From the NCBI RefSeq assembly GCF_025961205.1, contig NZ_JAOQNH010000002.1, positions 457,501 through 521,500 of the forward strand: 64,000 bases of DNA. Reading direction: 5' to 3'. Below, in pieces: positions 1-64,000 of this stretch. The stretch comes from Azospirillum fermentarium (lineage in GTDB: Bacteria; Pseudomonadota; Alphaproteobacteria; Azospirillales; Azospirillaceae). Made by a program: the position numbers and the translations under genes. The notes under the pieces are model-generated. The model did not search any database and had not been told where the DNA came from. It saw only the letters and a program-made list of their open reading frames with translations. Positions within the stretch are counted from its first letter, which is position 1. Each line of letters begins with the position of its first letter.

Positions 1-2
1 TG

Positions 3-3000
3 CTGCTGCCGTTCGACGTCAGCTCCGGCCAGATGCCCTGGGACAGCCCGGCGGGTGACCGGGTGGGGTTGAAGCTCTCCGACGAGGAGACCATCCGCTG
101 GTATCTGCCGGTGGCCTTTGCCAAGGTGAAGCCGGCGGTCGAGTTGCTGGTCAGGAACGTCGAGCCGGATGGTCCTGAGCGGGAGCAGGCGTCGGGGGTC
201 GCCGTGCTGGCGTTGGCTTCCTTCGATGAACGGGGCTTCCCGTCGTCCAAGGTGCTGCTGTCCAGTTTCGGCTGGGCCTGCGGAGAGGTCCTGGCCGGCC
301 GGATATCCGGCTTGCACCGGTATCTGGACGTCCAGGACGACCTGTGCCGGGAGATCGGTGACGCGCTGATCGAACGCGCCGAGGACGGCTGCCAGATTCC
401 GACGACCAGGCGCGGGTTCGTCCTCGGTATGACCGCTCTGGAGCGGTGCCTGAACCTGCCGAAGGAGGTGCTCGAGCGGTCGCGGGTCGCCATCCGCGTC
501 ATCGGGGACGGCGAGAAGGAGCCGGTCGACATCATCAACAGCTTCTTCCTCCGCGACCTGCACCGCATCCGCACCGCCGTGCAGGCCGGTGGAGGTGGGC
601 CGATGCTGAAAACCTATCTCGGGAACCGGTCGCCGCCGCACCGCCGCGACGTGTTGGCCGATAAGGCGCTGCTGGAGGATCTGCTGGCGCCGCGCCGTCT
701 GCCCTTGGCCCGCTGGCCGGCTCCCAAGCCCGCCAAGCTGGTGACGTTGCAGCAGGCGGCGGTGAACGCCACCATGCGCGATCTGGCGGATGGCGGGATG
801 CTCTCCATCAACGGGCCGCCCGGCACGGGCAAGACGACGCTGCTGCGCGACGTCGTCGCCGCCGTGATCCTCGACCGGGCCGACGCGTTGCTCGGGTTCG
901 AAGACCCGGCATCCGCCTTTTCGCCTGCGAACCTCGTCGCCGAAGGTGGCCGCCGGCAGACGCTCTACAGGCTGGACGCCCAGTTGCGGGGGCGCGGCAT
1001 CGTGGTCGCCTCCTCGAACAACGCCGCCGTGCGGAACGTCAGCGCCGAATTGCCTCTCGCCGGAACGGTGGCTCCGGATGTCGGCGTGCGCCATTTCCCC
1101 GGCACCGCCGATGCCGTTCACGGCAAGGCGGGGAGTTGCTGGGGGCTCATCGCCGCGGTGCTCGGCAACATGGCCAACCGCGCGGAATTCGTCGAGGACG
1201 CCTGGTGGCATCCGGATTGGGGGTTGGAAAAGTATCTCGCCGCCGTGACTGGGCGGGTGAAGCGCGATCGTGCGGGCGATCCGCCCCCGACGATCGTCGA
1301 GGTCGAAACGCCGCCGCGGAACAAGGCGGCGGCCATGGAACGCTGGCGGCAGGCTTGCCTTGACTACCGGGAGAAGCGGGCGTCGGCCGCCGGCATGCAG
1401 GCGTTGCGCGAGCAGATCCGCACGGCGCTGTGGACGGCGGCCTCGGTTCAGCAGGCCATGGACGACGCCCATGCGGCGCACCGTGCCGCTGCCGAGGATG
1501 CGGACAGGGCACGGGAGACCCGCCGCGCTGCGGAACTGGCGCTGGCGCGGCTCGACGCCGCCGTCGCTGATGCGCGCCGTCTGCTCGACGGCAACACCGC
1601 CCTTCAGCCGGTTCCTGTTTTTCGCTGGCTGGGCCTGGACGCCCGCTGGCGGCAACGGCAGGAGGAGGCGATGGACCTCCTGCGGCGCATGCTGGCCGAC
1701 CAGGAGGCGGCCCGAACCGAACTGTCTGCCGCCGGGACCCGGATGGAGACGGCGGACGCACGGGCAAGAGCGGCCGAGACCGCGCTGACGGCCAGCCGGG
1801 AACGATGGGCGCAGTTGCGTGACCTGGAGGCCCGGTGTCCGGAGGTCTGCGCCGGCACCCAACTCGGGCCGTCGTTCTGGAGCGGTTCCCACAAAGCCAT
1901 TCACACCGCCAGTGCCTGGGCGGACCCCGATTTCACCGCGGCGCGGGATGAGATGTTCGCCGCCGCGATGCGGCTGCACCGCGCGTTCATCGACGCCGCC
2001 GCCGGGCCGATGAAGTCGAACCTCGGGCTGATGATGGATCACCTCAAGGGCAAGCGCACGCCGTCCGGCGCCGATGCCCATCTTGGCGATCTGTGGGACA
2101 GCTTCTTCCTGATGGTGCCGCTCGTGTCGACGACCTTCGCCTCGTTCGACCGGCTGATGGACGGGGTGGGTGAGGGAGCCATCGGCTGGCTCATCGTCGA
2201 CGAAGCCGGTCAGGCGACACCGCAGGCGGGGGTTGGCGCCGTGTGGCGGTCGCAACGCGCGCTCATCATCGGTGATCCGCTGCAGATCGAACCGGTGTCG
2301 AAGGTTCCCACGGGTCTCGTCCGGGCAATCTGCGCCAGCTACGGAGCGCACCCCGACCTGTGGGCGGCGCCGCGGGCATCCGCGCAGACCCTCGCCGACG
2401 CCGTCAGTCCGCTGATGGCCCGCATGGGCGCGGGCGCCGACGTCCGGGAGATCGGCCTTCCGCTTCTCGTGCACCGCCGCTGCCAGGACCCGATGTTCTC
2501 GATCTCCAACGAGATCGCCTATGGCGGGTTGATGGTGCATGCGGCGGGGGAGCCGGCGTCCCCCATCGCCGATGCCCTGTCACCGTGGCTTGCCGGCAGC
2601 GCCTGGATCGACGTCCGGTCCAACGCCGAGAAATGGAGCAAGGCGGAAGGTGAGGCGGTCGTCGACCTCCTGCGGAAGCTGGGCGTCCGGGGCATCCGGA
2701 AGCCCAGCCTGTACATCATCTCCCCCTTCCGGGCCGTGGCGGACAAGCTCAGGAGCTTCGTGCTGAAGAGCGGCGTCCTCGACGAGCTGGGCATTGAGGG
2801 AAAGAAGCCGAAGGAGGATTGGGGGAGGGCGCACATCGGGACGGTCCACACCTTCCAGGGCAAGGAGGCGGAGGCCGTGCTGCTGGTCCTGGGGGCCTCG
2901 GCGGAGACCAGCCGCGGATCGCGGAACTGGGCAGGCGGGACGCCGAACATCCTGAATGTCGCCGCCACGCGAGCGAAAAAGGTGATGTATCTTGTCGGCT

Positions 3001-3170
3001 CTCACGCAGCCTGGGTAAACACCGGGGTGTTCGCCGTCGCAGCCGCAGCACTTCCCGTCGTGTCTTGGCCGTTCGATCTGCGTGAACCTCCCGGTGAATG
3101 TGATGAACTGCCCTTTGAGTTGGAAGACGTTGCCGACGAGGAGGAAGGCGCCTGGTCATTGGCGGAATGA
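3..3170 (+). CDS. Superfamily 1 helicase (DNA2/UPF1-like), 5' end outside window
   Basis: Large P-loop helicase/ATPase predicted to unwind or translocate on nucleic acid. The frame is open to the left edge and the codons before the first ATG (base 33) look coding (LLPFDVSSGQ), so the true start is probably outside. Counting from base 33, Walker A GPPGTGKTT lies near residue 262. A charged, Ala/Arg-rich probable coiled coil spans about 450-610. Walker B-like IVDEAGQA lies near 720. The C-terminal lobe carries ISPFRAVADKL, GTVHTFQGKEAE and NVAATRAKK, which are typical motifs IV-VI of UPF1/DNA2-type enzymes. The long insertion between the two lobes resembles helicases found in defence or mobile contexts. 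No partner gene is visible upstream. The fold is secure; the biological role is inferred only from its neighbours. Confidence 0.85.
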   Translation: MLPFDVSSGQMPWDSPAGDRVGLKLSDEETIRWYLPVAFAKVKPAVELLVRNVEPDGPEREQASGVAVLALASFDERGFPSSKVLLSSFGWACGEVLAGRISGLHRYLDVQDDLCREIGDALIERAEDGCQIPTTRRGFVLGMTALERCLNLPKEVLERSRVAIRVIGDGEKEPVDIINSFFLRDLHRIRTAVQAGGGGPMLKTYLGNRSPPHRRDVLADKALLEDLLAPRRLPLARWPAPKPAKLVTLQQAAVNATMRDLADGGMLSINGPPGTGKTTLLRDVVAAVILDRADALLGFEDPASAFSPANLVAEGGRRQTLYRLDAQLRGRGIVVASSNNAAVRNVSAELPLAGTVAPDVGVRHFPGTADAVHGKAGSCWGLIAAVLGNMANRAEFVEDAWWHPDWGLEKYLAAVTGRVKRDRAGDPPPTIVEVETPPRNKAAAMERWRQACLDYREKRASAAGMQALREQIRTALWTAASVQQAMDDAHAAHRAAAEDADRARETRRAAELALARLDAAVADARRLLDGNTALQPVPVFRWLGLDARWRQRQEEAMDLLRRMLADQEAARTELSAAGTRMETADARARAAETALTASRERWAQLRDLEARCPEVCAGTQLGPSFWSGSHKAIHTASAWADPDFTAARDEMFAAAMRLHRAFIDAAAGPMKSNLGLMMDHLKGKRTPSGADAHLGDLWDSFFLMVPLVSTTFASFDRLMDGVGEGAIGWLIVDEAGQATPQAGVGAVWRSQRALIIGDPLQIEPVSKVPTGLVRAICASYGAHPDLWAAPRASAQTLADAVSPLMARMGAGADVREIGLPLLVHRRCQDPMFSISNEIAYGGLMVHAAGEPASPIADALSPWLAGSAWIDVRSNAEKWSKAEGEAVVDLLRKLGVRGIRKPSLYIISPFRAVADKLRSFVLKSGVLDELGIEGKKPKEDWGRAHIGTVHTFQGKEAEAVLLVLGASAETSRGSRNWAGGTPNILNVAATRAKKVMYLVGSHAAWVNTGVFAVAAAALPVVSWPFDLREPPGECDELPFELEDVADEEEGAWSLAE

Positions 3171-3290
3171 CCTTCATCGTGGCGTCGATCCCGTCGACGG
3201 TGGCTGCGGCCCTTTCGATCCGCGCCGCCAACGACTTGGCGTCAGCGCCGGGCCGTTTCATCTGGCGGCTGGGGGCAGGCGTCCGGAGAA
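3171..3290 (+). repeat. Dispersed repeat, copy 1 (about 120 bp)
   Basis: This segment aligns over its whole length with 17913-18033 with only one single-base indel. The conserved blocks are GTCGATCCCGTCGACGGTGG and GTCAGCGCCGGGCCGTTTC, followed by TCTGGCGGCTGGGGGCAGGC. Both copies are on the same strand and each lies at the edge of a gene block. Function unknown. Confidence 0.8.
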
Positions 3291-3740
3291 GCCGAAACCA
3301 CGGCTGTCCAGCTACGAGGACATGGCGCCCAGGCCGGCACCAGCCCCACCGCCGGCCCCCCGCATCGAGAAGAAGGAACCGCCTCCTCCGCCGGCACGGC
3401 CGCAGGCCAAGGCGTCCCCGATGGAGAACCAACTGCGCAAGAAGGCGATGGAAGCCGGCGTTGGCGGCTGGAGCCGCAAGGAGGAGGGGGCGAGCGTCGC
3501 CTCTGCCCAGGCAGGAGCGTCGGACTTTACCATTACCGGTTCCGATTGCCTCGTGCTGGCGGGGACGCCAATCCCCTTGCTGACGGTAAACCATGTGGTG
3601 ACCGAGCGCGGCGGGATCGTCACCGCGCGGGTGACGCAGGACGTCTGGGACGTCGGCTTCTCCTGTCTGGCGGTGCCCGCCGGTTCGGTGGTGATGCTGG
3701 ACGTCGGTGCCACCGTCACCAACCGGAGCGGCTATGACGG
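3280..3740 (+). pseudogene. VirB10/TrbI-like type IV secretion fragment
   Basis: Open frame that reads as an internal piece of a VirB10/TrbI-family protein, the inner-to-outer-membrane scaffold of type IV secretion machines. A proline-rich linker (PAPAPPPAPRIEKKEPPPPP) is followed by a segment with ITGSDCLVLAGTPIPLL, TARVTQDVWD and AVPAGSVVMLDVGA, which match the start of the beta-barrel domain. The N-terminal membrane helix is missing; the frame instead starts inside the dispersed repeat. The barrel also stops after about 60 residues, where the sequence becomes unrelated. No other T4SS gene is present. I read this as a remnant left by rearrangement, not a working gene. Confidence 0.6.
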
Positions 3741-3931
3741 ACCTCGTCGCTGTGGTCCCTCCGGGGAATCACACGGCGCTGTCCTGCGGGAATCGCCGCA
3801 TGAGTCGTACTCCGCAGGACTTGGTATAAGGTGCATGGCGGCCCGTTAAGCACGTGTCGGTCGAGATAGCTCGAAACGTCTGGACCGCGCCGGTTCAATT
3901 CGCGCTGGTTAAAAAGGGAGTTCCCAGTTTA

Positions 3932-4762
3932 ATGAAGGTCCAGACACAGCGGCGGATGGTCCAGCGGCTCATACCGGCAATCAAGCTGATTGCGGGCGAT
4001 TTCGAGGATTTCGGAGGCAAGCTGCTCGACCATTTGCTTCACGCCCGGCTCGAGCACTCGGGCGTGAACTTCCTGGGGCTTCCGGTCAGCCGTGTGCTGG
4101 ACAGCACCAGTGATGACGGCGCCGTCGTCGCCCAATATTCCGCCGAGACCGACTATTTCACCGCCGGGATGGAAAAGGCGTCGGGCGACATCACCAAGGC
4201 GTTGACGCGCAGGCCGGACGCGAAGCGCATCTTGCTGATCGCGGCGGAGGAGAAGCGCCCGATCATCGCAGACGACTTCAAGAAGAAGGTTCTGCAAGAG
4301 GACCGGATGAAAGGCCGCTCGATCGGCATCTTCGGTGCGCAGAGCATCGCCGCTTGGATCGTCCGGAATTTGCTCTTCAACGATGCGGCGATCGAGGAAC
4401 TGGCGGAATACCTTCCGGAGCTCGCGCAGATGCGCGACGAGGCGGCGAGTGACCTGCTGTTTCCCAAACTGCCCGCTTTGCACAGCCCTCGACCGACGGT
4501 TACCGCCGAAATCGGCCGGCGCTTGGCGGTCAGTCCCTGCCTGGTCCTGACCGGCATCGGCGGATGCGGTAAGTCGGAGGCGGCCACCGCCTTTGGTGTG
4601 GACGCCGCGAAGAACTACGATCTCAGGATATGGCTCGAGCCGGACGAGTTCAAGGGAGCAGCGGCGCTAAAGGCACTGCCGCTCGTGCGCGGCGGCACGA
4701 AGCGGAACATCGCTACGCTCCTGAAGCGCCAGCGCTGCCTCCTGGTCATAGACGACCCACTA
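3932..4762 (+). pseudogene. STAND NTPase with nuclease-like N-terminus, 5' part (IS-split)
   Basis: First 277 codons of a gene cut by the IS at 4763-5623. The ATG at 3932 is chosen because AAGGGAG lies 11 bases upstream; a GTG at 3854 in the same frame has no good ribosome site. Residues 1-150 look like a small alpha/beta effector domain, possibly a restriction-endonuclease-like fold (GVNFLGLPVSRVLD, AVVAQYSAETDYF); this is an inference. Walker A GIGGCGKS sits at residues 208-215 and Walker B LLVIDD at about 270-275. This is the layout of STAND ATPases that sense a trigger and release an effector. The last native codons are Asp-Asp-Pro-Leu (the Leu codon ends in the TA target), after which the IS begins. 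Removing the IS joins this frame to 5626-7524, giving about 909 residues. Confidence 0.75.
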
Positions 4763-5553
4763 GGCTCTGTGGACAAAGGTTGGTATCCAAATACGAATAG
4801 CGGCGAGCTTGACGAAGGCGATGAAGGAAGAGCGGGTCTTGTCATAACGGGTTGCGACCCGCCTCATCTGTTTGAGTTTGTTGAACATTCTTTCGATTTT
4901 GTTGCGAGCCTTGTAGGCCTCCTTGTCAAAAGCGGGCATTGTCTTGCGGGTTGGGTTCGGCTTGATGATCGGACGGATAGCCCGGATCAGCAAATGCTCA
5001 CGGTTGGCATCGCTATCATAACCGGCATCGGCGAGCAGGGCCTTGGGAGAGGGGATCTCCAGCGGGATTTCCATCAAAGGGATCAATTGCTTGCTGTCGG
5101 ATGCCTCGCCCCCGGTCACGATGAAGGCCAGGGGCCGCCCGGTCCGATCGCACCGTGCGTGGATCTTGCTCGTAAAGCCGCCGCGCGAACGACCAAATCC
5201 CGCCGCGCAGGTCCCCCTTTTGCGCCCGCGGCTTGGCTGTGACCCCGAACCGTCGTGCTATCGACCATCTGATCCTTCCAGTCGTCGGTAATGCCCAACT
5301 CGACCAGCGTTTCGAGGATCTCGTCGAAGACCCCTTGGACACACCAGCGCCGGAACCGTCGAAAGATCGAATTCCAGTTTCCATAGCGCTCCGGCAAGTC
5401 CCGCCAGGGAATACCAGTACGCAAAACATAGTTTATCCCGTTGAAAAAACGGCGATTGTCATGGGCTGGCCGGCAGCCTCGCCCGCGCTCCGAAGGCAAA
5501 AGCGGGCCAATCACCGCCCATTCGCCATCCGATATCTCCCCGCGCTCCATCAA
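4760..5553 (-). CDS. IS427-type transposase (two frames joined by -1 frameshift)
   Basis: DDE transposase encoded in two overlapping frames, 5116-5553 (upstream) and 4760-5119 (downstream). The upstream frame carries the DUF4096-like N-terminus (ISDGEWAVIGPLLP, GIPWRDLPERYGNW) and the first acidic region (QMVDSTTVRGH). The downstream frame supplies LLADAGYDSD and NKIERMFNKLKQMRRVATRYDK, the region of the second Asp and the catalytic Glu. At 5215-5221 the coding strand reads AAAAGGG, a classical -1 slippery heptamer. Shifting there gives the expected continuation GRSRGGFTSKIHARCD. The stop codon TAG is completed by the TA target and the neighbouring flank base, so it lies just outside the element. 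Confidence 0.85.
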
Positions 5554-5623
5554 GACCTCCCATCCAAATGAAGTCTTGAATCAGATTCTCCCTCCGTTGG
5601 GAAGCCCCTTTGTCCACAGAGCC
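4763..5623 (-). mobile_element. IS5-family insertion sequence, IS427-like group (861 bp)
   Basis: Complete element with perfect 17-bp terminal inverted repeats, GGCTCTGTGGACAAAGG at the left and its complement at the right, flanked by a TA duplication (4761-4762 and 5624-5625). Length, TA target and a two-frame transposase fit the IS427 group of the IS5 family. It interrupts the STAND NTPase gene in antisense orientation. The ends are intact and the reconstructed empty site is in frame, so the insertion looks recent. Confidence 0.92.
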
Positions 5624-5625
5624 TA

Positions 5626-7524
5626 GGGGTCGTCGTGCAGGCGGACCTTGTGGCGCTCTGTGGCCCCGGCTCGCATGTCCTGGTGACCGTGAGGGATATC
5701 ACTCCCGGCGAGTATCGCCTCCCCGAGCTGACCCAAAGTGAGGCGCAGGCGATCCTCGACGGGGCGGCCGCCCAACCATGCCCGGCCCAGGTCTTCCAGA
5801 CCATCTGGGCAACCGTGGGCGGACATCCGCTGAGCTTCGCTCTCATGAACGCGGCAGTCCGCAACGGGGCGATGTGGGAAGACATCGAACTGGATTGCCA
5901 AGCCGTCGGTCAACTTGCGGACCCGCAGCAGCGGCTCGCCGATCGGCTGCTAGACCGCTACCGCGAAGTGCTGAAGGACGAGCTTTCGCTCTTCGAATGG
6001 GTGGGTAAACCGGAATGCGACTACGGCTTCCTGCGCAAGGCGATCCTGCCGGCGGGGATAAGAAAGCTCAATGAGCGAGCGTTAACTGCCTCCGATCTGC
6101 CGTCGACGGTTCGCCTTCATGACGTCGTGTTCGCGAGCCTTTCGAGTTTGGACTGGTGGTCGGCCGAACGGCGGTCGCGCTGGAACGATGTGCTCGAGCG
6201 CTACCTGACGGAGACGTCAGGGCTCAACGATCTGAGCTTTCGGACTGCGGCTTTCAGCTTGCGCGACCGCCTTCGTGCCCTCGTGGAGGCGGGGGACAGG
6301 CGGCCCGCCTACGTCCTGGCGCTGCTGGAGATCACCAGTCCCGAAGGCAGCGACGCGCTCGATCTGGATGATCCCGTTCAGCAGGCGGCAGGGCTCTCAA
6401 CGGCAGGTCGACCCATCGATCCGCTCCTGTTCCGGACGATCATCGAGACATTCGAGTGGCTATATCTGCGCACCAAGCAGGTCGGGCGGGACGAAGCCAC
6501 CGCCTTCGCGAAAGGTGGGCTCCCGCTCTTCAACGATCTGGAGAAGATTCTGGGGCTCACACCGCGGCAGCGCTCGGAGATCCGCCATCATCGTGGCAAA
6601 GCTCTCGCGTGGATCGGTCTTCGTGACGAGGCGTGGAAGGAGTTCGAAGCCGTTCTCGCGAGCGCCGCGCCGCTAGATGCCTCGCGGCTTCAGCTCATGC
6701 GTGGCTACAAGCATGCCAAGGAGAACGATAAGGCCATCGCGCTGGGTGAGGAGGTCATGAAGTCGGCCGAGGCCGAGCCGGGCACCGTTTCGCCCTCGGT
6801 GCTTCTGGCGGTGATGCAGGACATGCCATGGCGCGTGGAGGCGGCCCGTATCCGGATTTTATGGCCACGCCAGGACTTCATCGTCCGCACCATCGTCGAG
6901 AATGCATCCGCCGGTGTCGAGCAGGCCTACAAGACGCTGGCGGCCGTGGCCCGCTTCTGGTCGAAGGAGGCACCCGAGGTTCTGGATGGGGTGCTGCAGG
7001 CGATCCCGAAGCCGGACACGGAGCAGTTCGAGGACGATGAAACGCGCAACGGCTTCGCGGACGTCATGTTCGAATATGGCCGTAGTCGAGGGGCTGACGG
7101 CGGCGATGCGCTGAAACTGGCGCTCGACCTATTCGAGGGCGCAACCAAGTCTTCGCCGTTCAACATTCAGCGTAAGGCCGAACTCCTGATCGTTATGGGT
7201 CGTTATCCGGAGGCCGAGACGATCCTGAGAGCGAGGGAGGATCTGAAGACGAACGGCTGGCTCCAGCGCCTGTTGGCGTTGGCGCTGCTCGGACACGGAG
7301 AGCCCGACGAGGCGTTGGTCTGGATCGACCGCGCTCTCTCAGACGCGCAGTGCCAATCGCATTTCCATGAGTTCTGGGAGCACCGCTACGAGATCCGCAC
7401 GGCGCTCGGGGAGAGCGAAATGATCGAGGATCTACGCAAGGCCTGCTCGCTCGCTCCGGCTGGTCCGATCAGGGACCGTCTGGAATCCGTCCTTAAGTCG
7501 CCGGCGGTTGGCGCCAACGGTTGA
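5626..7524 (+). pseudogene. STAND NTPase, 3' part (IS-split)
   Basis: Continuation of the gene begun at 3932; codons run in phase from the TA target (Leu-Gly-Val-Val-Val-Gln-Ala-Asp). It contains the sensor segment typical of STAND ATPases (SHVLVTVRDITPGEY), a winged-helix-like stretch, and then a long C-terminal half of helical repeats that looks TPR-like (LRDEAWKEFEAVLA, VMGRYPEAETILRA, GHGEPDEALVWID). In STAND proteins this part recognises the trigger. A GTG at 5635 could in principle start a 629-residue protein without the ATPase P-loop, but no ribosome site precedes it. No frameshift or stop is seen, so precise IS loss would restore the gene. Confidence 0.75.
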
Positions 7525-7529
7525 TATGC

Positions 7530-7612
7530 CTTCAAGCGGGCATGGCACGTGGTTCCAGGGCAGCAGGTCGGCGATGCGGTTGACCGCCGAGGCTTGTGGT
7601 GGAGCACCAGAC
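7530..7612 (-). pseudogene. IS66-type transposase C-terminal remnant
   Basis: On the minus strand a short stretch reads ASAVNRIADLLPWNHVP, close to the RIxELLPWN tail seen at the end of IS66-family transposases. Nothing else of the element is recognisable; the flanking bases up to 7750 show no gene. It marks an old junction between the split STAND gene and the gene that ends at 7751. Confidence 0.35.
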
Positions 7613-7750
7613 CGAGCAGGCGAGCCTTGCCCGCGCCGCCAGCCGGGCCAGCAAGTTGGTCTCGGCCGATGTAAGGACCAGGGTCGAGGACTACACCGCC
7701 GATCCGGTGGTGATATGTGGGTAACTGAAAGGTTCACTGGATAAATATGA

Positions 7751-10700
7751 TCACGGTCTCGCCCAGTCCTCGATCGTGGGCTCAGGCCCTTCGAGGGCTT
7801 GTCGAATATCGTTGTGGGAGGAAAACACTACCTTCCGAGACTCCTGGACGATGCTCCCGAATTCCGTATCGCATTCCAGTTCCGCTAAGATGAATTCCAC
7901 TTCATCGCACGTGTCTATGAAGGCGGGGGGATGGTCGCTTAAAACCTTCACGATGCCTTGGGCCAAGGCGTGGCGGTGTTCTGCGGAGGTGTTCATCTGC
8001 ATCAACTCCTGTACCTTCATTAGGGCGTCGATGACGGACAGGTCGTTGCGGACGTGCGGAAGCATGGCCTTCAAGTCAGCGCCCGGCAGCCAATCCTTGA
8101 GCTGTGAAAGCCCGCCCACGGCCGCAGGCGCCGCCTCCGCGATGCGGCCGATCCACGCCGCATGCTGGGTCTCGTTCGGCGAGAGCGACAAGAACGCCGA
8201 CCAAGCTTTTATCAGCCGATAAGGTCCATTGCTGATCGTCGAGAGCAGCAGAGGATTGAGCACGCGCTCTGCATCATCTGCACGTAGGGCCATCACGCAT
8301 TGCGCCACCTGCCCGTCATCCGGATCGAACAATAGCTCGCGCCATGCGAGATCAAAGAGCGGATGGGTGGGTATTCCGGAGAGTCTTTCGACGACGGGGC
8401 CCCAAACGTCCTTCCCGCCATGGTGTTTTGCCAGCACGGCAAGGATGGTTGGCCGGCCGGCATAAAGATGGATGACGGCCGAGAGCAGATCGGGGTTCAG
8501 GCGCGCCACCAACTGGTCGGCGCCGACATCCAGCCTGAGCCCTTCGCCGAGGATGGCTGCCTGCAGGCGCTCGGGAACAAGGGTTCGAGTCAGAACAGCG
8601 GCCCTAAGCCACCGCGCATCACTCCTGGGCGTGCTGATGAGCCTCTCGATTTCGGTCCGCTCCTCTTCCGTCAGCGCGTCCCATTCATCGACCAGATCGG
8701 CCAGGAACACGAGAGGAGCGCTAGTTCCCGGGAAACCGAGCAACCGCTGCACGAGACCCGCGCGCAGTGCCGGCGTTCCCCGGGTGCCCGCAATCAGGAT
8801 ATCGGCAACTCCGAGGGAGAAGTCGTCCGGGTATGCACCGCCGGCAATCTCACGCTCAAGCCACCCGATCCAGGCGTCGCTGAGCGCAACGATCGCTTCC
8901 CGCGGTAAGGTGCCCGTAGCTTCCATGGCGGCGCAGAAAAGCCGTGCCGGCGTGAAAGCTGTTTGCGCCGGCAGAGATCGCATGACCACAGGCATCATTG
9001 TCCCGAAGATCGGCCAAGCCGTGAGGAAGCCAGGACGGCCATGCCGGCCTACCAAAACTAGCGATTCCATTAGAGATGCGGCTGCCACGGGAGACTCAGC
9101 CATCCCGATGAGTCCTGCCAGAACCAGCTTTCGGCGCTCTTCGCGCATCTGTTCCCAGCCGGCCGCGATCCCATCCAGGGCTGCTCTCGCCATCCGCGGG
9201 TGGTCGTCACGGAAAATCCGATCCAGCACATGCTCATCATTCGTACGCGGAACGCCCAGCCAGATCTTGGCAGCCTCTGCCCGGATCGCCGCCTCCTCGT
9301 AACTGAGGAGGCGCTGCATGATTGTCAGCGAAAGTCTTTCAGGCTTGTGTCCGAGATAGCCCAGCACGCTCGCGACGGACTCGGGAGGCAGGCGACTGCC
9401 GCTCCCCAGGTGTTCCATGTTCGCTGCGATTGTGGACGCCGAATTCCCGTTTTGAGTTCCAACCGAGAATCGGTAGCCGGTAAACTCCCCCAATGGGAGC
9501 CGCGCGTTGCCATCGACCCACTCGAAATCGCGGAGGTCTCCCCAAGTTGCGTTCTGCACCCATTCGCCAATCTGATCCGCCCGATCCGGCATGCTCCCTA
9601 GTTTGCTGATCAGGAAGCGTAGGCAGAAGTCACGAGTTGAGGGGAAGAAGGATTTTTTCAATCCCTCAATGGCAAGGTCTAGAATTTTCTCTCGTGCGTT
9701 GGGACGGCGCCCGAGGACCTGATGAATCCAGGATAGATTTCGGGCGGTAGCCCGGGACGTCGACGGACTGTTGCAGAAGAGACCGCGTTCCACCATCCTT
9801 ATGGCTTTATTGGCGTTGTTTTGTGTCGCGCCGTCAACGGTGGCTTCTGCGGCTGTCCTATAGTGGTCATGGCTGAAGCCGATATGGCTGCTCACGCCGA
9901 CTTTGAGGATGGTCCGTCTCTCGAGTTCCTCAAGGCTATCCTCGGCTTGAGTGGACAGCCGCGGTTCCGTTTCGTACTGCGGTTTCTCCGTAGGCTTTTC
10001 CACTCCGCCCATGACAATGAGGCCCAGCAGTTTCGCCTTTCCAGGAAGACCTTCTCCACCATCGCCAGCAACAAAGGCCAGCTCGACCTTGGCGATGGGC
10101 TCCTGTACGGTCGAGGCGACGGCCATGCTCATTAACAGCTGTTCATATCCTTCGGCCGCGAGCGCACGGCCCAGGATCGCAGCCTCCTGCGTTGCCAGCC
10201 GACGGAAGTCCTCGACGCTGGCGCCTGGAGGCAACTCTCCGGCATTGGCAGCCAAGTAGAGCAGACTGCCCACTCCGAACGCGATATCGCCCGCCGTAAT
10301 TGCCCGCTCAACCATCGCTGCTAGATCGAACGCGACATTGTACGTAATTGAGAACTGCAGCCAGACTCGCTGCAGGAAGTTGGCCGGTACCTGTTCGAGA
10401 TCGTGCCAGCGGTGCATACCGGTCCGCACAGCCGAGACTTCCTGCACTCCGCAGATATGCAACAACATGTCGCGCTGTTGTGCTACGATCAGCTTCCGAT
10501 TGTTACTGAGATCCTTGAAAAGACGCTGGAGCTTGAGCAGTTCCGTTGCGTTTTCCATTGCATTAATGGAGCTGAGGGGATCATCAAGGACTACTAATCT
10601 CGGATAATCGCTGGCATCGAGCAGGAAGCGTTCCGCCGATGCGACCTCTCTTGCCTTATGGATACGGTATCCGTGATCCTCGAATTCCGCAGCAATCCAA

Positions 10701-11572
10701 CAGGCCGTATCTGACTTTCCTACCCGTGGCGCACCGGATAAGAGCAAAATATTGTCATCTTTGAGTAATTCGATAAGATTATGCTCGTTGCCACGTTCGA
10801 TATAACCGGCGGGGCGGATTGCTGGCGGCTTTGCGGCGGCAATAATATCTCGTGCCTTTGAGAATGCATCTCCCTTTTTCTTAAGGTCGATGATGGCATC
10901 CCGTAGATCTCGTACTATGACAGGGGCACGATCGCCGGGAATCCGGTGCCGCCAGAGGTGCCTTTCGCACCGATCCTGAACGTCCTGCTGGCCGACGCGG
11001 TCGATAATGATGAGGCGGTGAAGCGCCTTCGCCATTTCCCTGACAGAGATCGTCCCCGCCAGTTCTCGGCAGCGCTCCTCCCGACGGCTTTTTAGGGACG
11101 TGTCCTCATCTGTACTCTTCGCCAGTCTGACTTGACCAAACGCCGTCAGCAGGTTCGACGCATCGGCCTGCCGGACGGTACCTTTCTCGTGGCATTCTCC
11201 GTCCCACTCCATACACTTAGCTGCCCTGTAGACCGCGGCACTGTCAGAACATTCCCCTGTCGTAACCAGTACCACGTAAAGTTCTGGATCGTCGATCAGT
11301 CGCTGTAGCAGGGGTTTGTCCGACTTGTATGGCCTGAAGTGCGCCAACCACGTTGCCAGCTTGTCAAGCGTGACCCGATTCTTCTCGCCCTTAACCTGAA
11401 TTTCCGCCGTGATCCCAGGCTTGCTGGTGCCGAAGACAAGCCGACCATCTTCGCCGCCGTCAGGTTCCACATGGAAGGTGGCGTCCACAAAACTGTGAAA
11501 GCGTAGAATCATCTCAGCGCAGACAAGGTCCTGGAAAGTGTACTTCTCCTGACCGGTGATCTCGATTGTCAT
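7751..11572 (-). CDS. Nuclease-like/STAND ATPase, candidate defence protein
   Basis: About 1273 residues from the ATG at 11572. An in-frame ATG at 11632 would add 20 Arg-rich residues; neither has a strong ribosome site, and I prefer the shorter because MTIEITGQEKYTFQDL looks like a natural beginning. Residues 1-150 resemble the DUF4297/Cap4-like or Mrr-like PD-(D/E)XK nuclease fold: FQDLVCAE, then AEIQVKG (57-62) as the E-x-K strand, then WLAHF and LLQRLIDDPELYVVLVTTG. Walker A GAPRVGKS is at about 280-287 and Walker B LVVLDDP near 330. The remaining 900 residues form a long helical-repeat array (HEAT-like: EAAIRAEAAKIWLG, HPRMARAALDGIAAG). Effector-ATPase-sensor order matches Avs-type antiphage proteins (established for that class; inferred here). 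It lies 185 bases downstream of the CHAT protein gene on the same strand. Confidence 0.7.
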   Translation of the reverse strand: MTIEITGQEKYTFQDLVCAEMILRFHSFVDATFHVEPDGGEDGRLVFGTSKPGITAEIQVKGEKNRVTLDKLATWLAHFRPYKSDKPLLQRLIDDPELYVVLVTTGECSDSAAVYRAAKCMEWDGECHEKGTVRQADASNLLTAFGQVRLAKSTDEDTSLKSRREERCRELAGTISVREMAKALHRLIIIDRVGQQDVQDRCERHLWRHRIPGDRAPVIVRDLRDAIIDLKKKGDAFSKARDIIAAAKPPAIRPAGYIERGNEHNLIELLKDDNILLLSGAPRVGKSDTACWIAAEFEDHGYRIHKAREVASAERFLLDASDYPRLVVLDDPLSSINAMENATELLKLQRLFKDLSNNRKLIVAQQRDMLLHICGVQEVSAVRTGMHRWHDLEQVPANFLQRVWLQFSITYNVAFDLAAMVERAITAGDIAFGVGSLLYLAANAGELPPGASVEDFRRLATQEAAILGRALAAEGYEQLLMSMAVASTVQEPIAKVELAFVAGDGGEGLPGKAKLLGLIVMGGVEKPTEKPQYETEPRLSTQAEDSLEELERRTILKVGVSSHIGFSHDHYRTAAEATVDGATQNNANKAIRMVERGLFCNSPSTSRATARNLSWIHQVLGRRPNAREKILDLAIEGLKKSFFPSTRDFCLRFLISKLGSMPDRADQIGEWVQNATWGDLRDFEWVDGNARLPLGEFTGYRFSVGTQNGNSASTIAANMEHLGSGSRLPPESVASVLGYLGHKPERLSLTIMQRLLSYEEAAIRAEAAKIWLGVPRTNDEHVLDRIFRDDHPRMARAALDGIAAGWEQMREERRKLVLAGLIGMAESPVAAASLMESLVLVGRHGRPGFLTAWPIFGTMMPVVMRSLPAQTAFTPARLFCAAMEATGTLPREAIVALSDAWIGWLEREIAGGAYPDDFSLGVADILIAGTRGTPALRAGLVQRLLGFPGTSAPLVFLADLVDEWDALTEEERTEIERLISTPRSDARWLRAAVLTRTLVPERLQAAILGEGLRLDVGADQLVARLNPDLLSAVIHLYAGRPTILAVLAKHHGGKDVWGPVVERLSGIPTHPLFDLAWRELLFDPDDGQVAQCVMALRADDAERVLNPLLLSTISNGPYRLIKAWSAFLSLSPNETQHAAWIGRIAEAAPAAVGGLSQLKDWLPGADLKAMLPHVRNDLSVIDALMKVQELMQMNTSAEHRHALAQGIVKVLSDHPPAFIDTCDEVEFILAELECDTEFGSIVQESRKVVFSSHNDIRQALEGPEPTIEDWARP

Positions 11573-11757
11573 TCCGAATTGCTTGTTCTTGTGGTCGGGC
11601 CAGCGAAGACGAGCGACACGCGTCGCTCGCATCGCAGAGGGCGATACGCCCGCTGCTACCAGCGTAGCGTGCGACGAGCAGTCAACGCAAAATCTTTTGG
11701 CTTGAACATATCAGGAGGTGAGCTGGAACAGTTGTCTTTGATGACTCGTATAACAGC

Positions 11758-14700
11758 CTACTTTTGCGGGTGCTCAAAAGGGAAGCCAAAGTATATAAAT
11801 GGTGCCCAGGCCTCCGGATGCTCGAAAGGCTTGTCCGAACCGAGTTCCGTCAGGAATCTAGAGGTGTGGAGAAGATATAGATCATTCTGCAATATTTCGC
11901 GGGCCTGCTGTCGGGGCAGGTTTCGCAGCCAGAGCTGGGCCGCGTGAACTGCTCTGTCGGCCTCAATGCCTTGAGAAATCAGCGTATGGAGGCGGTAGCT
12001 GAACAGACCGGAAGCCACATCCTGGCAGGCCCAGATCGACCCAACAACCCCTCGGGCACCCGCGATCAGGGCAGCAGTGGCAAGGCCGAGTTGCTCTGCG
12101 CTGGCAGGGCCACTCTCCGCCCGAGCGCTGTGACAGGCGACCATCACCACGACCCCAGTAGCCGAAAGATCCACATCGGCCGCGATCTGCTCAAAGCTAA
12201 GCGGACCGTCCCATGCTTGGATCGCCTGACGCGCTCCGTGACCGGCGAAGTGGACAACGTTGCTGCCATGCATGTGGGAAAGAATCGCATCCTTGGTGGC
12301 ATCAGGGCCGAGGAGAAGTTTGGCTTCGGGCCCGTACAATCTTGCCACCGCCGAGGCTTCGGCGGTGGCAACGGGCAGATTGAGCGCGGTTGCCACGACC
12401 AGGGCTGGCCGGATAGGCGACGAAGTGGCCGGCCGTGGCAGCGGTCGAAGACGCGGCGACAGGCAGATATTCATATGGTCGATCGTCCGTCGCCCGTCCG
12501 GAAGTTCGGCGGCCTTCAGCGGGAGGTGCGCAATGGCACCGTCATGGACCAAGTAGACAGGGGAGTCGGGGGAGATCCTTGCTGTGCGGAGCAGACCCGA
12601 AACACTCTCCATCAGGCGGTGACCGACCTCCCGTAGCAATGCTTCAGTGCCGGCCACTATCCCGCCGCTACCGTGGTCAAGGCGCTGCCGCCAGCTTGAA
12701 CCGTCGTAGGGGATCTCGGCCCACTTCGAAACGTATGTGCGGGTGAGGATTGGTACCGGGACCGCTCCTATGGAGTCGTTCCCATCGCCGCACCGGTTGA
12801 ATAGGACCCAGGCATGGCCATACTGATTGAATGAGATTGTCAAGACCTGGGCGACCGGCGGTAGCGATCGCGCTAGCATCTGGATGACGCTCCCCTCATC
12901 GGCCTGCGCGTCGAATGACAAGCGAAGGTCCGGACCTTCTCCAGAAACCCCAGCCAAGCCCGTGACATCAATTCCTTGGCTGAGAAACCTGAGTTGGCGG
13001 CGCCGGTCGTTCTTCGTTCCGCTGGCAAGGTGATAGGCGGTAAGAGCGGCCCGCGCTTCATCATCGACCAGGATCGCCAGGAACAGCTGCCCCATTTCTG
13101 CAAGGCATTCCGACCAGGAACTGCAGACCGTCGACCGTAGGCCGAGCATCTCCCTCAGAGCGGCACCGGTGACCTGTTCCCGGGCGGCGCGGTCAAGCCG
13201 GACGACGGCATCGCGGTACGCCGCCGCTGCTCTTGGTAGATCCTTGCAGCGTCGCAGGATGTTCCCCTTTAACTGCGACAGCTTGGCCAAGTCGACCAAA
13301 AGCTCTGTGGACCCGCAGGTGTCTTCGGCTATCTGGAGGACTTCGGCTGCGCTGCGCAGCGTCCCTGTATCAGGATCATCCTCGATCATCAACTGGCTGC
13401 GGAGGACGGCGACGGCGATGTGCAGCAAGGGGGGCGCGCTTGAGTCGAGCCGTCCCTCCAGACGGGAGCACATCCCCTTAGCTGCCTCGAGGGAGGCGCT
13501 GCCTTTCCCATTTTCCAGCAGGGCTAGCCGATAATAGGCCTGGGCCAGATCCAGTGCGGTTCCAAGAGCTGCATGGTGGTGCATCTCCTCCCGGCAGGCC
13601 AGGGACTGCTTCAGGAGGTCGCGTGCAAGCCTCAAAGCGTTCGGGCTCTGCCCGTCCAGCGTTGTGATCAGGTTGGCCACATTATGCTCAAGACCTGCTC
13701 GAACTTCTGCCGACTTGGCTTCTCCACGAATTCTTCCGGCTTCAATCACGTCACTGATGAACATGTGCGCCGGCTCTTCATCTCCGAGGTCCGCAATGAT
13801 GCGGACGCAGGTCGACAGCGATATCCTCACAGGATCAACGTCGATGTCAGTACCGGATCGCTCTACGATGGCCTGGGCTTGAAGAAGAAAGTTTCGACCT
13901 GCAAGGGCATTGGCGAAACGGTCCCCTTTCTCACTGCGGACCAGGGTCCCAGCCAGCTGGACGAGAAGTGCCGTCGCTGCCTCGTCTCGGTCTTCGCTCA
14001 TGAACAATGCTACGCCGCTGTCGATGAGGGCACAGCCTCTGCTAACTGCATCGCTTTTCCCGGTGGCGACGAGGCGGGCTCCAAGCACCGCCTGACCGTG
14101 CCCGAGCACGTGGTTGCTGAGTTCGGTCCCGCGGAGGGCCTCCTCCAGGATCTCGGCTTCGTCCTCCAGAGCATCGGCGGTACTATAAGCGAGCGCCAGC
14201 TTTAAATTCTGGGCGGCGATCAGGACCCGCATGTCAGCGTCGGGGTCTTCAGACAAGGTCAGCATGGCTGCCTTTCGGCGCCGCTGCGCCTCTTCAAACG
14301 ATATTTCCCTCGTCCGAGCCAAGTGGAAGGTTACCTGGAGCTGGGCGGTAATAGCTTTCCGTACAGGTCCCACGATGGTGAACACGGCCGCGCACCACTC
14401 GATTGCCCGGCCCAACGCTAAGGATAGAGAACCGCGTGGACCCGCCATGTGGCCCACGACGTGGGAGGATACCAGCAGCAGAAGTTCGGCGATTGGCTCA
14501 GCTAGTCGGCCGTCTGGTGTAGGCACTGCAGTGACGACGGCCTGTAGATGGTGCTCGACCGCCGTCCAGGCGGCGGGGCCGGCCGGCACGTCTGCGAACG
14601 CCATCAACGCATGAGCGTAGGCCCGGTCCCCAGTTTGCGTTCCTGGATGATCCAGAACCGAACTGGCCAAACCACGCGCTTCTCGTTGGTCAAGCTTGGA

Positions 14701-14934
14701 GGAGTTATGCTGACGCAGAAGAATGTAAGCAAGCCTGTTGCGGGCGTAGGCGCCGGTGTCGAACGACGCGGACAGATCGACCGCAGCTCTCAGGCTTTCG
14801 ATAGCGACCGTGTCCCATTCGGGATAAGCCTCTCCGAGCAGGATCGCCAAGTCGCCTCGACACAGATGGGTCTGCAACGCCAACTGTTGGTAGAGGCCGC
14901 CGGCTCGGGGGATCGCCTGGAGTAAATCGCCTAA
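11758..14934 (-). pseudogene. CHAT-domain protease with helical repeats, 3' part (IS-split)
   Basis: Main body (about 1058 codons) of a CHAT (caspase HetF-associated TPR) protein. The N-terminal two-thirds is a run of TPR-like helices (SLRAAVDLSASFDTGAYARN, YRDAVVRLDRA). The C-terminal CHAT domain has the caspase-type dyad: His in VVHFAGHGA (about residue 882 counted from base 14883) and Cys in VMVACHSA (about 917), followed by ALIAGARGVVGSIW. Such proteases act as effectors or partners in bacterial immune systems such as Craspase and gasdermin loci. The frame stays open up to the IS at 14935 and continues into 16239-16587 once the IS is removed. The catalytic residues are intact, so an internal start at 14883 (TTG) could still yield a truncated protein. 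Confidence 0.75.
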
Positions 14935-15014
14935 CAGGGCGCGGAAAAAGGCTATGCCCGGCTGGCCGGTCGTGATTCTCTCATTTCGTAGAGAATGAGG
15001 CCGGCGAGGGGGCG

Positions 15015-16091
15015 ATGCGGGGTTCGGACGAACGCAGCGAGGGTCTGTTCAGCTACGTGAGCTGTGAGGCTCGGGTTCCGGCCAACCACCCGTTGCGGGC
15101 GATCCGGGCCATCGTGGATGAAGCGCTGGAGGTGATGTCGCCAGCCTTCGAGGGTCTGTACTCGAAGATCGGGCGGCCGTCGATCGCACCGGAGAAGCTG
15201 CTGCGGGCGCTGCTGCTCCAGGCCTTCTACTCGGTGCGCTCGGAACGCCAGTTGATGGAGCAGCTTGATTACAACCTGCTGTTCCGCTGGTTCGTCGGGC
15301 TGTCGATGGACGCCCCGGTGTGGGACGTGACGGTCTTCACCAAGAACCGTGAGCGTTTGCTGGCGGGGGATGTGGCGGCCACGTTCCTGGCCACCGTGCT
15401 GGATCAGCCGCGGGTCAAGGCGCTGCTGTCGGACGAGCACTTCTCGGTGGACGGCACGCTGATCGAGGCGTGGGCCAGCGTGAAGAGCTTCCGGCCCAAA
15501 GATGGCAGCGGTGAGCCGCCGGGGCCGGGCCGCAACGGCGAGCGCGACTTTCACGGTGAGAAACGGTCCAACGAAACGCATGCCTCCACAACCGATCCCG
15601 AGGCGCGTCTCTACCGCAAGGGCAACGGGCAGCCGGCGAAGCTGGCCTTCATGGGCCACGCGCTGATGGAGAACCGCCATGCTCTGGTGGTGGATGTCCG
15701 GCTGACGGCGGCTACGGGCTTGGCCGAACGCGAGGCGGCGGTGTCGATGGTCGAGGCCATCTCCGGCTGCCACCGCATCACGCTGGGCGCCGACAAGGCT
15801 TACGACACCAAGGATTTCGTGGCGAACATGCGCCGCCTGGGCGCCACCCCGCACGTTGCCCAGAACACCAGCAACCGCCGCTCAGCCATTGATGGCCGGA
15901 CCACCCGTCACCCCGGCTATGCCGTGTCCTTGCGCATCCGCAAGCGGATCGAGGAGGTCTTCGGCTGGATCAAGGGGGCGGGGCTGCGCAAGACCCGTCA
16001 CCGCGGCACCGCCCGCGTCGGTTGGATGTTCACGCTGACTGCCGCCGCCTATAACCTGATCCGTCTGCCCAAGCTGCTGACAACGGCATAA
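15015..16091 (+). CDS. IS5-like transposase, copy A
   Basis: 358-residue DDE transposase in a single frame. The N-terminus carries VPANHPLRAIRAIVDEAL and GRPSIAPEKLLRALLLQAFY, then the substrate region RSERQLMEQLDYNLLFRWFV. Candidate catalytic acids are in FSVDGTLIEAW, TLGADKAYDT and RIEEVFGWIKG, the D-D-E pattern of IS5-type enzymes. The ATG at 15015 lies 80 bases inside the left end after GAGGGGGCG. Identical residue for residue to the copy at 33355-34431, so one or both copies moved recently. Confidence 0.92.
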   Translation: MRGSDERSEGLFSYVSCEARVPANHPLRAIRAIVDEALEVMSPAFEGLYSKIGRPSIAPEKLLRALLLQAFYSVRSERQLMEQLDYNLLFRWFVGLSMDAPVWDVTVFTKNRERLLAGDVAATFLATVLDQPRVKALLSDEHFSVDGTLIEAWASVKSFRPKDGSGEPPGPGRNGERDFHGEKRSNETHASTTDPEARLYRKGNGQPAKLAFMGHALMENRHALVVDVRLTAATGLAEREAAVSMVEAISGCHRITLGADKAYDTKDFVANMRRLGATPHVAQNTSNRRSAIDGRTTRHPGYAVSLRIRKRIEEVFGWIKGAGLRKTRHRGTARVGWMFTLTAAAYNLIRLPKLLTTA

Positions 16092-16132
16092 TCATCCCGG
16101 AGTCCGCCTGAATGGCGGCTCCAGGAGCCTGA

Positions 16133-16238
16133 GGGCGCGGAAAAAGGCGCCATCCAGACCAAAACAGGCCCCGAAAACACCATTTCCAAGCTTCAGCGGA
16201 GACAATGCCACCGCATCGGTCCGTTTTTCCGCGCCCTG
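16133..16238. repeat. Internal copy of the IS end forming a 105-bp mini unit
   Basis: GGGCGCGGAAAAAGGC at 16133 repeats the left terminus in direct orientation. With the true right end it makes a 106-bp segment bounded by GGGCGCGGAAAAA and its complement. The same arrangement is present in copy B. It contains no gene and looks like a miniature inverted-repeat unit built into the right end. Confidence 0.7.
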
Positions 16239-16587
16239 CTAGGGCTCGACCGGCTTCTGCATCCAACCGCTCCGGGAGATGTGGCCAGCTCAATAGGCGG
16301 AGTCCGGTGGTGCAGGCGATTTTTGATGCCTGCGAGTCAGAGGCTCCCACGGCAAGCGCATAGCCAATCTTGTGAATGGCCTTGATGACCGATCCGCCGC
16401 CACCCGCCTGAAGCTGTGTGACCGCCAAGCTCGCCGCATATGCGCTCTGGTCCGCGCAATCATCGAGTGAAGGCACGTAGTGAGTGTTAGGCAAAATTCG
16501 CCATCCTATTTTGTCGGTCTGGATGCTAGAGGGCGTCGTTGGACGGCCGAACTCACTTCCAATTGGGATGATACCGGAGCATCTCAT
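16239..16587 (-). pseudogene. CHAT-domain protein, 5' part (IS-split)
   Basis: First 116 codons of the CHAT protein: from an ATG at 16587 through HYVPSLDDCADQSAY and ASLAVTQLQAGGGG to LPERLDAEAGRAL, where the IS begins. Rejoined, the sequence reads GRAL-GDLLQAIPRAGG without frame change. The ATG has no clear ribosome site, so the start is uncertain. Bases 16588-16723 upstream hold no recognisable gene and would contain the promoter. Confidence 0.6.
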
Positions 16588-16723
16588 TCGGAGCAGCCGC
16601 CCAAGCCTTCGGCGTGGGGAAGACGATTCGGTGCAAGCTGTGCTTATCCAGCGAGTGTCGGCTGCCCAGGTGCCTTGGTTGGCTACATCACTTACGGTGT
16701 AAACAGCGCGGTGCTCATCCCTT

Positions 16724-16927
16724 TCACAATCGTCTGAACAGGGCCGGATCGGTGAGTGCGGAGACCGCGATCAGCCGTCGGTCCCCACCATTCGGCGCTG
16801 CGGACACGAACGCGTGCGGCGGTCGACCGGGACGGTCGTCCAGAGCCATGACGATGAACACCCGTGACGGCTGGCCGACCTTGGTGAACTGGTCGCCGAC
16901 CGCGGCATTTGCCGGACGCCCGAACAT
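16724..16927 (-). CDS. Small hypothetical protein coupled to GIY-YIG gene
   Basis: 67-residue protein (MFGRPANAAVGDQFTKVGQ to SALTDPALFRRL). Its ATG overlaps the stop codon of the gene at 16927-17754 as TGATG, which argues for translational coupling and a shared function. Alternating hydrophobic stretches (RVFIVMALDD, HAFVSAAP, RRLIAVSAL) suggest a small beta-rich fold. Family not recognised. Confidence 0.6.
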   Translation of the reverse strand: MFGRPANAAVGDQFTKVGQPSRVFIVMALDDRPGRPPHAFVSAAPNGGDRRLIAVSALTDPALFRRL

Positions 16928-17754
16928 CAGCGGTCCTCCGGCCGGCGCGCGAGCTCGTCGATGAGATGACCATAGCGCTCCGGCGGGAGATGCCGTTGGC
17001 TGGCGGCCATGGCCTGCAACGCAGCGTAGCCTGATGGGGTGAAATGCGCGTGGGGAAACCCCCGATCCGTTTCGGCGATCGTCACCAACCCGCGCTCCAG
17101 CAGGCTCTGCACGATGGCCGTGAGTTTCGGTTCGCCTTTTTGCGGGCCGGTCGCCCACCGCTTCAGAAGGATGCCGTCCGCCAGCCGCGGCGGTTCCGAC
17201 CAGCGGCTCATGAACTCACGACGGATCAGGTCGCGTTCGGCGGGGGTGAAGTCCACGGTGTCGGTCATGGCCGCGACCGATAGCACCCGGACGATGTCCG
17301 GTCCAGCGGTGGCCGGGGAAACGTCCGCCACATCGAAGGGAAGCGCGACGCCACCGGGCCATGCCAGAAGATGGCTTCGGCAAACGGTGCAGTCGCTGCT
17401 GCCGAATCCCGGGACCGGAACCGACAGGGTGGCGAGGCGTGCGACCAGCGCGCATTCGTCGCCGGCGGGAAAAATCCAGCAGCCGGTCACGGTGCCCGCC
17501 GCGGTCAGGCGGTCGATGTGCCAGCGGATGCTCTTGTCCCGGCGCATGTGGCGGCCGACGCGGGCACGCAGTCCACCCGGGCCGTGGGCGCTGCCGCAGT
17601 ACAGGTACCGCCCCGGCGGCAGTATGGCCTTGGTCCGGCCGGGCAGGGTGACGTCCACCGCCTCCGTCAGCCTGACGAGCAGAACGTAGGCGCCGGCGAC
17701 AGGAGGGAGCGTTTCCGCCGTGCAGTGGAACTGGGAAGCCTGCCTGGACATCAT
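16927..17754 (-). CDS. GIY-YIG/DUF123-type nuclease-like protein
   Basis: About 275 residues from the ATG at 17754. An upstream TTG at 17790 is possible but less likely. GAYVLLVRL, GRYLYCGSAHGPGGLRARVG and SIRWHIDRLT are the hallmark strand-helix pattern of DUF123, a GIY-YIG-related domain of the Uri superfamily with Tyr, Gly, Arg and His at the expected sites. The second half (about 170-275) looks like a winged-helix domain (LVTIAETDRGFPHAHFTPSG). A nuclease fused to a DNA-binding-like tail, coupled to a small partner and next to defence genes, could be a restriction-type pair; this is inference. Confidence 0.7.
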   Translation of the reverse strand: MMSRQASQFHCTAETLPPVAGAYVLLVRLTEAVDVTLPGRTKAILPPGRYLYCGSAHGPGGLRARVGRHMRRDKSIRWHIDRLTAAGTVTGCWIFPAGDECALVARLATLSVPVPGFGSSDCTVCRSHLLAWPGGVALPFDVADVSPATAGPDIVRVLSVAAMTDTVDFTPAERDLIRREFMSRWSEPPRLADGILLKRWATGPQKGEPKLTAIVQSLLERGLVTIAETDRGFPHAHFTPSGYAALQAMAASQRHLPPERYGHLIDELARRPEDR

Positions 17755-17912
17755 CACCGTCACTTCAGCGCGGCTGGCGTGAGGCGTCAACGGGAAGCCG
17801 CCGGTTTCCCTCTCGATCGGGGAATACCGCGTTCGCGATGACCTCCTTCGTTTTTGGCTTCACCAGCCAGGGGCTGCATTCGGCCGGTCCTCCGGATGGA
17901 CCGGGTCCAACC

Positions 17913-18033
17913 CCTTCACCGTGGAGTCGATCCCGTCGACGGTGGCTGCAGGCCCTTCCGCTCCACACCGTCAACGACCTGGTGTCAGCGCCGGGCCGTT
18001 TCGTCTGGCGGCTGGGGGCAGGCGCCCGGAGAA
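17913..18033 (+). repeat. Dispersed repeat, copy 2 (about 120 bp)
   Basis: Second copy of the repeat at 3171-3290, differing by scattered substitutions and one extra base near 17950. It ends just before the leader hairpin of the ArdC-like gene. The rest of 17755-18060 shows no gene. Confidence 0.8.
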
Positions 18034-18060
18034 AGAGGAAGAGGGCTTGACGGTGTTCGC

Positions 18061-18110
18061 GACGGGTTTCGGGGCTGGGGGACAGGCTTCCGGCCGGCCC
18101 GTCGCGGAGA
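18061..18110 (+). ncRNA. Leader hairpin upstream of ardC-like gene (class 1, copy 1)
   Basis: GACGGG at 18061-18066 pairs with CCCGTC at 18098-18103. An inner stem encloses an ACAGG-type purine loop before CTTCCGG. The Shine-Dalgarno GGAG (18106-18109) follows directly, seven bases before the ATG. The same architecture recurs at 19482, 52370, 53854 and 57175. It resembles the published radC RNA motif, which lies upstream of antirestriction and DNA-interacting genes; the match is from memory. Confidence 0.6.
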
Positions 18111-18116
18111 CACGCC

Positions 18117-19061
18117 ATGCCTGATACCGCGCGAACCGCCCGCTCCGGCGCCGACCGGACCAGCCTCTACGCCGAGATCACCGCCCGGATCATCGCCGAG
18201 CTGGAAGCCGGCCGGCTGCCCTGGGTGCAGCCCTGGGGAACCCCGGCCGCCGCCGCCCCGCTCGGCCTGCCCCGCAACGCCGCCACCGGCCGCGCCTACA
18301 CCGGTGTGAATGTGCTCATCCTGTGGGGCGCCGTCGTCGCCCGCGGCTTCTCCGGCCAGAGCTGGCTCACCTTCCGTCAGGCCCTGGCACTGGGCGGCCA
18401 CGTCCGCAAGGGCGAGCGCGGCACCACCGTCGTCTACGCCGACCGCTTCGTTCCCGGCGACGAACGCCGGCGCGCGCGGGATGCCGGGGAAGAACCCCAG
18501 GCGATCCCCTTCCTGAAGCGCTTCACGGTCTTCAATTGCACCCAATGCGAGGACCTGCCCGACGGCATCGCCGTGGTGCCGCCGGCGATCCCGGAGGGGC
18601 TGATCCTGCCGCGGGCCGAGGCGCTGATCCAGGCCAGCGGCGTCGATGTCCGCATCGGCGGCACCCGCGCCTTCTACAGCCCCCAGCACGATTATGTGCA
18701 GGTGCCGCCTCCGCAGGCCTTCTTCGAGCCCGTCAACTGGCATCGCACTGCGCTGCACGAACTGGGGCACAGCACCGGCCACGCATCGCGGTTGAACCGT
18801 GACCGTTCCGGGGCCTTCGGCTCCCGCAAGTACGCCTTCGAGGAGCTGGTTGCCGAAATTTCAGCCGCCTATCTCTGCGCGGCGCTCGGCATCGTCCCCA
18901 CTGTCCGCCACGCCGATTATGTCGGTGCGTGGGTTGAGGTGCTGCGTGGGGACAATCATGCAATCGTCCGCGCCGCCAGCCAAGCCAGCAAGGCGGCCGA
19001 CTATCTCCTCGGCTTTACGCCCGAAGCCGCCATGGCCGATGACGAGCAGGCAGCCATGTGA
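18117..19061 (+). CDS. ardC: ArdC-like antirestriction protein (DUF1738/zincin), module copy 1
   Basis: 314 residues. The N-terminal half is the ssDNA-binding DUF1738-type domain (LYAEITARIIAELEAGRLPW, YTGVNVLILW, GQSWLTFRQALALGG). The C-terminal half is a zincin-like metallopeptidase with HELGH at 214-218 and downstream acidic residues in FEELVAEISA (about 241-250). ArdC proteins protect incoming plasmid DNA from host restriction during conjugation (known for the family). Homologous along its whole length to the protein at 52425-53393 but clearly diverged. Start ATG has GGAG seven bases upstream, within the leader RNA. Confidence 0.88.
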   Translation: MPDTARTARSGADRTSLYAEITARIIAELEAGRLPWVQPWGTPAAAAPLGLPRNAATGRAYTGVNVLILWGAVVARGFSGQSWLTFRQALALGGHVRKGERGTTVVYADRFVPGDERRRARDAGEEPQAIPFLKRFTVFNCTQCEDLPDGIAVVPPAIPEGLILPRAEALIQASGVDVRIGGTRAFYSPQHDYVQVPPPQAFFEPVNWHRTALHELGHSTGHASRLNRDRSGAFGSRKYAFEELVAEISAAYLCAALGIVPTVRHADYVGAWVEVLRGDNHAIVRAASQASKAADYLLGFTPEAAMADDEQAAM

Positions 19062-19149
19062 TGGCCGCGCTCCTCCCGCGGTGCCTTGCGCCGGAACCGG
19101 CGTACAGCATAGCGCCGTGATGACGGGGACCATGCGTTCAGGCGGACGG

Positions 19150-19326
19150 TCACTTTGATGGGGCCGGGGAACGGCGCCACGAGGCGATGGTCCGCACCGC
19201 CAGCAGGGCCTCGGCGTTGTCGTCGATGCACACGTGGCGCCGCAGTTGAGCCACCGCCGGCCATTCGCCCCGCTCGTCGAAGGCCCGGCGCACCGCCGCG
19301 GCCATCGCTTCGTCCACCACGAACAC
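19150..19326 (-). CDS. Small hypothetical protein
   Basis: 58 residues from the GTG at 19326 (VFVVDEAMAAAVRRAFDERG to IASWRRSPAPSK). A GGGAGGG sequence sits about six bases upstream, which decides this start over earlier TTG codons. The alternating hydrophobic and Ala/Arg helix pattern looks coding, and similar short proteins are common on alphaproteobacterial plasmids, but no function is known. It is antisense to the otherwise empty gap between the ArdC-like and ParB-like genes. Confidence 0.5.
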   Translation of the reverse strand: MFVVDEAMAAAVRRAFDERGEWPAVAQLRRHVCIDDNAEALLAVRTIASWRRSPAPSK

Positions 19327-19481
19327 CACAACCCTCCCCGGACGGCTCCGCCGAACCTGGCCGGGATGATGCGCATGGCGGGGCTCCCGGGCAAGCGGCC
19401 GTTCGGGCAGGACGGGGAGCACCAACCAGTTGCGAGGCCACGCTCGGCACCGAAGAGGGAGAGGAGGGCGGACATCGGGAT

Positions 19482-19530
19482 GACGGATGAGGAGGTTGGG
19501 AGAGAGGCTCCCGGCCGTCCGTCGCGGAGA
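19482..19530 (+). ncRNA. Leader hairpin upstream of ParB-like gene (class 1, copy 2)
   Basis: Outer stem GACGGA/TCCGTC (19482-19487 with 19518-19523); the G-C of the other copies is replaced by A-T, a compensatory change. The inner stem GGGAG/CTCCC closes an AGAG loop. GGAG at 19526-19529 is the ribosome site for the ATG at 19539. Confidence 0.65.
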
Positions 19531-19538
19531 AGTTCGAC

Positions 19539-21650
19539 ATGGCCACGCCCAAGATCGTTCTCAACACCTCGCGCGACATCCCCTTCAACAAGCTGGTGCT
19601 GTCACAGGCCAACGTCCGCAAGGTCAAGGCCGGCGTCTCCATCGAGGAACTCGCCGAGGACATCGCCCGGCGCACCCTGCTGCACAGCCTCGCCGTCCGC
19701 CCGGTGCTCGACGCCGAGGGGGCCGAGACCGGTGTCTTCGAGGTGCCGGTCGGCGGCCGCCGCTTCCGGGCGCTGGAACTGCTGGTCAAGCAGAAGCGCA
19801 TGAGCCGGACCCAGCCGGTGCCCTGCGTCGTGCGCACCGCCGGCCTCGCCGAGGAGGACTCGCTGGCCGAGAACGTCCAGCGCGCCCCGCTGCACCCGCT
19901 CGACCAGTTCCGCGCCTTCCAGACCCTGCGCGAGGCGGGGCTGGGCGAGGAGGAGATCGCCGCCCGCTTCTTCGTCACCCCCGGCGTGGTGAAGCAGCGC
20001 CTCAAGCTCGCCACCGTCGCGCCGGCGCTGCTCGACGCCTACGCCGAGGACCGCATGACGTTGGAGCAGTTGATGGCCTTCACCGTCAGCGGCGACCACG
20101 CCCGCCAGGAGCAGGTGTGGGAGGCACTGTCGCGCGCCTACAGCCGCGAGCCCTACCAGATCCGCCGGCTGCTTACCGAGGGGGCGGTGCGGGCGTCGGA
20201 CAAGCGGGCGCTGTTCGTCGGCGTGGAGGCCTACGAGGCGGCCGGCGGGGCGGTGATGCGCGACCTGTTCCAGCACGACGACGGCGGCTGGCTGCAGGAC
20301 CCGGCGCTGCTCGACCGGCTGGTGGCGGAGAAGCTGGAGGCCGAGGCGGCCACCGTCCGCGCCGAGGGCTGGAAGTGGATGGAAGTGGCGCTGGCCTTCC
20401 CCTACGGGCACAGCCGTGGGTTGCGTCGCTTGGCCGGCGAGCCGGTGCCGCTGAGCGAGGCGGAGCAGGCGACCTACGACGCGCTGCACGCCGAGTACGA
20501 GCGGCTGGAGGCGAGCGAGCCGGCGGAAGCGGAGGAGTTGGATCGGGTGGCGCGGCGCCTCGCCGAGATCGACGTGGAGCTGCGGGGGCTGGAGGAGCGG
20601 CCGCTGGTCTACGAGACCGCCGAGGTGGCGCGGGCCGGGGTGTTCGTCAGCGTCGATGTCGAGGGCGGGCTCCAGGTGGATCGCGGCTACGTGCGGCCGG
20701 AGGACGAGGCGCCAGTCGAGCCGGTGGTTCCGGCCGGCGGCGAGGAGGCGTCCGCCGTCCCGGTCGGTGGCGGGAGTGGGGCGGTGGCCGCTCAGCCGGC
20801 CGCCATCGCCGGCGGTGCCAGCGTGTCGGCCCCGGTGCCGGTCACGGGGGCGGCCACCGCGGAGGAGGACGAGGGGCTGCGGCCGCTGCCGGAGCGGCTG
20901 CTGATGGAGCTGAGCGTGCACCGTACGCTCGCCCTGCGCGACGCGCTGGCCAACGACCCCGACACCGCCTTCCTGGCGGCGCTGCACGCGCTGTGCCTGC
21001 GCACCTTCACCCAGCGCCCCGGCGCGTCGTGCCTGGAGCTGGACCTGAAGAGCGCCGGCTTCGGGGTGCAGCCGCCCGACCTCGCCGCCAGCGCCGCGGC
21101 CCGGGCGATCGACGCCCGCCAGCGCGCCTGGAGCGCCCAGCTGCCGAGCGAACCGGCCGCCCTGTGGGAGACGCTGGTGGGGTTCGACGGCGACAGCCGG
21201 GCGGCCCTGTTCGCCCACTGCGTCTCCTTCGGCGTCAACGCGGTGCACGAGCCGTGGAACCGGGCGCCGCAGCGCGCCGCCCACGCCGATCTGCTGGCCG
21301 GGGCGGTCGGCCTCGACATGGCGGCGGCCGGCTGGACGGCGACGGTGGACAGCTACCTCGGCCGGGTGCCGAAGGCGCGCATCCTGGAGGCGGTGCGCGA
21401 GGCACGTGGTCCGGAGGCGGCGCAGCTGATCGACCACCTGCGCAAGCCGGACATGGCCAAGGAGGCCGAGCGGCTGCTGGCCGGCAGCGGCTGGCTGCCC
21501 GAGCCGCTGCGCCGGCCGCTGGAGCCGGCGGCCGGCGGCAATGCCGGCGCCGAGGGCGAAGCGGAGGGCGGCGCCTCCCTGCCGGCCTTCCTGACCGGTG
21601 ACGGGGAGATCCCGGACGACACGGACCGCAGCGAAGCGGTCGCCGCGTGA
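19539..21650 (+). CDS. ParB-like DNA-binding protein, module copy 1
   Basis: 703 residues. The N-terminal ParB/Srx fold has LSQANVRKVKAG and SIEELAEDIA, then GRRFRALELL and the arginine-patch-like DSLAENVQRAPLHPLDQFRAF (about residues 25-130). A helix-turn-helix follows (EEIAARFFVTPGVVKQRLKL). The rest is long and acidic, with a low-complexity Val/Ala/Glu-rich linker (about 385-450) and a conserved C-terminal block ending near the MAKEAERLLAGSGWLPEPLR motif. Such proteins occur in plasmid accessory modules next to ArdC; the role could be partition, transcription control or CTP-dependent DNA clamping, none of which can be shown here. Diverged homologue at 53910-56048. Confidence 0.85.
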   Translation: MATPKIVLNTSRDIPFNKLVLSQANVRKVKAGVSIEELAEDIARRTLLHSLAVRPVLDAEGAETGVFEVPVGGRRFRALELLVKQKRMSRTQPVPCVVRTAGLAEEDSLAENVQRAPLHPLDQFRAFQTLREAGLGEEEIAARFFVTPGVVKQRLKLATVAPALLDAYAEDRMTLEQLMAFTVSGDHARQEQVWEALSRAYSREPYQIRRLLTEGAVRASDKRALFVGVEAYEAAGGAVMRDLFQHDDGGWLQDPALLDRLVAEKLEAEAATVRAEGWKWMEVALAFPYGHSRGLRRLAGEPVPLSEAEQATYDALHAEYERLEASEPAEAEELDRVARRLAEIDVELRGLEERPLVYETAEVARAGVFVSVDVEGGLQVDRGYVRPEDEAPVEPVVPAGGEEASAVPVGGGSGAVAAQPAAIAGGASVSAPVPVTGAATAEEDEGLRPLPERLLMELSVHRTLALRDALANDPDTAFLAALHALCLRTFTQRPGASCLELDLKSAGFGVQPPDLAASAAARAIDARQRAWSAQLPSEPAALWETLVGFDGDSRAALFAHCVSFGVNAVHEPWNRAPQRAAHADLLAGAVGLDMAAAGWTATVDSYLGRVPKARILEAVREARGPEAAQLIDHLRKPDMAKEAERLLAGSGWLPEPLRRPLEPAAGGNAGAEGEAEGGASLPAFLTGDGEIPDDTDRSEAVAA

Positions 21651-21660
21651 CGCGCACGCC

Positions 21661-21684
21661 GCGGAGCGGCTCCGGCCGCTCCGC
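21661..21684 (+). terminator. Perfect GC hairpin after ParB-like gene
   Basis: GCGGAGCGGC, loop TCCG, GCCGCTCCGC: a 10-bp perfect stem 10 bases after the stop codon. No T-run follows, so it may be a processing or attenuation hairpin, not a simple terminator. Confidence 0.5.
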
Positions 21685-21711
21685 CTCCGTCCCCGTTGCT
21701 GGAGGTTCATC

Positions 21712-22101
21712 ATGACCGAGCCCTTCATCACCATGGTCGTGCGTCTGCCGGCCGCCGCTCTCGCCGACGATGTCCCGGTCCTCGTGATCACCGCCGAGGC
21801 CGTCGTCATCGTGATTCCGGCTGGCCAGGGAGCCGTTCTCCTCGACCCGGATGTCCCGCGGGAGCACGTCCTGCTCCGCCTGACCGAGCAGGAGGTCCGG
21901 GAGGAGATCTGCACCGTGATCGAGGCCGACGGCACGCTGACCCGGCTGAGTCCGGAGATGGTCGGCGGCGCCGACATCCACGCCGCCTGCCGGGCCGTGG
22001 CTTCGAACACCAACCTCGGCGAGGAGCGTGGCACCGCGCGGTTCCGGGCGGCGCTGGCCGCCATCCGCGCGGCGGAACGCCGCCTCGGCGGTGCCCCCTG
22101 A
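21712..22101 (+). CDS. Hypothetical protein of mobile module copy 1
   Basis: 129 residues beginning MTEPFITMVVRLPAAA at 21712, with GGAGG ten bases upstream. The first half is Val/Ile-rich (VLVITAEAVVIVIPAG), probably beta strands; the second half is helical (ACRAVASNTNLGEERGTARF). No family recognised. It sits between the ParB-like gene and the next small gene in the same direction and belongs to the module; it has no clear counterpart in copy 2. Confidence 0.6.
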   Translation: MTEPFITMVVRLPAAALADDVPVLVITAEAVVIVIPAGQGAVLLDPDVPREHVLLRLTEQEVREEICTVIEADGTLTRLSPEMVGGADIHAACRAVASNTNLGEERGTARFRAALAAIRAAERRLGGAP

Positions 22102-22117
22102 TCCGAGCCCCACTGTC

Positions 22118-22141
22118 GAGCCCGGCCGCCGTGCCGGGCTC
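22118..22141 (+). terminator. Intergenic hairpin
   Basis: GAGCCCGGC at 22118-22126 pairs perfectly with GCCGGGCTC at 22133-22141, followed by a pyrimidine-rich stretch and then GGGAGAA, the ribosome site of the next gene. A hairpin in this position is repeated in most spacers of module copy 2. Confidence 0.55.
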
Positions 22142-22162
22142 CTGTCTTCTGGGAGAACCACC

Positions 22163-22393
22163 ATGCCGATTCCCGACTTCGTGAAGGCGAATTTCGAGAC
22201 GCTGCTGCGCGCCGCGGCCGTCGGCGATCTGGCGCTGGTGAAGGGCACCGACGCCCGCACCGGCGAGACCCGCTTTATTCTTTGCGCCGTCGCGCAACGC
22301 GGTGGCGAGGTGGTGCTCACCCCCTTCGGGCATCTGGCCGATGGGAACCCCTATGAGCTTTACCACCCGCCGTTCGATCCCGGCGGCGGGTAG
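22163..22393 (+). CDS. Small protein, resembles DUF6117
   Basis: 76 residues (MPIPDFVKANFETLLRAAA, then TPFGHLADGNPYELYHPP). The pattern of an N-terminal helix, a short beta region (RFILCAVAQRGGEVVLTPF) and the tail LADGNPYE matches small plasmid proteins I recall as DUF6117; not verified. ATG at 22163 with GGGAGAA nine bases upstream. Located just before the methyltransferase-helicase gene, as part of the module. Confidence 0.6.
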   Translation: MPIPDFVKANFETLLRAAAVGDLALVKGTDARTGETRFILCAVAQRGGEVVLTPFGHLADGNPYELYHPPFDPGGG

Positions 22394-22421
22394 AGGGCGA
22401 GGGGAGCGGGGGGCGGGGTGA

Positions 22422-22472
22422 GCCGGAGCGGATCGAGAGAGCGTCCGCCGGCCGCTGGTCTCCCCGCTCTCC
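22422..22472 (+). ncRNA. Leader hairpin upstream of methyltransferase-helicase gene (class 2, copy 1)
   Basis: GCCGG and GCGGA (22422-22432) pair with TCCGC and CCGGC (22444-22452), enclosing a TCGAGAGAG loop. The loop segment GAGAGCG (22437-22443) is complementary to CGCTCTC (22465-22471), so a pseudoknot or alternative stem is possible. The same elements precede the homologous gene at 59056. Confidence 0.6.
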
Positions 22473-22485
22473 CGGATCCTCCGCC

Positions 22486-25400
22486 ATGACCCTGACCGCC
22501 GATCTCCGAACCGATGCCGTCGCCCCCTGTCCTCCGCCCTCGGTGGACACTGCGGCGGCCCTGCTCGCCGCCGCGGAGCGGCTGCTGCCCGGCCTCGAAC
22601 GCGGCCGGGCCATCGACGCCGGCACGCTGCGCGCCGCGATGACCGCGGCGTTCGGCGGCTCCGACGCCGAGGGCGCCTGGAGCTGGAAGCTGGCCTACGA
22701 CGCCGGCGAGGCGGCGCAGGTGCTGTTCCTGCGCCGCTTCGGCCCAGCCATGCAGGCCCGCGCCGCCAGCCCGGCGGCGTTCCTGGCCATGCTGGAGCGG
22801 CTGGTGGCGCTGCTGCCCAGCCAGACCCGCCGCTCCGAGGAGAGCCAGGCCCGGCAGCAGTTCTCCACCCCGCTGCCGCTGGCTGGTGTGGTGGCCGCCA
22901 CCGCCACGCTCACCCCGGCCGACCGGGTGCTGGAACCCTCCGCAGGCACCGGCCTGCTCGCCGTCTTCGCCGAATTGGCCGACGCGAACCTTGTCCTCAA
23001 CGAGTTGGTGGACGCCCGTGCCAGCCTGCTGGAGCGTCTGTTTCCCGGCGTCCCGGTGGCCCGCTTCGACGCGGCCAACATCCACGACCATCTCGATCCA
23101 GCGGTCCGGCCGACGGTGGTGCTGATGAACCCGCCCTTCTCGGCGCTGGCGGCGGTGGACGGCCGGGTGGCCGACGCCGCCCTCCGCCACCTCGCCTCGG
23201 CCCTGGCCCGGCTGGCGGAGGGCGGACGCCTCGTTGCCATCACCGGCGCCGGGCTGGCGCCGGACCATCCGGCGTGGCGCGATGCCTTCGTGCGCCTGCA
23301 GGAGCGGGGCCGCGTCGTCTTCTCCGCCGCCATCGACGGGACGGTCTACGCCCGCCACGGCACCACGGTGGACACCCGGCTGACCGTCATCGACCGCGTG
23401 CCGGCGGAGGACCCAACCGCCTTCCCGGCCTCGCCGGGCATGGCCCCCGACGCCGTCACGTTGCTGGACTGGGTCCGGCGCGGCGTGCCGCCGCGTGCTT
23501 CCGTTCCCGCCTCGGCAGCGGCTCCGTTGCCGGTGTTGGCCCGCCCCACGGTGGTACGGCCCGTGCGCCGGGCGACCGCCGTGTCGGTGGTCCCGATGCC
23601 GACGGTGTGCACGCCGGTTTCCGACCCGGCGGCCGTCGAACTGGCCTACGAGCCGCGCGACTGGGCGCCGGAGGCGGGGGCCCGCCTCACCGCCGCGCTC
23701 TACGAGCCTTATACGCTCCAGTCCATCATGATCCCCGGCGCCCAGCCGCACCCGACGCCGCTGGTCCAGTCCGCCGCCATGGCCGCGGTCGCCCCGCCCA
23801 AGCCCCGCTACCGCCCGCACCTGCCCGCCACCCTGGTCACCGGCGGCATCCTCTCCGACGCCCAGCTGGAAAGCGTCATCCTCGCCGGTGAGGCGCACAC
23901 CGGCCACCTCGCCGGCAATTGGACCGTGGACGAGACCTTCGACGTCGCCTCGGCCGCCCCGGACGATGCCGAGGACGCGGTGCGCTTCCGCCGGGGCTGG
24001 TTCCTCGGCGACGGCACCGGCGCCGGCAAGGGCCGGCAGGTCGCCGGCATCCTGCTCGACAACTGGCTGAAGGGACGCCAGCGCGCGCTGTGGATCTCCA
24101 AGTCCGACACCCTGATCGAGGACGCCCGGCGCGACTGGTCCGCCCTCGGCCAGGAGCCCCTGCTGGTCACCCCGCTGTCGCGCTTCCGCCCCGGCGTGCC
24201 GATCACCCTGGAGCGCGGCATCCTCTTCACGACCTACGCCACCCTGCGCGGCGAGGGCGGCGAGGGCGCCGTGCCGCGTGTCCAGCAGATCGTCGACTGG
24301 CTCGGCCGGGACTTCGAGGGGGTGATCGTCTTCGACGAGTCCCACGCCTTGCGCAACGCCGGCGGCACCGCTGGCTTCGGCCGCGACGGCGGTCCCGTCA
24401 CCCCCTCGCAGCAGGGCCGGGCCGGCCTGCGCCTCCAGCACGCCCTGCCGGACGCCCGCGTTCTCTACGTCTCCGCCACCGGCGCCACCACCGTGCACAA
24501 CCTCGCCTACGCCCAGCGCCTCGGCCTGTGGGGCGGGGCGGACTTCCCCTTCGCCAGCCGCGCCGAGTTCGTCCAGGCCATCGAGGCCGGCGGGGTCGCC
24601 GCCATGGAGGTGCTGGCCCGCGACCTCAAGGCGCTCGGCCTCTACGCCGCCCGCTCGCTGTCCTTCGAGGGGGTCCGCTACGAGATGGTCGAGCACCGGC
24701 TGACGCCGGGGCAGGTTGCCATCTACGACGCCTACGCCGCTGCTTTTCAGGTCATCCATGCCAACCTGACCGCGGCGCTGGACGCCGCCAACGTCACCGG
24801 GGCCGGCGGCACCCTGAACCGCGCCGCCAAGGCCGCCGCCCGCTCGGTCTTCGAGGGTGCCAAGCAGAGATTTTTCAACCATCTGATCTCGGCGATGAAG
24901 GCGCCGACCGTGCTCAGGTCCATTGAGCGTGACCTTGCCGCCGGCCATGCCGTGGTGGTGCAGCTCGTCTCCACCGGCGAAGCCTTGATGGAACGCCGTC
25001 TGTCCGACATTCCGACGGAGGAGTGGGATGATTTGTCGATTGACGTCACGCCGCGCGAGCTCGTCCTCGAGTACCTTGCCCACTCCTTCCCGACCCAGCT
25101 GCACGAACCCTTCACCGACGCCGACGGGACCCTGTCGTCGCGCCCGGTGTGGCGGGACGGCCAGCCGGTGCCGTGCCGCGAGGCGGTGGAGCGGCGCGAC
25201 CGCATGATCGAGCGGCTGGCGGCGCTGGAACCGGTGCCGGGAGCGCTCGACCAGATCGTCCAGCGCTTCGGCGCCGGCATGGTCGCCGAGGTCACCGGCC
25301 GGAGCCGGCGCATCGTGCGCAAGACCGATCCCGGCGGGGACGAGCGGCTGGCGGTGGAGAGCCGCCCCGGTTCGGCCAACCTCGCCGAGACCCGTGCCTT

Positions 25401-26868
25401 CCTCGACGACGAGAAGCGCATCCTCGTCTTCTCCGACGCTGGCGGCACCGGCCGCAGCTATCACGCCGATCTCGGGGCGAAGAACCGGCGGCTGCGGGTG
25501 CACTACCTGCTGGAGGCGGGGTGGAAGGCCGACGCCGCCATCCAGGGGCTGGGCCGTTCCAACCGCACCAACCAAGCCCAGCCGCCGCTGTTCCGCCCGG
25601 TCTCCACCGACGTGCGGGCGGAGAAGCGCTTCCTGTCGACCATCGCCCGCCGGCTCGACACGCTGGGCGCCATCACCCGCGGCCAGCGCCAGACCGGCGG
25701 GCAGGGGCTGTTCCGCGCCGACGACAACCTGGAATCCGTCTACGCCCGCGCCGCCCTGCGCCAGCTCTACGGCCTGCTGCACGCCGGCAAGGTCGAAGGC
25801 TGTTCGCTAGGGGACTTCGAGGCGGCGACCGGGCTGGCGCTGTGTGACCGCGACGGCGGCCTGCGCGAGGAGTTGCCGCCGATCACCACCTTCCTCAACC
25901 GGCTGCTGGCCCTGACCATCGGCTTGCAGAACACGTTGTTCACCGTGTTCGAGCAGCTGCTCGCCGCGAAGATCGAAGGCGCCATCGCCTCGGGCACCTA
26001 CGACCGCGGCGTCGAGACGCTGGTGGCCGACAGCTTCACGGTGACGAACCGGCGCACCCTCTACACCCACCCGGCGACCGGAGCGGAGACCCGGCTGTTC
26101 ACGCTCGCCCGGCGCGACCGCAACCAGCCGCTGGGCCTGGAGGAGGCGCTGGAGAAAGGGGCGGGGCCGCAGGCGCGGCTGCTGGTCAACGCCCACTCCG
26201 GCCGGGCGGCGGTGGCGGTGCCCGCCGCCGGGCTGATGCTGGACGACGGCACGGTGGAGCGCCGGGTGCGGCTGCTGCGGCCGCTGGAACGCCTGACGGT
26301 GACGCTGGCCGAACTGGCGCAGAGCCACTGGCGCCCGGCCGAGCCGGAGGCCTTCGCTGCCGTCTGGGAGAAGGAGATCGCCGCGGTGCCGGAGTTCACC
26401 ACCAGCACCCTGCACCTGGTGACCGGGCTGCTGCTGCCGGTGTGGCGGCGTCTGCCGGACACGAACCTGCGGGTGGTGCGGCTGCAGACCGACGACGGCG
26501 AACGGATCATTGGCCGGGTGGTGGCGCCGGACGCCCTGGCCGAGGTGGAACGCAACTTCGGCGCCGGTGCCGTGCCGGTGCCGTCGGCGGAGCAGGCGTG
26601 GGCCTTGGTGGTGGAGGGGCGGGCGGCGTTGCATCTGGCCGACGGGCTGCGGCTGCGCCGGGTCACGGTGATGGGTGCCCACCGGATCGAGCTGTCGGGC
26701 TTCAGCGAGGGGATGGTGGAGCGGCTGAAGGCGCTGGGGCTGATGTCCGAGATCATCGCCTGGACGCTGCGGCTGTTCGTGCCGGTGGGCGAGCGCGGGC
26801 CGGCGGTGTTCGCCGCCCTGCTGGCCCGCCACCCGCTGCTCCGTGTTGTCGACCGGACGGGGCCGTGA
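22486..26868 (+). CDS. DNA methyltransferase-Strawberry notch-type helicase fusion, module copy 1
   Basis: 1460 residues. The N-terminal third is a class I methyltransferase: RVLEPSAGTGLLAVFAE is the SAM-binding motif and NPPF at about residue 215 is the catalytic motif IV of N6-adenine enzymes. The middle is a superfamily 2 helicase of the Strawberry-notch type with Walker A GDGTGAGKGRQ (about 508), DESHALRN (about 617) and the C-terminal lobe VFSDAGGTGRSYHAD and GLGRSNRTNQAQPP. These giant proteins are widespread on plasmids and phages and are thought to modify or protect element DNA; the exact reaction is not established. Four bases separate the preceding leader from a weak ribosome site. 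Homologue at 59056-63378. Confidence 0.88.
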   Translation: MTLTADLRTDAVAPCPPPSVDTAAALLAAAERLLPGLERGRAIDAGTLRAAMTAAFGGSDAEGAWSWKLAYDAGEAAQVLFLRRFGPAMQARAASPAAFLAMLERLVALLPSQTRRSEESQARQQFSTPLPLAGVVAATATLTPADRVLEPSAGTGLLAVFAELADANLVLNELVDARASLLERLFPGVPVARFDAANIHDHLDPAVRPTVVLMNPPFSALAAVDGRVADAALRHLASALARLAEGGRLVAITGAGLAPDHPAWRDAFVRLQERGRVVFSAAIDGTVYARHGTTVDTRLTVIDRVPAEDPTAFPASPGMAPDAVTLLDWVRRGVPPRASVPASAAAPLPVLARPTVVRPVRRATAVSVVPMPTVCTPVSDPAAVELAYEPRDWAPEAGARLTAALYEPYTLQSIMIPGAQPHPTPLVQSAAMAAVAPPKPRYRPHLPATLVTGGILSDAQLESVILAGEAHTGHLAGNWTVDETFDVASAAPDDAEDAVRFRRGWFLGDGTGAGKGRQVAGILLDNWLKGRQRALWISKSDTLIEDARRDWSALGQEPLLVTPLSRFRPGVPITLERGILFTTYATLRGEGGEGAVPRVQQIVDWLGRDFEGVIVFDESHALRNAGGTAGFGRDGGPVTPSQQGRAGLRLQHALPDARVLYVSATGATTVHNLAYAQRLGLWGGADFPFASRAEFVQAIEAGGVAAMEVLARDLKALGLYAARSLSFEGVRYEMVEHRLTPGQVAIYDAYAAAFQVIHANLTAALDAANVTGAGGTLNRAAKAAARSVFEGAKQRFFNHLISAMKAPTVLRSIERDLAAGHAVVVQLVSTGEALMERRLSDIPTEEWDDLSIDVTPRELVLEYLAHSFPTQLHEPFTDADGTLSSRPVWRDGQPVPCREAVERRDRMIERLAALEPVPGALDQIVQRFGAGMVAEVTGRSRRIVRKTDPGGDERLAVESRPGSANLAETRAFLDDEKRILVFSDAGGTGRSYHADLGAKNRRLRVHYLLEAGWKADAAIQGLGRSNRTNQAQPPLFRPVSTDVRAEKRFLSTIARRLDTLGAITRGQRQTGGQGLFRADDNLESVYARAALRQLYGLLHAGKVEGCSLGDFEAATGLALCDRDGGLREELPPITTFLNRLLALTIGLQNTLFTVFEQLLAAKIEGAIASGTYDRGVETLVADSFTVTNRRTLYTHPATGAETRLFTLARRDRNQPLGLEEALEKGAGPQARLLVNAHSGRAAVAVPAAGLMLDDGTVERRVRLLRPLERLTVTLAELAQSHWRPAEPEAFAAVWEKEIAAVPEFTTSTLHLVTGLLLPVWRRLPDTNLRVVRLQTDDGERIIGRVVAPDALAEVERNFGAGAVPVPSAEQAWALVVEGRAALHLADGLRLRRVTVMGAHRIELSGFSEGMVERLKALGLMSEIIAWTLRLFVPVGERGPAVFAALLARHPLLRVVDRTGP

Positions 26869-26880
26869 GGGGCCGGCGCC

Positions 26881-27906
26881 ATGTCCGTTGCGTCGGAGAT
26901 GGCGCAGCGCCTCGCGCGGGAGGCCGAGGCGGTGTGCCGCCATTACCTGCCGCACGGACGGCGGGAAGGGCGCTACTGGCGGGTCGGTGACGTCCGCGGC
27001 ACGCCGGGGGAGAGCCTCTACGTCCGGCTGCACGGGACCGCCGCGGGCCGATGGGCCGATCCCGCCGCCGGCGAACACGGCGACCTGCTCGACCTCATCG
27101 GGCTCAACCGCGGTCTCGGCCGGCTGGCCGACGTGCTCGACGAGGCGCGTGTCTTCCTTGGTTCGCCGCGGGCGTCGCCGGAGCCGCGGTGGGAGCTTCC
27201 AACTCCCATCGGCTCGCCGGAAGCCGCCCGCCGCCTGTTCGCCCGCTCCCGGCCGCTTGCCGGCACGCTGGCCGAAGCGTACCTGCGCAACCGCGGCATT
27301 CCGGATGTCCGGAAATACGGTTCCCTGCGCTTCCTGCCGCACTGCTGGTATCGCGACGCCGATGACCGGCTCGCCCGGGGGCCAGCGCTGATCGCCGCGG
27401 TCACCGGTCTGGACGGCCGCCTCACCGGCGTGCAGCGCACCTGGCTCGACCCGTCCGGCGACGGCAAGGCGTCGATGCCGTCGCCGCGCCGGGCGCTGGG
27501 CCACCTGCTCGGCAATGGCGTCCGCTTCGGCATGGCCCGCGACGTCCTGGCGGCGGGGGAGGGCGTCGAGACCGTGCTGGCGCTGCGCACCGTCCTGCCG
27601 GCCTTGCCCATGGTCGCCGCGCTCTCGGCCGGGCACCTCGCCGCCCTGCGCCTGCCGCCGACGCTGCGCCGCCTCTACGTCGCCCGCGACAACGACGCCG
27701 CCGGACGCCGGGCGGTGAGCCGGCTGGGGAGCCGCGCCGAGGCCCTCGGCATCGAGGCGCTGGTCCTGGCACCGGTGCTGGGCGACCTCAACGACGACCT
27801 GCTGGCGCACGGCGTGATGGCACTGCGGGCGCACCTGCGGGCCCAGCTCGCCCCGGAGGATGTGGCGCGCTTCTGGGCCGGCCCTGATCGATCATGGGGA
27901 GCCTGA
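26881..27906 (+). CDS. Toprim-domain primase-like protein, module copy 1
   Basis: 341 residues, starting 12 bases after the helicase stop. The N-terminus (EAVCRHYLPHGRREGRYWRV, ADPAAGEHGDLLDLI) is the DUF7146-like primase N-terminal region. The C-terminal Toprim fold has the invariant Glu in LAAGEGVETVLAL and the acidic pair in LYVARDNDAAGRRAV. Toprim primases make primers for plasmid or phage replication (family knowledge). Homologue starts at 63378; in both copies the gene follows the Strawberry-notch helicase directly, so they are likely co-translated. Confidence 0.85.
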   Translation: MSVASEMAQRLAREAEAVCRHYLPHGRREGRYWRVGDVRGTPGESLYVRLHGTAAGRWADPAAGEHGDLLDLIGLNRGLGRLADVLDEARVFLGSPRASPEPRWELPTPIGSPEAARRLFARSRPLAGTLAEAYLRNRGIPDVRKYGSLRFLPHCWYRDADDRLARGPALIAAVTGLDGRLTGVQRTWLDPSGDGKASMPSPRRALGHLLGNGVRFGMARDVLAAGEGVETVLALRTVLPALPMVAALSAGHLAALRLPPTLRRLYVARDNDAAGRRAVSRLGSRAEALGIEALVLAPVLGDLNDDLLAHGVMALRAHLRAQLAPEDVARFWAGPDRSWGA

Positions 27907-28206
27907 GCCTCGGCGGACGGGCGCCGGTCGGAGCGGGCGGATGCCGGTCCGGCCGGCGGGAGGCCGCGGCCACGGCCTTTCAGCGGGCGATCGGGCGGCA
28001 GCCGGGCTGGCTCCGCAACGGCGGGGAGCACCTTTCTTCCCCGGCCGGCTGAGCCGGCCTTCCTCGCGGGACAAGAAAGCCGCCCCCCGCCGTCCTCCGC
28101 TGGCGCTGCGGCCCCAAGAGGGTGCGGACCCGCCCCGCCCGCCGCTGGGGATCGCCACAAAGGCCGCGATGGGCGCGGCCGATCCTCCAGCCGAAGGGCA
28201 GCCGCC
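27907..28206 (+). other. Gene-free GC-rich spacer with two hairpins
   Basis: No convincing gene in 300 bases of very high G+C. GGCCGGC-TGA-GCCGGCC (28043-28059) and GGCCGCG-ATGGG-CGCGGCC (28162-28180) are perfect stems. The second lies 26 bases before the next ATG, like the hairpins before other module genes. Confidence 0.55.
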
Positions 28207-29136
28207 ATGGTCACCGACGCCGACGCCGCCGAACTCCGCCACGCCTCCTCCCCCACCGACCACGCCCTGACCGAACTCCAGCTCTACGGCCACCGGCCCT
28301 TCCAGGACGATCCCGATCCCCGCCCACTGCCCGACGAGACCGCCATCCGCGCCGCCCTGGCCGACGTCTTCGACGCCCTGGTCTCCACCCTGACGGACAC
28401 CCGCCTTGAGCCTGACCTGGCCGACCTGCTGTGGTCCGCCGTCAACCTGTTCCACCGCGCCACCGACCGCGTGCAGCGCGAGCTCGACGACAACGAGGAC
28501 GCCCAGAAGCGCAGCCAGCGCGAGCAGGACGGCTCGGAGATCCGCTCGGTGGAGCTGGAACGGCTGCTGGCCGAGGGGCTGACGCTGATCGAGCGCCGCA
28601 CCGCCATGGAGGCCTTCCGCGACCACGCCGCCGAGCTGTTCGAGGTCCACACCGGCTCCGGCTGGCGGCCCCGGGCCGGCTCGCTGGTCAGCCACCGCAC
28701 CCTGACGGCATCGCTGATCGACAGCCGCGACTTCCTAGCCGCCAAGCGGCGGGCCGAGACCGAGCCGCTCCTGCCGGCCGGCCCCCGCATCGCCTTCACC
28801 GGCGGGGTGGAGTGCAACGACCACCACCGCATCTGGGCGGTGCTCGACAAGGTGCGCACCAAGCACCCCGACATGGTGCTGCTGCACGGCGGCAGCCCGA
28901 AGGGGGCCGAGCGCATCGCCGCCTGCTGGGCCGAGCACCGCAAGGTGACGCAGGTGCTGTTTCGCCCCGACTGGGCCCGCCACGCCAAGGCCGCCCCATT
29001 CAAGCGCAACGACCGGCTGCTGGAGGCGCTGCCGATCGGCATCGTCGCCTTCCCCGGCTCGGGCATCGCCGCCAACCTCGCCGACAAGGCCCGGCGCCTC
29101 GGCATCCCGGTCTGGCGCTTTGGCGACGGCGCCTGA
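28207..29136 (+). CDS. DUF2493 (SLOG/YspA-like) protein
   Basis: 309 residues. The N-terminal 180 residues are charged and helical (DALVSTLTDTRLEPDLADLL, VELERLLAEGLTLIERRTA). The C-terminal 120 residues are the DUF2493 Rossmann-like fold: RIAFTGGVECNDHHRIW, then HPDMVLLHGGSPKGAERIAA, then FPGSGIAANLADKARRLGIP. SLOG proteins bind nucleotide-derived ligands and are often linked to plasmid maintenance or immunity; no specific function is known for this one. A broken partial copy of its 3' end lies at 30464-30589. Confidence 0.85.
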   Translation: MVTDADAAELRHASSPTDHALTELQLYGHRPFQDDPDPRPLPDETAIRAALADVFDALVSTLTDTRLEPDLADLLWSAVNLFHRATDRVQRELDDNEDAQKRSQREQDGSEIRSVELERLLAEGLTLIERRTAMEAFRDHAAELFEVHTGSGWRPRAGSLVSHRTLTASLIDSRDFLAAKRRAETEPLLPAGPRIAFTGGVECNDHHRIWAVLDKVRTKHPDMVLLHGGSPKGAERIAACWAEHRKVTQVLFRPDWARHAKAAPFKRNDRLLEALPIGIVAFPGSGIAANLADKARRLGIPVWRFGDGA

Positions 29137-29148
29137 GCGCCGCCGTTC

Positions 29149-29175
29149 CGGCGATCCGCTTCGGCGGATCGCCGG
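29149..29175 (+). terminator. Strong hairpin with TTCG loop after DUF2493 gene
   Basis: CGGCGATCCGC, loop TTCG, GCGGATCGCCGG: 11-12 bp stem 13 bases after the stop codon. The following bases are CCTTCCG, not a T-run, but the UUCG-type loop is typical of stable transcript ends. Confidence 0.65.
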
Positions 29176-29334
29176 CCTTCCGTAAATCCGTTGTCCTGGA
29201 CAGCCGGATCGGCGGCAACGCGCCGATGGTGTTGAAAAGCCGGGTCTCGGTACCCGGTTCGCCCAAGCCCCCGTCGGCGTTGCGCTGAGCCTCCTCAAGG
29301 CCGCTCCGCCGACAGAGGCCGAAGCGCGGCGTTG

Positions 29335-30210
29335 TTAGGCTGCCAGCTGCTCCGCGCGCTCCTGCATGCGCGCTACGGCCCCAGAAATCGAGTCGATGTC
29401 GGGAGCGAACAGATGAGGCATTGCGTCGAGCAGCCGTGGCAATTCGAACAACCGGTTCCGCGCAAGATGATCGAGCGCCAGCGTCCGGGCGGGACCGTGT
29501 GACCAAGCGATCGTACCGGCCAGCGTCGGGAAATGGGTCTCTTTTTCGATCCCGCGGATCCAAAGCCATGGATCCAGGCGCGTGACCCCATCATCGGTGA
29601 CGTGCCACAACGGCTTGTAGTCCCGGGCGAAGGTCACGGTGGAACCATCCTTGAGCGTCCAGTAGCCATAAGGCAACCATAGGCGGCTCGGCGCGAAATC
29701 CTCCAGCGGCACCCTCGGGGTCACGACCTCGAAATCAGCGCATATGCCGTAGCCCGTATCGTAGAAGAGATGGGTGGGGCGTCCCATCGATTTCAGATAG
29801 GCGGTTCTGTTCGAGCCGGGCGCCTTCACCCGGACGATGGTGCCAGCCTTGCCGCGCCCGGGCGGACCGAAGAGCCGATCACGCCAAATCATCGTGCGGA
29901 GCCTGAGGGCGTCGTCGAGTGTCAAATCGCTCAGCAGGCGAGACTTGGACAGCGCATACTGCACGTCGCCATGATCGGCCGCCAGCCTGTCTGCGACCGA
30001 GAGGATGATACACTTGGCCTGCTCGAGATTTATCCGCGCGGCGGGCATCAGGCTGGCCAGCGTGGACGAGATCATATCGTGCCAATCGCGGTAGCCGATT
30101 GCGCCTGCGACCGCCTCCTGTGCGGCTGACAGTTTCACATGGTGTGCGTGGCGTGCGAGCAGTTTCGCGGCCGCCTTGGGCCGGTCGAGATTGGAGAAAA
30201 AGAGTCGCAT
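29335..30210 (-). CDS. Hypothetical protein with RDWHD-type N-terminal motif
   Basis: 291 residues from the ATG at 30210. The frame extends upstream to 30378, but that part overlaps repeated sequence and lacks a ribosome site. The N-terminus, MRLFFSNLDRPKAAAKLLAR and AAQEAVAGAIGYRDWHDM, matches a motif found at the start of several plasmid-borne proteins of unknown role (LFxNLDRPKxAAK and GYRDWHDL). The middle has alternating beta strands (GTIVRVKAPGSNRTAYL, LPYGYWTLKDGSTVTF) and ends with helices. No catalytic motif seen. It is a single gene facing left, convergent with the DUF2493 gene. Confidence 0.65.
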   Translation of the reverse strand: MRLFFSNLDRPKAAAKLLARHAHHVKLSAAQEAVAGAIGYRDWHDMISSTLASLMPAARINLEQAKCIILSVADRLAADHGDVQYALSKSRLLSDLTLDDALRLRTMIWRDRLFGPPGRGKAGTIVRVKAPGSNRTAYLKSMGRPTHLFYDTGYGICADFEVVTPRVPLEDFAPSRLWLPYGYWTLKDGSTVTFARDYKPLWHVTDDGVTRLDPWLWIRGIEKETHFPTLAGTIAWSHGPARTLALDHLARNRLFELPRLLDAMPHLFAPDIDSISGAVARMQERAEQLAA

Positions 30211-30463
30211 GTGAACCACTCCGGCGGTGCTTGAAGAGGCGTGTCCACTAGGCCCGCGCGCACCTGGAAAGGTCCGGGTCGTGATCGCACTCCTGCCCTC
30301 GGGCTGCGCCAATGTGGACGGCATGGCCGGATCAGCCGTACGCAGGATGACGGACTTCTCGACGCGGTTCAACACCATCCTGCAACCATGGCCGGTCGAT
30401 CACGCGATCAATCAGGCCATTGGTCACTTTCACGATGTGGCGCCCCCTTTGAGAAGCCCGACG

Positions 30464-30589
30464 AGGTGCGTGCCAAGCACCCGGACATGGTGCTGCTGCA
30501 CGGCGGTAGCACTAAGGGAGGCCGAGCGGCGGATCACCAACTTTTCCGTAAATCCGTTATCCTGGATAGGCGGATCAGCGGCTATGTAC
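30464..30589 (+). pseudogene. Degenerate, internally deleted copy of DUF2493 3' region
   Basis: 30464-30527 matches 28851-28915 (EVRAKHPDMVLLHGGSTKGG), and 30525-30589 matches 29161-29222 beyond the stop codon, including the shared CCGTAAATCCGTT block. About 245 bases between them are missing. This is the scar of an old duplication; the rest of 30211-30676 shows no gene. Confidence 0.7.
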
Positions 30590-30676
30590 CATCTCTAGAC
30601 ATTCATCGGTATGTGGACGGCGAGCATTTTGGTGTGGTTCTGAGAGGAGATCTTCGCTTCGATTGCGCACATAAGA

Positions 30677-33207
30677 TCAAAATATCTCAAAGTCATTATT
30701 TTCGGTTTCGTGGGTATTCTGAAACACATTCACCCTACGGATGATGTCTGAGTAGCCCACCTTACCGACAACGCGCTCTTCCTCATTTTCCTCGATATGT
30801 TCTCTCCACGCCTGCCGGATAAGGTTTCTCGTATATTCGGCGACATTAGAATCGCTCCATTTTGGTAGACCCGTAATAGACCGTGGCCAACTGCTGTTGT
30901 TGCATCTCGAGATTGCGCCATCGTGCTTGAGTACAACAGATATATCCTCGGAAGTGCGGAAATCATCCCGAAATTCCTTTGGATGAACGCTATCCTGATC
31001 TTCATCATAATCGAACTCGCCGTCGAAGCTGATAGTAATTTCTCTCACTGATCCGAGTTTTTCGCTGAATTCGTCCGTTGAGAGCCAATCTGCTCCCCAC
31101 TTTATGAACTTAAGGTCTCCAATGTCACCGCCGCATTCAAGCACCACTTCCGCGGCACGCGCCTGACGTTCCTCATCCTTCACAGATGCAGCAATTAAGC
31201 TGGCCTGCTCCGATGCCCAGCGTGAAAGTGCCTCTTTTGTAGCAAGCGGTTGCGCTATATCCCGGGCAGCTGTTGTTGCCTCCCCCAACAAGATGCCTTC
31301 GACATTATGGAGCCTCCCTGCGCGAAGCCCCGAAATGGTTATCCACCCCCCATCTGCTGAGAACGAATACCGGGATGGCGAAATGTAGGCACGCCCAAAA
31401 ACCTGACCGTCAATGCCACTGATGGTCTTCATGAGCGCTCGATCCGACTTTGTCGCGTCACCATCAGTGCGGCCTCCCGTTGGGTTGAGGCGCCGAACCA
31501 AGTCTAAGTCGCTGATTTTCAGCCAGTCGCCTGGCCGAGCTACCGTTTCTGTTCCTTCCTGGACGATAATCTCGGTTGCGATATCAAGGTTGGGAGCCAC
31601 AGCGCCAACCAGCTTTGCCAATGAGAGCGCTTCCTTAGTGTAAGAGTTGACGTGGAGAAGGCCCCCCGCTCGGTGTGGGTGGTTCTTCAGTAACACCTCT
31701 ATGCGCGTGCCACCATCAATGGGAACAGGTGCCCCAGGTGCAGGAGAAAGGATAGGACGTGAACTTGTCCCGTCACGAAATTCTAGGAGATTTCCTGTAT
31801 CCTGCCCTCTGTCACAACGTCGCGAATACACACGGACAATCGGTCCCAGCATGAAAATTGAGAAGAAGCCGATACCAAATCGCCCGATGGCATGCATTCC
31901 GGAGGCCATCAGACCTGGAAATTCTTCCATCGCTTGTGGAGACCGCCAAAAAGACGTTCCAAAATCGAGAAGCGGCCCTGTAAGCACGTACTCGGACATG
32001 CCGATGCCGTTGTCCTCAACGACCAACCAAACTTCGTCACCTTCTGGAACTAGGCCTATCGTAATCAGACCCCAGTCAGCGGCACGCTTCTGGTATCTTC
32101 GTCTGGCTTGGACAGCATCGGCAGCATTTTGGATGAGCTCACGTAGTGCAACTGTTGGATCATTTCCGTAGAGCTTGGACCCGCCGAGGTTCTCCACAAT
32201 CCGTGGAACATCCGAGACTTGGAGTCGAGCATCGACTGGACGCCAACCTCGAGTTTGAACGGAGCGGGCAAGAATTTCTGGTGACCCTGCTCCTTTGATC
32301 CGTCTTGCCTTCAGAACTTCGCGGTTCCGTCCCTGTAGGAGCAAATCAACATCCCGAAGTTCGCGGTCGACAGCATTCAGCGTGTCATATGCAAGCCACC
32401 AAGCCTCCGCATCCTCTTTTCCGAAGGGCTGTCCCGTGGTGAATACCATTGCGTCGAGCTCGATATGCGGCCTAGCTAAACGCTCCTGAAATGCCCAATG
32501 AAGTGCCGAAATCCCACTAGGATTGGTAATCGCGCGAAGGAATCTTGGAGCGCGACGGCTGTCAAGGTGTAGGGCGTCGGCAACGCGCAGAAGGCAGGCG
32601 AGTTTAATCCGGTCAATCCGATTGAGCGTCCGGTTCGCAAGCGCTCCAAGATCGCCCGAGAATTCTTGCTCAAGTTTGTGTATGGACCACCAATGGCTGT
32701 GAGCAATCTGACCGATTGTCGGTCCATAGAATCGGCGAAGTTCTGAATCTTCGACCAGATAAACCTGCGATCCGTCTGCCGTGCGCCATGCCTGCTCAGC
32801 GAGTTCCTCAGCACGCTCTGCATGTAGGCGACGAAGGACGTCCGGTACGATGCGTTGTATAATTTCGGCCGGTGGGTCCTCAACATCGAACTTTTCGTTT
32901 CCGCTTTCCTCCGACGCCAAGGCGAGGCGTGCGACGGCATCCTTCCACGCCATCGTCGTCCTCACTTCTGTTAGGCCACCAGGATAAGCAGCCAGACTCA
33001 TTGCGGCATCGTGCAGAAGGATGCTCGCGCCGAGAACAAACGCTTCTGCCGGATTGACGTTGACGGCTCCCTCGGCAACCGAAGATGCGGTGTCCCACAG
33101 GGCATCCAGATGGCTGATATCATGAACCGTCATTCCGGGTAGGTCGACGGCAATCCGCGAAACAAGTTGTGCCGCGCGCTCTCGAATCGAGAGATACTGA
33201 GTTCTAA
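30677..33207 (-). CDS. HD-like/HSP90-type ATPase protein, N-terminus removed by IS
   Basis: About 843 residues of native sequence; the first native residues run from TQYLSIRERAAQLVSRIAVD. The N-terminal part has an HD-like set (TVHDISHLDALW, then ILLHDAAMSL). The middle is a GHKL/HSP90-type ATPase: ELIQNAADAVQARRR (N-box), VVEDNGIGMSEYV (G1) and GRFGIGFFSIF (G2). The C-terminal third is unassigned. HD plus GHKL ATPase proteins are often found in defence islands, so a sensor or regulator role is plausible but unproven. Reading upstream enters the IS; the in-frame ATG at 33241 encodes IS-derived residues (MPPHRSVFPRP), so the native start is lost. G+C is visibly lower than its surroundings, pointing to separate acquisition. 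Confidence 0.7.
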
Positions 33208-34511
33208 CAGGGCGCGGAAAAACGGACCGATGCGGTGGCATTGTCTCCGCTGAAGCTTGGAAATGGTGTTTTCGGGGCCTGTTTTGGTCTGGATGGCGCC
33301 TTTTTCCGCGCCCTCAGGCTCCTGGAGCCGCCATTCAGGCGGACTCCGGGATGATTATGCCGTTGTCAGCAGCTTGGGCAGACGGATCAGGTTATAGGCG
33401 GCGGCAGTCAGCGTGAACATCCAACCGACGCGGGCGGTGCCGCGGTGACGGGTCTTGCGCAGCCCCGCCCCCTTGATCCAGCCGAAGACCTCCTCGATCC
33501 GCTTGCGGATGCGCAAGGACACGGCATAGCCGGGGTGACGGGTGGTCCGGCCATCAATGGCTGAGCGGCGGTTGCTGGTGTTCTGGGCAACGTGCGGGGT
33601 GGCGCCCAGGCGGCGCATGTTCGCCACGAAATCCTTGGTGTCGTAAGCCTTGTCGGCGCCCAGCGTGATGCGGTGGCAGCCGGAGATGGCCTCGACCATC
33701 GACACCGCCGCCTCGCGTTCGGCCAAGCCCGTAGCCGCCGTCAGCCGGACATCCACCACCAGAGCATGGCGGTTCTCCATCAGCGCGTGGCCCATGAAGG
33801 CCAGCTTCGCCGGCTGCCCGTTGCCCTTGCGGTAGAGACGCGCCTCGGGATCGGTTGTGGAGGCATGCGTTTCGTTGGACCGTTTCTCACCGTGAAAGTC
33901 GCGCTCGCCGTTGCGGCCCGGCCCCGGCGGCTCACCGCTGCCATCTTTGGGCCGGAAGCTCTTCACGCTGGCCCACGCCTCGATCAGCGTGCCGTCCACC
34001 GAGAAGTGCTCGTCCGACAGCAGCGCCTTGACCCGCGGCTGATCCAGCACGGTGGCCAGGAACGTGGCCGCCACATCCCCCGCCAGCAAACGCTCACGGT
34101 TCTTGGTGAAGACCGTCACGTCCCACACCGGGGCGTCCATCGACAGCCCGACGAACCAGCGGAACAGCAGGTTGTAATCAAGCTGCTCCATCAACTGGCG
34201 TTCCGAGCGCACCGAGTAGAAGGCCTGGAGCAGCAGCGCCCGCAGCAGCTTCTCCGGTGCGATCGACGGCCGCCCGATCTTCGAGTACAGACCCTCGAAG
34301 GCTGGCGACATCACCTCCAGCGCTTCATCCACGATGGCCCGGATCGCCCGCAACGGGTGGTTGGCCGGAACCCGAGCCTCACAGCTCACGTAGCTGAACA
34401 GACCCTCGCTGCGTTCGTCCGAACCCCGCATCGCCCCCTCGCCGGCCTCATTCTCTACGAAATGAGAGAATCACGACCGGCCAGCCGGGCATAGCCTTTT
34501 TCCGCGCCCTG
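33208..34511 (-). mobile_element. IS5-like insertion sequence, copy B (1304 bp, inverted)
   Basis: Same length, ends (CAGGGCGCGGAAAAA) and transposase as copy A but on the opposite strand. Flanks are CTAA on the left and ATAG on the right, not a duplication, and the genes on either side are unrelated. This suggests a deletion or rearrangement next to the element after insertion. Confidence 0.9.
33355..34431 (-). CDS. IS5-like transposase, copy B
   Basis: 358 residues, identical to the copy at 15015-16091, including the candidate acidic triad regions FSVDGTLIEAW, TLGADKAYDT and RIEEVFGWIKG. It is intact and presumably able to mobilise both copies. Confidence 0.92.
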   Translation of the reverse strand: MRGSDERSEGLFSYVSCEARVPANHPLRAIRAIVDEALEVMSPAFEGLYSKIGRPSIAPEKLLRALLLQAFYSVRSERQLMEQLDYNLLFRWFVGLSMDAPVWDVTVFTKNRERLLAGDVAATFLATVLDQPRVKALLSDEHFSVDGTLIEAWASVKSFRPKDGSGEPPGPGRNGERDFHGEKRSNETHASTTDPEARLYRKGNGQPAKLAFMGHALMENRHALVVDVRLTAATGLAEREAAVSMVEAISGCHRITLGADKAYDTKDFVANMRRLGATPHVAQNTSNRRSAIDGRTTRHPGYAVSLRIRKRIEEVFGWIKGAGLRKTRHRGTARVGWMFTLTAAAYNLIRLPKLLTTA

Positions 34512-34835
34512 ATAGTCCTCCATGAAGCGCTTGCCGAATTCCTTCATGGTAGGGGATGCCTTGCGCCGGTCGCGTTCGGATGCTGGATCGCCGCCGCGCC
34601 GGACATCGGACAGGTGCTTCATGGCCTCGGTCCGGGCGACGTCAGGCGTCAGGACGCCATGGGGGCCAATGTTGACGCGGCGCAGACGGCCGCCGGCCCG
34701 GAATTGGGCCAGATACATCTTCCGGCCGGAAGGATAGACGCGCAATCCGAAGCCCTTCAGTTCCTCGTCCCAGAGGAAGAATTCCTGCTCGCCGGGGACG
34801 GCGGCATCGACGGACCGTTTCGTGATCTTGACCAT
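34512..34835 (-). pseudogene. Tyrosine integrase N-terminal fragment (DUF4102)
   Basis: About 108 codons (MVKITKRSVDAAVPGEQEFF to FGKRFMEDYQ). This is the DUF4102 arm-binding domain that starts P4-like and genomic-island integrases: FLWDEELKGFGLRVYPSGRK, then AQFRAGGRLRRVNIGPHG. The core-binding and catalytic domains, including the R-H-R-Y residues, are gone; the IS follows immediately. The start faces the tRNA-Met fragment 190 bases away, the usual place for an island integrase next to its attachment site. Confidence 0.85.
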
Positions 34836-35024
34836 AGAGTACCCCCACGAGCGCCGGCATCTCCGGAATCAAATCGGAATCACCTGGGAAGAATTGAGAG
34901 CGTTTCCGATGAAGCTGTAGCGTAGATTGGCTTCAATAAAACTCCAATGGAAACAAGGTATTATGGTGGGATTGGATGCCATGGGGTGCTGCCGGAAACG
35001 TGCGCGCAGGGGTCTGAAAACGAA

Positions 35025-35069
35025 CTCATAACCTGAAGGTCGTCGGTTCAAATCCTCTCCCCGCAACCA
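35025..35069 (+). other. tRNA-Met 3' fragment, likely attachment-site core
   Basis: CTCATAACCTGAAGGTCGTC, then GGTTCAAATCC and CCCCGCAACCA, reproduce the anticodon (CAT) arm to CCA end of a tRNA-Met. The 5' half is absent: the preceding bases do not form acceptor or D-arm sequence. The T-stem is slightly mismatched. A 3' tRNA fragment beside integrase genes is the standard footprint of island integration. Confidence 0.8.
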
Positions 35070-36723
35070 CTGATAACGACAAACCCGTAGCATCCGCTGC
35101 GGGTTTTGTTGTTTTTACAGCCTTTCCAATGGCTTGCCGCTCCGTCCAGTTGAGGATCGTGCCCAGTTCGCCGTGAAGCGTCGCGTAAATCTCGCCTCGT
35201 TCTGGCCCCGGTGTGAGCGAAATCTTCTCGATCAGCCCACGTAAAGTCTCTGCCGCTTCCTGGCGCTCTTCCTTGCGATTGAGCGCCTTGGTCAGCGCAG
35301 AAACCTTCTTCGCATAGATCGCCGAGGCGCTCGGCAGAATGTCCGGGGTGTCCTCTGGCGCATCGGCCAGCAGGGTGGTCAGTTCGGTCTTGCGGGCCTC
35401 CAGCGTGTCCATCTCTGCCTTCATGCTCTCATGGAACATACCAGCCTTGATCGCCTCGATGATGCCGCGGATCTGCTTCTCGATCTTTACCAGTTCCGCC
35501 TTCCAGGCATCGCCGCTGGAGCGGCGTTCCCGGTTCAGCCGGTTGGTCTCCTCCGCGTAGGCGCGCATGGCCTCCTCAACGATCTCAGGCGCCATCATGC
35601 GGTCCTTCAGGCCGGAGAGCACGCGGGCTTCCAGATCCTCACGCGGGATCGTGCGGCTGTTTGAGCACGCGCCCTTGCTGATGTGGTTCGAGCAGGCGAA
35701 TCTATCTGCACCGCGAAGTGAGTAGGGGCCTCCGCAGCAGCCACAGAACACCAGACCGGACAGAAGGGACTTCGGCCGACGTGTGCCGTTCAGGCGGTTC
35801 TTTTTGTGGTGCTTGCGCACGGCTTCGGTGACGTTGGCAAACTTCTCGGCGATCTCGCCCTGTCGGACACGGACTGAATGCCAGAGTTCGTCATCGACAA
35901 TGCGCAGCTCCGGCACATCCTTGATGATCCATTCCGATTCCGGGTTCAGGCGTGAGACGCGCTTTCCGGTGGATGGATCTTTGATGTAGCGAAGCCGGTT
36001 CCAGATCAGACGACCGATATAAAGTTCATTGTTCACCAGCCCCGTGCCGCGCTTTACATGGCCCCGGATCGTGGTGTCGCTCCAGAGCTTGCCAGCCGGA
36101 CCCGGGACACCTTCCTCGTTCAATGTGCGGGCGATGGTGCGGGGGCCGACGCCGGCGGCGAACTCGCGGAAGATGCGCCGGACAACATTCGCCTCGGCTT
36201 CGTTGATTTCCCGGTCGCCGCGAATGGGATCACCGCGCGCATCGAGCTGCTTGACGACATTGTAGCCAAAGCACAGACCGCCACCCGATTTGCCGTCCTC
36301 GACGCGGCCGCGAATGCCGCGATGGGTTTTGGCGGCAAGGTCTTTCAGGAACAGCGCATTCATCGTGCCCTTGAGCCCGACATGAAGCTCGCTGATCTCG
36401 CCCTCCGACAGCGTGACAATCGGAACGCCTGCGAACTTGAGGTGCTTGTAGAAGGTGGCGACGTCAGCCTGGTCACGACTGATGCGATCCAGTGCCTCTG
36501 CCAGAACGATGTCGAACTGGCCAGCCTGCGCATCCTGAAGAAGGGCCTGAATGCCGGGGCGCAGGATCATGCTCGCGCCGGAGATGCCAGCATCCTTGTA
36601 GGTTCCGACGATCTTCCACTTCTCGCGCTTCGCCTGCTCGCGGCAGATACGTAGTTGGTCCTCGATCGACGCTTCGCGCTGATTGTCGGAAGAGTATCGG
36701 GCATAAAGCGCAACGCGGGTCAT
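35026..36723 (-). CDS. Large serine recombinase (site-specific integrase)
   Basis: 565 residues. The N-terminal resolvase domain has the nucleophile in LYARYSSDNQ (Ser11/12), then EASIEDQLRIC and AEALDRISRDQADVA. The recombinase domain (GYNVVKQLD, RIFREFAAGVGPRTIARTLN) follows. A zinc ribbon (GLVFCGCCGGPYSLRGADRF) and a C-terminal coiled coil (about 420-500) complete a normal large serine recombinase. The last residues (VVAGRGFEPTTFRL) are translated from the complement of the tRNA-Met fragment, and the stop codon lies in the anticodon arm. This shows that the element's end coincides with the tRNA. ATG at 36723. Confidence 0.92.
   Translation of the reverse strand: MTRVALYARYSSDNQREASIEDQLRICREQAKREKWKIVGTYKDAGISGASMILRPGIQALLQDAQAGQFDIVLAEALDRISRDQADVATFYKHLKFAGVPIVTLSEGEISELHVGLKGTMNALFLKDLAAKTHRGIRGRVEDGKSGGGLCFGYNVVKQLDARGDPIRGDREINEAEANVVRRIFREFAAGVGPRTIARTLNEEGVPGPAGKLWSDTTIRGHVKRGTGLVNNELYIGRLIWNRLRYIKDPSTGKRVSRLNPESEWIIKDVPELRIVDDELWHSVRVRQGEIAEKFANVTEAVRKHHKKNRLNGTRRPKSLLSGLVFCGCCGGPYSLRGADRFACSNHISKGACSNSRTIPREDLEARVLSGLKDRMMAPEIVEEAMRAYAEETNRLNRERRSSGDAWKAELVKIEKQIRGIIEAIKAGMFHESMKAEMDTLEARKTELTTLLADAPEDTPDILPSASAIYAKKVSALTKALNRKEERQEAAETLRGLIEKISLTPGPERGEIYATLHGELGTILNWTERQAIGKAVKTTKPAADATGLSLSVVAGRGFEPTTFRL
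35084..35116 (+). terminator. Terminator following the tRNA fragment
   Basis: CCCGTAGC, loop ATCC, GCTGCGGG (8-bp stem with one wobble), then TTTTGTTGTTTTT: a factor-independent terminator on the plus strand, carried along with the tRNA 3' end. It lies inside the 3' coding end of the serine recombinase gene on the other strand. Confidence 0.75.
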
Positions 36724-36759
36724 CGGTCAGTCCTTTCAAGCTCCGTGTGAGGGGGCAGG

Positions 36760-36960
36760 TTAATTCTGTTCAGGGTCGGAGGCGGTTTCGACGGCTTTGC
36801 CGCTGCGCTGCGCCGCTGACAGCAGCTCGTCATATTGGGCGGCCGACATCAGCACAAACTCGCGCCGGCCATGTCGCGTGATCTCTACCGGCTCACGGTG
36901 AGACTCGTTCAGATACTGTCCGAACTTGCGCTGGAATTCGAGGGAGGTTGTGGTTGGCAT
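36760..36960 (-). CDS. Phd/YefM-type antitoxin, orphan
   Basis: 66 residues. SLEFQRKFGQYLNESHREPV and EITRHGRREFVLMSAAQYDEL are the DNA-binding fold of Phd/YefM antitoxins, which repress their own promoter and neutralise a partner toxin. No RelE/Doc-type toxin follows; the next gene is the serine recombinase 36 bases downstream. It may regulate the recombinase promoter or be the remains of a toxin-antitoxin pair. GGAG lies seven bases before the ATG. Confidence 0.8.
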   Translation of the reverse strand: MPTTTSLEFQRKFGQYLNESHREPVEITRHGRREFVLMSAAQYDELLSAAQRSGKAVETASDPEQN

Positions 36961-36990
36961 CGCAGACTCCAGGAGAACAGGTCTGCCTAT

Positions 36991-37018
36991 ATAATACGTA
37001 TTACACGTATAAATGCAA
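36991..37018 (-). promoter_or_regulatory. Promoter and palindromic operator of the antitoxin gene
   Basis: On the minus strand TTGCAT (37018-37013), 16 bases, then TATTAT (36996-36991) form a good sigma-70 promoter. The perfect palindrome TAATACGTATTA (36992-37003) covers the -10 box, as expected for autoregulation by a Phd-type repressor. Confidence 0.65.
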
Positions 37019-37031
37019 GAGGATTTGCAGG

Positions 37032-37226
37032 TCAGCTACGTAGGTGGCGTTGACCTTTGCGCTCCGCTGCCAGCTTGCGCTCAAATTGTTCGCGGGCGAT
37101 CTGGCGTCCGATCAGGCGGGCCAGTGACATGACTGCAGCGTCTTTGCGCGCAGGATCGTGCCGGTCCGTTTCCGGTCCGTTCGAGGCTGTGACCTCGATA
37201 TCGATCCTGTTCCGCTTGACCGCCAT
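37032..37226 (-). CDS. Small hypothetical protein upstream of antitoxin
   Basis: 64 residues from the ATG at 37226 (MAVKRNRIDIEVTASNG to ERKLAAERKGQRHLRS). A short beta start is followed by a long amphipathic basic helix (ARLIGRQIAREQFERKLAAE). Small proteins of this kind often sit beside serine recombinases in alphaproteobacterial islands; function unknown. It is transcribed towards the antitoxin and recombinase. Confidence 0.5.
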   Translation of the reverse strand: MAVKRNRIDIEVTASNGPETDRHDPARKDAAVMSLARLIGRQIAREQFERKLAAERKGQRHLRS

Positions 37227-37531
37227 CGTCTCCAAAATCCCGTGCCCGGAAAGGGGCTGGGACAATGGAAGCGCGGAATGTCAGCCGAGGGAAGGTCTCG
37301 GGCACCGCTGTGCGGTGAATGGGATACCGTTGCGTAGAAAAGGGACGGCGTATTTGGAAGCGAAAGTGGCTGAACAGATCCCATAAGCACACAGATGACT
37401 TCGAATCTTCTCCATCTGCCACTTGCATAATGAATACCTAAACCGTTGCGTTTTTAACGCAAGCCTGAGAAGCATAGAGAAGTGACGCACAATGTTAAGA
37501 CTAAACACTATCCGAAAATGGTAACCATAAG
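37227..37531. other. Spacer with no recognisable gene
   Basis: About 305 bases between the recombinase block and the end of the PglZ operon. Moderately AT-rich, with no convincing coding frame, tRNA or inverted repeat on either strand. It probably marks the junction of two independently acquired segments. Confidence 0.5.
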
Positions 37532-40300
37532 CTAAGTAATCTCAACATAGCCAATGAGTTCTGCAGAGTAGCTTCCATCTCCAGCTGCGGTGCCCTTATG
37601 CTTGAGCTCCCGTTGAAGGGACGGCTCGACGGTCTTGCTGAAGATGCTGATCCGCTCATCCTCGCCCAGGAAAGGTCGAGAGGGCGACAACCTGAGCACC
37701 TGATCAACCTGGCGCTCAATTGCAGGAAGCCTTGTCCCCTCAGGGCTGACCGCGATGGATTGTATGGTTGTCCGTTTTTCACCTTGACCGTTGGTCGCTT
37801 CCACAAGCCACAACGAGAGGATGGCTGGTTCAATTCCATTTCCCTCAAGGGCTACTCCGAGAAAATTCGGATTGAGCGAACGCCACCTGCCCAGTTCCTC
37901 CTGGACCGCTGGATGATCAAGCCCCAGGAGATCGCACGTTTCGGAGGAAGTTGCGACATCGCGGTTTAGAGTAAATCGAATGCGGCGGGCACCATCGACC
38001 GTAAGTAAATCGATAGTCTCTGCATCAACCTTCGAGATCCTTAGATTCCGGTCCGCCATGGCCACCGACAAGAAATCAACCAACCGCTCCAAACCCGTGG
38101 AAACATCGGAGAACGGCTTGTAATCATCCAGACTGAAGCCTTCGAGATCTTGGAAGAGATCAAATACTACCTCCCGTGCCTCGCGTGCGTTTGCCAAGGC
38201 CGCCTCAAGTTCAACTGCGGTCCGTTTCAGCTCTGGGTCACCCAGAGCCTCTTGGTAAAGCCGGTCGTAGTTCAATCGCTCTGACAGCTGCCCAAGTATC
38301 TGAGAACGCAGATCTTCTGCGACGTTGCCTTGCTCGTCGACTTTCCCGAGCGTTCTCGCGATTTCCGTAAGCTTGTCGTCAAGCAGAAGAAAAATGCGCC
38401 CTTCGATCGTATCTGAAAGGACCAAGTTGTAGACTTGCGCGGTGTGCGCTTGACCATATCGATGAATTCGACCGATCCGCTGTTCCATATCCATTGGATT
38501 CCAGGGCAGGTCAAAATTGAAAAGGATGCGTGCGAACTGCAGATTGATGCCCTCGCGGCCTGCTGCGGTGCAGACCATTACACGCGGCCCATCCTTCAAC
38601 TTGAAGCGGCGTTCAGCAGCGGCTTTGGCGCCGTGATCACCGCCACGGAGAACTACGACGCCTTGACCGGGATATGTCGCCTCGATTTCACGGGCCAAGA
38701 GGTCCACTGTCCCCAAATACGTGGCAAAGATCACAATCTTTTCGTTGGGATTTTGACGCCACAAGGTACCAAGGCCGTCGAGTAGCTTCTGCACCTTGGT
38801 TTCACGCTGCACCGGAAAAACCGAGAGCAAGTCTGCAATTCGCAACCGCTCTTCCGGTAGATGCAGGTCGATCGCTGCCGAGGCGACATCCTCCATATGA
38901 GAAGACGCAAATTCCGAGCCATAAGGATCGGACGCCATCTCCAGCGCTTCCTCGTCCAACTTCTTTGCGAGCCTATATTTTAGGTCGGCCATTATCCGGT
39001 CGACTTCACTTTTCCCGATCGGATCCCTTTCAAGCCCCCATTCGGCATGAATCAGCTCCCGCGCTTCATCGAACAGTCGCTCGCGACCTTCAATATCAAG
39101 CTCCTTGTCCCGCAGAAGCGCCTCTTGCAGGGTGAGCATGAGCATACGTCGCTTGAGTGTCCGCCTCACGGCAGCGAAGCTGGACGCTGCGATCTTTTGG
39201 AAGATCGCCATGAGAAAGCCCAAGGCTCGCCCTTGGTTTCCTTTTCGTTTGGCCAGGTCGAAACCTTCTTCGAGGTATTCGCGCAGCCGCTCATAAAAGC
39301 GTCGCTCTTCGTCACCCATCAGGAAGGATTCTGTATGTACCCACCGGCGTGCGAAAAGCGGATCTCCATCCGGGCGGCAAGCATCCGCCTTGGTCCGTCG
39401 GAACATCACGGTATTCAAGCGATGTCGATTTTCCAACATCTCCTCAGGGCTGCCGAAGAGCGTGGGATTTAACAGTTGGACGAGCATCCAGAACTGGAAG
39501 TGGTTTCCTTGATGTGGCGTCGCGGAGAGGAGAAGGAGGTCTCGCGTGTGACCTTTCAAAGCCTCGCCGAGTTTGTAGTTTTCCGTCTTCCGAACTTTCC
39601 CTCCCGTTCGGTAGGCGGTCAGGTGGTGCGCCTCGTCAAAGACAACAAGATCCCAATGTGGAGCTTCCAACAGGCGTTTGATGCGCGCTGGCCGCTTCAA
39701 CGTGTCGATGCTGGCAATGAGCCGGTCATGTTTCGCGAAAGCGTTAGTCTTGCGGTCGGTGATATCGCCTTCCGACCCAAAGACCTCGAAGTCCAGGTTG
39801 AAGACTTCGTTCAGCTCCCGGTGCCAGTTGTTCACGAGGCCCGCAGGCACAACCATCAGGGCACGATCAAGCTCACCGCGGCTTGCCAATTCGCGGAGCA
39901 CGAGCGCGGTTTCGATTGTCTTTCCGAGACCGACTTCGTCGGCGATAAGAAATCGACGAGGCGAGGCTGTTGCGATGCGATGTGTCAGAACGACCTGGTG
40001 GGGCAGAAGGTCGATCCGCGCGGACGTGAGCGCGGACGCGCTCTCCATCACGGGCAGTGCGTGAGCCTCGTAGGATAGCCAGACGGATCGTGCCCGCTCG
40101 GCGGTTCCCTCTACTGATCGCAGAATGCGCTCGGTGCGCGACAGCTCCTTCTGAACGCTGGCGATCGGAACGCGGCGCTCTCCGATACTGAAGAATGCAC
40201 GGAGGTAGCCGTCGCGCGGTGCTTCAAGCACAACGCCGGCGCCGAAATCGAGATGGGTGATCCGCTCACCGGGGCCGAAGGTGGTCTGTTCCATCTGCAC
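37532..40300 (-). CDS. SNF2/RapA-type helicase of PglZ operon
   Basis: 922 residues (GTG at 40300, or ATG two codons later). Superfamily 2 SNF2-like motor: LLPHQVVLTHRI, Walker A ADEVGLGKTIE (about 130-140), FDEAHHL (about 218), LLLSATPHQG. The second lobe has VIFATYLGTVDLL, VMVCTAAGREGINLQFA and GRIHRYGQAHTAQVYNLV. The C-terminal 250 residues are specific to this family. Similar helicases occur as DrmD in DISARM and BrxHII-like proteins in BREX (family knowledge). Last gene of the operon; two bases separate it from the previous gene, so it is translated with it. Confidence 0.88.
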   Translation of the reverse strand: MQMEQTTFGPGERITHLDFGAGVVLEAPRDGYLRAFFSIGERRVPIASVQKELSRTERILRSVEGTAERARSVWLSYEAHALPVMESASALTSARIDLLPHQVVLTHRIATASPRRFLIADEVGLGKTIETALVLRELASRGELDRALMVVPAGLVNNWHRELNEVFNLDFEVFGSEGDITDRKTNAFAKHDRLIASIDTLKRPARIKRLLEAPHWDLVVFDEAHHLTAYRTGGKVRKTENYKLGEALKGHTRDLLLLSATPHQGNHFQFWMLVQLLNPTLFGSPEEMLENRHRLNTVMFRRTKADACRPDGDPLFARRWVHTESFLMGDEERRFYERLREYLEEGFDLAKRKGNQGRALGFLMAIFQKIAASSFAAVRRTLKRRMLMLTLQEALLRDKELDIEGRERLFDEARELIHAEWGLERDPIGKSEVDRIMADLKYRLAKKLDEEALEMASDPYGSEFASSHMEDVASAAIDLHLPEERLRIADLLSVFPVQRETKVQKLLDGLGTLWRQNPNEKIVIFATYLGTVDLLAREIEATYPGQGVVVLRGGDHGAKAAAERRFKLKDGPRVMVCTAAGREGINLQFARILFNFDLPWNPMDMEQRIGRIHRYGQAHTAQVYNLVLSDTIEGRIFLLLDDKLTEIARTLGKVDEQGNVAEDLRSQILGQLSERLNYDRLYQEALGDPELKRTAVELEAALANAREAREVVFDLFQDLEGFSLDDYKPFSDVSTGLERLVDFLSVAMADRNLRISKVDAETIDLLTVDGARRIRFTLNRDVATSSETCDLLGLDHPAVQEELGRWRSLNPNFLGVALEGNGIEPAILSLWLVEATNGQGEKRTTIQSIAVSPEGTRLPAIERQVDQVLRLSPSRPFLGEDERISIFSKTVEPSLQRELKHKGTAAGDGSYSAELIGYVEIT

Positions 40301-40302
40301 GA

Positions 40303-40803
40303 TCAGGTGATCCTCAAATGGAACAGGCCCACCGATTTACCGCCCTGCGCAAGAATGATCTCTTGCGGATACTCCCAGGCTTCTCCCCACAAGACCCGTC
40401 CGAAATCGATAGTCTCGCTGGAAAACGGCGCAGAGCACCGCCACCGCACGGCATCGGTCGCAAGGTCGATGGGCATTCGCCTCTGGCCGTTTGGAAGCCA
40501 GAACACCAGCGATGCCTGACCATCGTAGAAATCCTGGAAGGAGAGGATCGCTGATTTCAGGGCTCCGCCAAGCCAGGCATCGGCGTCCGCCGGCGACAGA
40601 AGGTCGAGGCAGGCATCGAGGCCCGCCACGACCAATGTGTCACCGCCGTTGCTCGGCAGTTCGTCCGGCCACGATTTGGTGGCAAGCATCAGCTGGCGCA
40701 GGCTGTAGACCTCGCTCGCCCGCGCAACCTTCGCGAAGGCGTCGTCGTCCCAAATCCAGCTGACGCCCCGACGTTGCCAGACGCTGTCGAGCACCTGTTT
40801 CAT
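40303..40803 (-). CDS. Small unknown protein of PglZ operon
   Basis: 166 residues from the ATG at 40803 (MKQVLDSVWQRRGVSWIWDD to SVGLFHLRIT). It begins two bases after the methyltransferase stop and ends two bases before the helicase start, so it is a fixed member of the operon. TLVVAGLDACLDLLSPADAD and FQDFYDGQASLVFWLPNGQR suggest an alpha/beta fold recalling the small BrxF-like subunit of some BREX loci, but there is no P-loop. Family unassigned. Confidence 0.65.
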   Translation of the reverse strand: MKQVLDSVWQRRGVSWIWDDDAFAKVARASEVYSLRQLMLATKSWPDELPSNGGDTLVVAGLDACLDLLSPADADAWLGGALKSAILSFQDFYDGQASLVFWLPNGQRRMPIDLATDAVRWRCSAPFSSETIDFGRVLWGEAWEYPQEIILAQGGKSVGLFHLRIT

Positions 40804-40805
40804 GC

Positions 40806-43800
40806 TCAATCCTCCAAGAAGAACGACAGCTGCTGGACCTGCTCTTTGTTGCTGGCAGCCCAGTTGTTGTAAATGCTCAGTGCCCGCGAGGCCGCGTTGC
40901 GCATCTGCTGCGTCTGACCCCGCTTGCTCATCCATTCGAGAAGGCTCTTCAGCGCCGCGTGGGGCTTGAAGTTCTCGTTCTTTAGCGTGTCCGCCGCGTT
41001 GATCCCGCTGCCGTCATAACAGGCCCCCATCAGAACGAAGGTTTGGTCCAGGTCGGCCGACAGTTTGCGCCGGTGTCGTCCCTGCCAATCCTGTGCGATC
41101 GCGAGCGGGTCGTTGAGGTAGAACACCTTTTTCTCTTCGCGAGCCCAGCCGCGGCTTACGAATTCATCCGGGGCGATCCCCGAGCCGCGCAGCATCTTCT
41201 GCATCTGGTCGCGCGCGAGCTCGGTCTTGCCATCGAAGATGCGCAGGAACTGACGGGTGATCGGCTCTGCGGTCACCGGCGGTGGCTCGGAGGCCTTGTT
41301 GGCATCTTCGTCGATCAGCTGGTTGATGCCGACGAGGGCATCCTTGACCGAAATCGGCCGGCCTTCGTCGACATAAACCTTCCCGTAGTGCTGCGAGAAG
41401 TATTCGAGCGCCTTACCGCGCCGAATGACCTGGATGTCGGCTTCTGGAAGACCCCGCTGGGCGTGATTTTCCAGCAGGCCTTGCAGCTGACGAACGTCAG
41501 CCAGAACCTCTCGGCGCATACGGGCCCAGCTGACGGCCTTCGGTTCATGAATGCGTTTCCGGCACACGTGCACGATGTCGTATTCGATGGTCTTGGAGCC
41601 AAACTCTCCTTCGCCCTTCGTTTCGTCCGAGCGGATTGGATAGGTCGCCTCGAGATAGAAACCGGCGTCGAAGAGCGATTCCAACACCGATACCCACGGA
41701 GCGTCTTCACTATGGTGGAAGGTGAATGCCAGTACTCCGCCGGGTTTTAGGACACGATGAGCCTCGCGCCAGCAGCCGGTCAGCAAGCGCTGGTAAAATC
41801 CATCCGGGTCGTCGGGCTCACGCGCTTTGTTGGACACGGCCTCCATTGATTTCGGTGTGTATTCCGGGCCGAAGTACTCTGGGTACTTCGCCTTCAGCGG
41901 GAGGCGGAGCCAAACGTAGAAGAAGTCCGCAAGTTCGGAATAATGAAGCAGGCCACCGAAGGGAGGATCGGTAATCACCAGATCTATTGATTGGTCACCA
42001 AACTGGTTCAGTTCCGTCGAAGATCCCTGGAATATCTCCGTTTCTTGCACAGCGTCTCCGGGGAAAACTTTTTCGCTTTTTCCCGAAATCTCAGCGGCAA
42101 GCGAGGGGTGAGTAACGGCAAGCGTGTCGGCACTCACCGGATCCCAAGGGTGTTGAGACCATTCTTCACCGGACTCAATAACTTCTGAGCACGAAACCCA
42201 ATTCCCTCGCCCAAGTGAGCTAAAGACGCAGTTTTCGATGATATTTGCTTTGGGATGATAGTTATTGTTGCTCATGTGGGGGACAAGTTTGTCATACCCA
42301 ACATCCCAGAAACAAAACATATTCTGGTTGCGGAGATACTGCTGGAACGCACCAAGAACATACTCTCGCGTTGCCCAGCTGTAGTCACCCGTTTCCACGA
42401 TAGACTTGAGGATCTGCGACAACACGAGAAGCTGCCGTGGATTAAACATGGTCCACCAATGCGTGAACCCATAGTTCGTGCGAATATCGCTGTTTGCGAT
42501 GGCCGTCATGAAGCCATACGGAACCTCGGAACGGGGCCAATAGTCAGCTAGATCGCTGTCCTTTCGCTGCTCCCACTCCTCGATTGCAGCGCTGTATTGG
42601 TCTGCCAGCTGTTCGTCGAAGGGGGCAAAGAAGCGGCCGCGATAGGGCGCTCCGGAATCTCCGCGCTTGGGCGCGAGCCCCTGGATGCCATATCCTGCGA
42701 CCTGTCCGCCTTTCTTGGAATCGCGGATCGAATTCATTACATCCTGCTGCGAACCACATGATGCACAGGTGAAGGTGGACCGCTTCGGAACCGTGCCGCC
42801 TTCCTTGCCGGTCGGGAAGGTCACCTTGGTCTCGGGACAAGTGACCGTGTCCGGCAGCTTGCCGCGTACCTCCAGCAGCCGAATATGGCTCGCCCGCTCG
42901 GAATTCCAAGCACGGGTTGATGCCGCGTCGTCCTGCGGTGCTCCGCCAAATTCACTGCCATCCGGGGCAGTTTTCGGGCTGCCAGCCAGCCATTCAGGAT
43001 GGACCAAGAGCGTGAGATCGACCTTCTTGTTTTTGCCCTTGTTGAGCTTCACTATTTCGGTGTGGCCGCAATGGGGGCAGATGACCCGGCCTTTCCGATC
43101 GAGGATCGAATAGGGCTTTTCGTCGGGCGCGACATAAAGCGGAACGTCGGGCGCCATTCGCGCCTCGGCGTCCTCGATCTCGAAGCGCTCACTGCATGAC
43201 GGGCATTTGTGCGCCCAATGCTTCACGGTCAGCGTTTTCACCGCCATCACCGGATTGGTCATGATCGGCGTGCGGTGACCGCAACCTGTTACCTGGCAGG
43301 GCCCGTGCTTCGCCCAGAAGGTATAGATGATCTCGGGCCCGTCGTAGGCGTAGTCTTTCCGCTCCTCAGGCTTCAGGGCCAACGGATCGAAATCCGCGCC
43401 CATCACCTTGCCCGAGGGTTTGTGCGTCCAGGTGCCTTTCTCGCCGTTCGGGCCATCGCAGTAGTAGAACGGCATGATCTGCGGTTTCACCTCGGCCTCG
43501 ATATCGGCCAGGAGGCGCCTCACCTCATCGAGATCAACATCGGCCAGTTCCTGCTTCACCACGAACCATGCGACCGGGTTCAAGTCGTTGCCAGACATCT
43601 GCATGCCGAGTCGCGATCCTTCGACCAGCGTCGTGCCGCCGCCCATGAAGATGTCGGCCACCTTCAGGTGCTTGAAGGCGCCTTTCTTCTGGTGGTTGGC
43701 GTAGTAGTTGTCCCAGACCAGCTTCGCTGCATGAGAGGGATCCTCGGGCGCCTTGGTCGCCGCCGAGATCAGCATGGAGCGGAACACGCTGGACCGCCGC

Positions 43801-44012
43801 CGGGCCCACCATTTCGACATCTGGTAGATCGGTTTGCCCGCGTTACCTTCAATCACGGCGACCTGGTTCACGGGCAGGATCGGGAAATCCACCTCGAGGC
43901 AGGTCTTGGGGCGGTTCGGATCGCTGAAATCGACGGTTTCCATGGCGACGGCTTTGCCGGCACCAACCGCACGCGCGACCTCTTGGGCAATCTGTTCTTT
44001 CTTGGTCGCCAT
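40806..44012 (-). CDS. DUF1156-type adenine-specific DNA methyltransferase
   Basis: 1068 residues. The DUF1156 start is recognisable (PIYQMSKWWARRRSSVFRSM), followed by a SAM-binding region (VADIFMGGGTTLVEGSRLGM, NDLNPVAW) and catalytic motif IV TDPPFGGLLHYSELADFFYV at about 680-700. Two zinc-ribbon-like Cys clusters (HKCPSCSERFE and ICPHCGHTEIV, then FTCASCGSQQDV) lie between them. In PglX-like systems the methylase marks self DNA while the other subunits act on unmodified phage DNA (family knowledge; inferred here). The upstream PglZ gene ends 13 bases before the ATG. Confidence 0.85.
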   Translation of the reverse strand: MATKKEQIAQEVARAVGAGKAVAMETVDFSDPNRPKTCLEVDFPILPVNQVAVIEGNAGKPIYQMSKWWARRRSSVFRSMLISAATKAPEDPSHAAKLVWDNYYANHQKKGAFKHLKVADIFMGGGTTLVEGSRLGMQMSGNDLNPVAWFVVKQELADVDLDEVRRLLADIEAEVKPQIMPFYYCDGPNGEKGTWTHKPSGKVMGADFDPLALKPEERKDYAYDGPEIIYTFWAKHGPCQVTGCGHRTPIMTNPVMAVKTLTVKHWAHKCPSCSERFEIEDAEARMAPDVPLYVAPDEKPYSILDRKGRVICPHCGHTEIVKLNKGKNKKVDLTLLVHPEWLAGSPKTAPDGSEFGGAPQDDAASTRAWNSERASHIRLLEVRGKLPDTVTCPETKVTFPTGKEGGTVPKRSTFTCASCGSQQDVMNSIRDSKKGGQVAGYGIQGLAPKRGDSGAPYRGRFFAPFDEQLADQYSAAIEEWEQRKDSDLADYWPRSEVPYGFMTAIANSDIRTNYGFTHWWTMFNPRQLLVLSQILKSIVETGDYSWATREYVLGAFQQYLRNQNMFCFWDVGYDKLVPHMSNNNYHPKANIIENCVFSSLGRGNWVSCSEVIESGEEWSQHPWDPVSADTLAVTHPSLAAEISGKSEKVFPGDAVQETEIFQGSSTELNQFGDQSIDLVITDPPFGGLLHYSELADFFYVWLRLPLKAKYPEYFGPEYTPKSMEAVSNKAREPDDPDGFYQRLLTGCWREAHRVLKPGGVLAFTFHHSEDAPWVSVLESLFDAGFYLEATYPIRSDETKGEGEFGSKTIEYDIVHVCRKRIHEPKAVSWARMRREVLADVRQLQGLLENHAQRGLPEADIQVIRRGKALEYFSQHYGKVYVDEGRPISVKDALVGINQLIDEDANKASEPPPVTAEPITRQFLRIFDGKTELARDQMQKMLRGSGIAPDEFVSRGWAREEKKVFYLNDPLAIAQDWQGRHRRKLSADLDQTFVLMGACYDGSGINAADTLKNENFKPHAALKSLLEWMSKRGQTQQMRNAASRALSIYNNWAASNKEQVQQLSFFLED

Positions 44013-44025
44013 GGGCGTAAATTCC

Positions 44026-45015
44026 TTACTTCGTCAATTCAACAAACGGGCAGAGCATCTCGAACAGGGACAAGCCGCCATGCGCGAGGGTGGGGTAGCC
44101 GCCCTGGCTTTTCCATTTCCAACGCCCGACTGCGAGTAGGTGCTTGCCGTGCTGGCTATCCACCGAAAGGGCAACGGGCGGGACAAAGGGACCGGGATCG
44201 TGGTCGCCGGATAGAAGCCGTCCGCTCTTCAGCGCGCCCTTGAGGAAGGAGGCCTGTTCGTCCATCGCGTCGTAGAACAGCCCTGTGGCGGCATACCCAT
44301 GATCAGAGGTGATGACCAAACGACGACCGGTCGCGAGGCGCTCGACGAATTCCCAGAAATCGTCGCTGGTCAATTGTGTTGCGATATCGCGCGTAAGGAG
44401 ATCCAGACCCTGACCGGCACCGGCACCGTCGTGCAGCTTGCTATCGGGCCATTGGTGCCAAAATACCCAATTCGGCGAGGCATCGATCAGGCCGGCGCAA
44501 TCCTTCCAAGGCAGGTCAATCGTCTCGGTTCTGGCGGGCGCCAGCTTGTGGACGAGCCCACTGCCGTTGTTCTGAAGCTGGCTCCGGCTTCCGAAGCCTA
44601 GGGCTTTGGCAAAGGCATTCGTCTCCGACGGTATTTCCGCACCGTAGCCGGCAGCGGTGTGAACAACAAACCCGCGTGCCTTTGCGCCCTCGAGAAGCCA
44701 AGGCATTTCTCGCAGACTAAGCCCATCGAGAATCAAGACGGCCTTGGCGCTGTAAGGCGCGGACCACCATTCAACGATCTTCTCAGCATTGCGCGGGGCG
44801 GCGTTCCCAAAGGTTTGCCACAAACCCCATGCCGCCGACGACAGAAAGTGGTCGATCTCGCCGATGGCCCGATCCCGTCGGGTCACTTCTCCAGGCGCCT
44901 TTTCGGCATCTATTGGTGCTCCGCAGATCGACATGACGCGCTCGATGATCGTGGCCCAAGCCTCATCATCAGGAGCTGTCGTCAGGCCCGCAATCGCTTC
45001 CAAGTCCAACGCCAT
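44026..45015 (-). CDS. PglZ-domain protein (short form)
   Basis: 329 residues, much shorter than the usual BREX PglZ. The alkaline-phosphatase-like core is present: KAVLILDGLSLREMPWLL with the metal-binding Asp, and RLVITSDHGYAATGLFYDAM with Asp-His-Gly. Its ATG overlaps the stop of the DUF499 gene as TGATG, so the two are translationally coupled. In BREX, PglZ is essential for both modification and defence although its reaction is still unclear. Confidence 0.85.
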   Translation of the reverse strand: MALDLEAIAGLTTAPDDEAWATIIERVMSICGAPIDAEKAPGEVTRRDRAIGEIDHFLSSAAWGLWQTFGNAAPRNAEKIVEWWSAPYSAKAVLILDGLSLREMPWLLEGAKARGFVVHTAAGYGAEIPSETNAFAKALGFGSRSQLQNNGSGLVHKLAPARTETIDLPWKDCAGLIDASPNWVFWHQWPDSKLHDGAGAGQGLDLLTRDIATQLTSDDFWEFVERLATGRRLVITSDHGYAATGLFYDAMDEQASFLKGALKSGRLLSGDHDPGPFVPPVALSVDSQHGKHLLAVGRWKWKSQGGYPTLAHGGLSLFEMLCPFVELTK

Positions 45016-47768
45016 CAGTTGTCCTCCTTGTCGAGCGACAACTCGAACGTCATGCCATCAGGCAGTTTCTTGAGGAGTTCCTTCAGCTGCGCGCCAGTCG
45101 CAGCGTCCACCTTTATGGTGACGGCTTTCACAGGCGTTGCTGGACCAATTCCCCAACCTTCGAGTTTCCCGATAAGGTTGAGCGGCGAGGTCGCGGGTGC
45201 GGCAAAGGGCATACGAGGCGCGCCAGAGCTGGCACCACCACCGAAGATGCCGCCACCAGGTTGCGGCATCGGGTCCGGCGCGCCTGGTACTGATCCCGGG
45301 TTCTCGGACATTCCTCCGGGAGGCGCTGGCGTCGGCTCTGTGCCCCCGCCGAAGAGCCCGCAAGGGGGGGGCGTTCCCGGAGCTGGCTGTGGATTCGCCC
45401 CCCCGGTCGCTGGAACAGCAGACGGCGGCAAGATGAACACCTCGTCAAGCTGGCGTCCTGTGTACGAAAGCTTCGGCCGCAAGCGTCGCCACGCGGTCTC
45501 TTCGTCCTCGCCTGACTGGGCCTGCAGATACTCCATTCCTCGAAGGTTGATCGCGATCTTGCCTTTGGCACAGAGACGCAAGATCCGCTCTTTCATGGCC
45601 GTCTCGCCCAACCATGGGATACAATCCTGGCCTGCCGGGCGAGGCTCTTGCAGTTCCTTAAGTATCTTGCCGACCGAACTGTTATTGGTTGCGGCCTCAA
45701 GCACTAGGTGTTCAAAATCCTCAGGGACGAACAAGTCGTTCGTCATCGCGATTTCAATCGCTTCCGGAACCTTCGCTCCTTGCTCGCGAAGTGTCTCGAT
45801 ATGGAACTCGCATTTCGACGGGTCGCCAAAGTTCCAACTGTGCAGCACGGCAAAACGATCAAACCGCTTCTTGAGAATGTCCCGCAGCTCACCTTGGTAT
45901 TTCGACTGCAGTTTACGATACTCCGCATTCTGCGCGCCCCATTCCTGCGCCTTCATTTCCGCCCTAGCGAGGACAAGAAGGTCACGATCATAGAAAGCGT
46001 TCGAAGTCCCGTTCCGAGGGATCAGGAACCGAACCGTGTTCCGACGTTTCTGGAGGTGATCTTTGAGCCACCGCCCAAGGCGCTCATCAATGCGATCCGG
46101 CTCCTCGGGGAGCACCAAAATCGGTAGCCTGTCGTCCCAACGCTCGGGCTGTTCACTCTCGTCCAAGCCCGTCCAAGGGTCGTTCAGCCAATTGCGGGGC
46201 AACGCGATGACACGGAATGTCTTGGCGACTTCCTCGCTGCCACCGATGACGTAGCGGGTTTCCTTAGCGAGTTGAATGAGGTCCGATCCATCCGTGAAAA
46301 GCTTGTCATTTCTCGCGGAGGCCATGACTTTGGCCTGAGGGTTTTCCTCTTCCTTGAAGACGAGCCGCGCTCCATCTTGGTGGATATTGAAGCTGTTCTC
46401 GATGACCGTTGCGAGCTCAACCTGGAAAGCATTGTCATCGACTGGTTTTGCCCGCGTCAGGTCGATTTGCAGAACAGAAGGCTCTGCGCCGGCCATGTTT
46501 CCGACCGCTATTGACCGCAGCCACAGCGAGCCGATGATTTCCTGAAGATGTGGGACCTTCGAGGCGTGGTCTGGCACGGCTTCGGTTACAGAGGTGAGGT
46601 TGCGAAGGGCTTTGTCGCGTAGGGCGCGGTGTTGCTGATTGGCAACCGAGTCCAGAAGTGCTCCGATCCCGGATGCATCATCGTCGAGCCGAAAATCGGC
46701 AGCTGTCAAAACTGGAGCGTTCTCGCCGCTGCTCTTATGCAGGTTCGCCAAGATGCGGATGAGGTCGCGCGTCTCTTGGGCGTCTGTCGCCACAAGCACC
46801 TGATCCTCCAAGAGTTGCAAGAGGTGCGGCGCGAAGGGCCAGCATTCGACAAAGTCTCGCCGCTTCCTGTCCTGTTCGGAAGATGGCGTACCGAGCTGCC
46901 GAAAATATTCGTTGATGTGAACGTCGAGGGTGCTCTCGATTGCCGAGGAGCCGATCTGCAACCGGTTTTCAAACAGCCGATGGAGGAGCATGCGACGGCG
47001 ATCATGCTGGATCTTGTCCGGGCTACCGCCAGCACGGAAATCCACCTGAACGGGATTCACCCTGTGGATCTGCTGGTATGCGTCGCTTGTCCCGTTTCGA
47101 ACCGAAACCACGAGCACGAGGAGTTCGGGGTGCTCCTTTGCAATCTCAGAGAGGATCTGGATGAAGTTGAACGCCCAGTTTTTCCACGGATACTGTTTAG
47201 TGTTCGTGAGGCCGTCGAACCAGGTCTGAAACTCGTCGAGCAGCAGCATCGTCGGCGAATGCCGGAGCATCTCGAGGATGAGCTGGTCGGACGGAATGTC
47301 AGTCTTGCTGGCACCCATACCTTCCCACTTCCCCTTGATGTATGTGCCGTGTGGATGCCGTTCGAACAGAATGTCCCAGAGGAACTTATAGCGCTGACGA
47401 TGGAGACTTTCCCCGATGACGAGCATGCCATTCCGCAGCGGGATTTGACCGATCGCCGGGTCAGACAGGGTAGTGGACCAGCTCTTCAACCAATCTCCGG
47501 TTGAGGCAGGATCACTAACAGTGTGATAGAGAGCGGCCATAAGGTGTGACTTCCCGAGGCCGCGTTCACCAATGACAACAACCGGTCGACCTTGCTGGGG
47601 GCCGACGGCTTCGATGCCTTTCAATAAATCGAGCGTAGGGTACGTGATCTCAAGAAAGTCGCGGGCCGGCACTTGGGTCGCCCCCGTATTCGCATCGTTG
47701 GACAGCTCAATTGCCGTCCCTTTGAGGCGCCGCCCTTTGAACTCATCCCTCAGCTTCAAACCAAGCAT
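45015..47768 (-). CDS. DUF499-type AAA-like ATPase
   Basis: 917 residues. Walker A VVVIGERGLGKSHLMAALYH (about 63-80) and Walker B MLLLDEFQTWFDGL (about 158-170) define an ATPase of the DUF499/PglY-BrxC type. A proline/glycine-rich stretch (about 785-860, with GAPDPMPQPGGGIFGGGA) links to a short C-terminal beta domain (VKAVTIKVDAATGAQLKELL). BrxC-like ATPases form DNA-engaging rings with PglZ and the methylase. The stop of the WYL gene directly abuts this ATG. Confidence 0.85.
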   Translation of the reverse strand: MLGLKLRDEFKGRRLKGTAIELSNDANTGATQVPARDFLEITYPTLDLLKGIEAVGPQQGRPVVVIGERGLGKSHLMAALYHTVSDPASTGDWLKSWSTTLSDPAIGQIPLRNGMLVIGESLHRQRYKFLWDILFERHPHGTYIKGKWEGMGASKTDIPSDQLILEMLRHSPTMLLLDEFQTWFDGLTNTKQYPWKNWAFNFIQILSEIAKEHPELLVLVVSVRNGTSDAYQQIHRVNPVQVDFRAGGSPDKIQHDRRRMLLHRLFENRLQIGSSAIESTLDVHINEYFRQLGTPSSEQDRKRRDFVECWPFAPHLLQLLEDQVLVATDAQETRDLIRILANLHKSSGENAPVLTAADFRLDDDASGIGALLDSVANQQHRALRDKALRNLTSVTEAVPDHASKVPHLQEIIGSLWLRSIAVGNMAGAEPSVLQIDLTRAKPVDDNAFQVELATVIENSFNIHQDGARLVFKEEENPQAKVMASARNDKLFTDGSDLIQLAKETRYVIGGSEEVAKTFRVIALPRNWLNDPWTGLDESEQPERWDDRLPILVLPEEPDRIDERLGRWLKDHLQKRRNTVRFLIPRNGTSNAFYDRDLLVLARAEMKAQEWGAQNAEYRKLQSKYQGELRDILKKRFDRFAVLHSWNFGDPSKCEFHIETLREQGAKVPEAIEIAMTNDLFVPEDFEHLVLEAATNNSSVGKILKELQEPRPAGQDCIPWLGETAMKERILRLCAKGKIAINLRGMEYLQAQSGEDEETAWRRLRPKLSYTGRQLDEVFILPPSAVPATGGANPQPAPGTPPPCGLFGGGTEPTPAPPGGMSENPGSVPGAPDPMPQPGGGIFGGGASSGAPRMPFAAPATSPLNLIGKLEGWGIGPATPVKAVTIKVDAATGAQLKELLKKLPDGMTFELSLDKEDN

Positions 47769-48650
47769 TTACGCCTCTCCAATTCGTTCTGCCGGCTTAG
47801 CCGGAAATGATGTTTCCCGGTTCAGCAGCACGATCTGCTGATCCTGCGGATTCCTCGCGGATGGATCCGTGTCCAGTCCAAGGCGCTTGAGCGTGTAATA
47901 AAGCAGCGCGCGGCGAACCTTGATCTCGACTTTCCCGTCCTGCATGCCGTAGTCGAGCGCGATCACCTTGGCCTGTGTCTCAGACAGGCCTGGGTGGGGC
48001 CCAACCTCCAAGGTAATCTCCGAATGCCAATCGTCGTCTCCGGCGGCAGAGGTTGCAGCCTCGGCGGTCCCTCGCACCTCAAGCATCCGCGACAGCAGGA
48101 AGTCCTTGAAGCAATCGTCGGTCATGCAGAAGGCTCGTGCATGCCAACGAAACCCATCGAAAGCGATTGCATGGGGTGCAATCCATCGCCAGCGTGGATC
48201 TGGATTGGACAGCGATTGGTAATTAACCTCTATCGCTTCGGCGCGGCGAATGGCGCCAACGACCGCGCGCAAGGTTTCAGAATGAACGCCGCGCGCTGGA
48301 GTGGGCGTCGAACAAAACTCCAGCACATCGGTGATCCAGCAATCATCGCGATCCAGGATCCCTTCTTCCAAGGATCGCAACTGGGCCAAGTAACGACCTG
48401 CGTCCAGCTTCCCAAACACTGCCTTGAACCCCGGGCCGCGCACGTAGGTGCGCGCACTCTTGTCGTAGGTCATATTGTCGGGGGCGAAGCTGATGTAGCG
48501 ATTAAGGTCGGATGAAGCCTGGTTCACCGACAGCCCGAACTGTTCCATGACATCGCTTCGGTTCACATGCCCCTCCCAAAACAGGCGAAACTCGATGAAC
48601 TCGAGCCGCTGCTCGACGCCCCAGCGAAGATCCGACCTGTCGTTTTCCAC
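47769..48650 (-). CDS. WYL-domain repressor of BrxR/CapW type
   Basis: 293 residues (GTG at 48650). An N-terminal winged helix (EGHVNRSDVMEQFGLSVNQA) leads into a WYL domain (AIEVNYQSLSNPDPRWRWIA, FDGFRWHARAFCMTDD) and a C-terminal WCX-like dimer domain. BrxR/CapW proteins repress defence operons until infection and bind palindromes upstream of themselves. Here it is the first gene of the PglZ operon and an inverted repeat lies just upstream at 48669-48698. Confidence 0.88.
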   Translation of the reverse strand: MENDRSDLRWGVEQRLEFIEFRLFWEGHVNRSDVMEQFGLSVNQASSDLNRYISFAPDNMTYDKSARTYVRGPGFKAVFGKLDAGRYLAQLRSLEEGILDRDDCWITDVLEFCSTPTPARGVHSETLRAVVGAIRRAEAIEVNYQSLSNPDPRWRWIAPHAIAFDGFRWHARAFCMTDDCFKDFLLSRMLEVRGTAEAATSAAGDDDWHSEITLEVGPHPGLSETQAKVIALDYGMQDGKVEIKVRRALLYYTLKRLGLDTDPSARNPQDQQIVLLNRETSFPAKPAERIGEA

Positions 48651-48668
48651 AGCCTTGCCCTTGGGTTT

Positions 48669-48698
48669 GTTGTGAGTGTGCTAACTGTGCGCACACAA
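48669..48698 (-). promoter_or_regulatory. Inverted repeat, probable BrxR/CapW operator
   Basis: TTGTGAGTGTGC and GCGCACACAA form an imperfect inverted repeat; the exact palindrome TGTGCGCACA is at 48686-48695. It lies 19-48 bases before the regulator's start codon, where an autorepressor would block transcription. Confidence 0.6.
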
Positions 48699-49068
48699 TT
48701 TCTGTGCCCTTTGCACGCTATCTGATCGGCAGAGCGCGGGCAACTAAATTTGTAAGCAAGGACAGTTGTTTGCGTGGATAGGTGTGATTTGTAGTGGGAG
48801 AATAAATGCGAACTTGCCGGGCTCGGGCTGTCGTCGGAATGTTATTCCAGTCGTGGCGTCAACATGCTGAAATTATTGCCATTCTGAATATTTTCCATTT
48901 TTTGTTAAAAAATATACAAGCCATCCAGATGTTATTCCAGCGGGTACTGTTTGTTGATTTGATTGAAAATCACCACCTAGATTTGTGTTCATAAGGAAAC
49001 CTGAACTTAAAACGGGTCGTACTATCCGAATTCGCGGCATCGAATGTTCGTCAAAAAAAAGCCGCCTT
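48699..49068. other. AT-rich spacer between PglZ operon and McrBC
   Basis: No supported gene. A 62-codon frame at 48806-48994 has a GGGAG before its ATG but an unconvincing composition. ATGTTATTCCAG occurs twice, at 48839-48850 and 48929-48940. The clear drop in G+C suggests a junction between two acquired defence units. Confidence 0.5.
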
Positions 49069-50334
49069 TCATGTTTTGCGTAATGGAACATGGTGTTCTG
49101 CATGATTAACTATGTCTTGCGCGATGTCCTTCCAATTGTGGGTTTGTTTCGCGAGTGCCAAATCGACTTGCCAGATATCTACTCTAAGGTTGGTCGCGGT
49201 GTAGCGCCATGTTGTTGCGGCCAATTTCTGTTTGATCGCAGGATAGAAAAGTATGACGCGGCTTGCATTGTAGGCCGCCCCATAGGACGCGAGTTGGTAT
49301 AGGTCGGCTTGGCTCACATTTGGCGTAGAGCCTGAATGTTTTCCGAGATCCTTCCATTTCGTATCAATGACCAGTGGACCTTCAGGCGTGTCAATGACGA
49401 TATCCGGGATCAGAGGGTAGGCGCCATGCTGCAACAGGGTGTGCTGTCGGCGCTGAACTGACACTGATCCGGGCGGAAGAACCCGTTGCAGCCAGCGGGC
49501 AACATACCGTTCAAACAGCATGTTCATCGGAAAGAGCAACGAAATGCCCGTGCCGTGTCCGGAACTCGTGTTTTGCCACTCTGCTTCCATCAGCATGCGC
49601 GCAAGCATTTGGGCCTGGCGAAACCGCTCATTCATCCGGTTCCAGACGATCCGCTCCCTCAGGGGGGCGGGGCTGGTGGGGATGTCGGCGAAGCGGGCTG
49701 TCAGATTAGCGATCCGGCGCCGCAGAGGCTCGGAGCGCACAAAGGGGATGATGTGCAACAGGCTGGCCTTGAACAGCCGGTTGAGCGGCGTGTTCTCGGA
49801 AAACTCGTCAAACCGGCAATGCAGGCGGGAAGGATCAACCGAACGGCGAACGATCTGCTGCCGCACATCGAGCGCTCCCCGCAGCTTAGGCAAAACATCC
49901 TCCTCTGGCACATAGTCGCGCGTCAGACCGGATTTCGCTTGTTCTGCAAGGCGTGTCACAAACAGATTGATAAAGGCTTCGAGAAGATCGCTCTCCTGTG
50001 CGCCCATCTGCGCGATCTGCCCTTCTGAAAGCGGTATGTCGAAGGCCACCGCAATCATCCGCACAAGGGTTGCTCGCAATGCACCGTCCTCATCGGTGAG
50101 CTTGGGCAGTATTTCCAAACTTATCCCTGGAACGGAAATAATGCCGCAAACCTGCTTGGTTTCCAGCTTCCGAAAGCCGCGCGCCAGTACGCCGTTCTCT
50201 GCCACGCCAAGCCTGCGGGCAGCCGTGATTGCGGCAAGATGCAGTTGCTCGGCTTGTCCTTCGCTGATTCCGTCGGGTCCAATGGGCAGAGAAGACCATT
50301 CCGGCAGCGAGTAATGGCTTTTCTGTTTGGGCAT
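49069..50334 (-). CDS. mcrC: McrC, nuclease subunit of modification-dependent restriction
   Basis: 421 residues. The N-terminal region has GFRKLETKQVCGIISVPGIS and ISLEILPKL; the family signature FDEFSENTPLNRLFKASLLH sits near 175; the PD-(D/E)XK active site is PDIVIDTPEGPLVIDTKWK (about 315-335). McrC cuts DNA once the McrB GTPase ring has loaded on methylated sites (established). Its ATG overlaps the mcrB stop as TAATG, the usual coupling in this pair. Full length. Confidence 0.93.
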   Translation of the reverse strand: MPKQKSHYSLPEWSSLPIGPDGISEGQAEQLHLAAITAARRLGVAENGVLARGFRKLETKQVCGIISVPGISLEILPKLTDEDGALRATLVRMIAVAFDIPLSEGQIAQMGAQESDLLEAFINLFVTRLAEQAKSGLTRDYVPEEDVLPKLRGALDVRQQIVRRSVDPSRLHCRFDEFSENTPLNRLFKASLLHIIPFVRSEPLRRRIANLTARFADIPTSPAPLRERIVWNRMNERFRQAQMLARMLMEAEWQNTSSGHGTGISLLFPMNMLFERYVARWLQRVLPPGSVSVQRRQHTLLQHGAYPLIPDIVIDTPEGPLVIDTKWKDLGKHSGSTPNVSQADLYQLASYGAAYNASRVILFYPAIKQKLAATTWRYTATNLRVDIWQVDLALAKQTHNWKDIAQDIVNHAEHHVPLRKT

Positions 50335-52148
50335 TATTCCTGTCCCAGAAGAGCCATGTAAGCTGCTTCAGGGTACGCGCCTTCTTCCCGAAAAACATCG
50401 GAATAGCGATACCGATCCTCAGCAAATCCTTCAGCCCCCTTGGGAACCGGAATAGGGGATCGATTCAGGAAGCCGTCGCCGCCACCCAGAACAATGCGAA
50501 CCCGTTCAATGTCGTCATGGAAATACTCACGCAGCAGCGGGATGACCTTGAACGCCATGATCCGATCGAGGTCGGCTTTCGTCTTGACGCCCATAAACCA
50601 GGCGTGGCCGATCTGGGCATCCTCTCCCAGAAAATAGACAAGGCGCAGATTGAGGTTGTCCAGAATGGCTGCAAGATCGAGCGCACTATCGTCGAGCTCG
50701 ATGCCTGCGAGTTCTGCGGAATCGGGTGGCAGTTCCTCAAACACGAAACGCCGCCGCAGTGCTGTATCCAGCAGCGAGATGGATCTGTCGGCCGTGTTCA
50801 TCGTGCCAAGGATGTACAGATTGGCCGGAAGAGAGAATGCGGTCTTGGAATAAGGAAGTGTGACGGTGATCGCCGCAGGCGCTCCCCGTCTCTTGTCTGC
50901 CTCCAGAAGCGTGATAAGTTCGCCCAGAACCTTCGAGATATTGGCGCGATTGATCTCGTCAATGATGAGGACATGGTTGCCGGCCTGCTTCGACGCCCGC
51001 TCTGCAATCACTTTCAGAACGCCTCCTTCCGGTTCGAGCGTGAAGCCTGCCCCCGATGCCATCGGCTTGGGTCGCAGTCCCTCGACGAAATCTTCGTAGG
51101 TATAGCTTTGGTGGAAGGTGACGAAGCCGATGCGCCCGTCCTTGACCAGTTGCTCATAGGACGCGCGCACTGCACCCGGATCGGACGCCACCTGGCCTAG
51201 ACATATCTCGACGGCGCGTTGTGCGGTACTGAATGTCTTGCCCGTACCCGGAGGGCCGTAGAAGATCGTATTCAGTTCAAAACCGGATGGAGCTGGCACG
51301 ATGGCTTCTTCATCGAGTTTATCTGTCGAGTGCGCCTTCTTTTCTTTCGGCTTCTGCCAGACAGGCCTGAAGTCACCCTCGTAGAAATCGACGTGTGAAC
51401 CATGCTTGGCTTCAAGGCTCTTGCGCAAAGTCAGAAGTGTGTCATCGAGCTTGGCTATGCTCATAGCACCGACATCGGCTGCGGTTATGGCCCCGAAGCC
51501 AGCCAGAATATCCCGTTTATGCTGGCCGGCGCTGATGCGCTCGAAGCTGTCAGGAAAAAGCAGGAAGGGCAGGATATGGCGCAACTGCCGATTTTCGCCG
51601 TTCACCTGTATCTCGAACCAACTGGCAAATGCGCCGCCGTCCCCAAGCAGGCGTCGACGTTCATCAACAGGCCTGGATTTGAGATCCTGCATGGCGGTAA
51701 TCAACAGAACGAGCTCGCGCCATTTATTGTTGTTATATCCTTGGCCAGCCCGGCCCACACCGTAAAGGACCTGTTCGGTCAGGGCCGCCACATCTTGCGG
51801 CAAGTCCTGGCCTGACCAGGACCAAACCTCGCGGACTTTCCGATCCTTGGTCGGGGGAGAGACATCGCCACGCTGGAAGGCATAAAGTAGCCAGATCAGC
51901 TCGGCCATCAGGCAGTGCGCTTCAGCGGTTGCGTCAGACAGCTGGACTTTCAGCTTTTCAAAGAACTTGCCTTCGCCTTCATCGAGGTTCTGGACGTAGG
52001 TACGTTGCAAATCTGCAAAGTGTTCAGCGGTCCAGAGTGAGCGTCCAGGTGAAAGCAGGGAACCATCGCCGATCAGACAATCAGTGCGAAGGCGATCCAT
52101 CGTCTCGTAAAGCGGAGAAAGATCAGCATCTGGGTTATAACGGGCCAC
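50334..52148 (-). CDS. mcrB: McrB, GTPase subunit of modification-dependent restriction
   Basis: About 604 residues from the GTG at 52148, chosen because GAGGAAT sits seven bases upstream; the frame runs to 52232 but that extension lacks a ribosome site. The N-terminal 300 residues are a target-recognition region unlike the EcoKMcrBC DUF3578 domain as far as I can see. The AAA+ GTPase follows: Walker A FYGPPGTGKTFSTAQ (about 300), LIIDEINRANISKVLGEL (Walker B), and the GTP-specific MNTADRSISLLDTALRRRF. Confidence 0.92.
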   Translation of the reverse strand: MARYNPDADLSPLYETMDRLRTDCLIGDGSLLSPGRSLWTAEHFADLQRTYVQNLDEGEGKFFEKLKVQLSDATAEAHCLMAELIWLLYAFQRGDVSPPTKDRKVREVWSWSGQDLPQDVAALTEQVLYGVGRAGQGYNNNKWRELVLLITAMQDLKSRPVDERRRLLGDGGAFASWFEIQVNGENRQLRHILPFLLFPDSFERISAGQHKRDILAGFGAITAADVGAMSIAKLDDTLLTLRKSLEAKHGSHVDFYEGDFRPVWQKPKEKKAHSTDKLDEEAIVPAPSGFELNTIFYGPPGTGKTFSTAQRAVEICLGQVASDPGAVRASYEQLVKDGRIGFVTFHQSYTYEDFVEGLRPKPMASGAGFTLEPEGGVLKVIAERASKQAGNHVLIIDEINRANISKVLGELITLLEADKRRGAPAAITVTLPYSKTAFSLPANLYILGTMNTADRSISLLDTALRRRFVFEELPPDSAELAGIELDDSALDLAAILDNLNLRLVYFLGEDAQIGHAWFMGVKTKADLDRIMAFKVIPLLREYFHDDIERVRIVLGGGDGFLNRSPIPVPKGAEGFAEDRYRYSDVFREEGAYPEAAYMALLGQE

Positions 52149-52369
52149 GAAAATTCCTCGGAAATACTTAGATATGCAATATTCGTCTTCCGACTGGCGC
52201 GAGTCGGTCCAGCTTGCATAAGAAACCAGCAAAGCTCTTTTTGTCCAGTATACAGAGGCATTTGGGGGAAAGCCTTCCCCCTGGTCGGCACTGGCGTTGC
52301 CGACGCACCCCCATCAGCGGGGAGACCCCGCAACGCCCCCGAGAGTGAGAGTGCGGACGGGGTTTCCGT

Positions 52370-52416
52370 GACGGGTTGAGGGCTGGAAGAGAGGCTTCCG
52401 GCGCCCGTCGCGGAGA
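52370..52416 (+). ncRNA. Leader hairpin upstream of ardC-like gene (class 1, copy 3)
   Basis: GACGGG (52370-52375) pairs with CCCGTC (52404-52409). The inner stem GGAAG/CTTCC closes an AGAGG-type loop. GGAG at 52412-52415 serves the ATG at 52425. The 120 bases before it carry two more short GC hairpins but no gene. Confidence 0.65.
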
Positions 52417-52424
52417 TCATCCCG

Positions 52425-53393
52425 ATGGCCAGACATGATCGCAGCCCCGCTGACGGTGGCGCGCGCAGCAACCTTTACGACGACATCACCAACAAGATCA
52501 TCGCCGAGCTGGAGCAAGGGCGTCTACCCTGGGTCCAGCCCTGGGGTGCGGCGCCCGATACCGCCCCGCTGGGCCTGCCGAGAAATGCGTCAACCGGCCG
52601 GTCCTATTCCGGCATCAATATCCTGATCCTCTGGGGCGCTGTCATCCAGCATGGTTACCCTGGTCAATCGTGGCTGACGTTCCGTCAGGCGCTTTCGCTG
52701 GGTGGCAATGTCCGGAAGGGCGAACGCGGCACCACTGTCGTTTATGCCGACCGTTTCACCCCCGAGGACGAAAAGCGCCGTGCCCGCGATAAAGGTGAGG
52801 ACGCGCATGCCATTCCGTTCCTGAAGCGGTTCACGGTCTTTAACGCCGCACAATGCGATGGTCTGCCTGATGACATCACGGCAGTCGCGCCGCCACCGCC
52901 GCCGGGCCTGATCGAACCTCGGGTCGAGGCGTTGATCCGGGCCACCGGCATCGAGTTCCGTATCGGTGGTAATCGCGCCTTCTATATGCCGTCGCTCGAC
53001 TATGTGCAGGTGCCGCCTCCGCAAGCCTATTTCGAGCCGATCAACTGGCACCGGACGGCCCTGCACGAGCTGGGTCACGCCAGCGGCCATCACAGCCGCC
53101 TCAACCGCAATCTGACCGGCTCGTTCGGCTCGAAGAAATATGCCTTTGAGGAAATGATTGCAGAACAGACTGCGGCTTTCAGCTGCGCTGCGCTCGGGAT
53201 CGTGCCGACCGTGCGTCATGCCGACTATATCGGGTCGTGGCTGGAGGTCATGCGCGAGGATTCCCGCGCCATCGTCCGCGCGGCCTCGCAGGCCAGCAAG
53301 GCGGCGGACTGGCTGCTGTCGCATCTGCCGGCCGAGGACGCCGGGGAGCCGGATGCCAGCGTAACCGAGACCGACCGGAGGGCTGCGGCATGA
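52425..53393 (+). CDS. ardC: ArdC-like antirestriction protein, module copy 2
   Basis: 322 residues with the same two domains as the protein at 18117-19061: LYDDITNKIIAELEQGRLPW, YSGINILILW and QSWLTFRQALSLGG, then the zinc site HELGHASGHHSRLN and FEEMIAEQTAAFSCAALG. Amino acids are well conserved between the copies but codons differ throughout and G+C is lower here. The copies therefore came from different sources and are not a recent duplication. The stop overlaps the next start as ATGA. Confidence 0.9.
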   Translation: MARHDRSPADGGARSNLYDDITNKIIAELEQGRLPWVQPWGAAPDTAPLGLPRNASTGRSYSGINILILWGAVIQHGYPGQSWLTFRQALSLGGNVRKGERGTTVVYADRFTPEDEKRRARDKGEDAHAIPFLKRFTVFNAAQCDGLPDDITAVAPPPPPGLIEPRVEALIRATGIEFRIGGNRAFYMPSLDYVQVPPPQAYFEPINWHRTALHELGHASGHHSRLNRNLTGSFGSKKYAFEEMIAEQTAAFSCAALGIVPTVRHADYIGSWLEVMREDSRAIVRAASQASKAADWLLSHLPAEDAGEPDASVTETDRRAAA

Positions 53394-53785
53394 TCCTCCT
53401 GACCGGCACACAGCGCGACCGTCTGCTGGCCAATGGTCGCCAGCGCGATCAGGATCACATCCCGGTCGTGAAGTTCTTCAACCCACTCGGTGAAGGCGTC
53501 TGGCTCGCCACCGAACTGGATGACGATGGCGACATCATGTTCGGCCTGGCCGATCTCGGCTATCCCGAACTGGGGTCATGGAGCCTGAGCGAGATGCAGT
53601 CAGTCCGGCTGCCCTTTGGCATGGGCATTGAGCGAGATCTGCTGTTCACCGGGGATTTCTCGATCTTGGTCTGGGCCGAGGCCGCCCGTGAAACCGGCAG
53701 CATCCGCGCCGCCGAGCGTCTGCTCTACCGCGTCGGCGCGGGCTTTTCCCGTACATCCGCCGATACAGAAAACCGGAGTGCCTGA
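53390..53785 (+). CDS. DUF2958-type protein
   Basis: 131 residues (MILLTGTQRDRLLANGRQRD, DHIPVVKFFNPLGEGVWLAT, LGYPELGSWSLSEM). This matches the small DUF2958 proteins usually encoded right after ArdC on alphaproteobacterial plasmids. It overlaps the ArdC-like stop by four bases. Function unknown; the constant coupling suggests it works with ArdC. Missing from module copy 1. Confidence 0.85.
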   Translation: MILLTGTQRDRLLANGRQRDQDHIPVVKFFNPLGEGVWLATELDDDGDIMFGLADLGYPELGSWSLSEMQSVRLPFGMGIERDLLFTGDFSILVWAEAARETGSIRAAERLLYRVGAGFSRTSADTENRSA

Positions 53786-53853
53786 TTTCCGGGTTTCAGG
53801 TTCTGCGGCTGGCGTCGCTCTCTTCAGAGGAAGAGGGCGGCGCTTCGCTTCGT

Positions 53854-53902
53854 GACGGGCTGATAGCCGGAGAGAGAGGCTCACCGGCGTCCGTCATGGA
53901 GT
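53854..53902 (+). ncRNA. Leader hairpin upstream of ParB-like gene (class 1, copy 4)
   Basis: GACGGG (53854-53859) pairs with TCCGTC (53890-53895; one G-T). The inner CCGG/CCGG stem holds the GAGAGAGGC loop region. GGAG at 53898-53901 precedes the ATG at 53910. Confidence 0.65.
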
Positions 53903-53909
53903 CACTGAC

Positions 53910-56048
53910 ATGGCCACTGCCGTTCAGAAGATCACGCTGTCGTCCTCGCGCGACATTCCCTTCAACAAGCTGGTGCTCAGCCAGTCCAACGTCCGGCGCG
54001 TCAAGGCCGGGATCTCGGTCGAGGAACTGGCCGAGTCCATCGCCCGTCGCGGCCTGATCCAGTCCCTGCATGTCCGCCCGGTCGTGGATGCCGAGGGGAA
54101 GGAAACCGGCATGTTCGAGGTGCCCGCCGGCGGTCGCCGTTTCCGCGCGCTGGAACTGCTGGTCAAGCAGAAGCGCCTCGCCAAAATTGCGCCGGTTCCG
54201 TGTGTGGTGTCGGAGGCCAGCGCCGATGTGCTGATCGACGAGGTTTCGCTCGCCGAGAACATCGAGCGTGCTCCGCTGCATCCGCTGGATCAGTTCCGCG
54301 CTTTCCATGCCATGCGCGAAAAGGGCATGACCGAGGAAGCCATCGCCGCCGCGTTCTTCGTGGATGCCAAGGTGGTGAAGCAGCGCCTGCGTCTGGTTTC
54401 GGTCTCACCGGCATTGCTCGACATCTATGCCGAGGACGGCATGACGCTGGAACAGCTCATGGCCTTCACCGTCAGTTCTGACCATGCGCGTCAGGAGCAA
54501 GTCTGGGAAGCGATCAAGGATGGCTGGCAGAAGGAACCCTACCACATCCGGCGCTTGCTGACCGAAACCACGGTCCGCGCCGCCGACAAGCGGGCAGTGT
54601 TTGTCGGAATTGCCGCCTATGAGGAGGCTGGCGGCTGCGTGCTGCGCGATCTCTTTCAGCAGGACGATGGTGGCTGGCTGCAAGATCCGGTGCTGCTCGA
54701 CCGGCTGGTGGGCGAAAAACTGAAGGCCGAGGCCGAAGCCATCGCCGCAGAGGGCTGGAAGTGGATCGAGGTCGCCATCACCTTTCCCTACGGTCACGAT
54801 CATGGCCTTCGTCAGATTGTCGGCACTACGGTCGATCTGAGCGAAGAGGAACGCGCCACCCGCGAGGCATTGCGTGACGAATATGACCGGCTCGAAGCAG
54901 AATATGGCGAGGCTGACGAACTGCCTGACGAGATCGACGCCCGCCTCGGTGAGATCGAACAGGCGCTGGAAACCTTCGAGCGCCGCCCGATGACCTTCGA
55001 GCCGGAACAGATCGGCATGGCGGGTGTCTTCATCAGCATCGACACCGATGGCGCATTGCTGATCGAACGCGGGTATGTTCGCGCCGAGGACGAAACGCCT
55101 GCGGAACCGGAGGCTGAGATCATTGACCCGGAAACCGGCGAGGTGATCCAGCGGGCTGAACCGGAGGTGAGCCGCATGTATGCGGTTATCACGCTGGGCG
55201 GCCAGCCGGTCGAAACGGAGGAGGAAGACGAGGCCGACACCATCAAGCCGCTGCCCGATCGTCTGGTCAGCGAACTGACCGCGCATCGCACGCTGGCGCT
55301 GCGGGATGCGGTGGCGGTGAACCCGCATGTCGCCATGACGGCACTGCTCCACCGACTGGTCATGGATCGCTTCATGCCGCATTCCAGCAAAGGATGCCTC
55401 GAAGCGCAGGTCCGAAAAGTGGATCTGCCCGCACAGGCCGAAGATCTGCGCGATAGCGCCTCAGCCAAGGCCATTGCAGACCGGCATGAACGCTGGGGCG
55501 ATCATGTCCCGGCAGACGATGCCGCTCTCTGGGATTGGCTGACCGATCTGGATGATGGGTCGCGCATGGAGTTGCTCGCCCATTGCGTCAGCTACGGTAT
55601 CAACGCGCTCTATGAGAAGCCCAACCCCTATAGCGGCGCGGGCGTCAGTCAACACGGGCTGGACATCCGCCTGTCGCAGGCTGACCGGCTGGCCCGTTCG
55701 ACCGGCCTCGACATGGTGGCCGTGGGCTGGCGGCCGACGGTTGGCAACTATCTCGGCCGCGTGACCAAGCCGCGTATCCTTGAAGCTGTGCGCGAAGGGG
55801 CCGGAGACCGGGCCGCCGATCTGATCGGGCACCTCAAGAAGGGCGACATGGCCAAGGAAGCCGAACGCCTGTTGGCCGAGACTGGCTGGCTGCCTGAGCC
55901 GCTGCGCATGGTGGGCGATGGTATCGACGTCGATCCGGCATCGGGCGCTGTGGCGGAAGTCGATGATCTGCCCGATTTCCTCTCCGGCGATGGCGAGGAC
56001 GACCCGGCTGACGACGAGGAAGAACAGCATATGGTCGCTGCTGAATAG
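53910..56048 (+). CDS. ParB-like DNA-binding protein, module copy 2
   Basis: 712 residues, collinear with the protein at 19539-21650. The ParB fold (LSQSNVRRVKAGISVEELAE, GRRFRALELLVKQKRLAK, VSLAENIERAPLHPLDQFRA) is followed by the HTH segment EEAIAAAFFVDAKVVKQRLR. An acidic linker (EPEAEIIDPETGEVI, VETEEEDEADTIK) precedes the conserved tail MAKEAERLLAETGWLPEPLR. The linker is charged here and Ala/Val-rich in copy 1, so it is under little constraint. Confidence 0.87.
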   Translation: MATAVQKITLSSSRDIPFNKLVLSQSNVRRVKAGISVEELAESIARRGLIQSLHVRPVVDAEGKETGMFEVPAGGRRFRALELLVKQKRLAKIAPVPCVVSEASADVLIDEVSLAENIERAPLHPLDQFRAFHAMREKGMTEEAIAAAFFVDAKVVKQRLRLVSVSPALLDIYAEDGMTLEQLMAFTVSSDHARQEQVWEAIKDGWQKEPYHIRRLLTETTVRAADKRAVFVGIAAYEEAGGCVLRDLFQQDDGGWLQDPVLLDRLVGEKLKAEAEAIAAEGWKWIEVAITFPYGHDHGLRQIVGTTVDLSEEERATREALRDEYDRLEAEYGEADELPDEIDARLGEIEQALETFERRPMTFEPEQIGMAGVFISIDTDGALLIERGYVRAEDETPAEPEAEIIDPETGEVIQRAEPEVSRMYAVITLGGQPVETEEEDEADTIKPLPDRLVSELTAHRTLALRDAVAVNPHVAMTALLHRLVMDRFMPHSSKGCLEAQVRKVDLPAQAEDLRDSASAKAIADRHERWGDHVPADDAALWDWLTDLDDGSRMELLAHCVSYGINALYEKPNPYSGAGVSQHGLDIRLSQADRLARSTGLDMVAVGWRPTVGNYLGRVTKPRILEAVREGAGDRAADLIGHLKKGDMAKEAERLLAETGWLPEPLRMVGDGIDVDPASGAVAEVDDLPDFLSGDGEDDPADDEEEQHMVAAE

Positions 56049-56055
56049 CACTCAT

Positions 56056-56081
56056 GCGGGGCGGCTTCGGTCGCCCCGTTT
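56056..56081 (+). terminator. Hairpin after ParB-like gene
   Basis: GGGGCG, loop GCTTCGGT, CGCCCC a few bases after the stop, then GTTTAT. A second hairpin follows at 56107, so transcription may end or be processed here. Confidence 0.55.
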
Positions 56082-56106
56082 ATCACCCGCCATTTCCGCA
56101 ACTCGC

Positions 56107-56132
56107 CCGGTCCTCGTGATCGGGCTTTTTCT
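56107..56132 (+). terminator. Terminator-like hairpin before small gene
   Basis: CCCGGTC, loop CTCGT, GATCGGG (one G-T), then CTTTTTC: a textbook factor-independent terminator, but placed directly before the ribosome site GGAGAG of the gene at 56146. This suggests attenuation, or a promoter overlapping the stem. Confidence 0.65.
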
Positions 56133-56145
56133 TTGGAGAGCCGCC

Positions 56146-56451
56146 ATGGCTGCCAGCATCAGCATTGACGAAATCATCGCCCAGGATCGGGAGAACCATC
56201 CGAACGAACGCACGCTGCCTTGGGAAGAAACCCGCGACGGCATCACCGTCGTCGTCGAGCCAAAGCCCCATTGGGCCGAAGACATGCGCGTGTTCCGGCT
56301 CGATGCTCGTGAATATTGCCGCTACGCCGAATGGACTGCCCATGGCGGCCGCGCGCGCTTCTATGGTCATATCGACACATCGGGCGACGATCTGATGATG
56401 AAAGCACGCGCGATGATCGCCCGCGAAATCGCCGATGGGCTTTGGAGCTGA
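56146..56451 (+). CDS. Small hypothetical protein of module copy 2
   Basis: 101 residues (MAASISIDEIIAQDRENHPN, TLPWEETRDGITVVVEPKP, EYCRYAEWTAHGGRARFYGH). ATG at 56146 with GGAGAG eight bases upstream. Compact alpha/beta pattern with many aromatic residues. No family recognised. It occupies the position held by a different small gene in copy 1. Confidence 0.65.
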   Translation: MAASISIDEIIAQDRENHPNERTLPWEETRDGITVVVEPKPHWAEDMRVFRLDAREYCRYAEWTAHGGRARFYGHIDTSGDDLMMKARAMIAREIADGLWS

Positions 56452-56868
56452 AGACCCGATCGCAGGGTGTCGGGCCGTGAGGATGCGAGGCCTGCACCGG
56501 ACGGGTCCAATCCGGCTTCACCATGCAATCCGCCATACCCATCAGGACAAGCGGCAGCCATTTCCGGCCTGAAGGGAACACGATCCTGATGCCAGCATGG
56601 TGGCAAGGCTGGCGCGGCAGAGCATCTGCGACGGGTATCCGGCATCCTGTCAGATGCGAAAAACCACCCCCGCTTCCATTCGCAAACCTTGGTCCGATCC
56701 GTCTCTTTGACATTCAACCCCAAAGGGGTCGGCTTACGCGCGCGTGCCGCCCTCGGGGATTCGGAAAAAGTCCGAACGCCCTCGGGTGATTGCAGATCCG
56801 GTCAGACACTTCGGGCGCCTGTCGCGCGGGGGATGGTCCCCCGCCTCCCAAGACAGGAGCCGGAACCC
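56452..56868. other. Gene-free spacer in module copy 2
   Basis: 417 bases with no convincing gene; frames on both strands look like noise with rare codons. GCATCTG and CAGATGC (around 56628-56665) could form a 7-bp stem. Possibly regulatory sequence for the very small gene that follows. Confidence 0.45.
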
Positions 56869-57033
56869 ATGTCCTATGCAGATGCCACTGCCTTTGCCGC
56901 CAGCCTCGCCACCACGCTGATGGTTTCGATCGTTGTGTTCCAGGCCGGAGACGGCACCCACGCCGCTTGCCCCGCCGCCGAGTTCGACGGCGACGACGAC
57001 ATGGTGAAGCTGGAGCTGGACCCGTGGGAATAA
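56869..57033 (+). CDS. Very small acidic hypothetical protein
   Basis: 54 residues (MSYADATAFAASLATTLMVS, then EFDGDDDMVKLELDPWE). An N-terminal hydrophobic helix is followed by an acidic tail. CAGGAGC lies ten bases before the ATG. A GNRA-loop hairpin AGGCGC-GAAA-GCGCCT follows the stop at once, supporting a genuine transcript end. Function unknown; perhaps membrane-associated. Confidence 0.5.
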   Translation: MSYADATAFAASLATTLMVSIVVFQAGDGTHAACPAAEFDGDDDMVKLELDPWE

Positions 57034-57087
57034 GGCGCGAAAGCGCCTCATCCCCGACGGCCCGAACGCGACACCCGCGATCGGGCC
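57033..57087 (+). terminator. Two hairpins after the 54-codon gene
   Basis: AGGCGC-GAAA-GCGCCT (57033-57048) and GGCCCGA/TCGGGCC (57059-57065 with 57081-57087). The second is followed by TTCAGCCTT. Likely transcript end before the next leader RNA. Confidence 0.55.
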
Positions 57088-57174
57088 TTCAGCCTTGCGA
57101 TGGTTGCCCATCGCCGGCAGCGGAACCGGGGACAAACCCCAGTCAGAGAGGAAGAGTGCGGGCCGTTCGGCCGT

Positions 57175-57223
57175 GACGGGTTGAGGATCGGAGAGAGAGG
57201 CTTTCCGGCGCCCGTCATGGAGT
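57175..57223 (+). ncRNA. Leader hairpin upstream of 57231 gene (class 1, copy 5)
   Basis: GACGGG (57175-57180) pairs with CCCGTC (57211-57216). CGGA/TCCG encloses GAGAGAGGCTT. GGAG at 57219-57222 precedes the ATG. A small hairpin GGGCCG/CGGCC just upstream is shared in part with copy 4. Confidence 0.65.
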
Positions 57224-57230
57224 GATCCCG

Positions 57231-57779
57231 ATGACCTTTGCCCGTTCCGAAACCTTCCGTTCTATCGGCCAAATCCTGGCGTCCGAGGTGTTACCCGCGC
57301 TTTTTCGGGCGCAGAAACTGCCGCTGCGCATCTCCTGCATTGGCGTTGCCAGTTATGATGCTGGCGATGATGCTGAAAGCTTCGACCGCATGATCCCGCT
57401 TGCGGAATGCCCATCGCCTGAAGAAGCTATGCATCTGGCATCGCTGTGCCTGTCGCGAGGCGGCATCTGCAACGGGCCGGATAGCTTTCCGTATTTCCAG
57501 CCGCGCATCATGCTCATTCAGGACTGCGATCAGCGCCTGGTCCTCGCCGGCGAAATCCGCGCCGACATTATCCTCTGGGAACAGCCCGTCGCATCCGATG
57601 CCGAAGCACGCAGGATCGTGACCGAGGCCAGCCGCCTGCGCGGTATGGCATTCCGGACATCAGATCCCGCAGAGGCGAGACGGCTGCGTTACCGCGCCGC
57701 AGCGCTGGAGGCCCGGCTGGTCGATCCCTTCTGGCGCGATGCCGCGGCTGATCTGCTCCACCTGCCACAGGCCGCGTGA
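57231..57779 (+). CDS. Hypothetical protein of module copy 2
   Basis: 182 residues (MTFARSETFRSIGQILASEV to AADLLHLPQAA). The ATG at 57231 is preferred over an in-frame GTG nine bases earlier because GGAG fits it. Helical start, central beta stretch (FQPRIMLIQDCDQRLVLAGE), then a helical Arg/Ala-rich end. No family recognised; the leader RNA ties it to the module genes. Confidence 0.65.
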   Translation: MTFARSETFRSIGQILASEVLPALFRAQKLPLRISCIGVASYDAGDDAESFDRMIPLAECPSPEEAMHLASLCLSRGGICNGPDSFPYFQPRIMLIQDCDQRLVLAGEIRADIILWEQPVASDAEARRIVTEASRLRGMAFRTSDPAEARRLRYRAAALEARLVDPFWRDAAADLLHLPQAA

Positions 57780-57802
57780 CCGTTACCCATCCCCGTCATT
57801 TC

Positions 57803-57831
57803 GCCCGGTGCCATGCCGGGCTTTCTTGTTT
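57803..57831 (+). terminator. Terminator-like hairpin before 57844 gene
   Basis: GCCCGG, loop TGCCATG, CCGGGC, then TTTCTTGTTTC, followed at once by AGGAGG and the next ATG. Same layout as at 56107. Confidence 0.65.
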
Positions 57832-57843
57832 CAGGAGGCTGAT

Positions 57844-58260
57844 ATGGCCGATTACCACACCCACTTTTCCTGCCTGCTCGACGTTGGGACACATGAGAAT
57901 GCCGTCCGTGCCGTCGATCTCTATAAAGCCTTGCCGGACGGAAGCAGCGCCGAACATGAACCCGCCAACAGCTTCCTGCTCTCGATCCAGCCTGAGCATG
58001 ACGGTACGCAGCTCTGGATACGCGACGATGACACCGGCGACCCCGAGCATGTCATCCGGTTCGTCATACACTGCGCGGCCACCCTCGGCCTGACTGGATT
58101 ATGGGGACTGCAATGGGCAAACAGTTGCTCTCGACCCCGCCTGGATGGGTTCGGCGGCGGCGCGCATGTCCTCGATCTCGCAACCGGCGAGACGGTGGAC
58201 TGGATCGACACCGATGGCTGGCTTTCCTCGGTTCTCGAAGGGAGAGATCCCTATGCCTGA
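57844..58260 (+). CDS. Hypothetical protein of module copy 2
   Basis: 138 residues (MADYHTHFSCLLDVGTHENA, LWIRDDDTGDPEHVIRFVIH, VLDLATGETVDWIDTDGWL). CAGGAGG stands seven bases before the ATG. Predicted alpha/beta with an acidic loop; no catalytic motif. Its last eight bases overlap the next gene, so both are translated together. Confidence 0.65.
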   Translation: MADYHTHFSCLLDVGTHENAVRAVDLYKALPDGSSAEHEPANSFLLSIQPEHDGTQLWIRDDDTGDPEHVIRFVIHCAATLGLTGLWGLQWANSCSRPRLDGFGGGAHVLDLATGETVDWIDTDGWLSSVLEGRDPYA

Positions 58261-58897
58261 GATCATCGAAACCACCGTCTATCGCTTGGGCGAATTGTCC
58301 GATGCGGCGAAGGACAAGGCCCGCGCCTGGTATCGTGAGGGAGGCTTCGATTATGACTGGTACGATGCCGTCTATGAGGATTTCCAGCGTATCGCAGAAA
58401 TCCTCGGGCTGAACCTCAAGACCCGCACCGTCCGGTTGATGGGCGGCGGCACACGGCAAGACCCCTGCATCTGGTTCCGCGGCTTCTCCTCGCAGGGGGA
58501 CGGGGCTTGTTTTGAATGCTGGTATTCCTACCAGAAACATGGGCCGCGCCAGATTAGGGAATACGCCCCGCAGGACATCGAACTGCACCGCATCGCCGAC
58601 GCCCTTCAGGCGATCCAGCGCCGCAACTTCTATCAGCTTCGCGCCGAGGCCAGCCATCGCGGCCATTATTATCACGAATACTGCATGGCGATCTCGGTCG
58701 AGCGAGACAGCCCGACCTGGCAGGACATGACCGCCGATGCCGAGGAGACGATCATCGAGGCGCTGCGCGATCTGGCTCGATGGCTCTACCGCCAGCTTGA
58801 ACGCGAATATGACTATCTATCCTCGGACGAGGCGGTCGATGAAACCATCGCCGCCAATGAATACACCTTCACCGAAGCCGGTCGCCGCTTCGGATGA
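58253..58897 (+). CDS. Conserved plasmid protein, antitoxin-like annotation in relatives
   Basis: 214 residues (MPEIIETTVYRLGELSDAAK, ARAWYREGGFDYDWYDAVYE, YLSSDEAVDETIAANEYTF). I recall relatives being labelled antitoxin of a toxin-antitoxin stability system, but nothing in the sequence (no DNA-binding fold, no partner toxin) supports that. Rich in Tyr, Trp and acidic residues. GGGAGAG precedes the ATG within the upstream gene. Confidence 0.6.
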   Translation: MPEIIETTVYRLGELSDAAKDKARAWYREGGFDYDWYDAVYEDFQRIAEILGLNLKTRTVRLMGGGTRQDPCIWFRGFSSQGDGACFECWYSYQKHGPRQIREYAPQDIELHRIADALQAIQRRNFYQLRAEASHRGHYYHEYCMAISVERDSPTWQDMTADAEETIIEALRDLARWLYRQLEREYDYLSSDEAVDETIAANEYTFTEAGRRFG

Positions 58898-58917
58898 TCC
58901 TGAGATGACACTGACAA

Positions 58918-58948
58918 GCGCCCCGCCGTCCGGTCGGGGCGCTTTTTT
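58918..58948 (+). terminator. Factor-independent terminator
   Basis: GCGCCCCG (58918-58925), 9-base loop, CGGGGCGC (58935-58942), then TTTTTT: a perfect 8-bp stem with T-run, 20 bases after the stop. It separates the small-gene cluster from the methyltransferase-helicase gene. Confidence 0.85.
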
Positions 58949-58992
58949 CATGCTGCGGTTTGAGAGTCAGAGGCTGGCCGGAAGGGGTTAAG

Positions 58993-59047
58993 TCCGGGTG
59001 GTCGAGAGAGAGCGCCGTCCGGATTTGTCCTTCCCGCTCTCCTGAGG
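58993..59047 (+). ncRNA. Leader hairpin upstream of methyltransferase-helicase gene (class 2, copy 2)
   Basis: TCCGG (58993-58997) pairs with CCGGA (59019-59023) around a TCGAGAGAGAGCG loop. GAGAGCG (59008-59014) is complementary to CGCTCTC (59035-59041). Loop and complement are conserved with 22422-22472 although the stems differ in sequence. Confidence 0.6.
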
Positions 59048-59055
59048 TTCCCGAC

Positions 59056-62000
59056 ATGAACATGGTGTTTCCCGTGGCCGATGCGGTCACGCCGCTGGCG
59101 GCTGCGCCCGCGATTTTGGCTGCGGCCAGTCATTTGCTCCCCCATCTAGAACGCGGTGAGCGCGTCGATGCCGCCACCTTGCGCGGCGCGATGGAAACGG
59201 CCTTCGGCGCGTCCGACGCTACTGGCGTCTGGGACTGGAAGCTGGCCTATGAGGCCTGCGAAGTCGCCACAGTTCTCTTCCTTCGCAAATACGGAAAGGC
59301 GCTTTTCCGTAAAGCCGCTTCTCCGGCTGCACGGATTTCCGTGCTGGCAAAGATCGCGGGGCTGTTGCCCACGCAGACCCGGCGCTCCGAGGAAAGCCAG
59401 AACTTCCAGCAGTTTTCGACGCCGATCCCGCTCGGACTTGCAGCTCTGACGGCCGCCGCGATCATGCCTGATGACAGGGTTCTGGAACCCTCGGCTGGCA
59501 CCGGCCTTCTGGCGATCCTGGCGCAGACCATAGGCGGTGCGCTGATCCTCAACGAATTCGCTGATACCCGAGCCGATTTACTCTCCTCGCTCTTTCCGGC
59601 CTTCGCCGTCACCCGGTTCGACGCCGCCCAGATCGACGATCATCTGGCCGCAGATGCCGTCCCGTCCGTGGTGCTGATGAACCCGCCATTCTCGGTCATG
59701 GCCAATGTCAGCGGACGTGTCGCAGATGCGGCCTACCGCCATGTTGCCTCGGCGCTGGCCCGTCTTGCTCCGGGCGGTCGGCTGGTGACGATCACCGGCG
59801 CTGGCTTTGGCCCCGAAGCTCCGGCCTGGCGGGAGGCTTTCATCCGCTTGCAGGCGCGTGGCCGTGTGGTGTTCACCGCCGCCGTCGATGGTGCGGTCTA
59901 TGCAAAGCACGGCACCACGATCGACACGCGGCTGACCGTGATCGACAAACTGCCCGCCGACGATACTGGTATTTTTCCGGCCTCACCGGGCATCGCGCCT
60001 GATGTTGCCACGCTGATCGGATGGATCGAGGCGCATGTCCCGCAGCGTTCGCCGGTGTCATTGCCGAAGATTGCGGTGCCCGGTTCAACCGCCGCGCCGA
60101 AGACCGTGCGAGGCTATCTGGCCCGCGCGACAGCTGCGCGGCCTGCCGCGGCTCCCGCCAACGATCCCGAGGGCGTCGAACTTGCCTATGAGACCGTGGA
60201 CTGGACGCCACCGGAAGGCGCTCGCCTGTCCGACGCGATCTATGAGGAATATGCGCTGCAATCGCTACGCATTGCTGGCGCGCAGCCGCATCCGACCAAG
60301 CTGGTGCAGTCTGCCGCCATGGCCTCGGTCGCACCGCCGAAGCCGTCCTACCGGCCCATACTGCCCGCTGACATCTGCGCGCGTCTGTCGAACGCCCAGC
60401 TCGAAACGGTGATCTATGCCGGGGAAGCCCATGCCGATCATCTCGCCGGCGCATGGACCGTGGATGAGCATTTCGACAATGTGAGCGCCGCGCCCGAGGA
60501 TGCTGCCGGATCGATCCGCTTCCGCCGCGGCTTCATGCTCGGTGACGGAACCGGCGCTGGCAAGGGCCGCCAGTCCGCCGCCATCATTCTCGACAACTGG
60601 CTGCGCGGACGCCGCAAGGCGATCTGGATTTCCAAATCCGACAAGCTGATCGAGGACGCGCAGCGCGACTGGTCGGCGCTGGGCATGGAACGGTTGCTTG
60701 TCACGCCTCTGTCACGCTTTCCGCAGGGCGCAAAGATCACGCTGTCGGAAGGCATCCTTTTTACCACCTATGCCACGCTACGCTCCGACGACCGGGGCGA
60801 GAAGGTTTCCCGCGTCAAGCAGATCGTCGAATGGTTGGGGTCCGATTTCGATGGAGCCATTATATTCGACGAGAGCCATTCCATGCAGAATGCCGGTGGC
60901 GGAAAAGGCGAACGCGGCGATGTCGCCGCCTCGCAGCAGGGACGTGCGGGCCTGCGGCTCCAGCACGCGCTGCCCGATGCCCGCGTGGTTTATGTCTCGG
61001 CAACCGGGGCCACCACAGTACACAACCTTGCTTATGCACAGCGCCTCGGTCTCTGGGGCGGTGAGGATTTTCCGTTCCAGACCCGTGCCGAGTTCGTCGA
61101 GGCGATCGAAGCCGGTGGCGTGGCGGCCATGGAAGTGCTGGCCCGCGATCTGCGATCTCTCGGCCTCTATACCGCCCGCTCGCTTTCCTATGATGGCGTC
61201 GAATATGAACTGATCGAGCACCAGCTCACGGACGAACAGCGGCACATCTACGATTCATATGCTGCCGCCTTCGCCGTGATTCACGGGAACCTGGACGCGG
61301 CGATGGAAGCCGCCAATATCACCGGCAGCGAGGGCACGCTGAACCGGCAGGCGAAATCCGCCGCCCGCTCGGCCTTTGAAAGCACCAAGCAGCGCTTCTT
61401 CGGCCATCTGCTGACCTCCATGAAAACCCCGACCCTGATCCGGTCCATTGATGCCGATCTGGAAGCGGGCCATGCCGCCGTCATCCAGATCGTCTCGACC
61501 GGCGAAGCCCTGATGGAACGCCGGCTGTCCGAAATCCCGACCGAGGAATGGAACGATATTTCCGTCGATGTCACGCCCAGGGAGTATGTCGGCTCGTATT
61601 TGCAGCATTCCTTTCCGGTGCAGCTCTATGAGCCGTTCAGCGATGGCGAGGGCAATCTGTCGTCACGCCCTGTCTTCCGCGATGGTCAGCCGGTGGAATG
61701 CCGCGAAGCTGTAGCGCGGCGCGACGAGATGCTGGAGCAGCTGGGGTCGCTTCCACCTGTCCCCGGTGCGCTCGACCAGATCGTCCAGCGTTTCGGCACG
61801 GATATGGTGGCCGAGGTCACGGGCCGTTCGCGCCGGATCGTGCGCAAGGGCGAAGGAGCATCGGCACGCCTTGCGGTCGAGAACCGTGCGGCTTCTGCCA
61901 ACCTTGCCGAGACGTCGGCCTTCATGGATGACCAGAAGCGCATTCTGGTCTTCTCGGACGCGGGTGGCACCGGACGCAGCTATCACGCCGAACTCTCGGC

Positions 62001-63378
62001 GAGAAACCAGCGCCTGCGCGTGCATTATCTGCTGGAACCGGGCTGGAAGGCCGATGCCGCCATTCAGGGGCTTGGGCGCACCAACCGGACCAATCAGGCG
62101 CAGCCGCCGCTGTTCCGACCCATCGCCACGGATGTCAAAGCCGAGAAGCGCTTCCTTTCAACCATCGCCCGCCGCCTCGACACGCTGGGCGCGATCACAC
62201 GCGGCCAGCGCCAGACCGGCGGCCAGGGGCTGTTCCGTCCCGAGGATAATCTGGAATCCGCCTATGCTCGCGATGCGTTGCGCCAGCTCTATCTGCTGAT
62301 CGTGCGCGGCAAGGTCGAGGGTTGCTCGCTCGAACGGTTTGAATCCGCCACCGGGCTGAAGCTGATGGACAGCAATGGTGTGAAGGACGAACTTCCGCCG
62401 ATCACCACCTTCCTCAACCGCCTGCTGGCGCTGACCATCGAGTTGCAGGGCATCCTGTTCTCGGCCTTCGAGCAGCTTCTGCAGGCGCGGATCGACGGTG
62501 CGATTGCATCCGGCACCTATGATATGGGGCTGGAGACGCTGAAGGCCGAAAGCTTCATCGTCACCGACCGGCAGGTGATCCACACCCATCCGGGCACCGG
62601 CGCAGAAACGCGGCTCCTGACGCTCACAGAGCGCAAACGCAATCAGCCGGTCACGCTCGATGCAGCCCTGGCGGAACTGGATGATCCCCGCGCAAGATTG
62701 CTCATCAACGAGCGATCGGGACGTGCCGCCGTTCAGATCCCGACCACCAGCGTCATGCTGGATGATGGCGAGATCGAACGGCGCGTACGGCTGATCCGGC
62801 CCATGGAGGCGATGAACATTCCGGTTCGGGCGATGAGTGAGACCCATTGGCTTGAGGCCGATCGTTCCGCCTTCACCGTGGCCTGGAAGGCGGAACTGGC
62901 CGAGGTGCCGGAGTTCACCGACAGCATCCTGCATATGGTGACAGGGCTGCTTCTGCCAATCTGGAAACGCCTGCCGCAGGACTCCTCCCGCGTCTATCGG
63001 CTCCAGACCGACGAGGGCGAACGCATCATCGGTCGCCGGGTATCGCCGGCATGGGCTGCCAATGCCTCGACCAGTGGCGTCACCAGCAACCTGACACCGG
63101 ATGCCGCCTATGCCGCGCTGATCGAAGGTCGCACGATCCTTGATCTCGCCGAAGGGCTGCAACTGCGCCGCGTCCGGGTCATGGGCGCCAGCCGGATCGA
63201 ACTGACCGGCTTTACTGACGCAATGCGCGACCGGCTGCGGGCCTATGGCCTCTTCAGCGAGATCATCTCGTGGAAACTGCGCTTCTTCGTGCCGGTCGGC
63301 GCGATGGGACCGGAGATCATCGGCAAACTGCTTGACCGCTTCCCGGTCCTGCGCATCGGTGAGAGGGAGGCCGCATAA
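59056..63378 (+). CDS. DNA methyltransferase-Strawberry notch-type helicase fusion, module copy 2
   Basis: 1440 residues from the ATG at 59056 (GAGG nine bases upstream). Same design as 22486-26868: SAM motif RVLEPSAGTGLLAILAQ, NPPF at about 209, Walker A GDGTGAGKGRQ at about 496, FDESHSMQNAGG, and VFSDAGGTGRSYHAE with GLGRTNRTNQAQPP in the second lobe. Long identical stretches remain around the helicase motifs, while the 330-400 linker differs. Its TAA overlaps the next ATG as TAATG. Confidence 0.9.
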   Translation: MNMVFPVADAVTPLAAAPAILAAASHLLPHLERGERVDAATLRGAMETAFGASDATGVWDWKLAYEACEVATVLFLRKYGKALFRKAASPAARISVLAKIAGLLPTQTRRSEESQNFQQFSTPIPLGLAALTAAAIMPDDRVLEPSAGTGLLAILAQTIGGALILNEFADTRADLLSSLFPAFAVTRFDAAQIDDHLAADAVPSVVLMNPPFSVMANVSGRVADAAYRHVASALARLAPGGRLVTITGAGFGPEAPAWREAFIRLQARGRVVFTAAVDGAVYAKHGTTIDTRLTVIDKLPADDTGIFPASPGIAPDVATLIGWIEAHVPQRSPVSLPKIAVPGSTAAPKTVRGYLARATAARPAAAPANDPEGVELAYETVDWTPPEGARLSDAIYEEYALQSLRIAGAQPHPTKLVQSAAMASVAPPKPSYRPILPADICARLSNAQLETVIYAGEAHADHLAGAWTVDEHFDNVSAAPEDAAGSIRFRRGFMLGDGTGAGKGRQSAAIILDNWLRGRRKAIWISKSDKLIEDAQRDWSALGMERLLVTPLSRFPQGAKITLSEGILFTTYATLRSDDRGEKVSRVKQIVEWLGSDFDGAIIFDESHSMQNAGGGKGERGDVAASQQGRAGLRLQHALPDARVVYVSATGATTVHNLAYAQRLGLWGGEDFPFQTRAEFVEAIEAGGVAAMEVLARDLRSLGLYTARSLSYDGVEYELIEHQLTDEQRHIYDSYAAAFAVIHGNLDAAMEAANITGSEGTLNRQAKSAARSAFESTKQRFFGHLLTSMKTPTLIRSIDADLEAGHAAVIQIVSTGEALMERRLSEIPTEEWNDISVDVTPREYVGSYLQHSFPVQLYEPFSDGEGNLSSRPVFRDGQPVECREAVARRDEMLEQLGSLPPVPGALDQIVQRFGTDMVAEVTGRSRRIVRKGEGASARLAVENRAASANLAETSAFMDDQKRILVFSDAGGTGRSYHAELSARNQRLRVHYLLEPGWKADAAIQGLGRTNRTNQAQPPLFRPIATDVKAEKRFLSTIARRLDTLGAITRGQRQTGGQGLFRPEDNLESAYARDALRQLYLLIVRGKVEGCSLERFESATGLKLMDSNGVKDELPPITTFLNRLLALTIELQGILFSAFEQLLQARIDGAIASGTYDMGLETLKAESFIVTDRQVIHTHPGTGAETRLLTLTERKRNQPVTLDAALAELDDPRARLLINERSGRAAVQIPTTSVMLDDGEIERRVRLIRPMEAMNIPVRAMSETHWLEADRSAFTVAWKAELAEVPEFTDSILHMVTGLLLPIWKRLPQDSSRVYRLQTDEGERIIGRRVSPAWAANASTSGVTSNLTPDAAYAALIEGRTILDLAEGLQLRRVRVMGASRIELTGFTDAMRDRLRAYGLFSEIISWKLRFFVPVGAMGPEIIGKLLDRFPVLRIGEREAA

Positions 63379-64000
63379 TGGCGCGTCTCAACGCTTCCGA
63401 ACTGGCGCAGCGTCTCGGCCGACAGGCCGAGGCGGTGTGCCGCCACTATCTGTCGAATGGGCGCAAACAGGGCAATTACTGGCAGGTTGGCGATGTCCGA
63501 AACACGGCAGGCCGGTCCATGTTCGTCCGGCTGCACGACAGCGTGAAAGGCATTGCCGGTAAATGGCAGGACTCGGCCACGGGTGAATATGGCGATCTGC
63601 TGGACGTGATCCAGGACTCGCTCGGTCTGATCGACTTCGCGGACGTTGCCGAAGAAGCCCGGCGCTTCCTCAGCCTGCCGCATCCTGAACCGCAGCCACC
63701 ATTCCGTCCGTCCCGAACGCCAGCACCATCCGGATCATCCGAGGCCGCACGTCGCCTCTGGCGCATGACGCAGCCGCTGATCGGCAGTACCGCAGAAGCG
63801 TATTTACGCGGACGCGGCATTACGGATTTACGCCAGACCGCAAATCTGCGCTTTCATCCCAACTGTTACTGGCGGCCCGAGGACGATGGCCCGACCGAAG
63901 CTTGGCCCGCGATGATCGCCGCCGTCACCGACCTCGATGGCAGGATTACCGGCGCACACCGCACATGGCTGGCACCGGACGGTTCCGGCAAGGCACCCGT
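63378..64000 (+). CDS. Toprim primase-like protein, module copy 2, cut by window edge
   Basis: First 207 codons of the homologue of 26881-27906 (MARLNASELAQRLGRQAEAV, then CRHYLSNGRKQGNYWQVGDV and GEYGDLLDVIQDSLG). The primase N-terminal domain and the start of the Toprim region (MIAAVTDLDGRITGAHRTWL) are visible; the Toprim acidic residues lie beyond the edge. Start codon overlaps the helicase stop, as expected for co-translation. Confidence 0.88.
   Translation, partial: MARLNASELAQRLGRQAEAVCRHYLSNGRKQGNYWQVGDVRNTAGRSMFVRLHDSVKGIAGKWQDSATGEYGDLLDVIQDSLGLIDFADVAEEARRFLSLPHPEPQPPFRPSRTPAPSGSSEAARRLWRMTQPLIGSTAEAYLRGRGITDLRQTANLRFHPNCYWRPEDDGPTEAWPAMIAAVTDLDGRITGAHRTWLAPDGSGKAP

Follow-up and report, generated by a model that had tools for sequence, protein, structure and literature searches.

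Amongst the described systems closest to the locus analysed here are the BREX-related (BR) anti-phage systems, of which Type-3 BR was named in January 2026, with 569 taxa (Rakesh and Krishnan, NAR 2026, PMC12839542), its arrangement being restated in a July 2026 paper. Type-3 BR comprises a DUF499 ATPase, an N6-methyltransferase (MTase), a helicase without a nuclease fusion and a standalone, active PglZ, with a separate small iSTAND gene in 82% of taxa (PMC12839542). The iSTAND protein is described as having eroded Walker motifs, a three-stranded insert after strand 4 and no C-terminal helical bundle, and the MTase as having a DUF1156 helical N-terminus and a zinc-finger TRD insert; in sister systems the nuclease is carried in the helicase (PMC12839542). 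Our literature searches found no experimental work on any Type-3 BR system. In BREX itself, PglZ is a multi-domain protein (867 amino acids in Salmonella) with an N-terminal BrxB-docking domain (residues 1–98); BREX PglZ is reported also to cut oligonucleotides, and its nuclease-dead form to retain partial defence.

The window, by which we mean the whole 64,000-nucleotide stretch of Azospirillum fermentarium DNA analysed, contains six minus-strand ORFs, identified by ORF calling and profile scans, that very probably make up a Type-3 BR system with a CapW/BrxR-type WYL gene in first place (Table 1). The first-pass annotation had described six genes on one strand with overlaps or gaps of 0–13 bases, and the ORFs bear this out: in transcription order, the junctions measure 0, −1, 13, 2 and 2 bases. 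The end that it gave, 48698, falls on a TTG codon separated from the WYL frame by an in-frame TAG, so that the WYL gene starts at 48650 at the earliest. The longest ORF for the small protein encodes 210 amino acids and overlaps the MTase gene; an internal ATG at 40803 agrees with the relatives.

Table 1. Features of the operon, with positions in the window
Feature	Position	Strand	Remarks
WYL-domain regulator, CapW/BrxR family	48650-47769	-	293 aa, start GTG; gene 1; presumed operon repressor
DUF499 AAA+ ATPase	47768-45015	-	917 aa; presumed platform for scanning/assembly
Short, standalone PglZ-like protein	45015-44026	-	329 aa; presumed metal-dependent nuclease/phosphodiesterase effector
N6/N4-type DNA MTase, DUF1156/HmaB/PglXI-like	44012-40806	-	1068 aa; presumed self-marking enzyme
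Small protein in the position of the iSTAND/BrxB-like component	40803-40303	-	166 aa; presumed ATPase-PglZ adaptor
SNF2/RapA-like helicase without extra nuclease domain	40300-37532	-	922 aa; presumed DNA translocase
Upstream region, presumed promoter/operator	48651-49068	-	promoter-like matches at shuffle level only

With Type-3 BR the operon shares a DUF499 ATPase, an N6-type MTase with a putative zinc-finger insert, a nuclease-less SNF2 helicase, a PglZ that stands alone and, as a gene of its own, a small protein in the position of the BrxB-like protein of Type-3 BR; unlike in the published description, BrxB kinship of the small protein did not emerge from profile comparison. The first-pass annotation had seen no BrxB-type gene, which may not hold given the position of the small protein. 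It had read the locus as BREX-like but non-canonical, and a place outside BREX types 1–6 and DISARM is supported; the PADLOC matches are partial or spread over families: the helicase matches BrxHI/BrxHII, HmaA and DrmD, the MTase matches HmaB and PglXI, and there are weak PglZ and HmaC matches. Its proposal of an under-described defence type has been overtaken by the naming of Type-3 BR. As for a named subtype with the same six genes, five agree in content, the small gene as a tentative match, and the sixth, encoding the WYL protein, appears to be an optional regulator of the operon, as it is present in 15 of 83 loci. BREX types 1–6 were rejected as candidates (the PglZ is short, the ATPase is DUF499 and there is no BrxA among the matches listed). 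The operon has in common with class 1 DISARM an SNF2 helicase related to DrmD; this candidate was rejected too, the helicase scoring 297.8 bits against NCBIfam DrmD (cut-off 610), the sole DrmA match (160 bits) falling on the same helicase and neither DrmB nor DrmC being among the matches listed.

The arrangement is strongly conserved. The same five genes (ATPase, PglZ, MTase, small protein and helicase) occur in the same order in 79 of the 91 relatives collected, with no exception to the order amongst the 91, and the arrangement is therefore beyond chance; in 11 of the remaining 12, the available sequence ends before the full gene set. A tree of the ATPases of the window and 89 relatives places near-identical copies in three Alphaproteobacteria, each of another family, and plasmid-borne relatives also exist (32 of 38 records were typed as conjugative). 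An ATPase query gave no match in annotated phages. The near-identical copies and plasmid relatives show that Type-3 BR is not only strongly conserved but moves between distant bacteria.

The catalytic motifs are intact. In the ATPase, Pfam DUF499 matches the AAA part alone (24.7 bits, cut-off 23), alongside AAA_16; the Walker A lysine is kept in 82 of 83 relatives and the Walker B DE in all 83. A search of PDB sequences with the ATPase returned eS10 ribosomal proteins alone (best E 0.0015). The MTase matches Pfam PF01555 and PADLOC HmaB (E=2.4e-34) and PglXI (E=6.3e-27), its FMGGGTT and DPPF positions are kept in 78–79 of 79 relatives and it matches nothing in PDB sequences at E 0.1. Two cysteine clusters (239/244/270/273 and 312/315/416/419), each found in 70–79 of 79 relatives, would fit the two-zinc-finger subset mentioned in PMC12839542. 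Pfam DUF1156, the label that the MTase had been given, falls short of E 0.01 in the MTase of the window; the four relatives scanned carry it at the N-terminus with 14.8–27.2 bits, Halorubrum alone passing the cut-off of 24, and RefSeq gives the name to many plasmid homologues. The helicase matches PADLOC BrxHI|BrxHII over residues 95–855 (E=1.6e-97) and RapA (E=7e-41). At 922 amino acids it has a BrxHII-like arrangement with no nuclease domain detected by Pfam. One S to T change apart, all 70 operon helicases, a set that leaves out three DrmD homologues, retain three helicase motifs.

The fold of the short PglZ was recognised by structure comparison. Its AlphaFold model aligns in VIA-align with PorX (Z 14.0) and with BREX PglZ 9zn5 (Z 11.1). 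Sequence and Foldseek searches gave less: Pfam PglZ does not match the window protein at E 0.01 and was not found across the window's genome, a Foldseek search with the model returned nothing at E ≤0.001 (PorX was top at 2.9e-3) and a profile search of PDB sequences reached PorX only at E 0.6, behind two designed proteins. Residues D97, T132, D191, H195, D238, H239 and H312 are kept in 90–91 of 91 relatives; by analogy with the alkaline phosphatase superfamily, we take these seven to be the metal site, where the confidence of the model is low (pLDDT below 50 at 239–246 and 299–314). From sequence and model, this would be a standalone PglZ with a conserved and presumably active metal site, as in Type-3 BR. 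The alignment with 9zn5 is confined to residues 379–749 of the latter, so that the N-terminal BrxB-binding domain is missing, and the small protein must consequently reach PglZ by a different route, unless it works solely through the ATPase. A sharp prediction on the small protein's mode of action follows from the missing docking domain.

The small protein itself is less readily placed. Its 210-amino-acid ORF has no match in Pfam, PADLOC or NCBIfam, and Pfam BrxB was not found in the window's genome. Comparison with BrxB by hhalign was negative in both directions (Prob 0.0; the comparison used six BrxB sequences and lacked a positive control). The AlphaFold model (pLDDT 92.3) finds nothing in the PDB by Foldseek at E ≤0.001, its best structural matches being P-loop folds with Z ≤4.8. 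Three short strands (112–122) follow a strand at 98–102, there are no C-terminal helices in the model and Walker A is absent from 80 small-protein sequences; R109 is invariant both in a set of 45 sequences and in a set of six that includes Halorubrum. The model hints weakly at an inactive P-loop protein, which makes the small protein no more than a candidate for the iSTAND component.

The most likely function of the operon, judged from its sequence, is to mark the cell's own DNA and to cut unmarked phage DNA, and we infer methylation, assembly, restriction and regulation along the following lines. The MTase would methylate a host motif, probably on adenine, and the DUF499 ATPase would assemble on DNA and check for the methyl mark. 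Docked on the ATPase, the small P-loop-like protein may couple it to PglZ, with the SNF2 protein translocating along or remodelling DNA. PglZ, a minimal metal-dependent phosphodiesterase, would nick or cut invading unmarked DNA. Expression would be restrained by the WYL protein until infection or damage sets in.

We favour PglZ as the DNA-cutting effector with moderate confidence. A rather unlikely alternative, compatible with Type-3 BR identity, is that PglZ, rather than being a nuclease effector, cuts an oligonucleotide signal (cyclic or linear), an activity described for PorX, and that the helicase/ATPase restricts by blocking DNA. PorX being the nearest fold, the loss of the BREX N-terminal part and the behaviour of BREX PglZ outlined above (oligonucleotide cutting and residual defence by the nuclease-dead form) all fit such an activity; against it, the core has no fixed nuclease gene, whereas sister systems have a nuclease in the helicase (PMC12839542). 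As its five genes include a minimal PglZ but fix no further nuclease, the operon would offer a clean test case for PglZ as the BREX effector.

Two further readings concern the identity of the system. A degenerate Type-3 BREX that has lost BrxA and BrxF and shortened its PglZ would share with our operon a BrxHII-like helicase (BrxHI|BrxHII is the best PADLOC profile), a PglXI-like MTase, a PglZ and an AAA+ ATPase. However, there is no BrxA among the matches listed and no recognisable BrxF, the ATPase matches DUF499 rather than DUF6079, the PglZ has 329 amino acids and the MTase scores higher against HmaB than against PglXI. Moreover, what is conserved is the five-gene form (79 of 91 loci), which largely refutes degeneration, and we regard it as very improbable. 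More improbable still is an Hma (Type-1 BR) system with added genes. The helicase, methylase and ATPase triad is common to both, with HmaA, HmaB and HmaC profiles matching the three large proteins, but the HmaC match is marginal (E=2.7e-4), the window helicase is shorter and PglZ and the small protein are extra. Of 200 genomes from the phylum, 22 have DUF499, at 25 places in all, and 20 of these places, all in genomes other than the window's, were examined. Three have a PglZ and score 1588–1757 bits against the operon-family ATPase profile; the other 17 match neither PglZ nor the small protein and stay at or below 50 bits (16 score 28–50 bits and one nothing), and amongst them are six long helicases of 1170–1286 amino acids, compared with 920–950 in 54 of 70 operon helicases.

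The WYL protein, recognised by Pfam WYL (E=5.2e-10), is CapW/BrxR-like, with phmmer matches to CapW 7tb6 (E=8.4e-64) and BrxR 7t8k (E=8.4e-44). In the main text of PMC12839542, WYL appears in the reference list alone. Promoter and terminator scans did not rise above shuffle level. A GTGC-N5-GCAC repeat at 48704–48716, upstream of the WYL gene, is a putative operator: when the upstream regions of 15 WYL genes (the window and 14 loci) were compared, it was found in the window, L009, L012 and L014 and was missing in the other 11, including the near-identical copy L007.

The window copy has no inserts between its core genes. Within relatives' operons lie known defence modules: SIR2-HerA, IetAS, HEC-01, Schlafen and PemK. 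This goes beyond the main text of PMC12839542, from which SIR2, subtilisin, HigA and McrB/McrC are absent; embedding as such is known for Hma, in which embedded defence modules have been described. Most recurrent cargo classes are confined to one junction: SIR2-HerA, IetAS and PemK trio modules lie between pglZ and the MTase gene, Schlafen with a ParA-like protein between the MTase and small genes, while OLD-ATPase/DUF4276 (HEC-01) modules occupy the junction of the small and helicase genes. GmrSD and a Schlafen-TPR protein are exceptions and were left out of the chance calculation, which gave 1 in 235,350,720 arrangements (24 recurrent modules, 20 loci), or 1 in 2,116,296 after a parsimony collapse over the ATPase tree; neither figure is used as a probability, because the carriers share ancestry, their flanks may recombine and the classes were defined after viewing. 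We raise as a real but tentative possibility that the Type-3 BR operon is a chassis with class-specific slots that has repeatedly taken up whole, otherwise autonomous defence modules between the same core genes, and that these modules share the expression of the core and perhaps its trigger. Judging by the slot pattern, Type-3 BR operons would be a good hunting ground for new defence genes, a cargo of 307–315 amino acids being one candidate.

On its gene content, the operon is a known kind of system, and a well-conserved one. Every component listed in the accessible text of Rakesh and Krishnan (NAR 2026, PMC12839542) for Type-3 BREX-related (Type-3 BR) systems, namely a DUF499 ATPase, an N6-methyltransferase (MTase), a helicase without nuclease fusion and a standalone active PglZ, is present, with the small gene as the putative iSTAND. 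The same text gives standalone active PglZ for 569 taxa and iSTAND as a separate gene in 82% of these systems, and the part of a July 2026 paper available to us repeats the description, with a minimal PglZ and a BrxB homologue. The suggestion in the first-pass annotation of an under-described defence type is thereby overtaken. Our literature search found no experimental test of any Type-3 BR system.

The six genes are closely packed, with intergenic junctions, in transcription order, of 0, -1, 13, 2 and 2 bases, in keeping with the earlier description of one-strand genes with overlaps or gaps of 0-13 bases. The operon end previously placed at 48698 is not the start of the WYL gene: the TTG found there is followed by an in-frame TAG. 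Pfam recognises WYL, DUF499 and AAA, N6_N4_Mtase and SNF2/Helicase_C domains, whilst PADLOC reports BrxHI|BrxHII, HmaA, HmaB and PglXI, with PglZ and HmaC weak. The PglZ-like protein has no match in Pfam or NCBIfam, the small protein has none in Pfam, PADLOC or NCBIfam, and no single system in PADLOC-DB 2.0.0 matches the operon.

Features of the window discussed in the text (window positions)
Feature	Position	Strand	Remark
Six-gene operon	48650-37532	minus	WYL regulator, DUF499 ATPase, PglZ-like, MTase, small, SNF2 helicase
WYL regulator, DUF499 ATPase		minus	first and second genes of operon
PglZ-like protein		minus	third gene, 329 aa
MTase		minus	fourth gene, 1068 aa
Small protein		minus	fifth gene, 166 aa
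SNF2 helicase		minus	sixth gene, 922 aa
GTGC-N5-GCAC repeat	48704-48716	minus	upstream of WYL
McrC and McrB genes	49069-52232	minus	immediately upstream of WYL gene
Block shared with Aliihoeflea	37383-55003		~17.6 kb, 94% identical
ArdC-type anti-restriction protein, ParB_N protein	52425-63378	plus	beside defence genes
Strawberry-notch-type helicase	58960-63378	plus	
Region including two transposase genes	33355-36723; 15015-16091	minus; plus	identical 358-aa products, opposite orientation (Pfam DUF772/DDE_Tnp_1)
nSTAND3 protein adjoining CHAT protease-domain protein	7751-14883	minus	1293 aa and 1041 aa
HD-CE and histidine-kinase-like ATPase protein	30677-33241	minus	854 aa

Conservation was assessed in 91 relatives, the window's own copy excluded: the best 80 of 214 loci matched in a PglZ alignment search of the genome collection, a choice that favours close relatives, together with six loci from viral contigs and five from plasmid records opened among 38 matched. 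The five core genes (ATPase, PglZ, MTase, small, helicase) were matched in that order in 79 of the 91, four of which have one gene split over two ORFs (the ATPase in L020 and L083, the MTase in L059, the helicase in L025), and no relative departs from the order. Among the 12 loci without a full core, ten stop at most 250 bases past the last detected core gene and one (L034) ends within cargo; the Halorubrum locus (L006) has no helicase match within 24.6 kb, and its small gene is assigned solely from its place in the locus and its alignment, at 19% identity.

DUF499 itself is found at 25 places in 22 of 200 genomes of the phylum (the window's own included). Of the 20 places read, PglZ is present at three, where the ATPases reach 1588-1757 bits against the window-family ATPase profile; the other 17, several of them on short contigs, show no PglZ or small-gene match, and their ATPases score 28-50 bits (16 places) or not at all (one). 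The six long helicases among these 17 span 1170-1286 aa, as against 920-950 aa for 54 of 70 operon helicases of the window family; 12 of the 70 are longer (955-1087 aa), which may reflect over-long start choices by the ORF caller. From the score gap and these lengths, we infer that PglZ accompanies a distinct ATPase group and a shorter helicase.

The predicted model of the small protein is of high confidence (pLDDT 92.3) and finds as its best structural matches almost exclusively RecA or AAA+ P-loop proteins (Z at most 4.8). A Walker A motif occurs in none of 80 sequences, and the model has three short strands after strand 98-102 and no helical bundle at the chain end, all features given for iSTAND in the accessible text of PMC12839542. 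An hhalign comparison with six BrxB sequences, run without a positive control, gave no match. The protein is probably an inactive P-loop adaptor, its kinship to BrxB being putative.

The AlphaFold model of PglZ (mean pLDDT 77.9) is of low confidence around the presumed metal site. D97, T132, D191, D238 and H239 are invariant across the 91 relatives, and H195 and H312 are kept in 90. After the alkaline phosphatase superfamily, we take these conserved residues to be metal ligands and nucleophile. T271V (phosphatase null) and T272A appear as PorX mutants in titles of PDB entries, and the published BREX work, as far as accessible, employs PglZ mutants T538A and H741A. The model aligns with PorX over its full length (Z 14.0, rmsd 3.9, 280 residues) and with residues 379-749 of the PglZ chain in 9zn5, a BREX complex from Acinetobacter (Z 11.1, rmsd 4.3, 282 residues); next come the ENPP5/autotaxin phosphodiesterases (Z at most 4.8). 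Unlike BREX PglZ, whose residues 1-96 or 1-98 bind BrxB according to the accessible literature, the window protein lacks this N-terminal part. Because of the motifs and fold seen here, together with Type-1 BREX biochemistry from the available portions of two papers, we propose that the MTase would mark self DNA, the ATPase and small protein would serve sensing and assembly, the SNF2 protein would translocate DNA and PglZ would probably nick it, with WYL as the likely repressor of the operon. That PglZ instead cleaves a signal, as in PorX, its best structural match, is a serious rival, if a rather improbable one.

As a regulator, the WYL protein is related to both CapW (E 8e-64) and BrxR (E 8e-44). 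Among the 83 loci that extend 700 bases or more beyond the ATPase on its upstream side, the ORF that ends beside the start of the ATPase falls into the WYL cluster in 15. In 34 it is a member of a single small-ORF cluster (HTH_17 in all five members checked by Pfam), in five of an HTH_3-type cluster (one member checked) and in three of an RHH-like one (one member checked, below cut-off); the other loci lack an ORF of any of these clusters here. With four different clusters in this slot, the regulator is exchangeable and outside the core. The GTGC-N5-GCAC repeat recurs in L009, L012 and L014, is absent from 11 other WYL loci compared, and is at best a weak operator candidate. The order McrBC, WYL, operon is shared by three of the 91 loci (the near-identical copy L007, L009 and L014), so some copies carry this methyl-dependent restriction pair along with them. 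In three sphingomonad-type loci, a homologue of DISARM DrmD (~2427-5606 in the loci, minus) is found upstream of the Type-3 BR operon in divergent orientation (PADLOC E=1.7e-223 for L040; L037 and L041 by similarity), with a WYL-WCX gene in between (checked in L040).

The window copy has no insert between core genes, but inserts of more than 200 bases occur in 27 of the 91 relatives: at the PglZ/MTase junction in 19/87, MTase/small in 6/79, small/helicase in 9/79 and ATPase/PglZ in 1/91. Cargo classes, of which one or two members each were checked by Pfam or PADLOC and the remainder grouped by similarity, mostly keep to particular junctions, which may reflect class-specific slots. SIR2-HerA (3/3), IetAS (4/4 complete pairs, one of them bordering a contig end), a PemK trio (four, one incomplete) and a 307-315 aa protein (three) lie between PglZ and MTase, HEC-01 (OLD-ATPase/DUF4276) between small gene and helicase (7/7), and Schlafen with a ParA-like protein between MTase and small gene (3/3). 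Exceptions are a different Schlafen-TPR protein at the small/helicase junction (L077), an IetA relative outside the operon (L022) and GmrSD, found once at the PglZ/MTase junction (L086), with relatives after the helicase in L075, L088, L089 and L091 (plus a cut fragment in L082) and another upstream on the opposite strand in L020. On the ATPase tree, built by a quick method that gave long-branch warnings, HEC-01 requires at least six changes for seven carriers, SIR2-HerA three for three, PemK three for four and Schlafen-ParA two for three; only two of the four IetAS carriers are in the tree. These counts speak for repeated gain or loss, a picture that recombination of the flanks would equally give. 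Embedding of defence genes as such is already known for Hma (Type-1 BR), under the name guilt-by-embedding (Payne et al. 2024 preprint, as relayed in the accessible parts of two citing papers), and the accessible text of PMC12839542 reports nucleases within core loci; SIR2, subtilisin, HigA and McrC are absent from its main text, and WYL is confined to the reference list.

The PglZ profile matches six of 398 whole genomes of the phylum, one being the window's own and one a weak match to a longer frame; with the window protein as query, one of 61 genomes matches, its own, and none of 36 from the same genus. In a tree of 90 ATPases, the window groups with Aliihoeflea, Sandaracinobacteroides and Brevundimonas, three genera from three families. 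This grouping, the block shared with Aliihoeflea and the rarity in genus and phylum point to an operon that is probably a recent arrival moving between lineages. Of the 38 plasmid records with PglZ relatives, 32 are typed conjugative; one locus (L004), on Klebsiella michiganensis plasmid pK518_KPC, is a Type-3 BR operon with SIR2-HerA-type cargo; the operon lies close to blaKPC-2 and has a DUF499 ORF of 718 aa, ~200 residues below its relatives.

The ArdC-type, ParB_N and Strawberry-notch-type neighbours have a plasmid or integrative-element flavour. With the transposases come a short stretch of integrase carrying an Arm DNA-binding domain and, adjoining the 3' end of the operon, a large serine recombinase. 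The recombinase lies outside the 94% identical block, which ends near 37383 (L007) and 37186 (L009). The nSTAND3 and CHAT pair is a possible second defence module.
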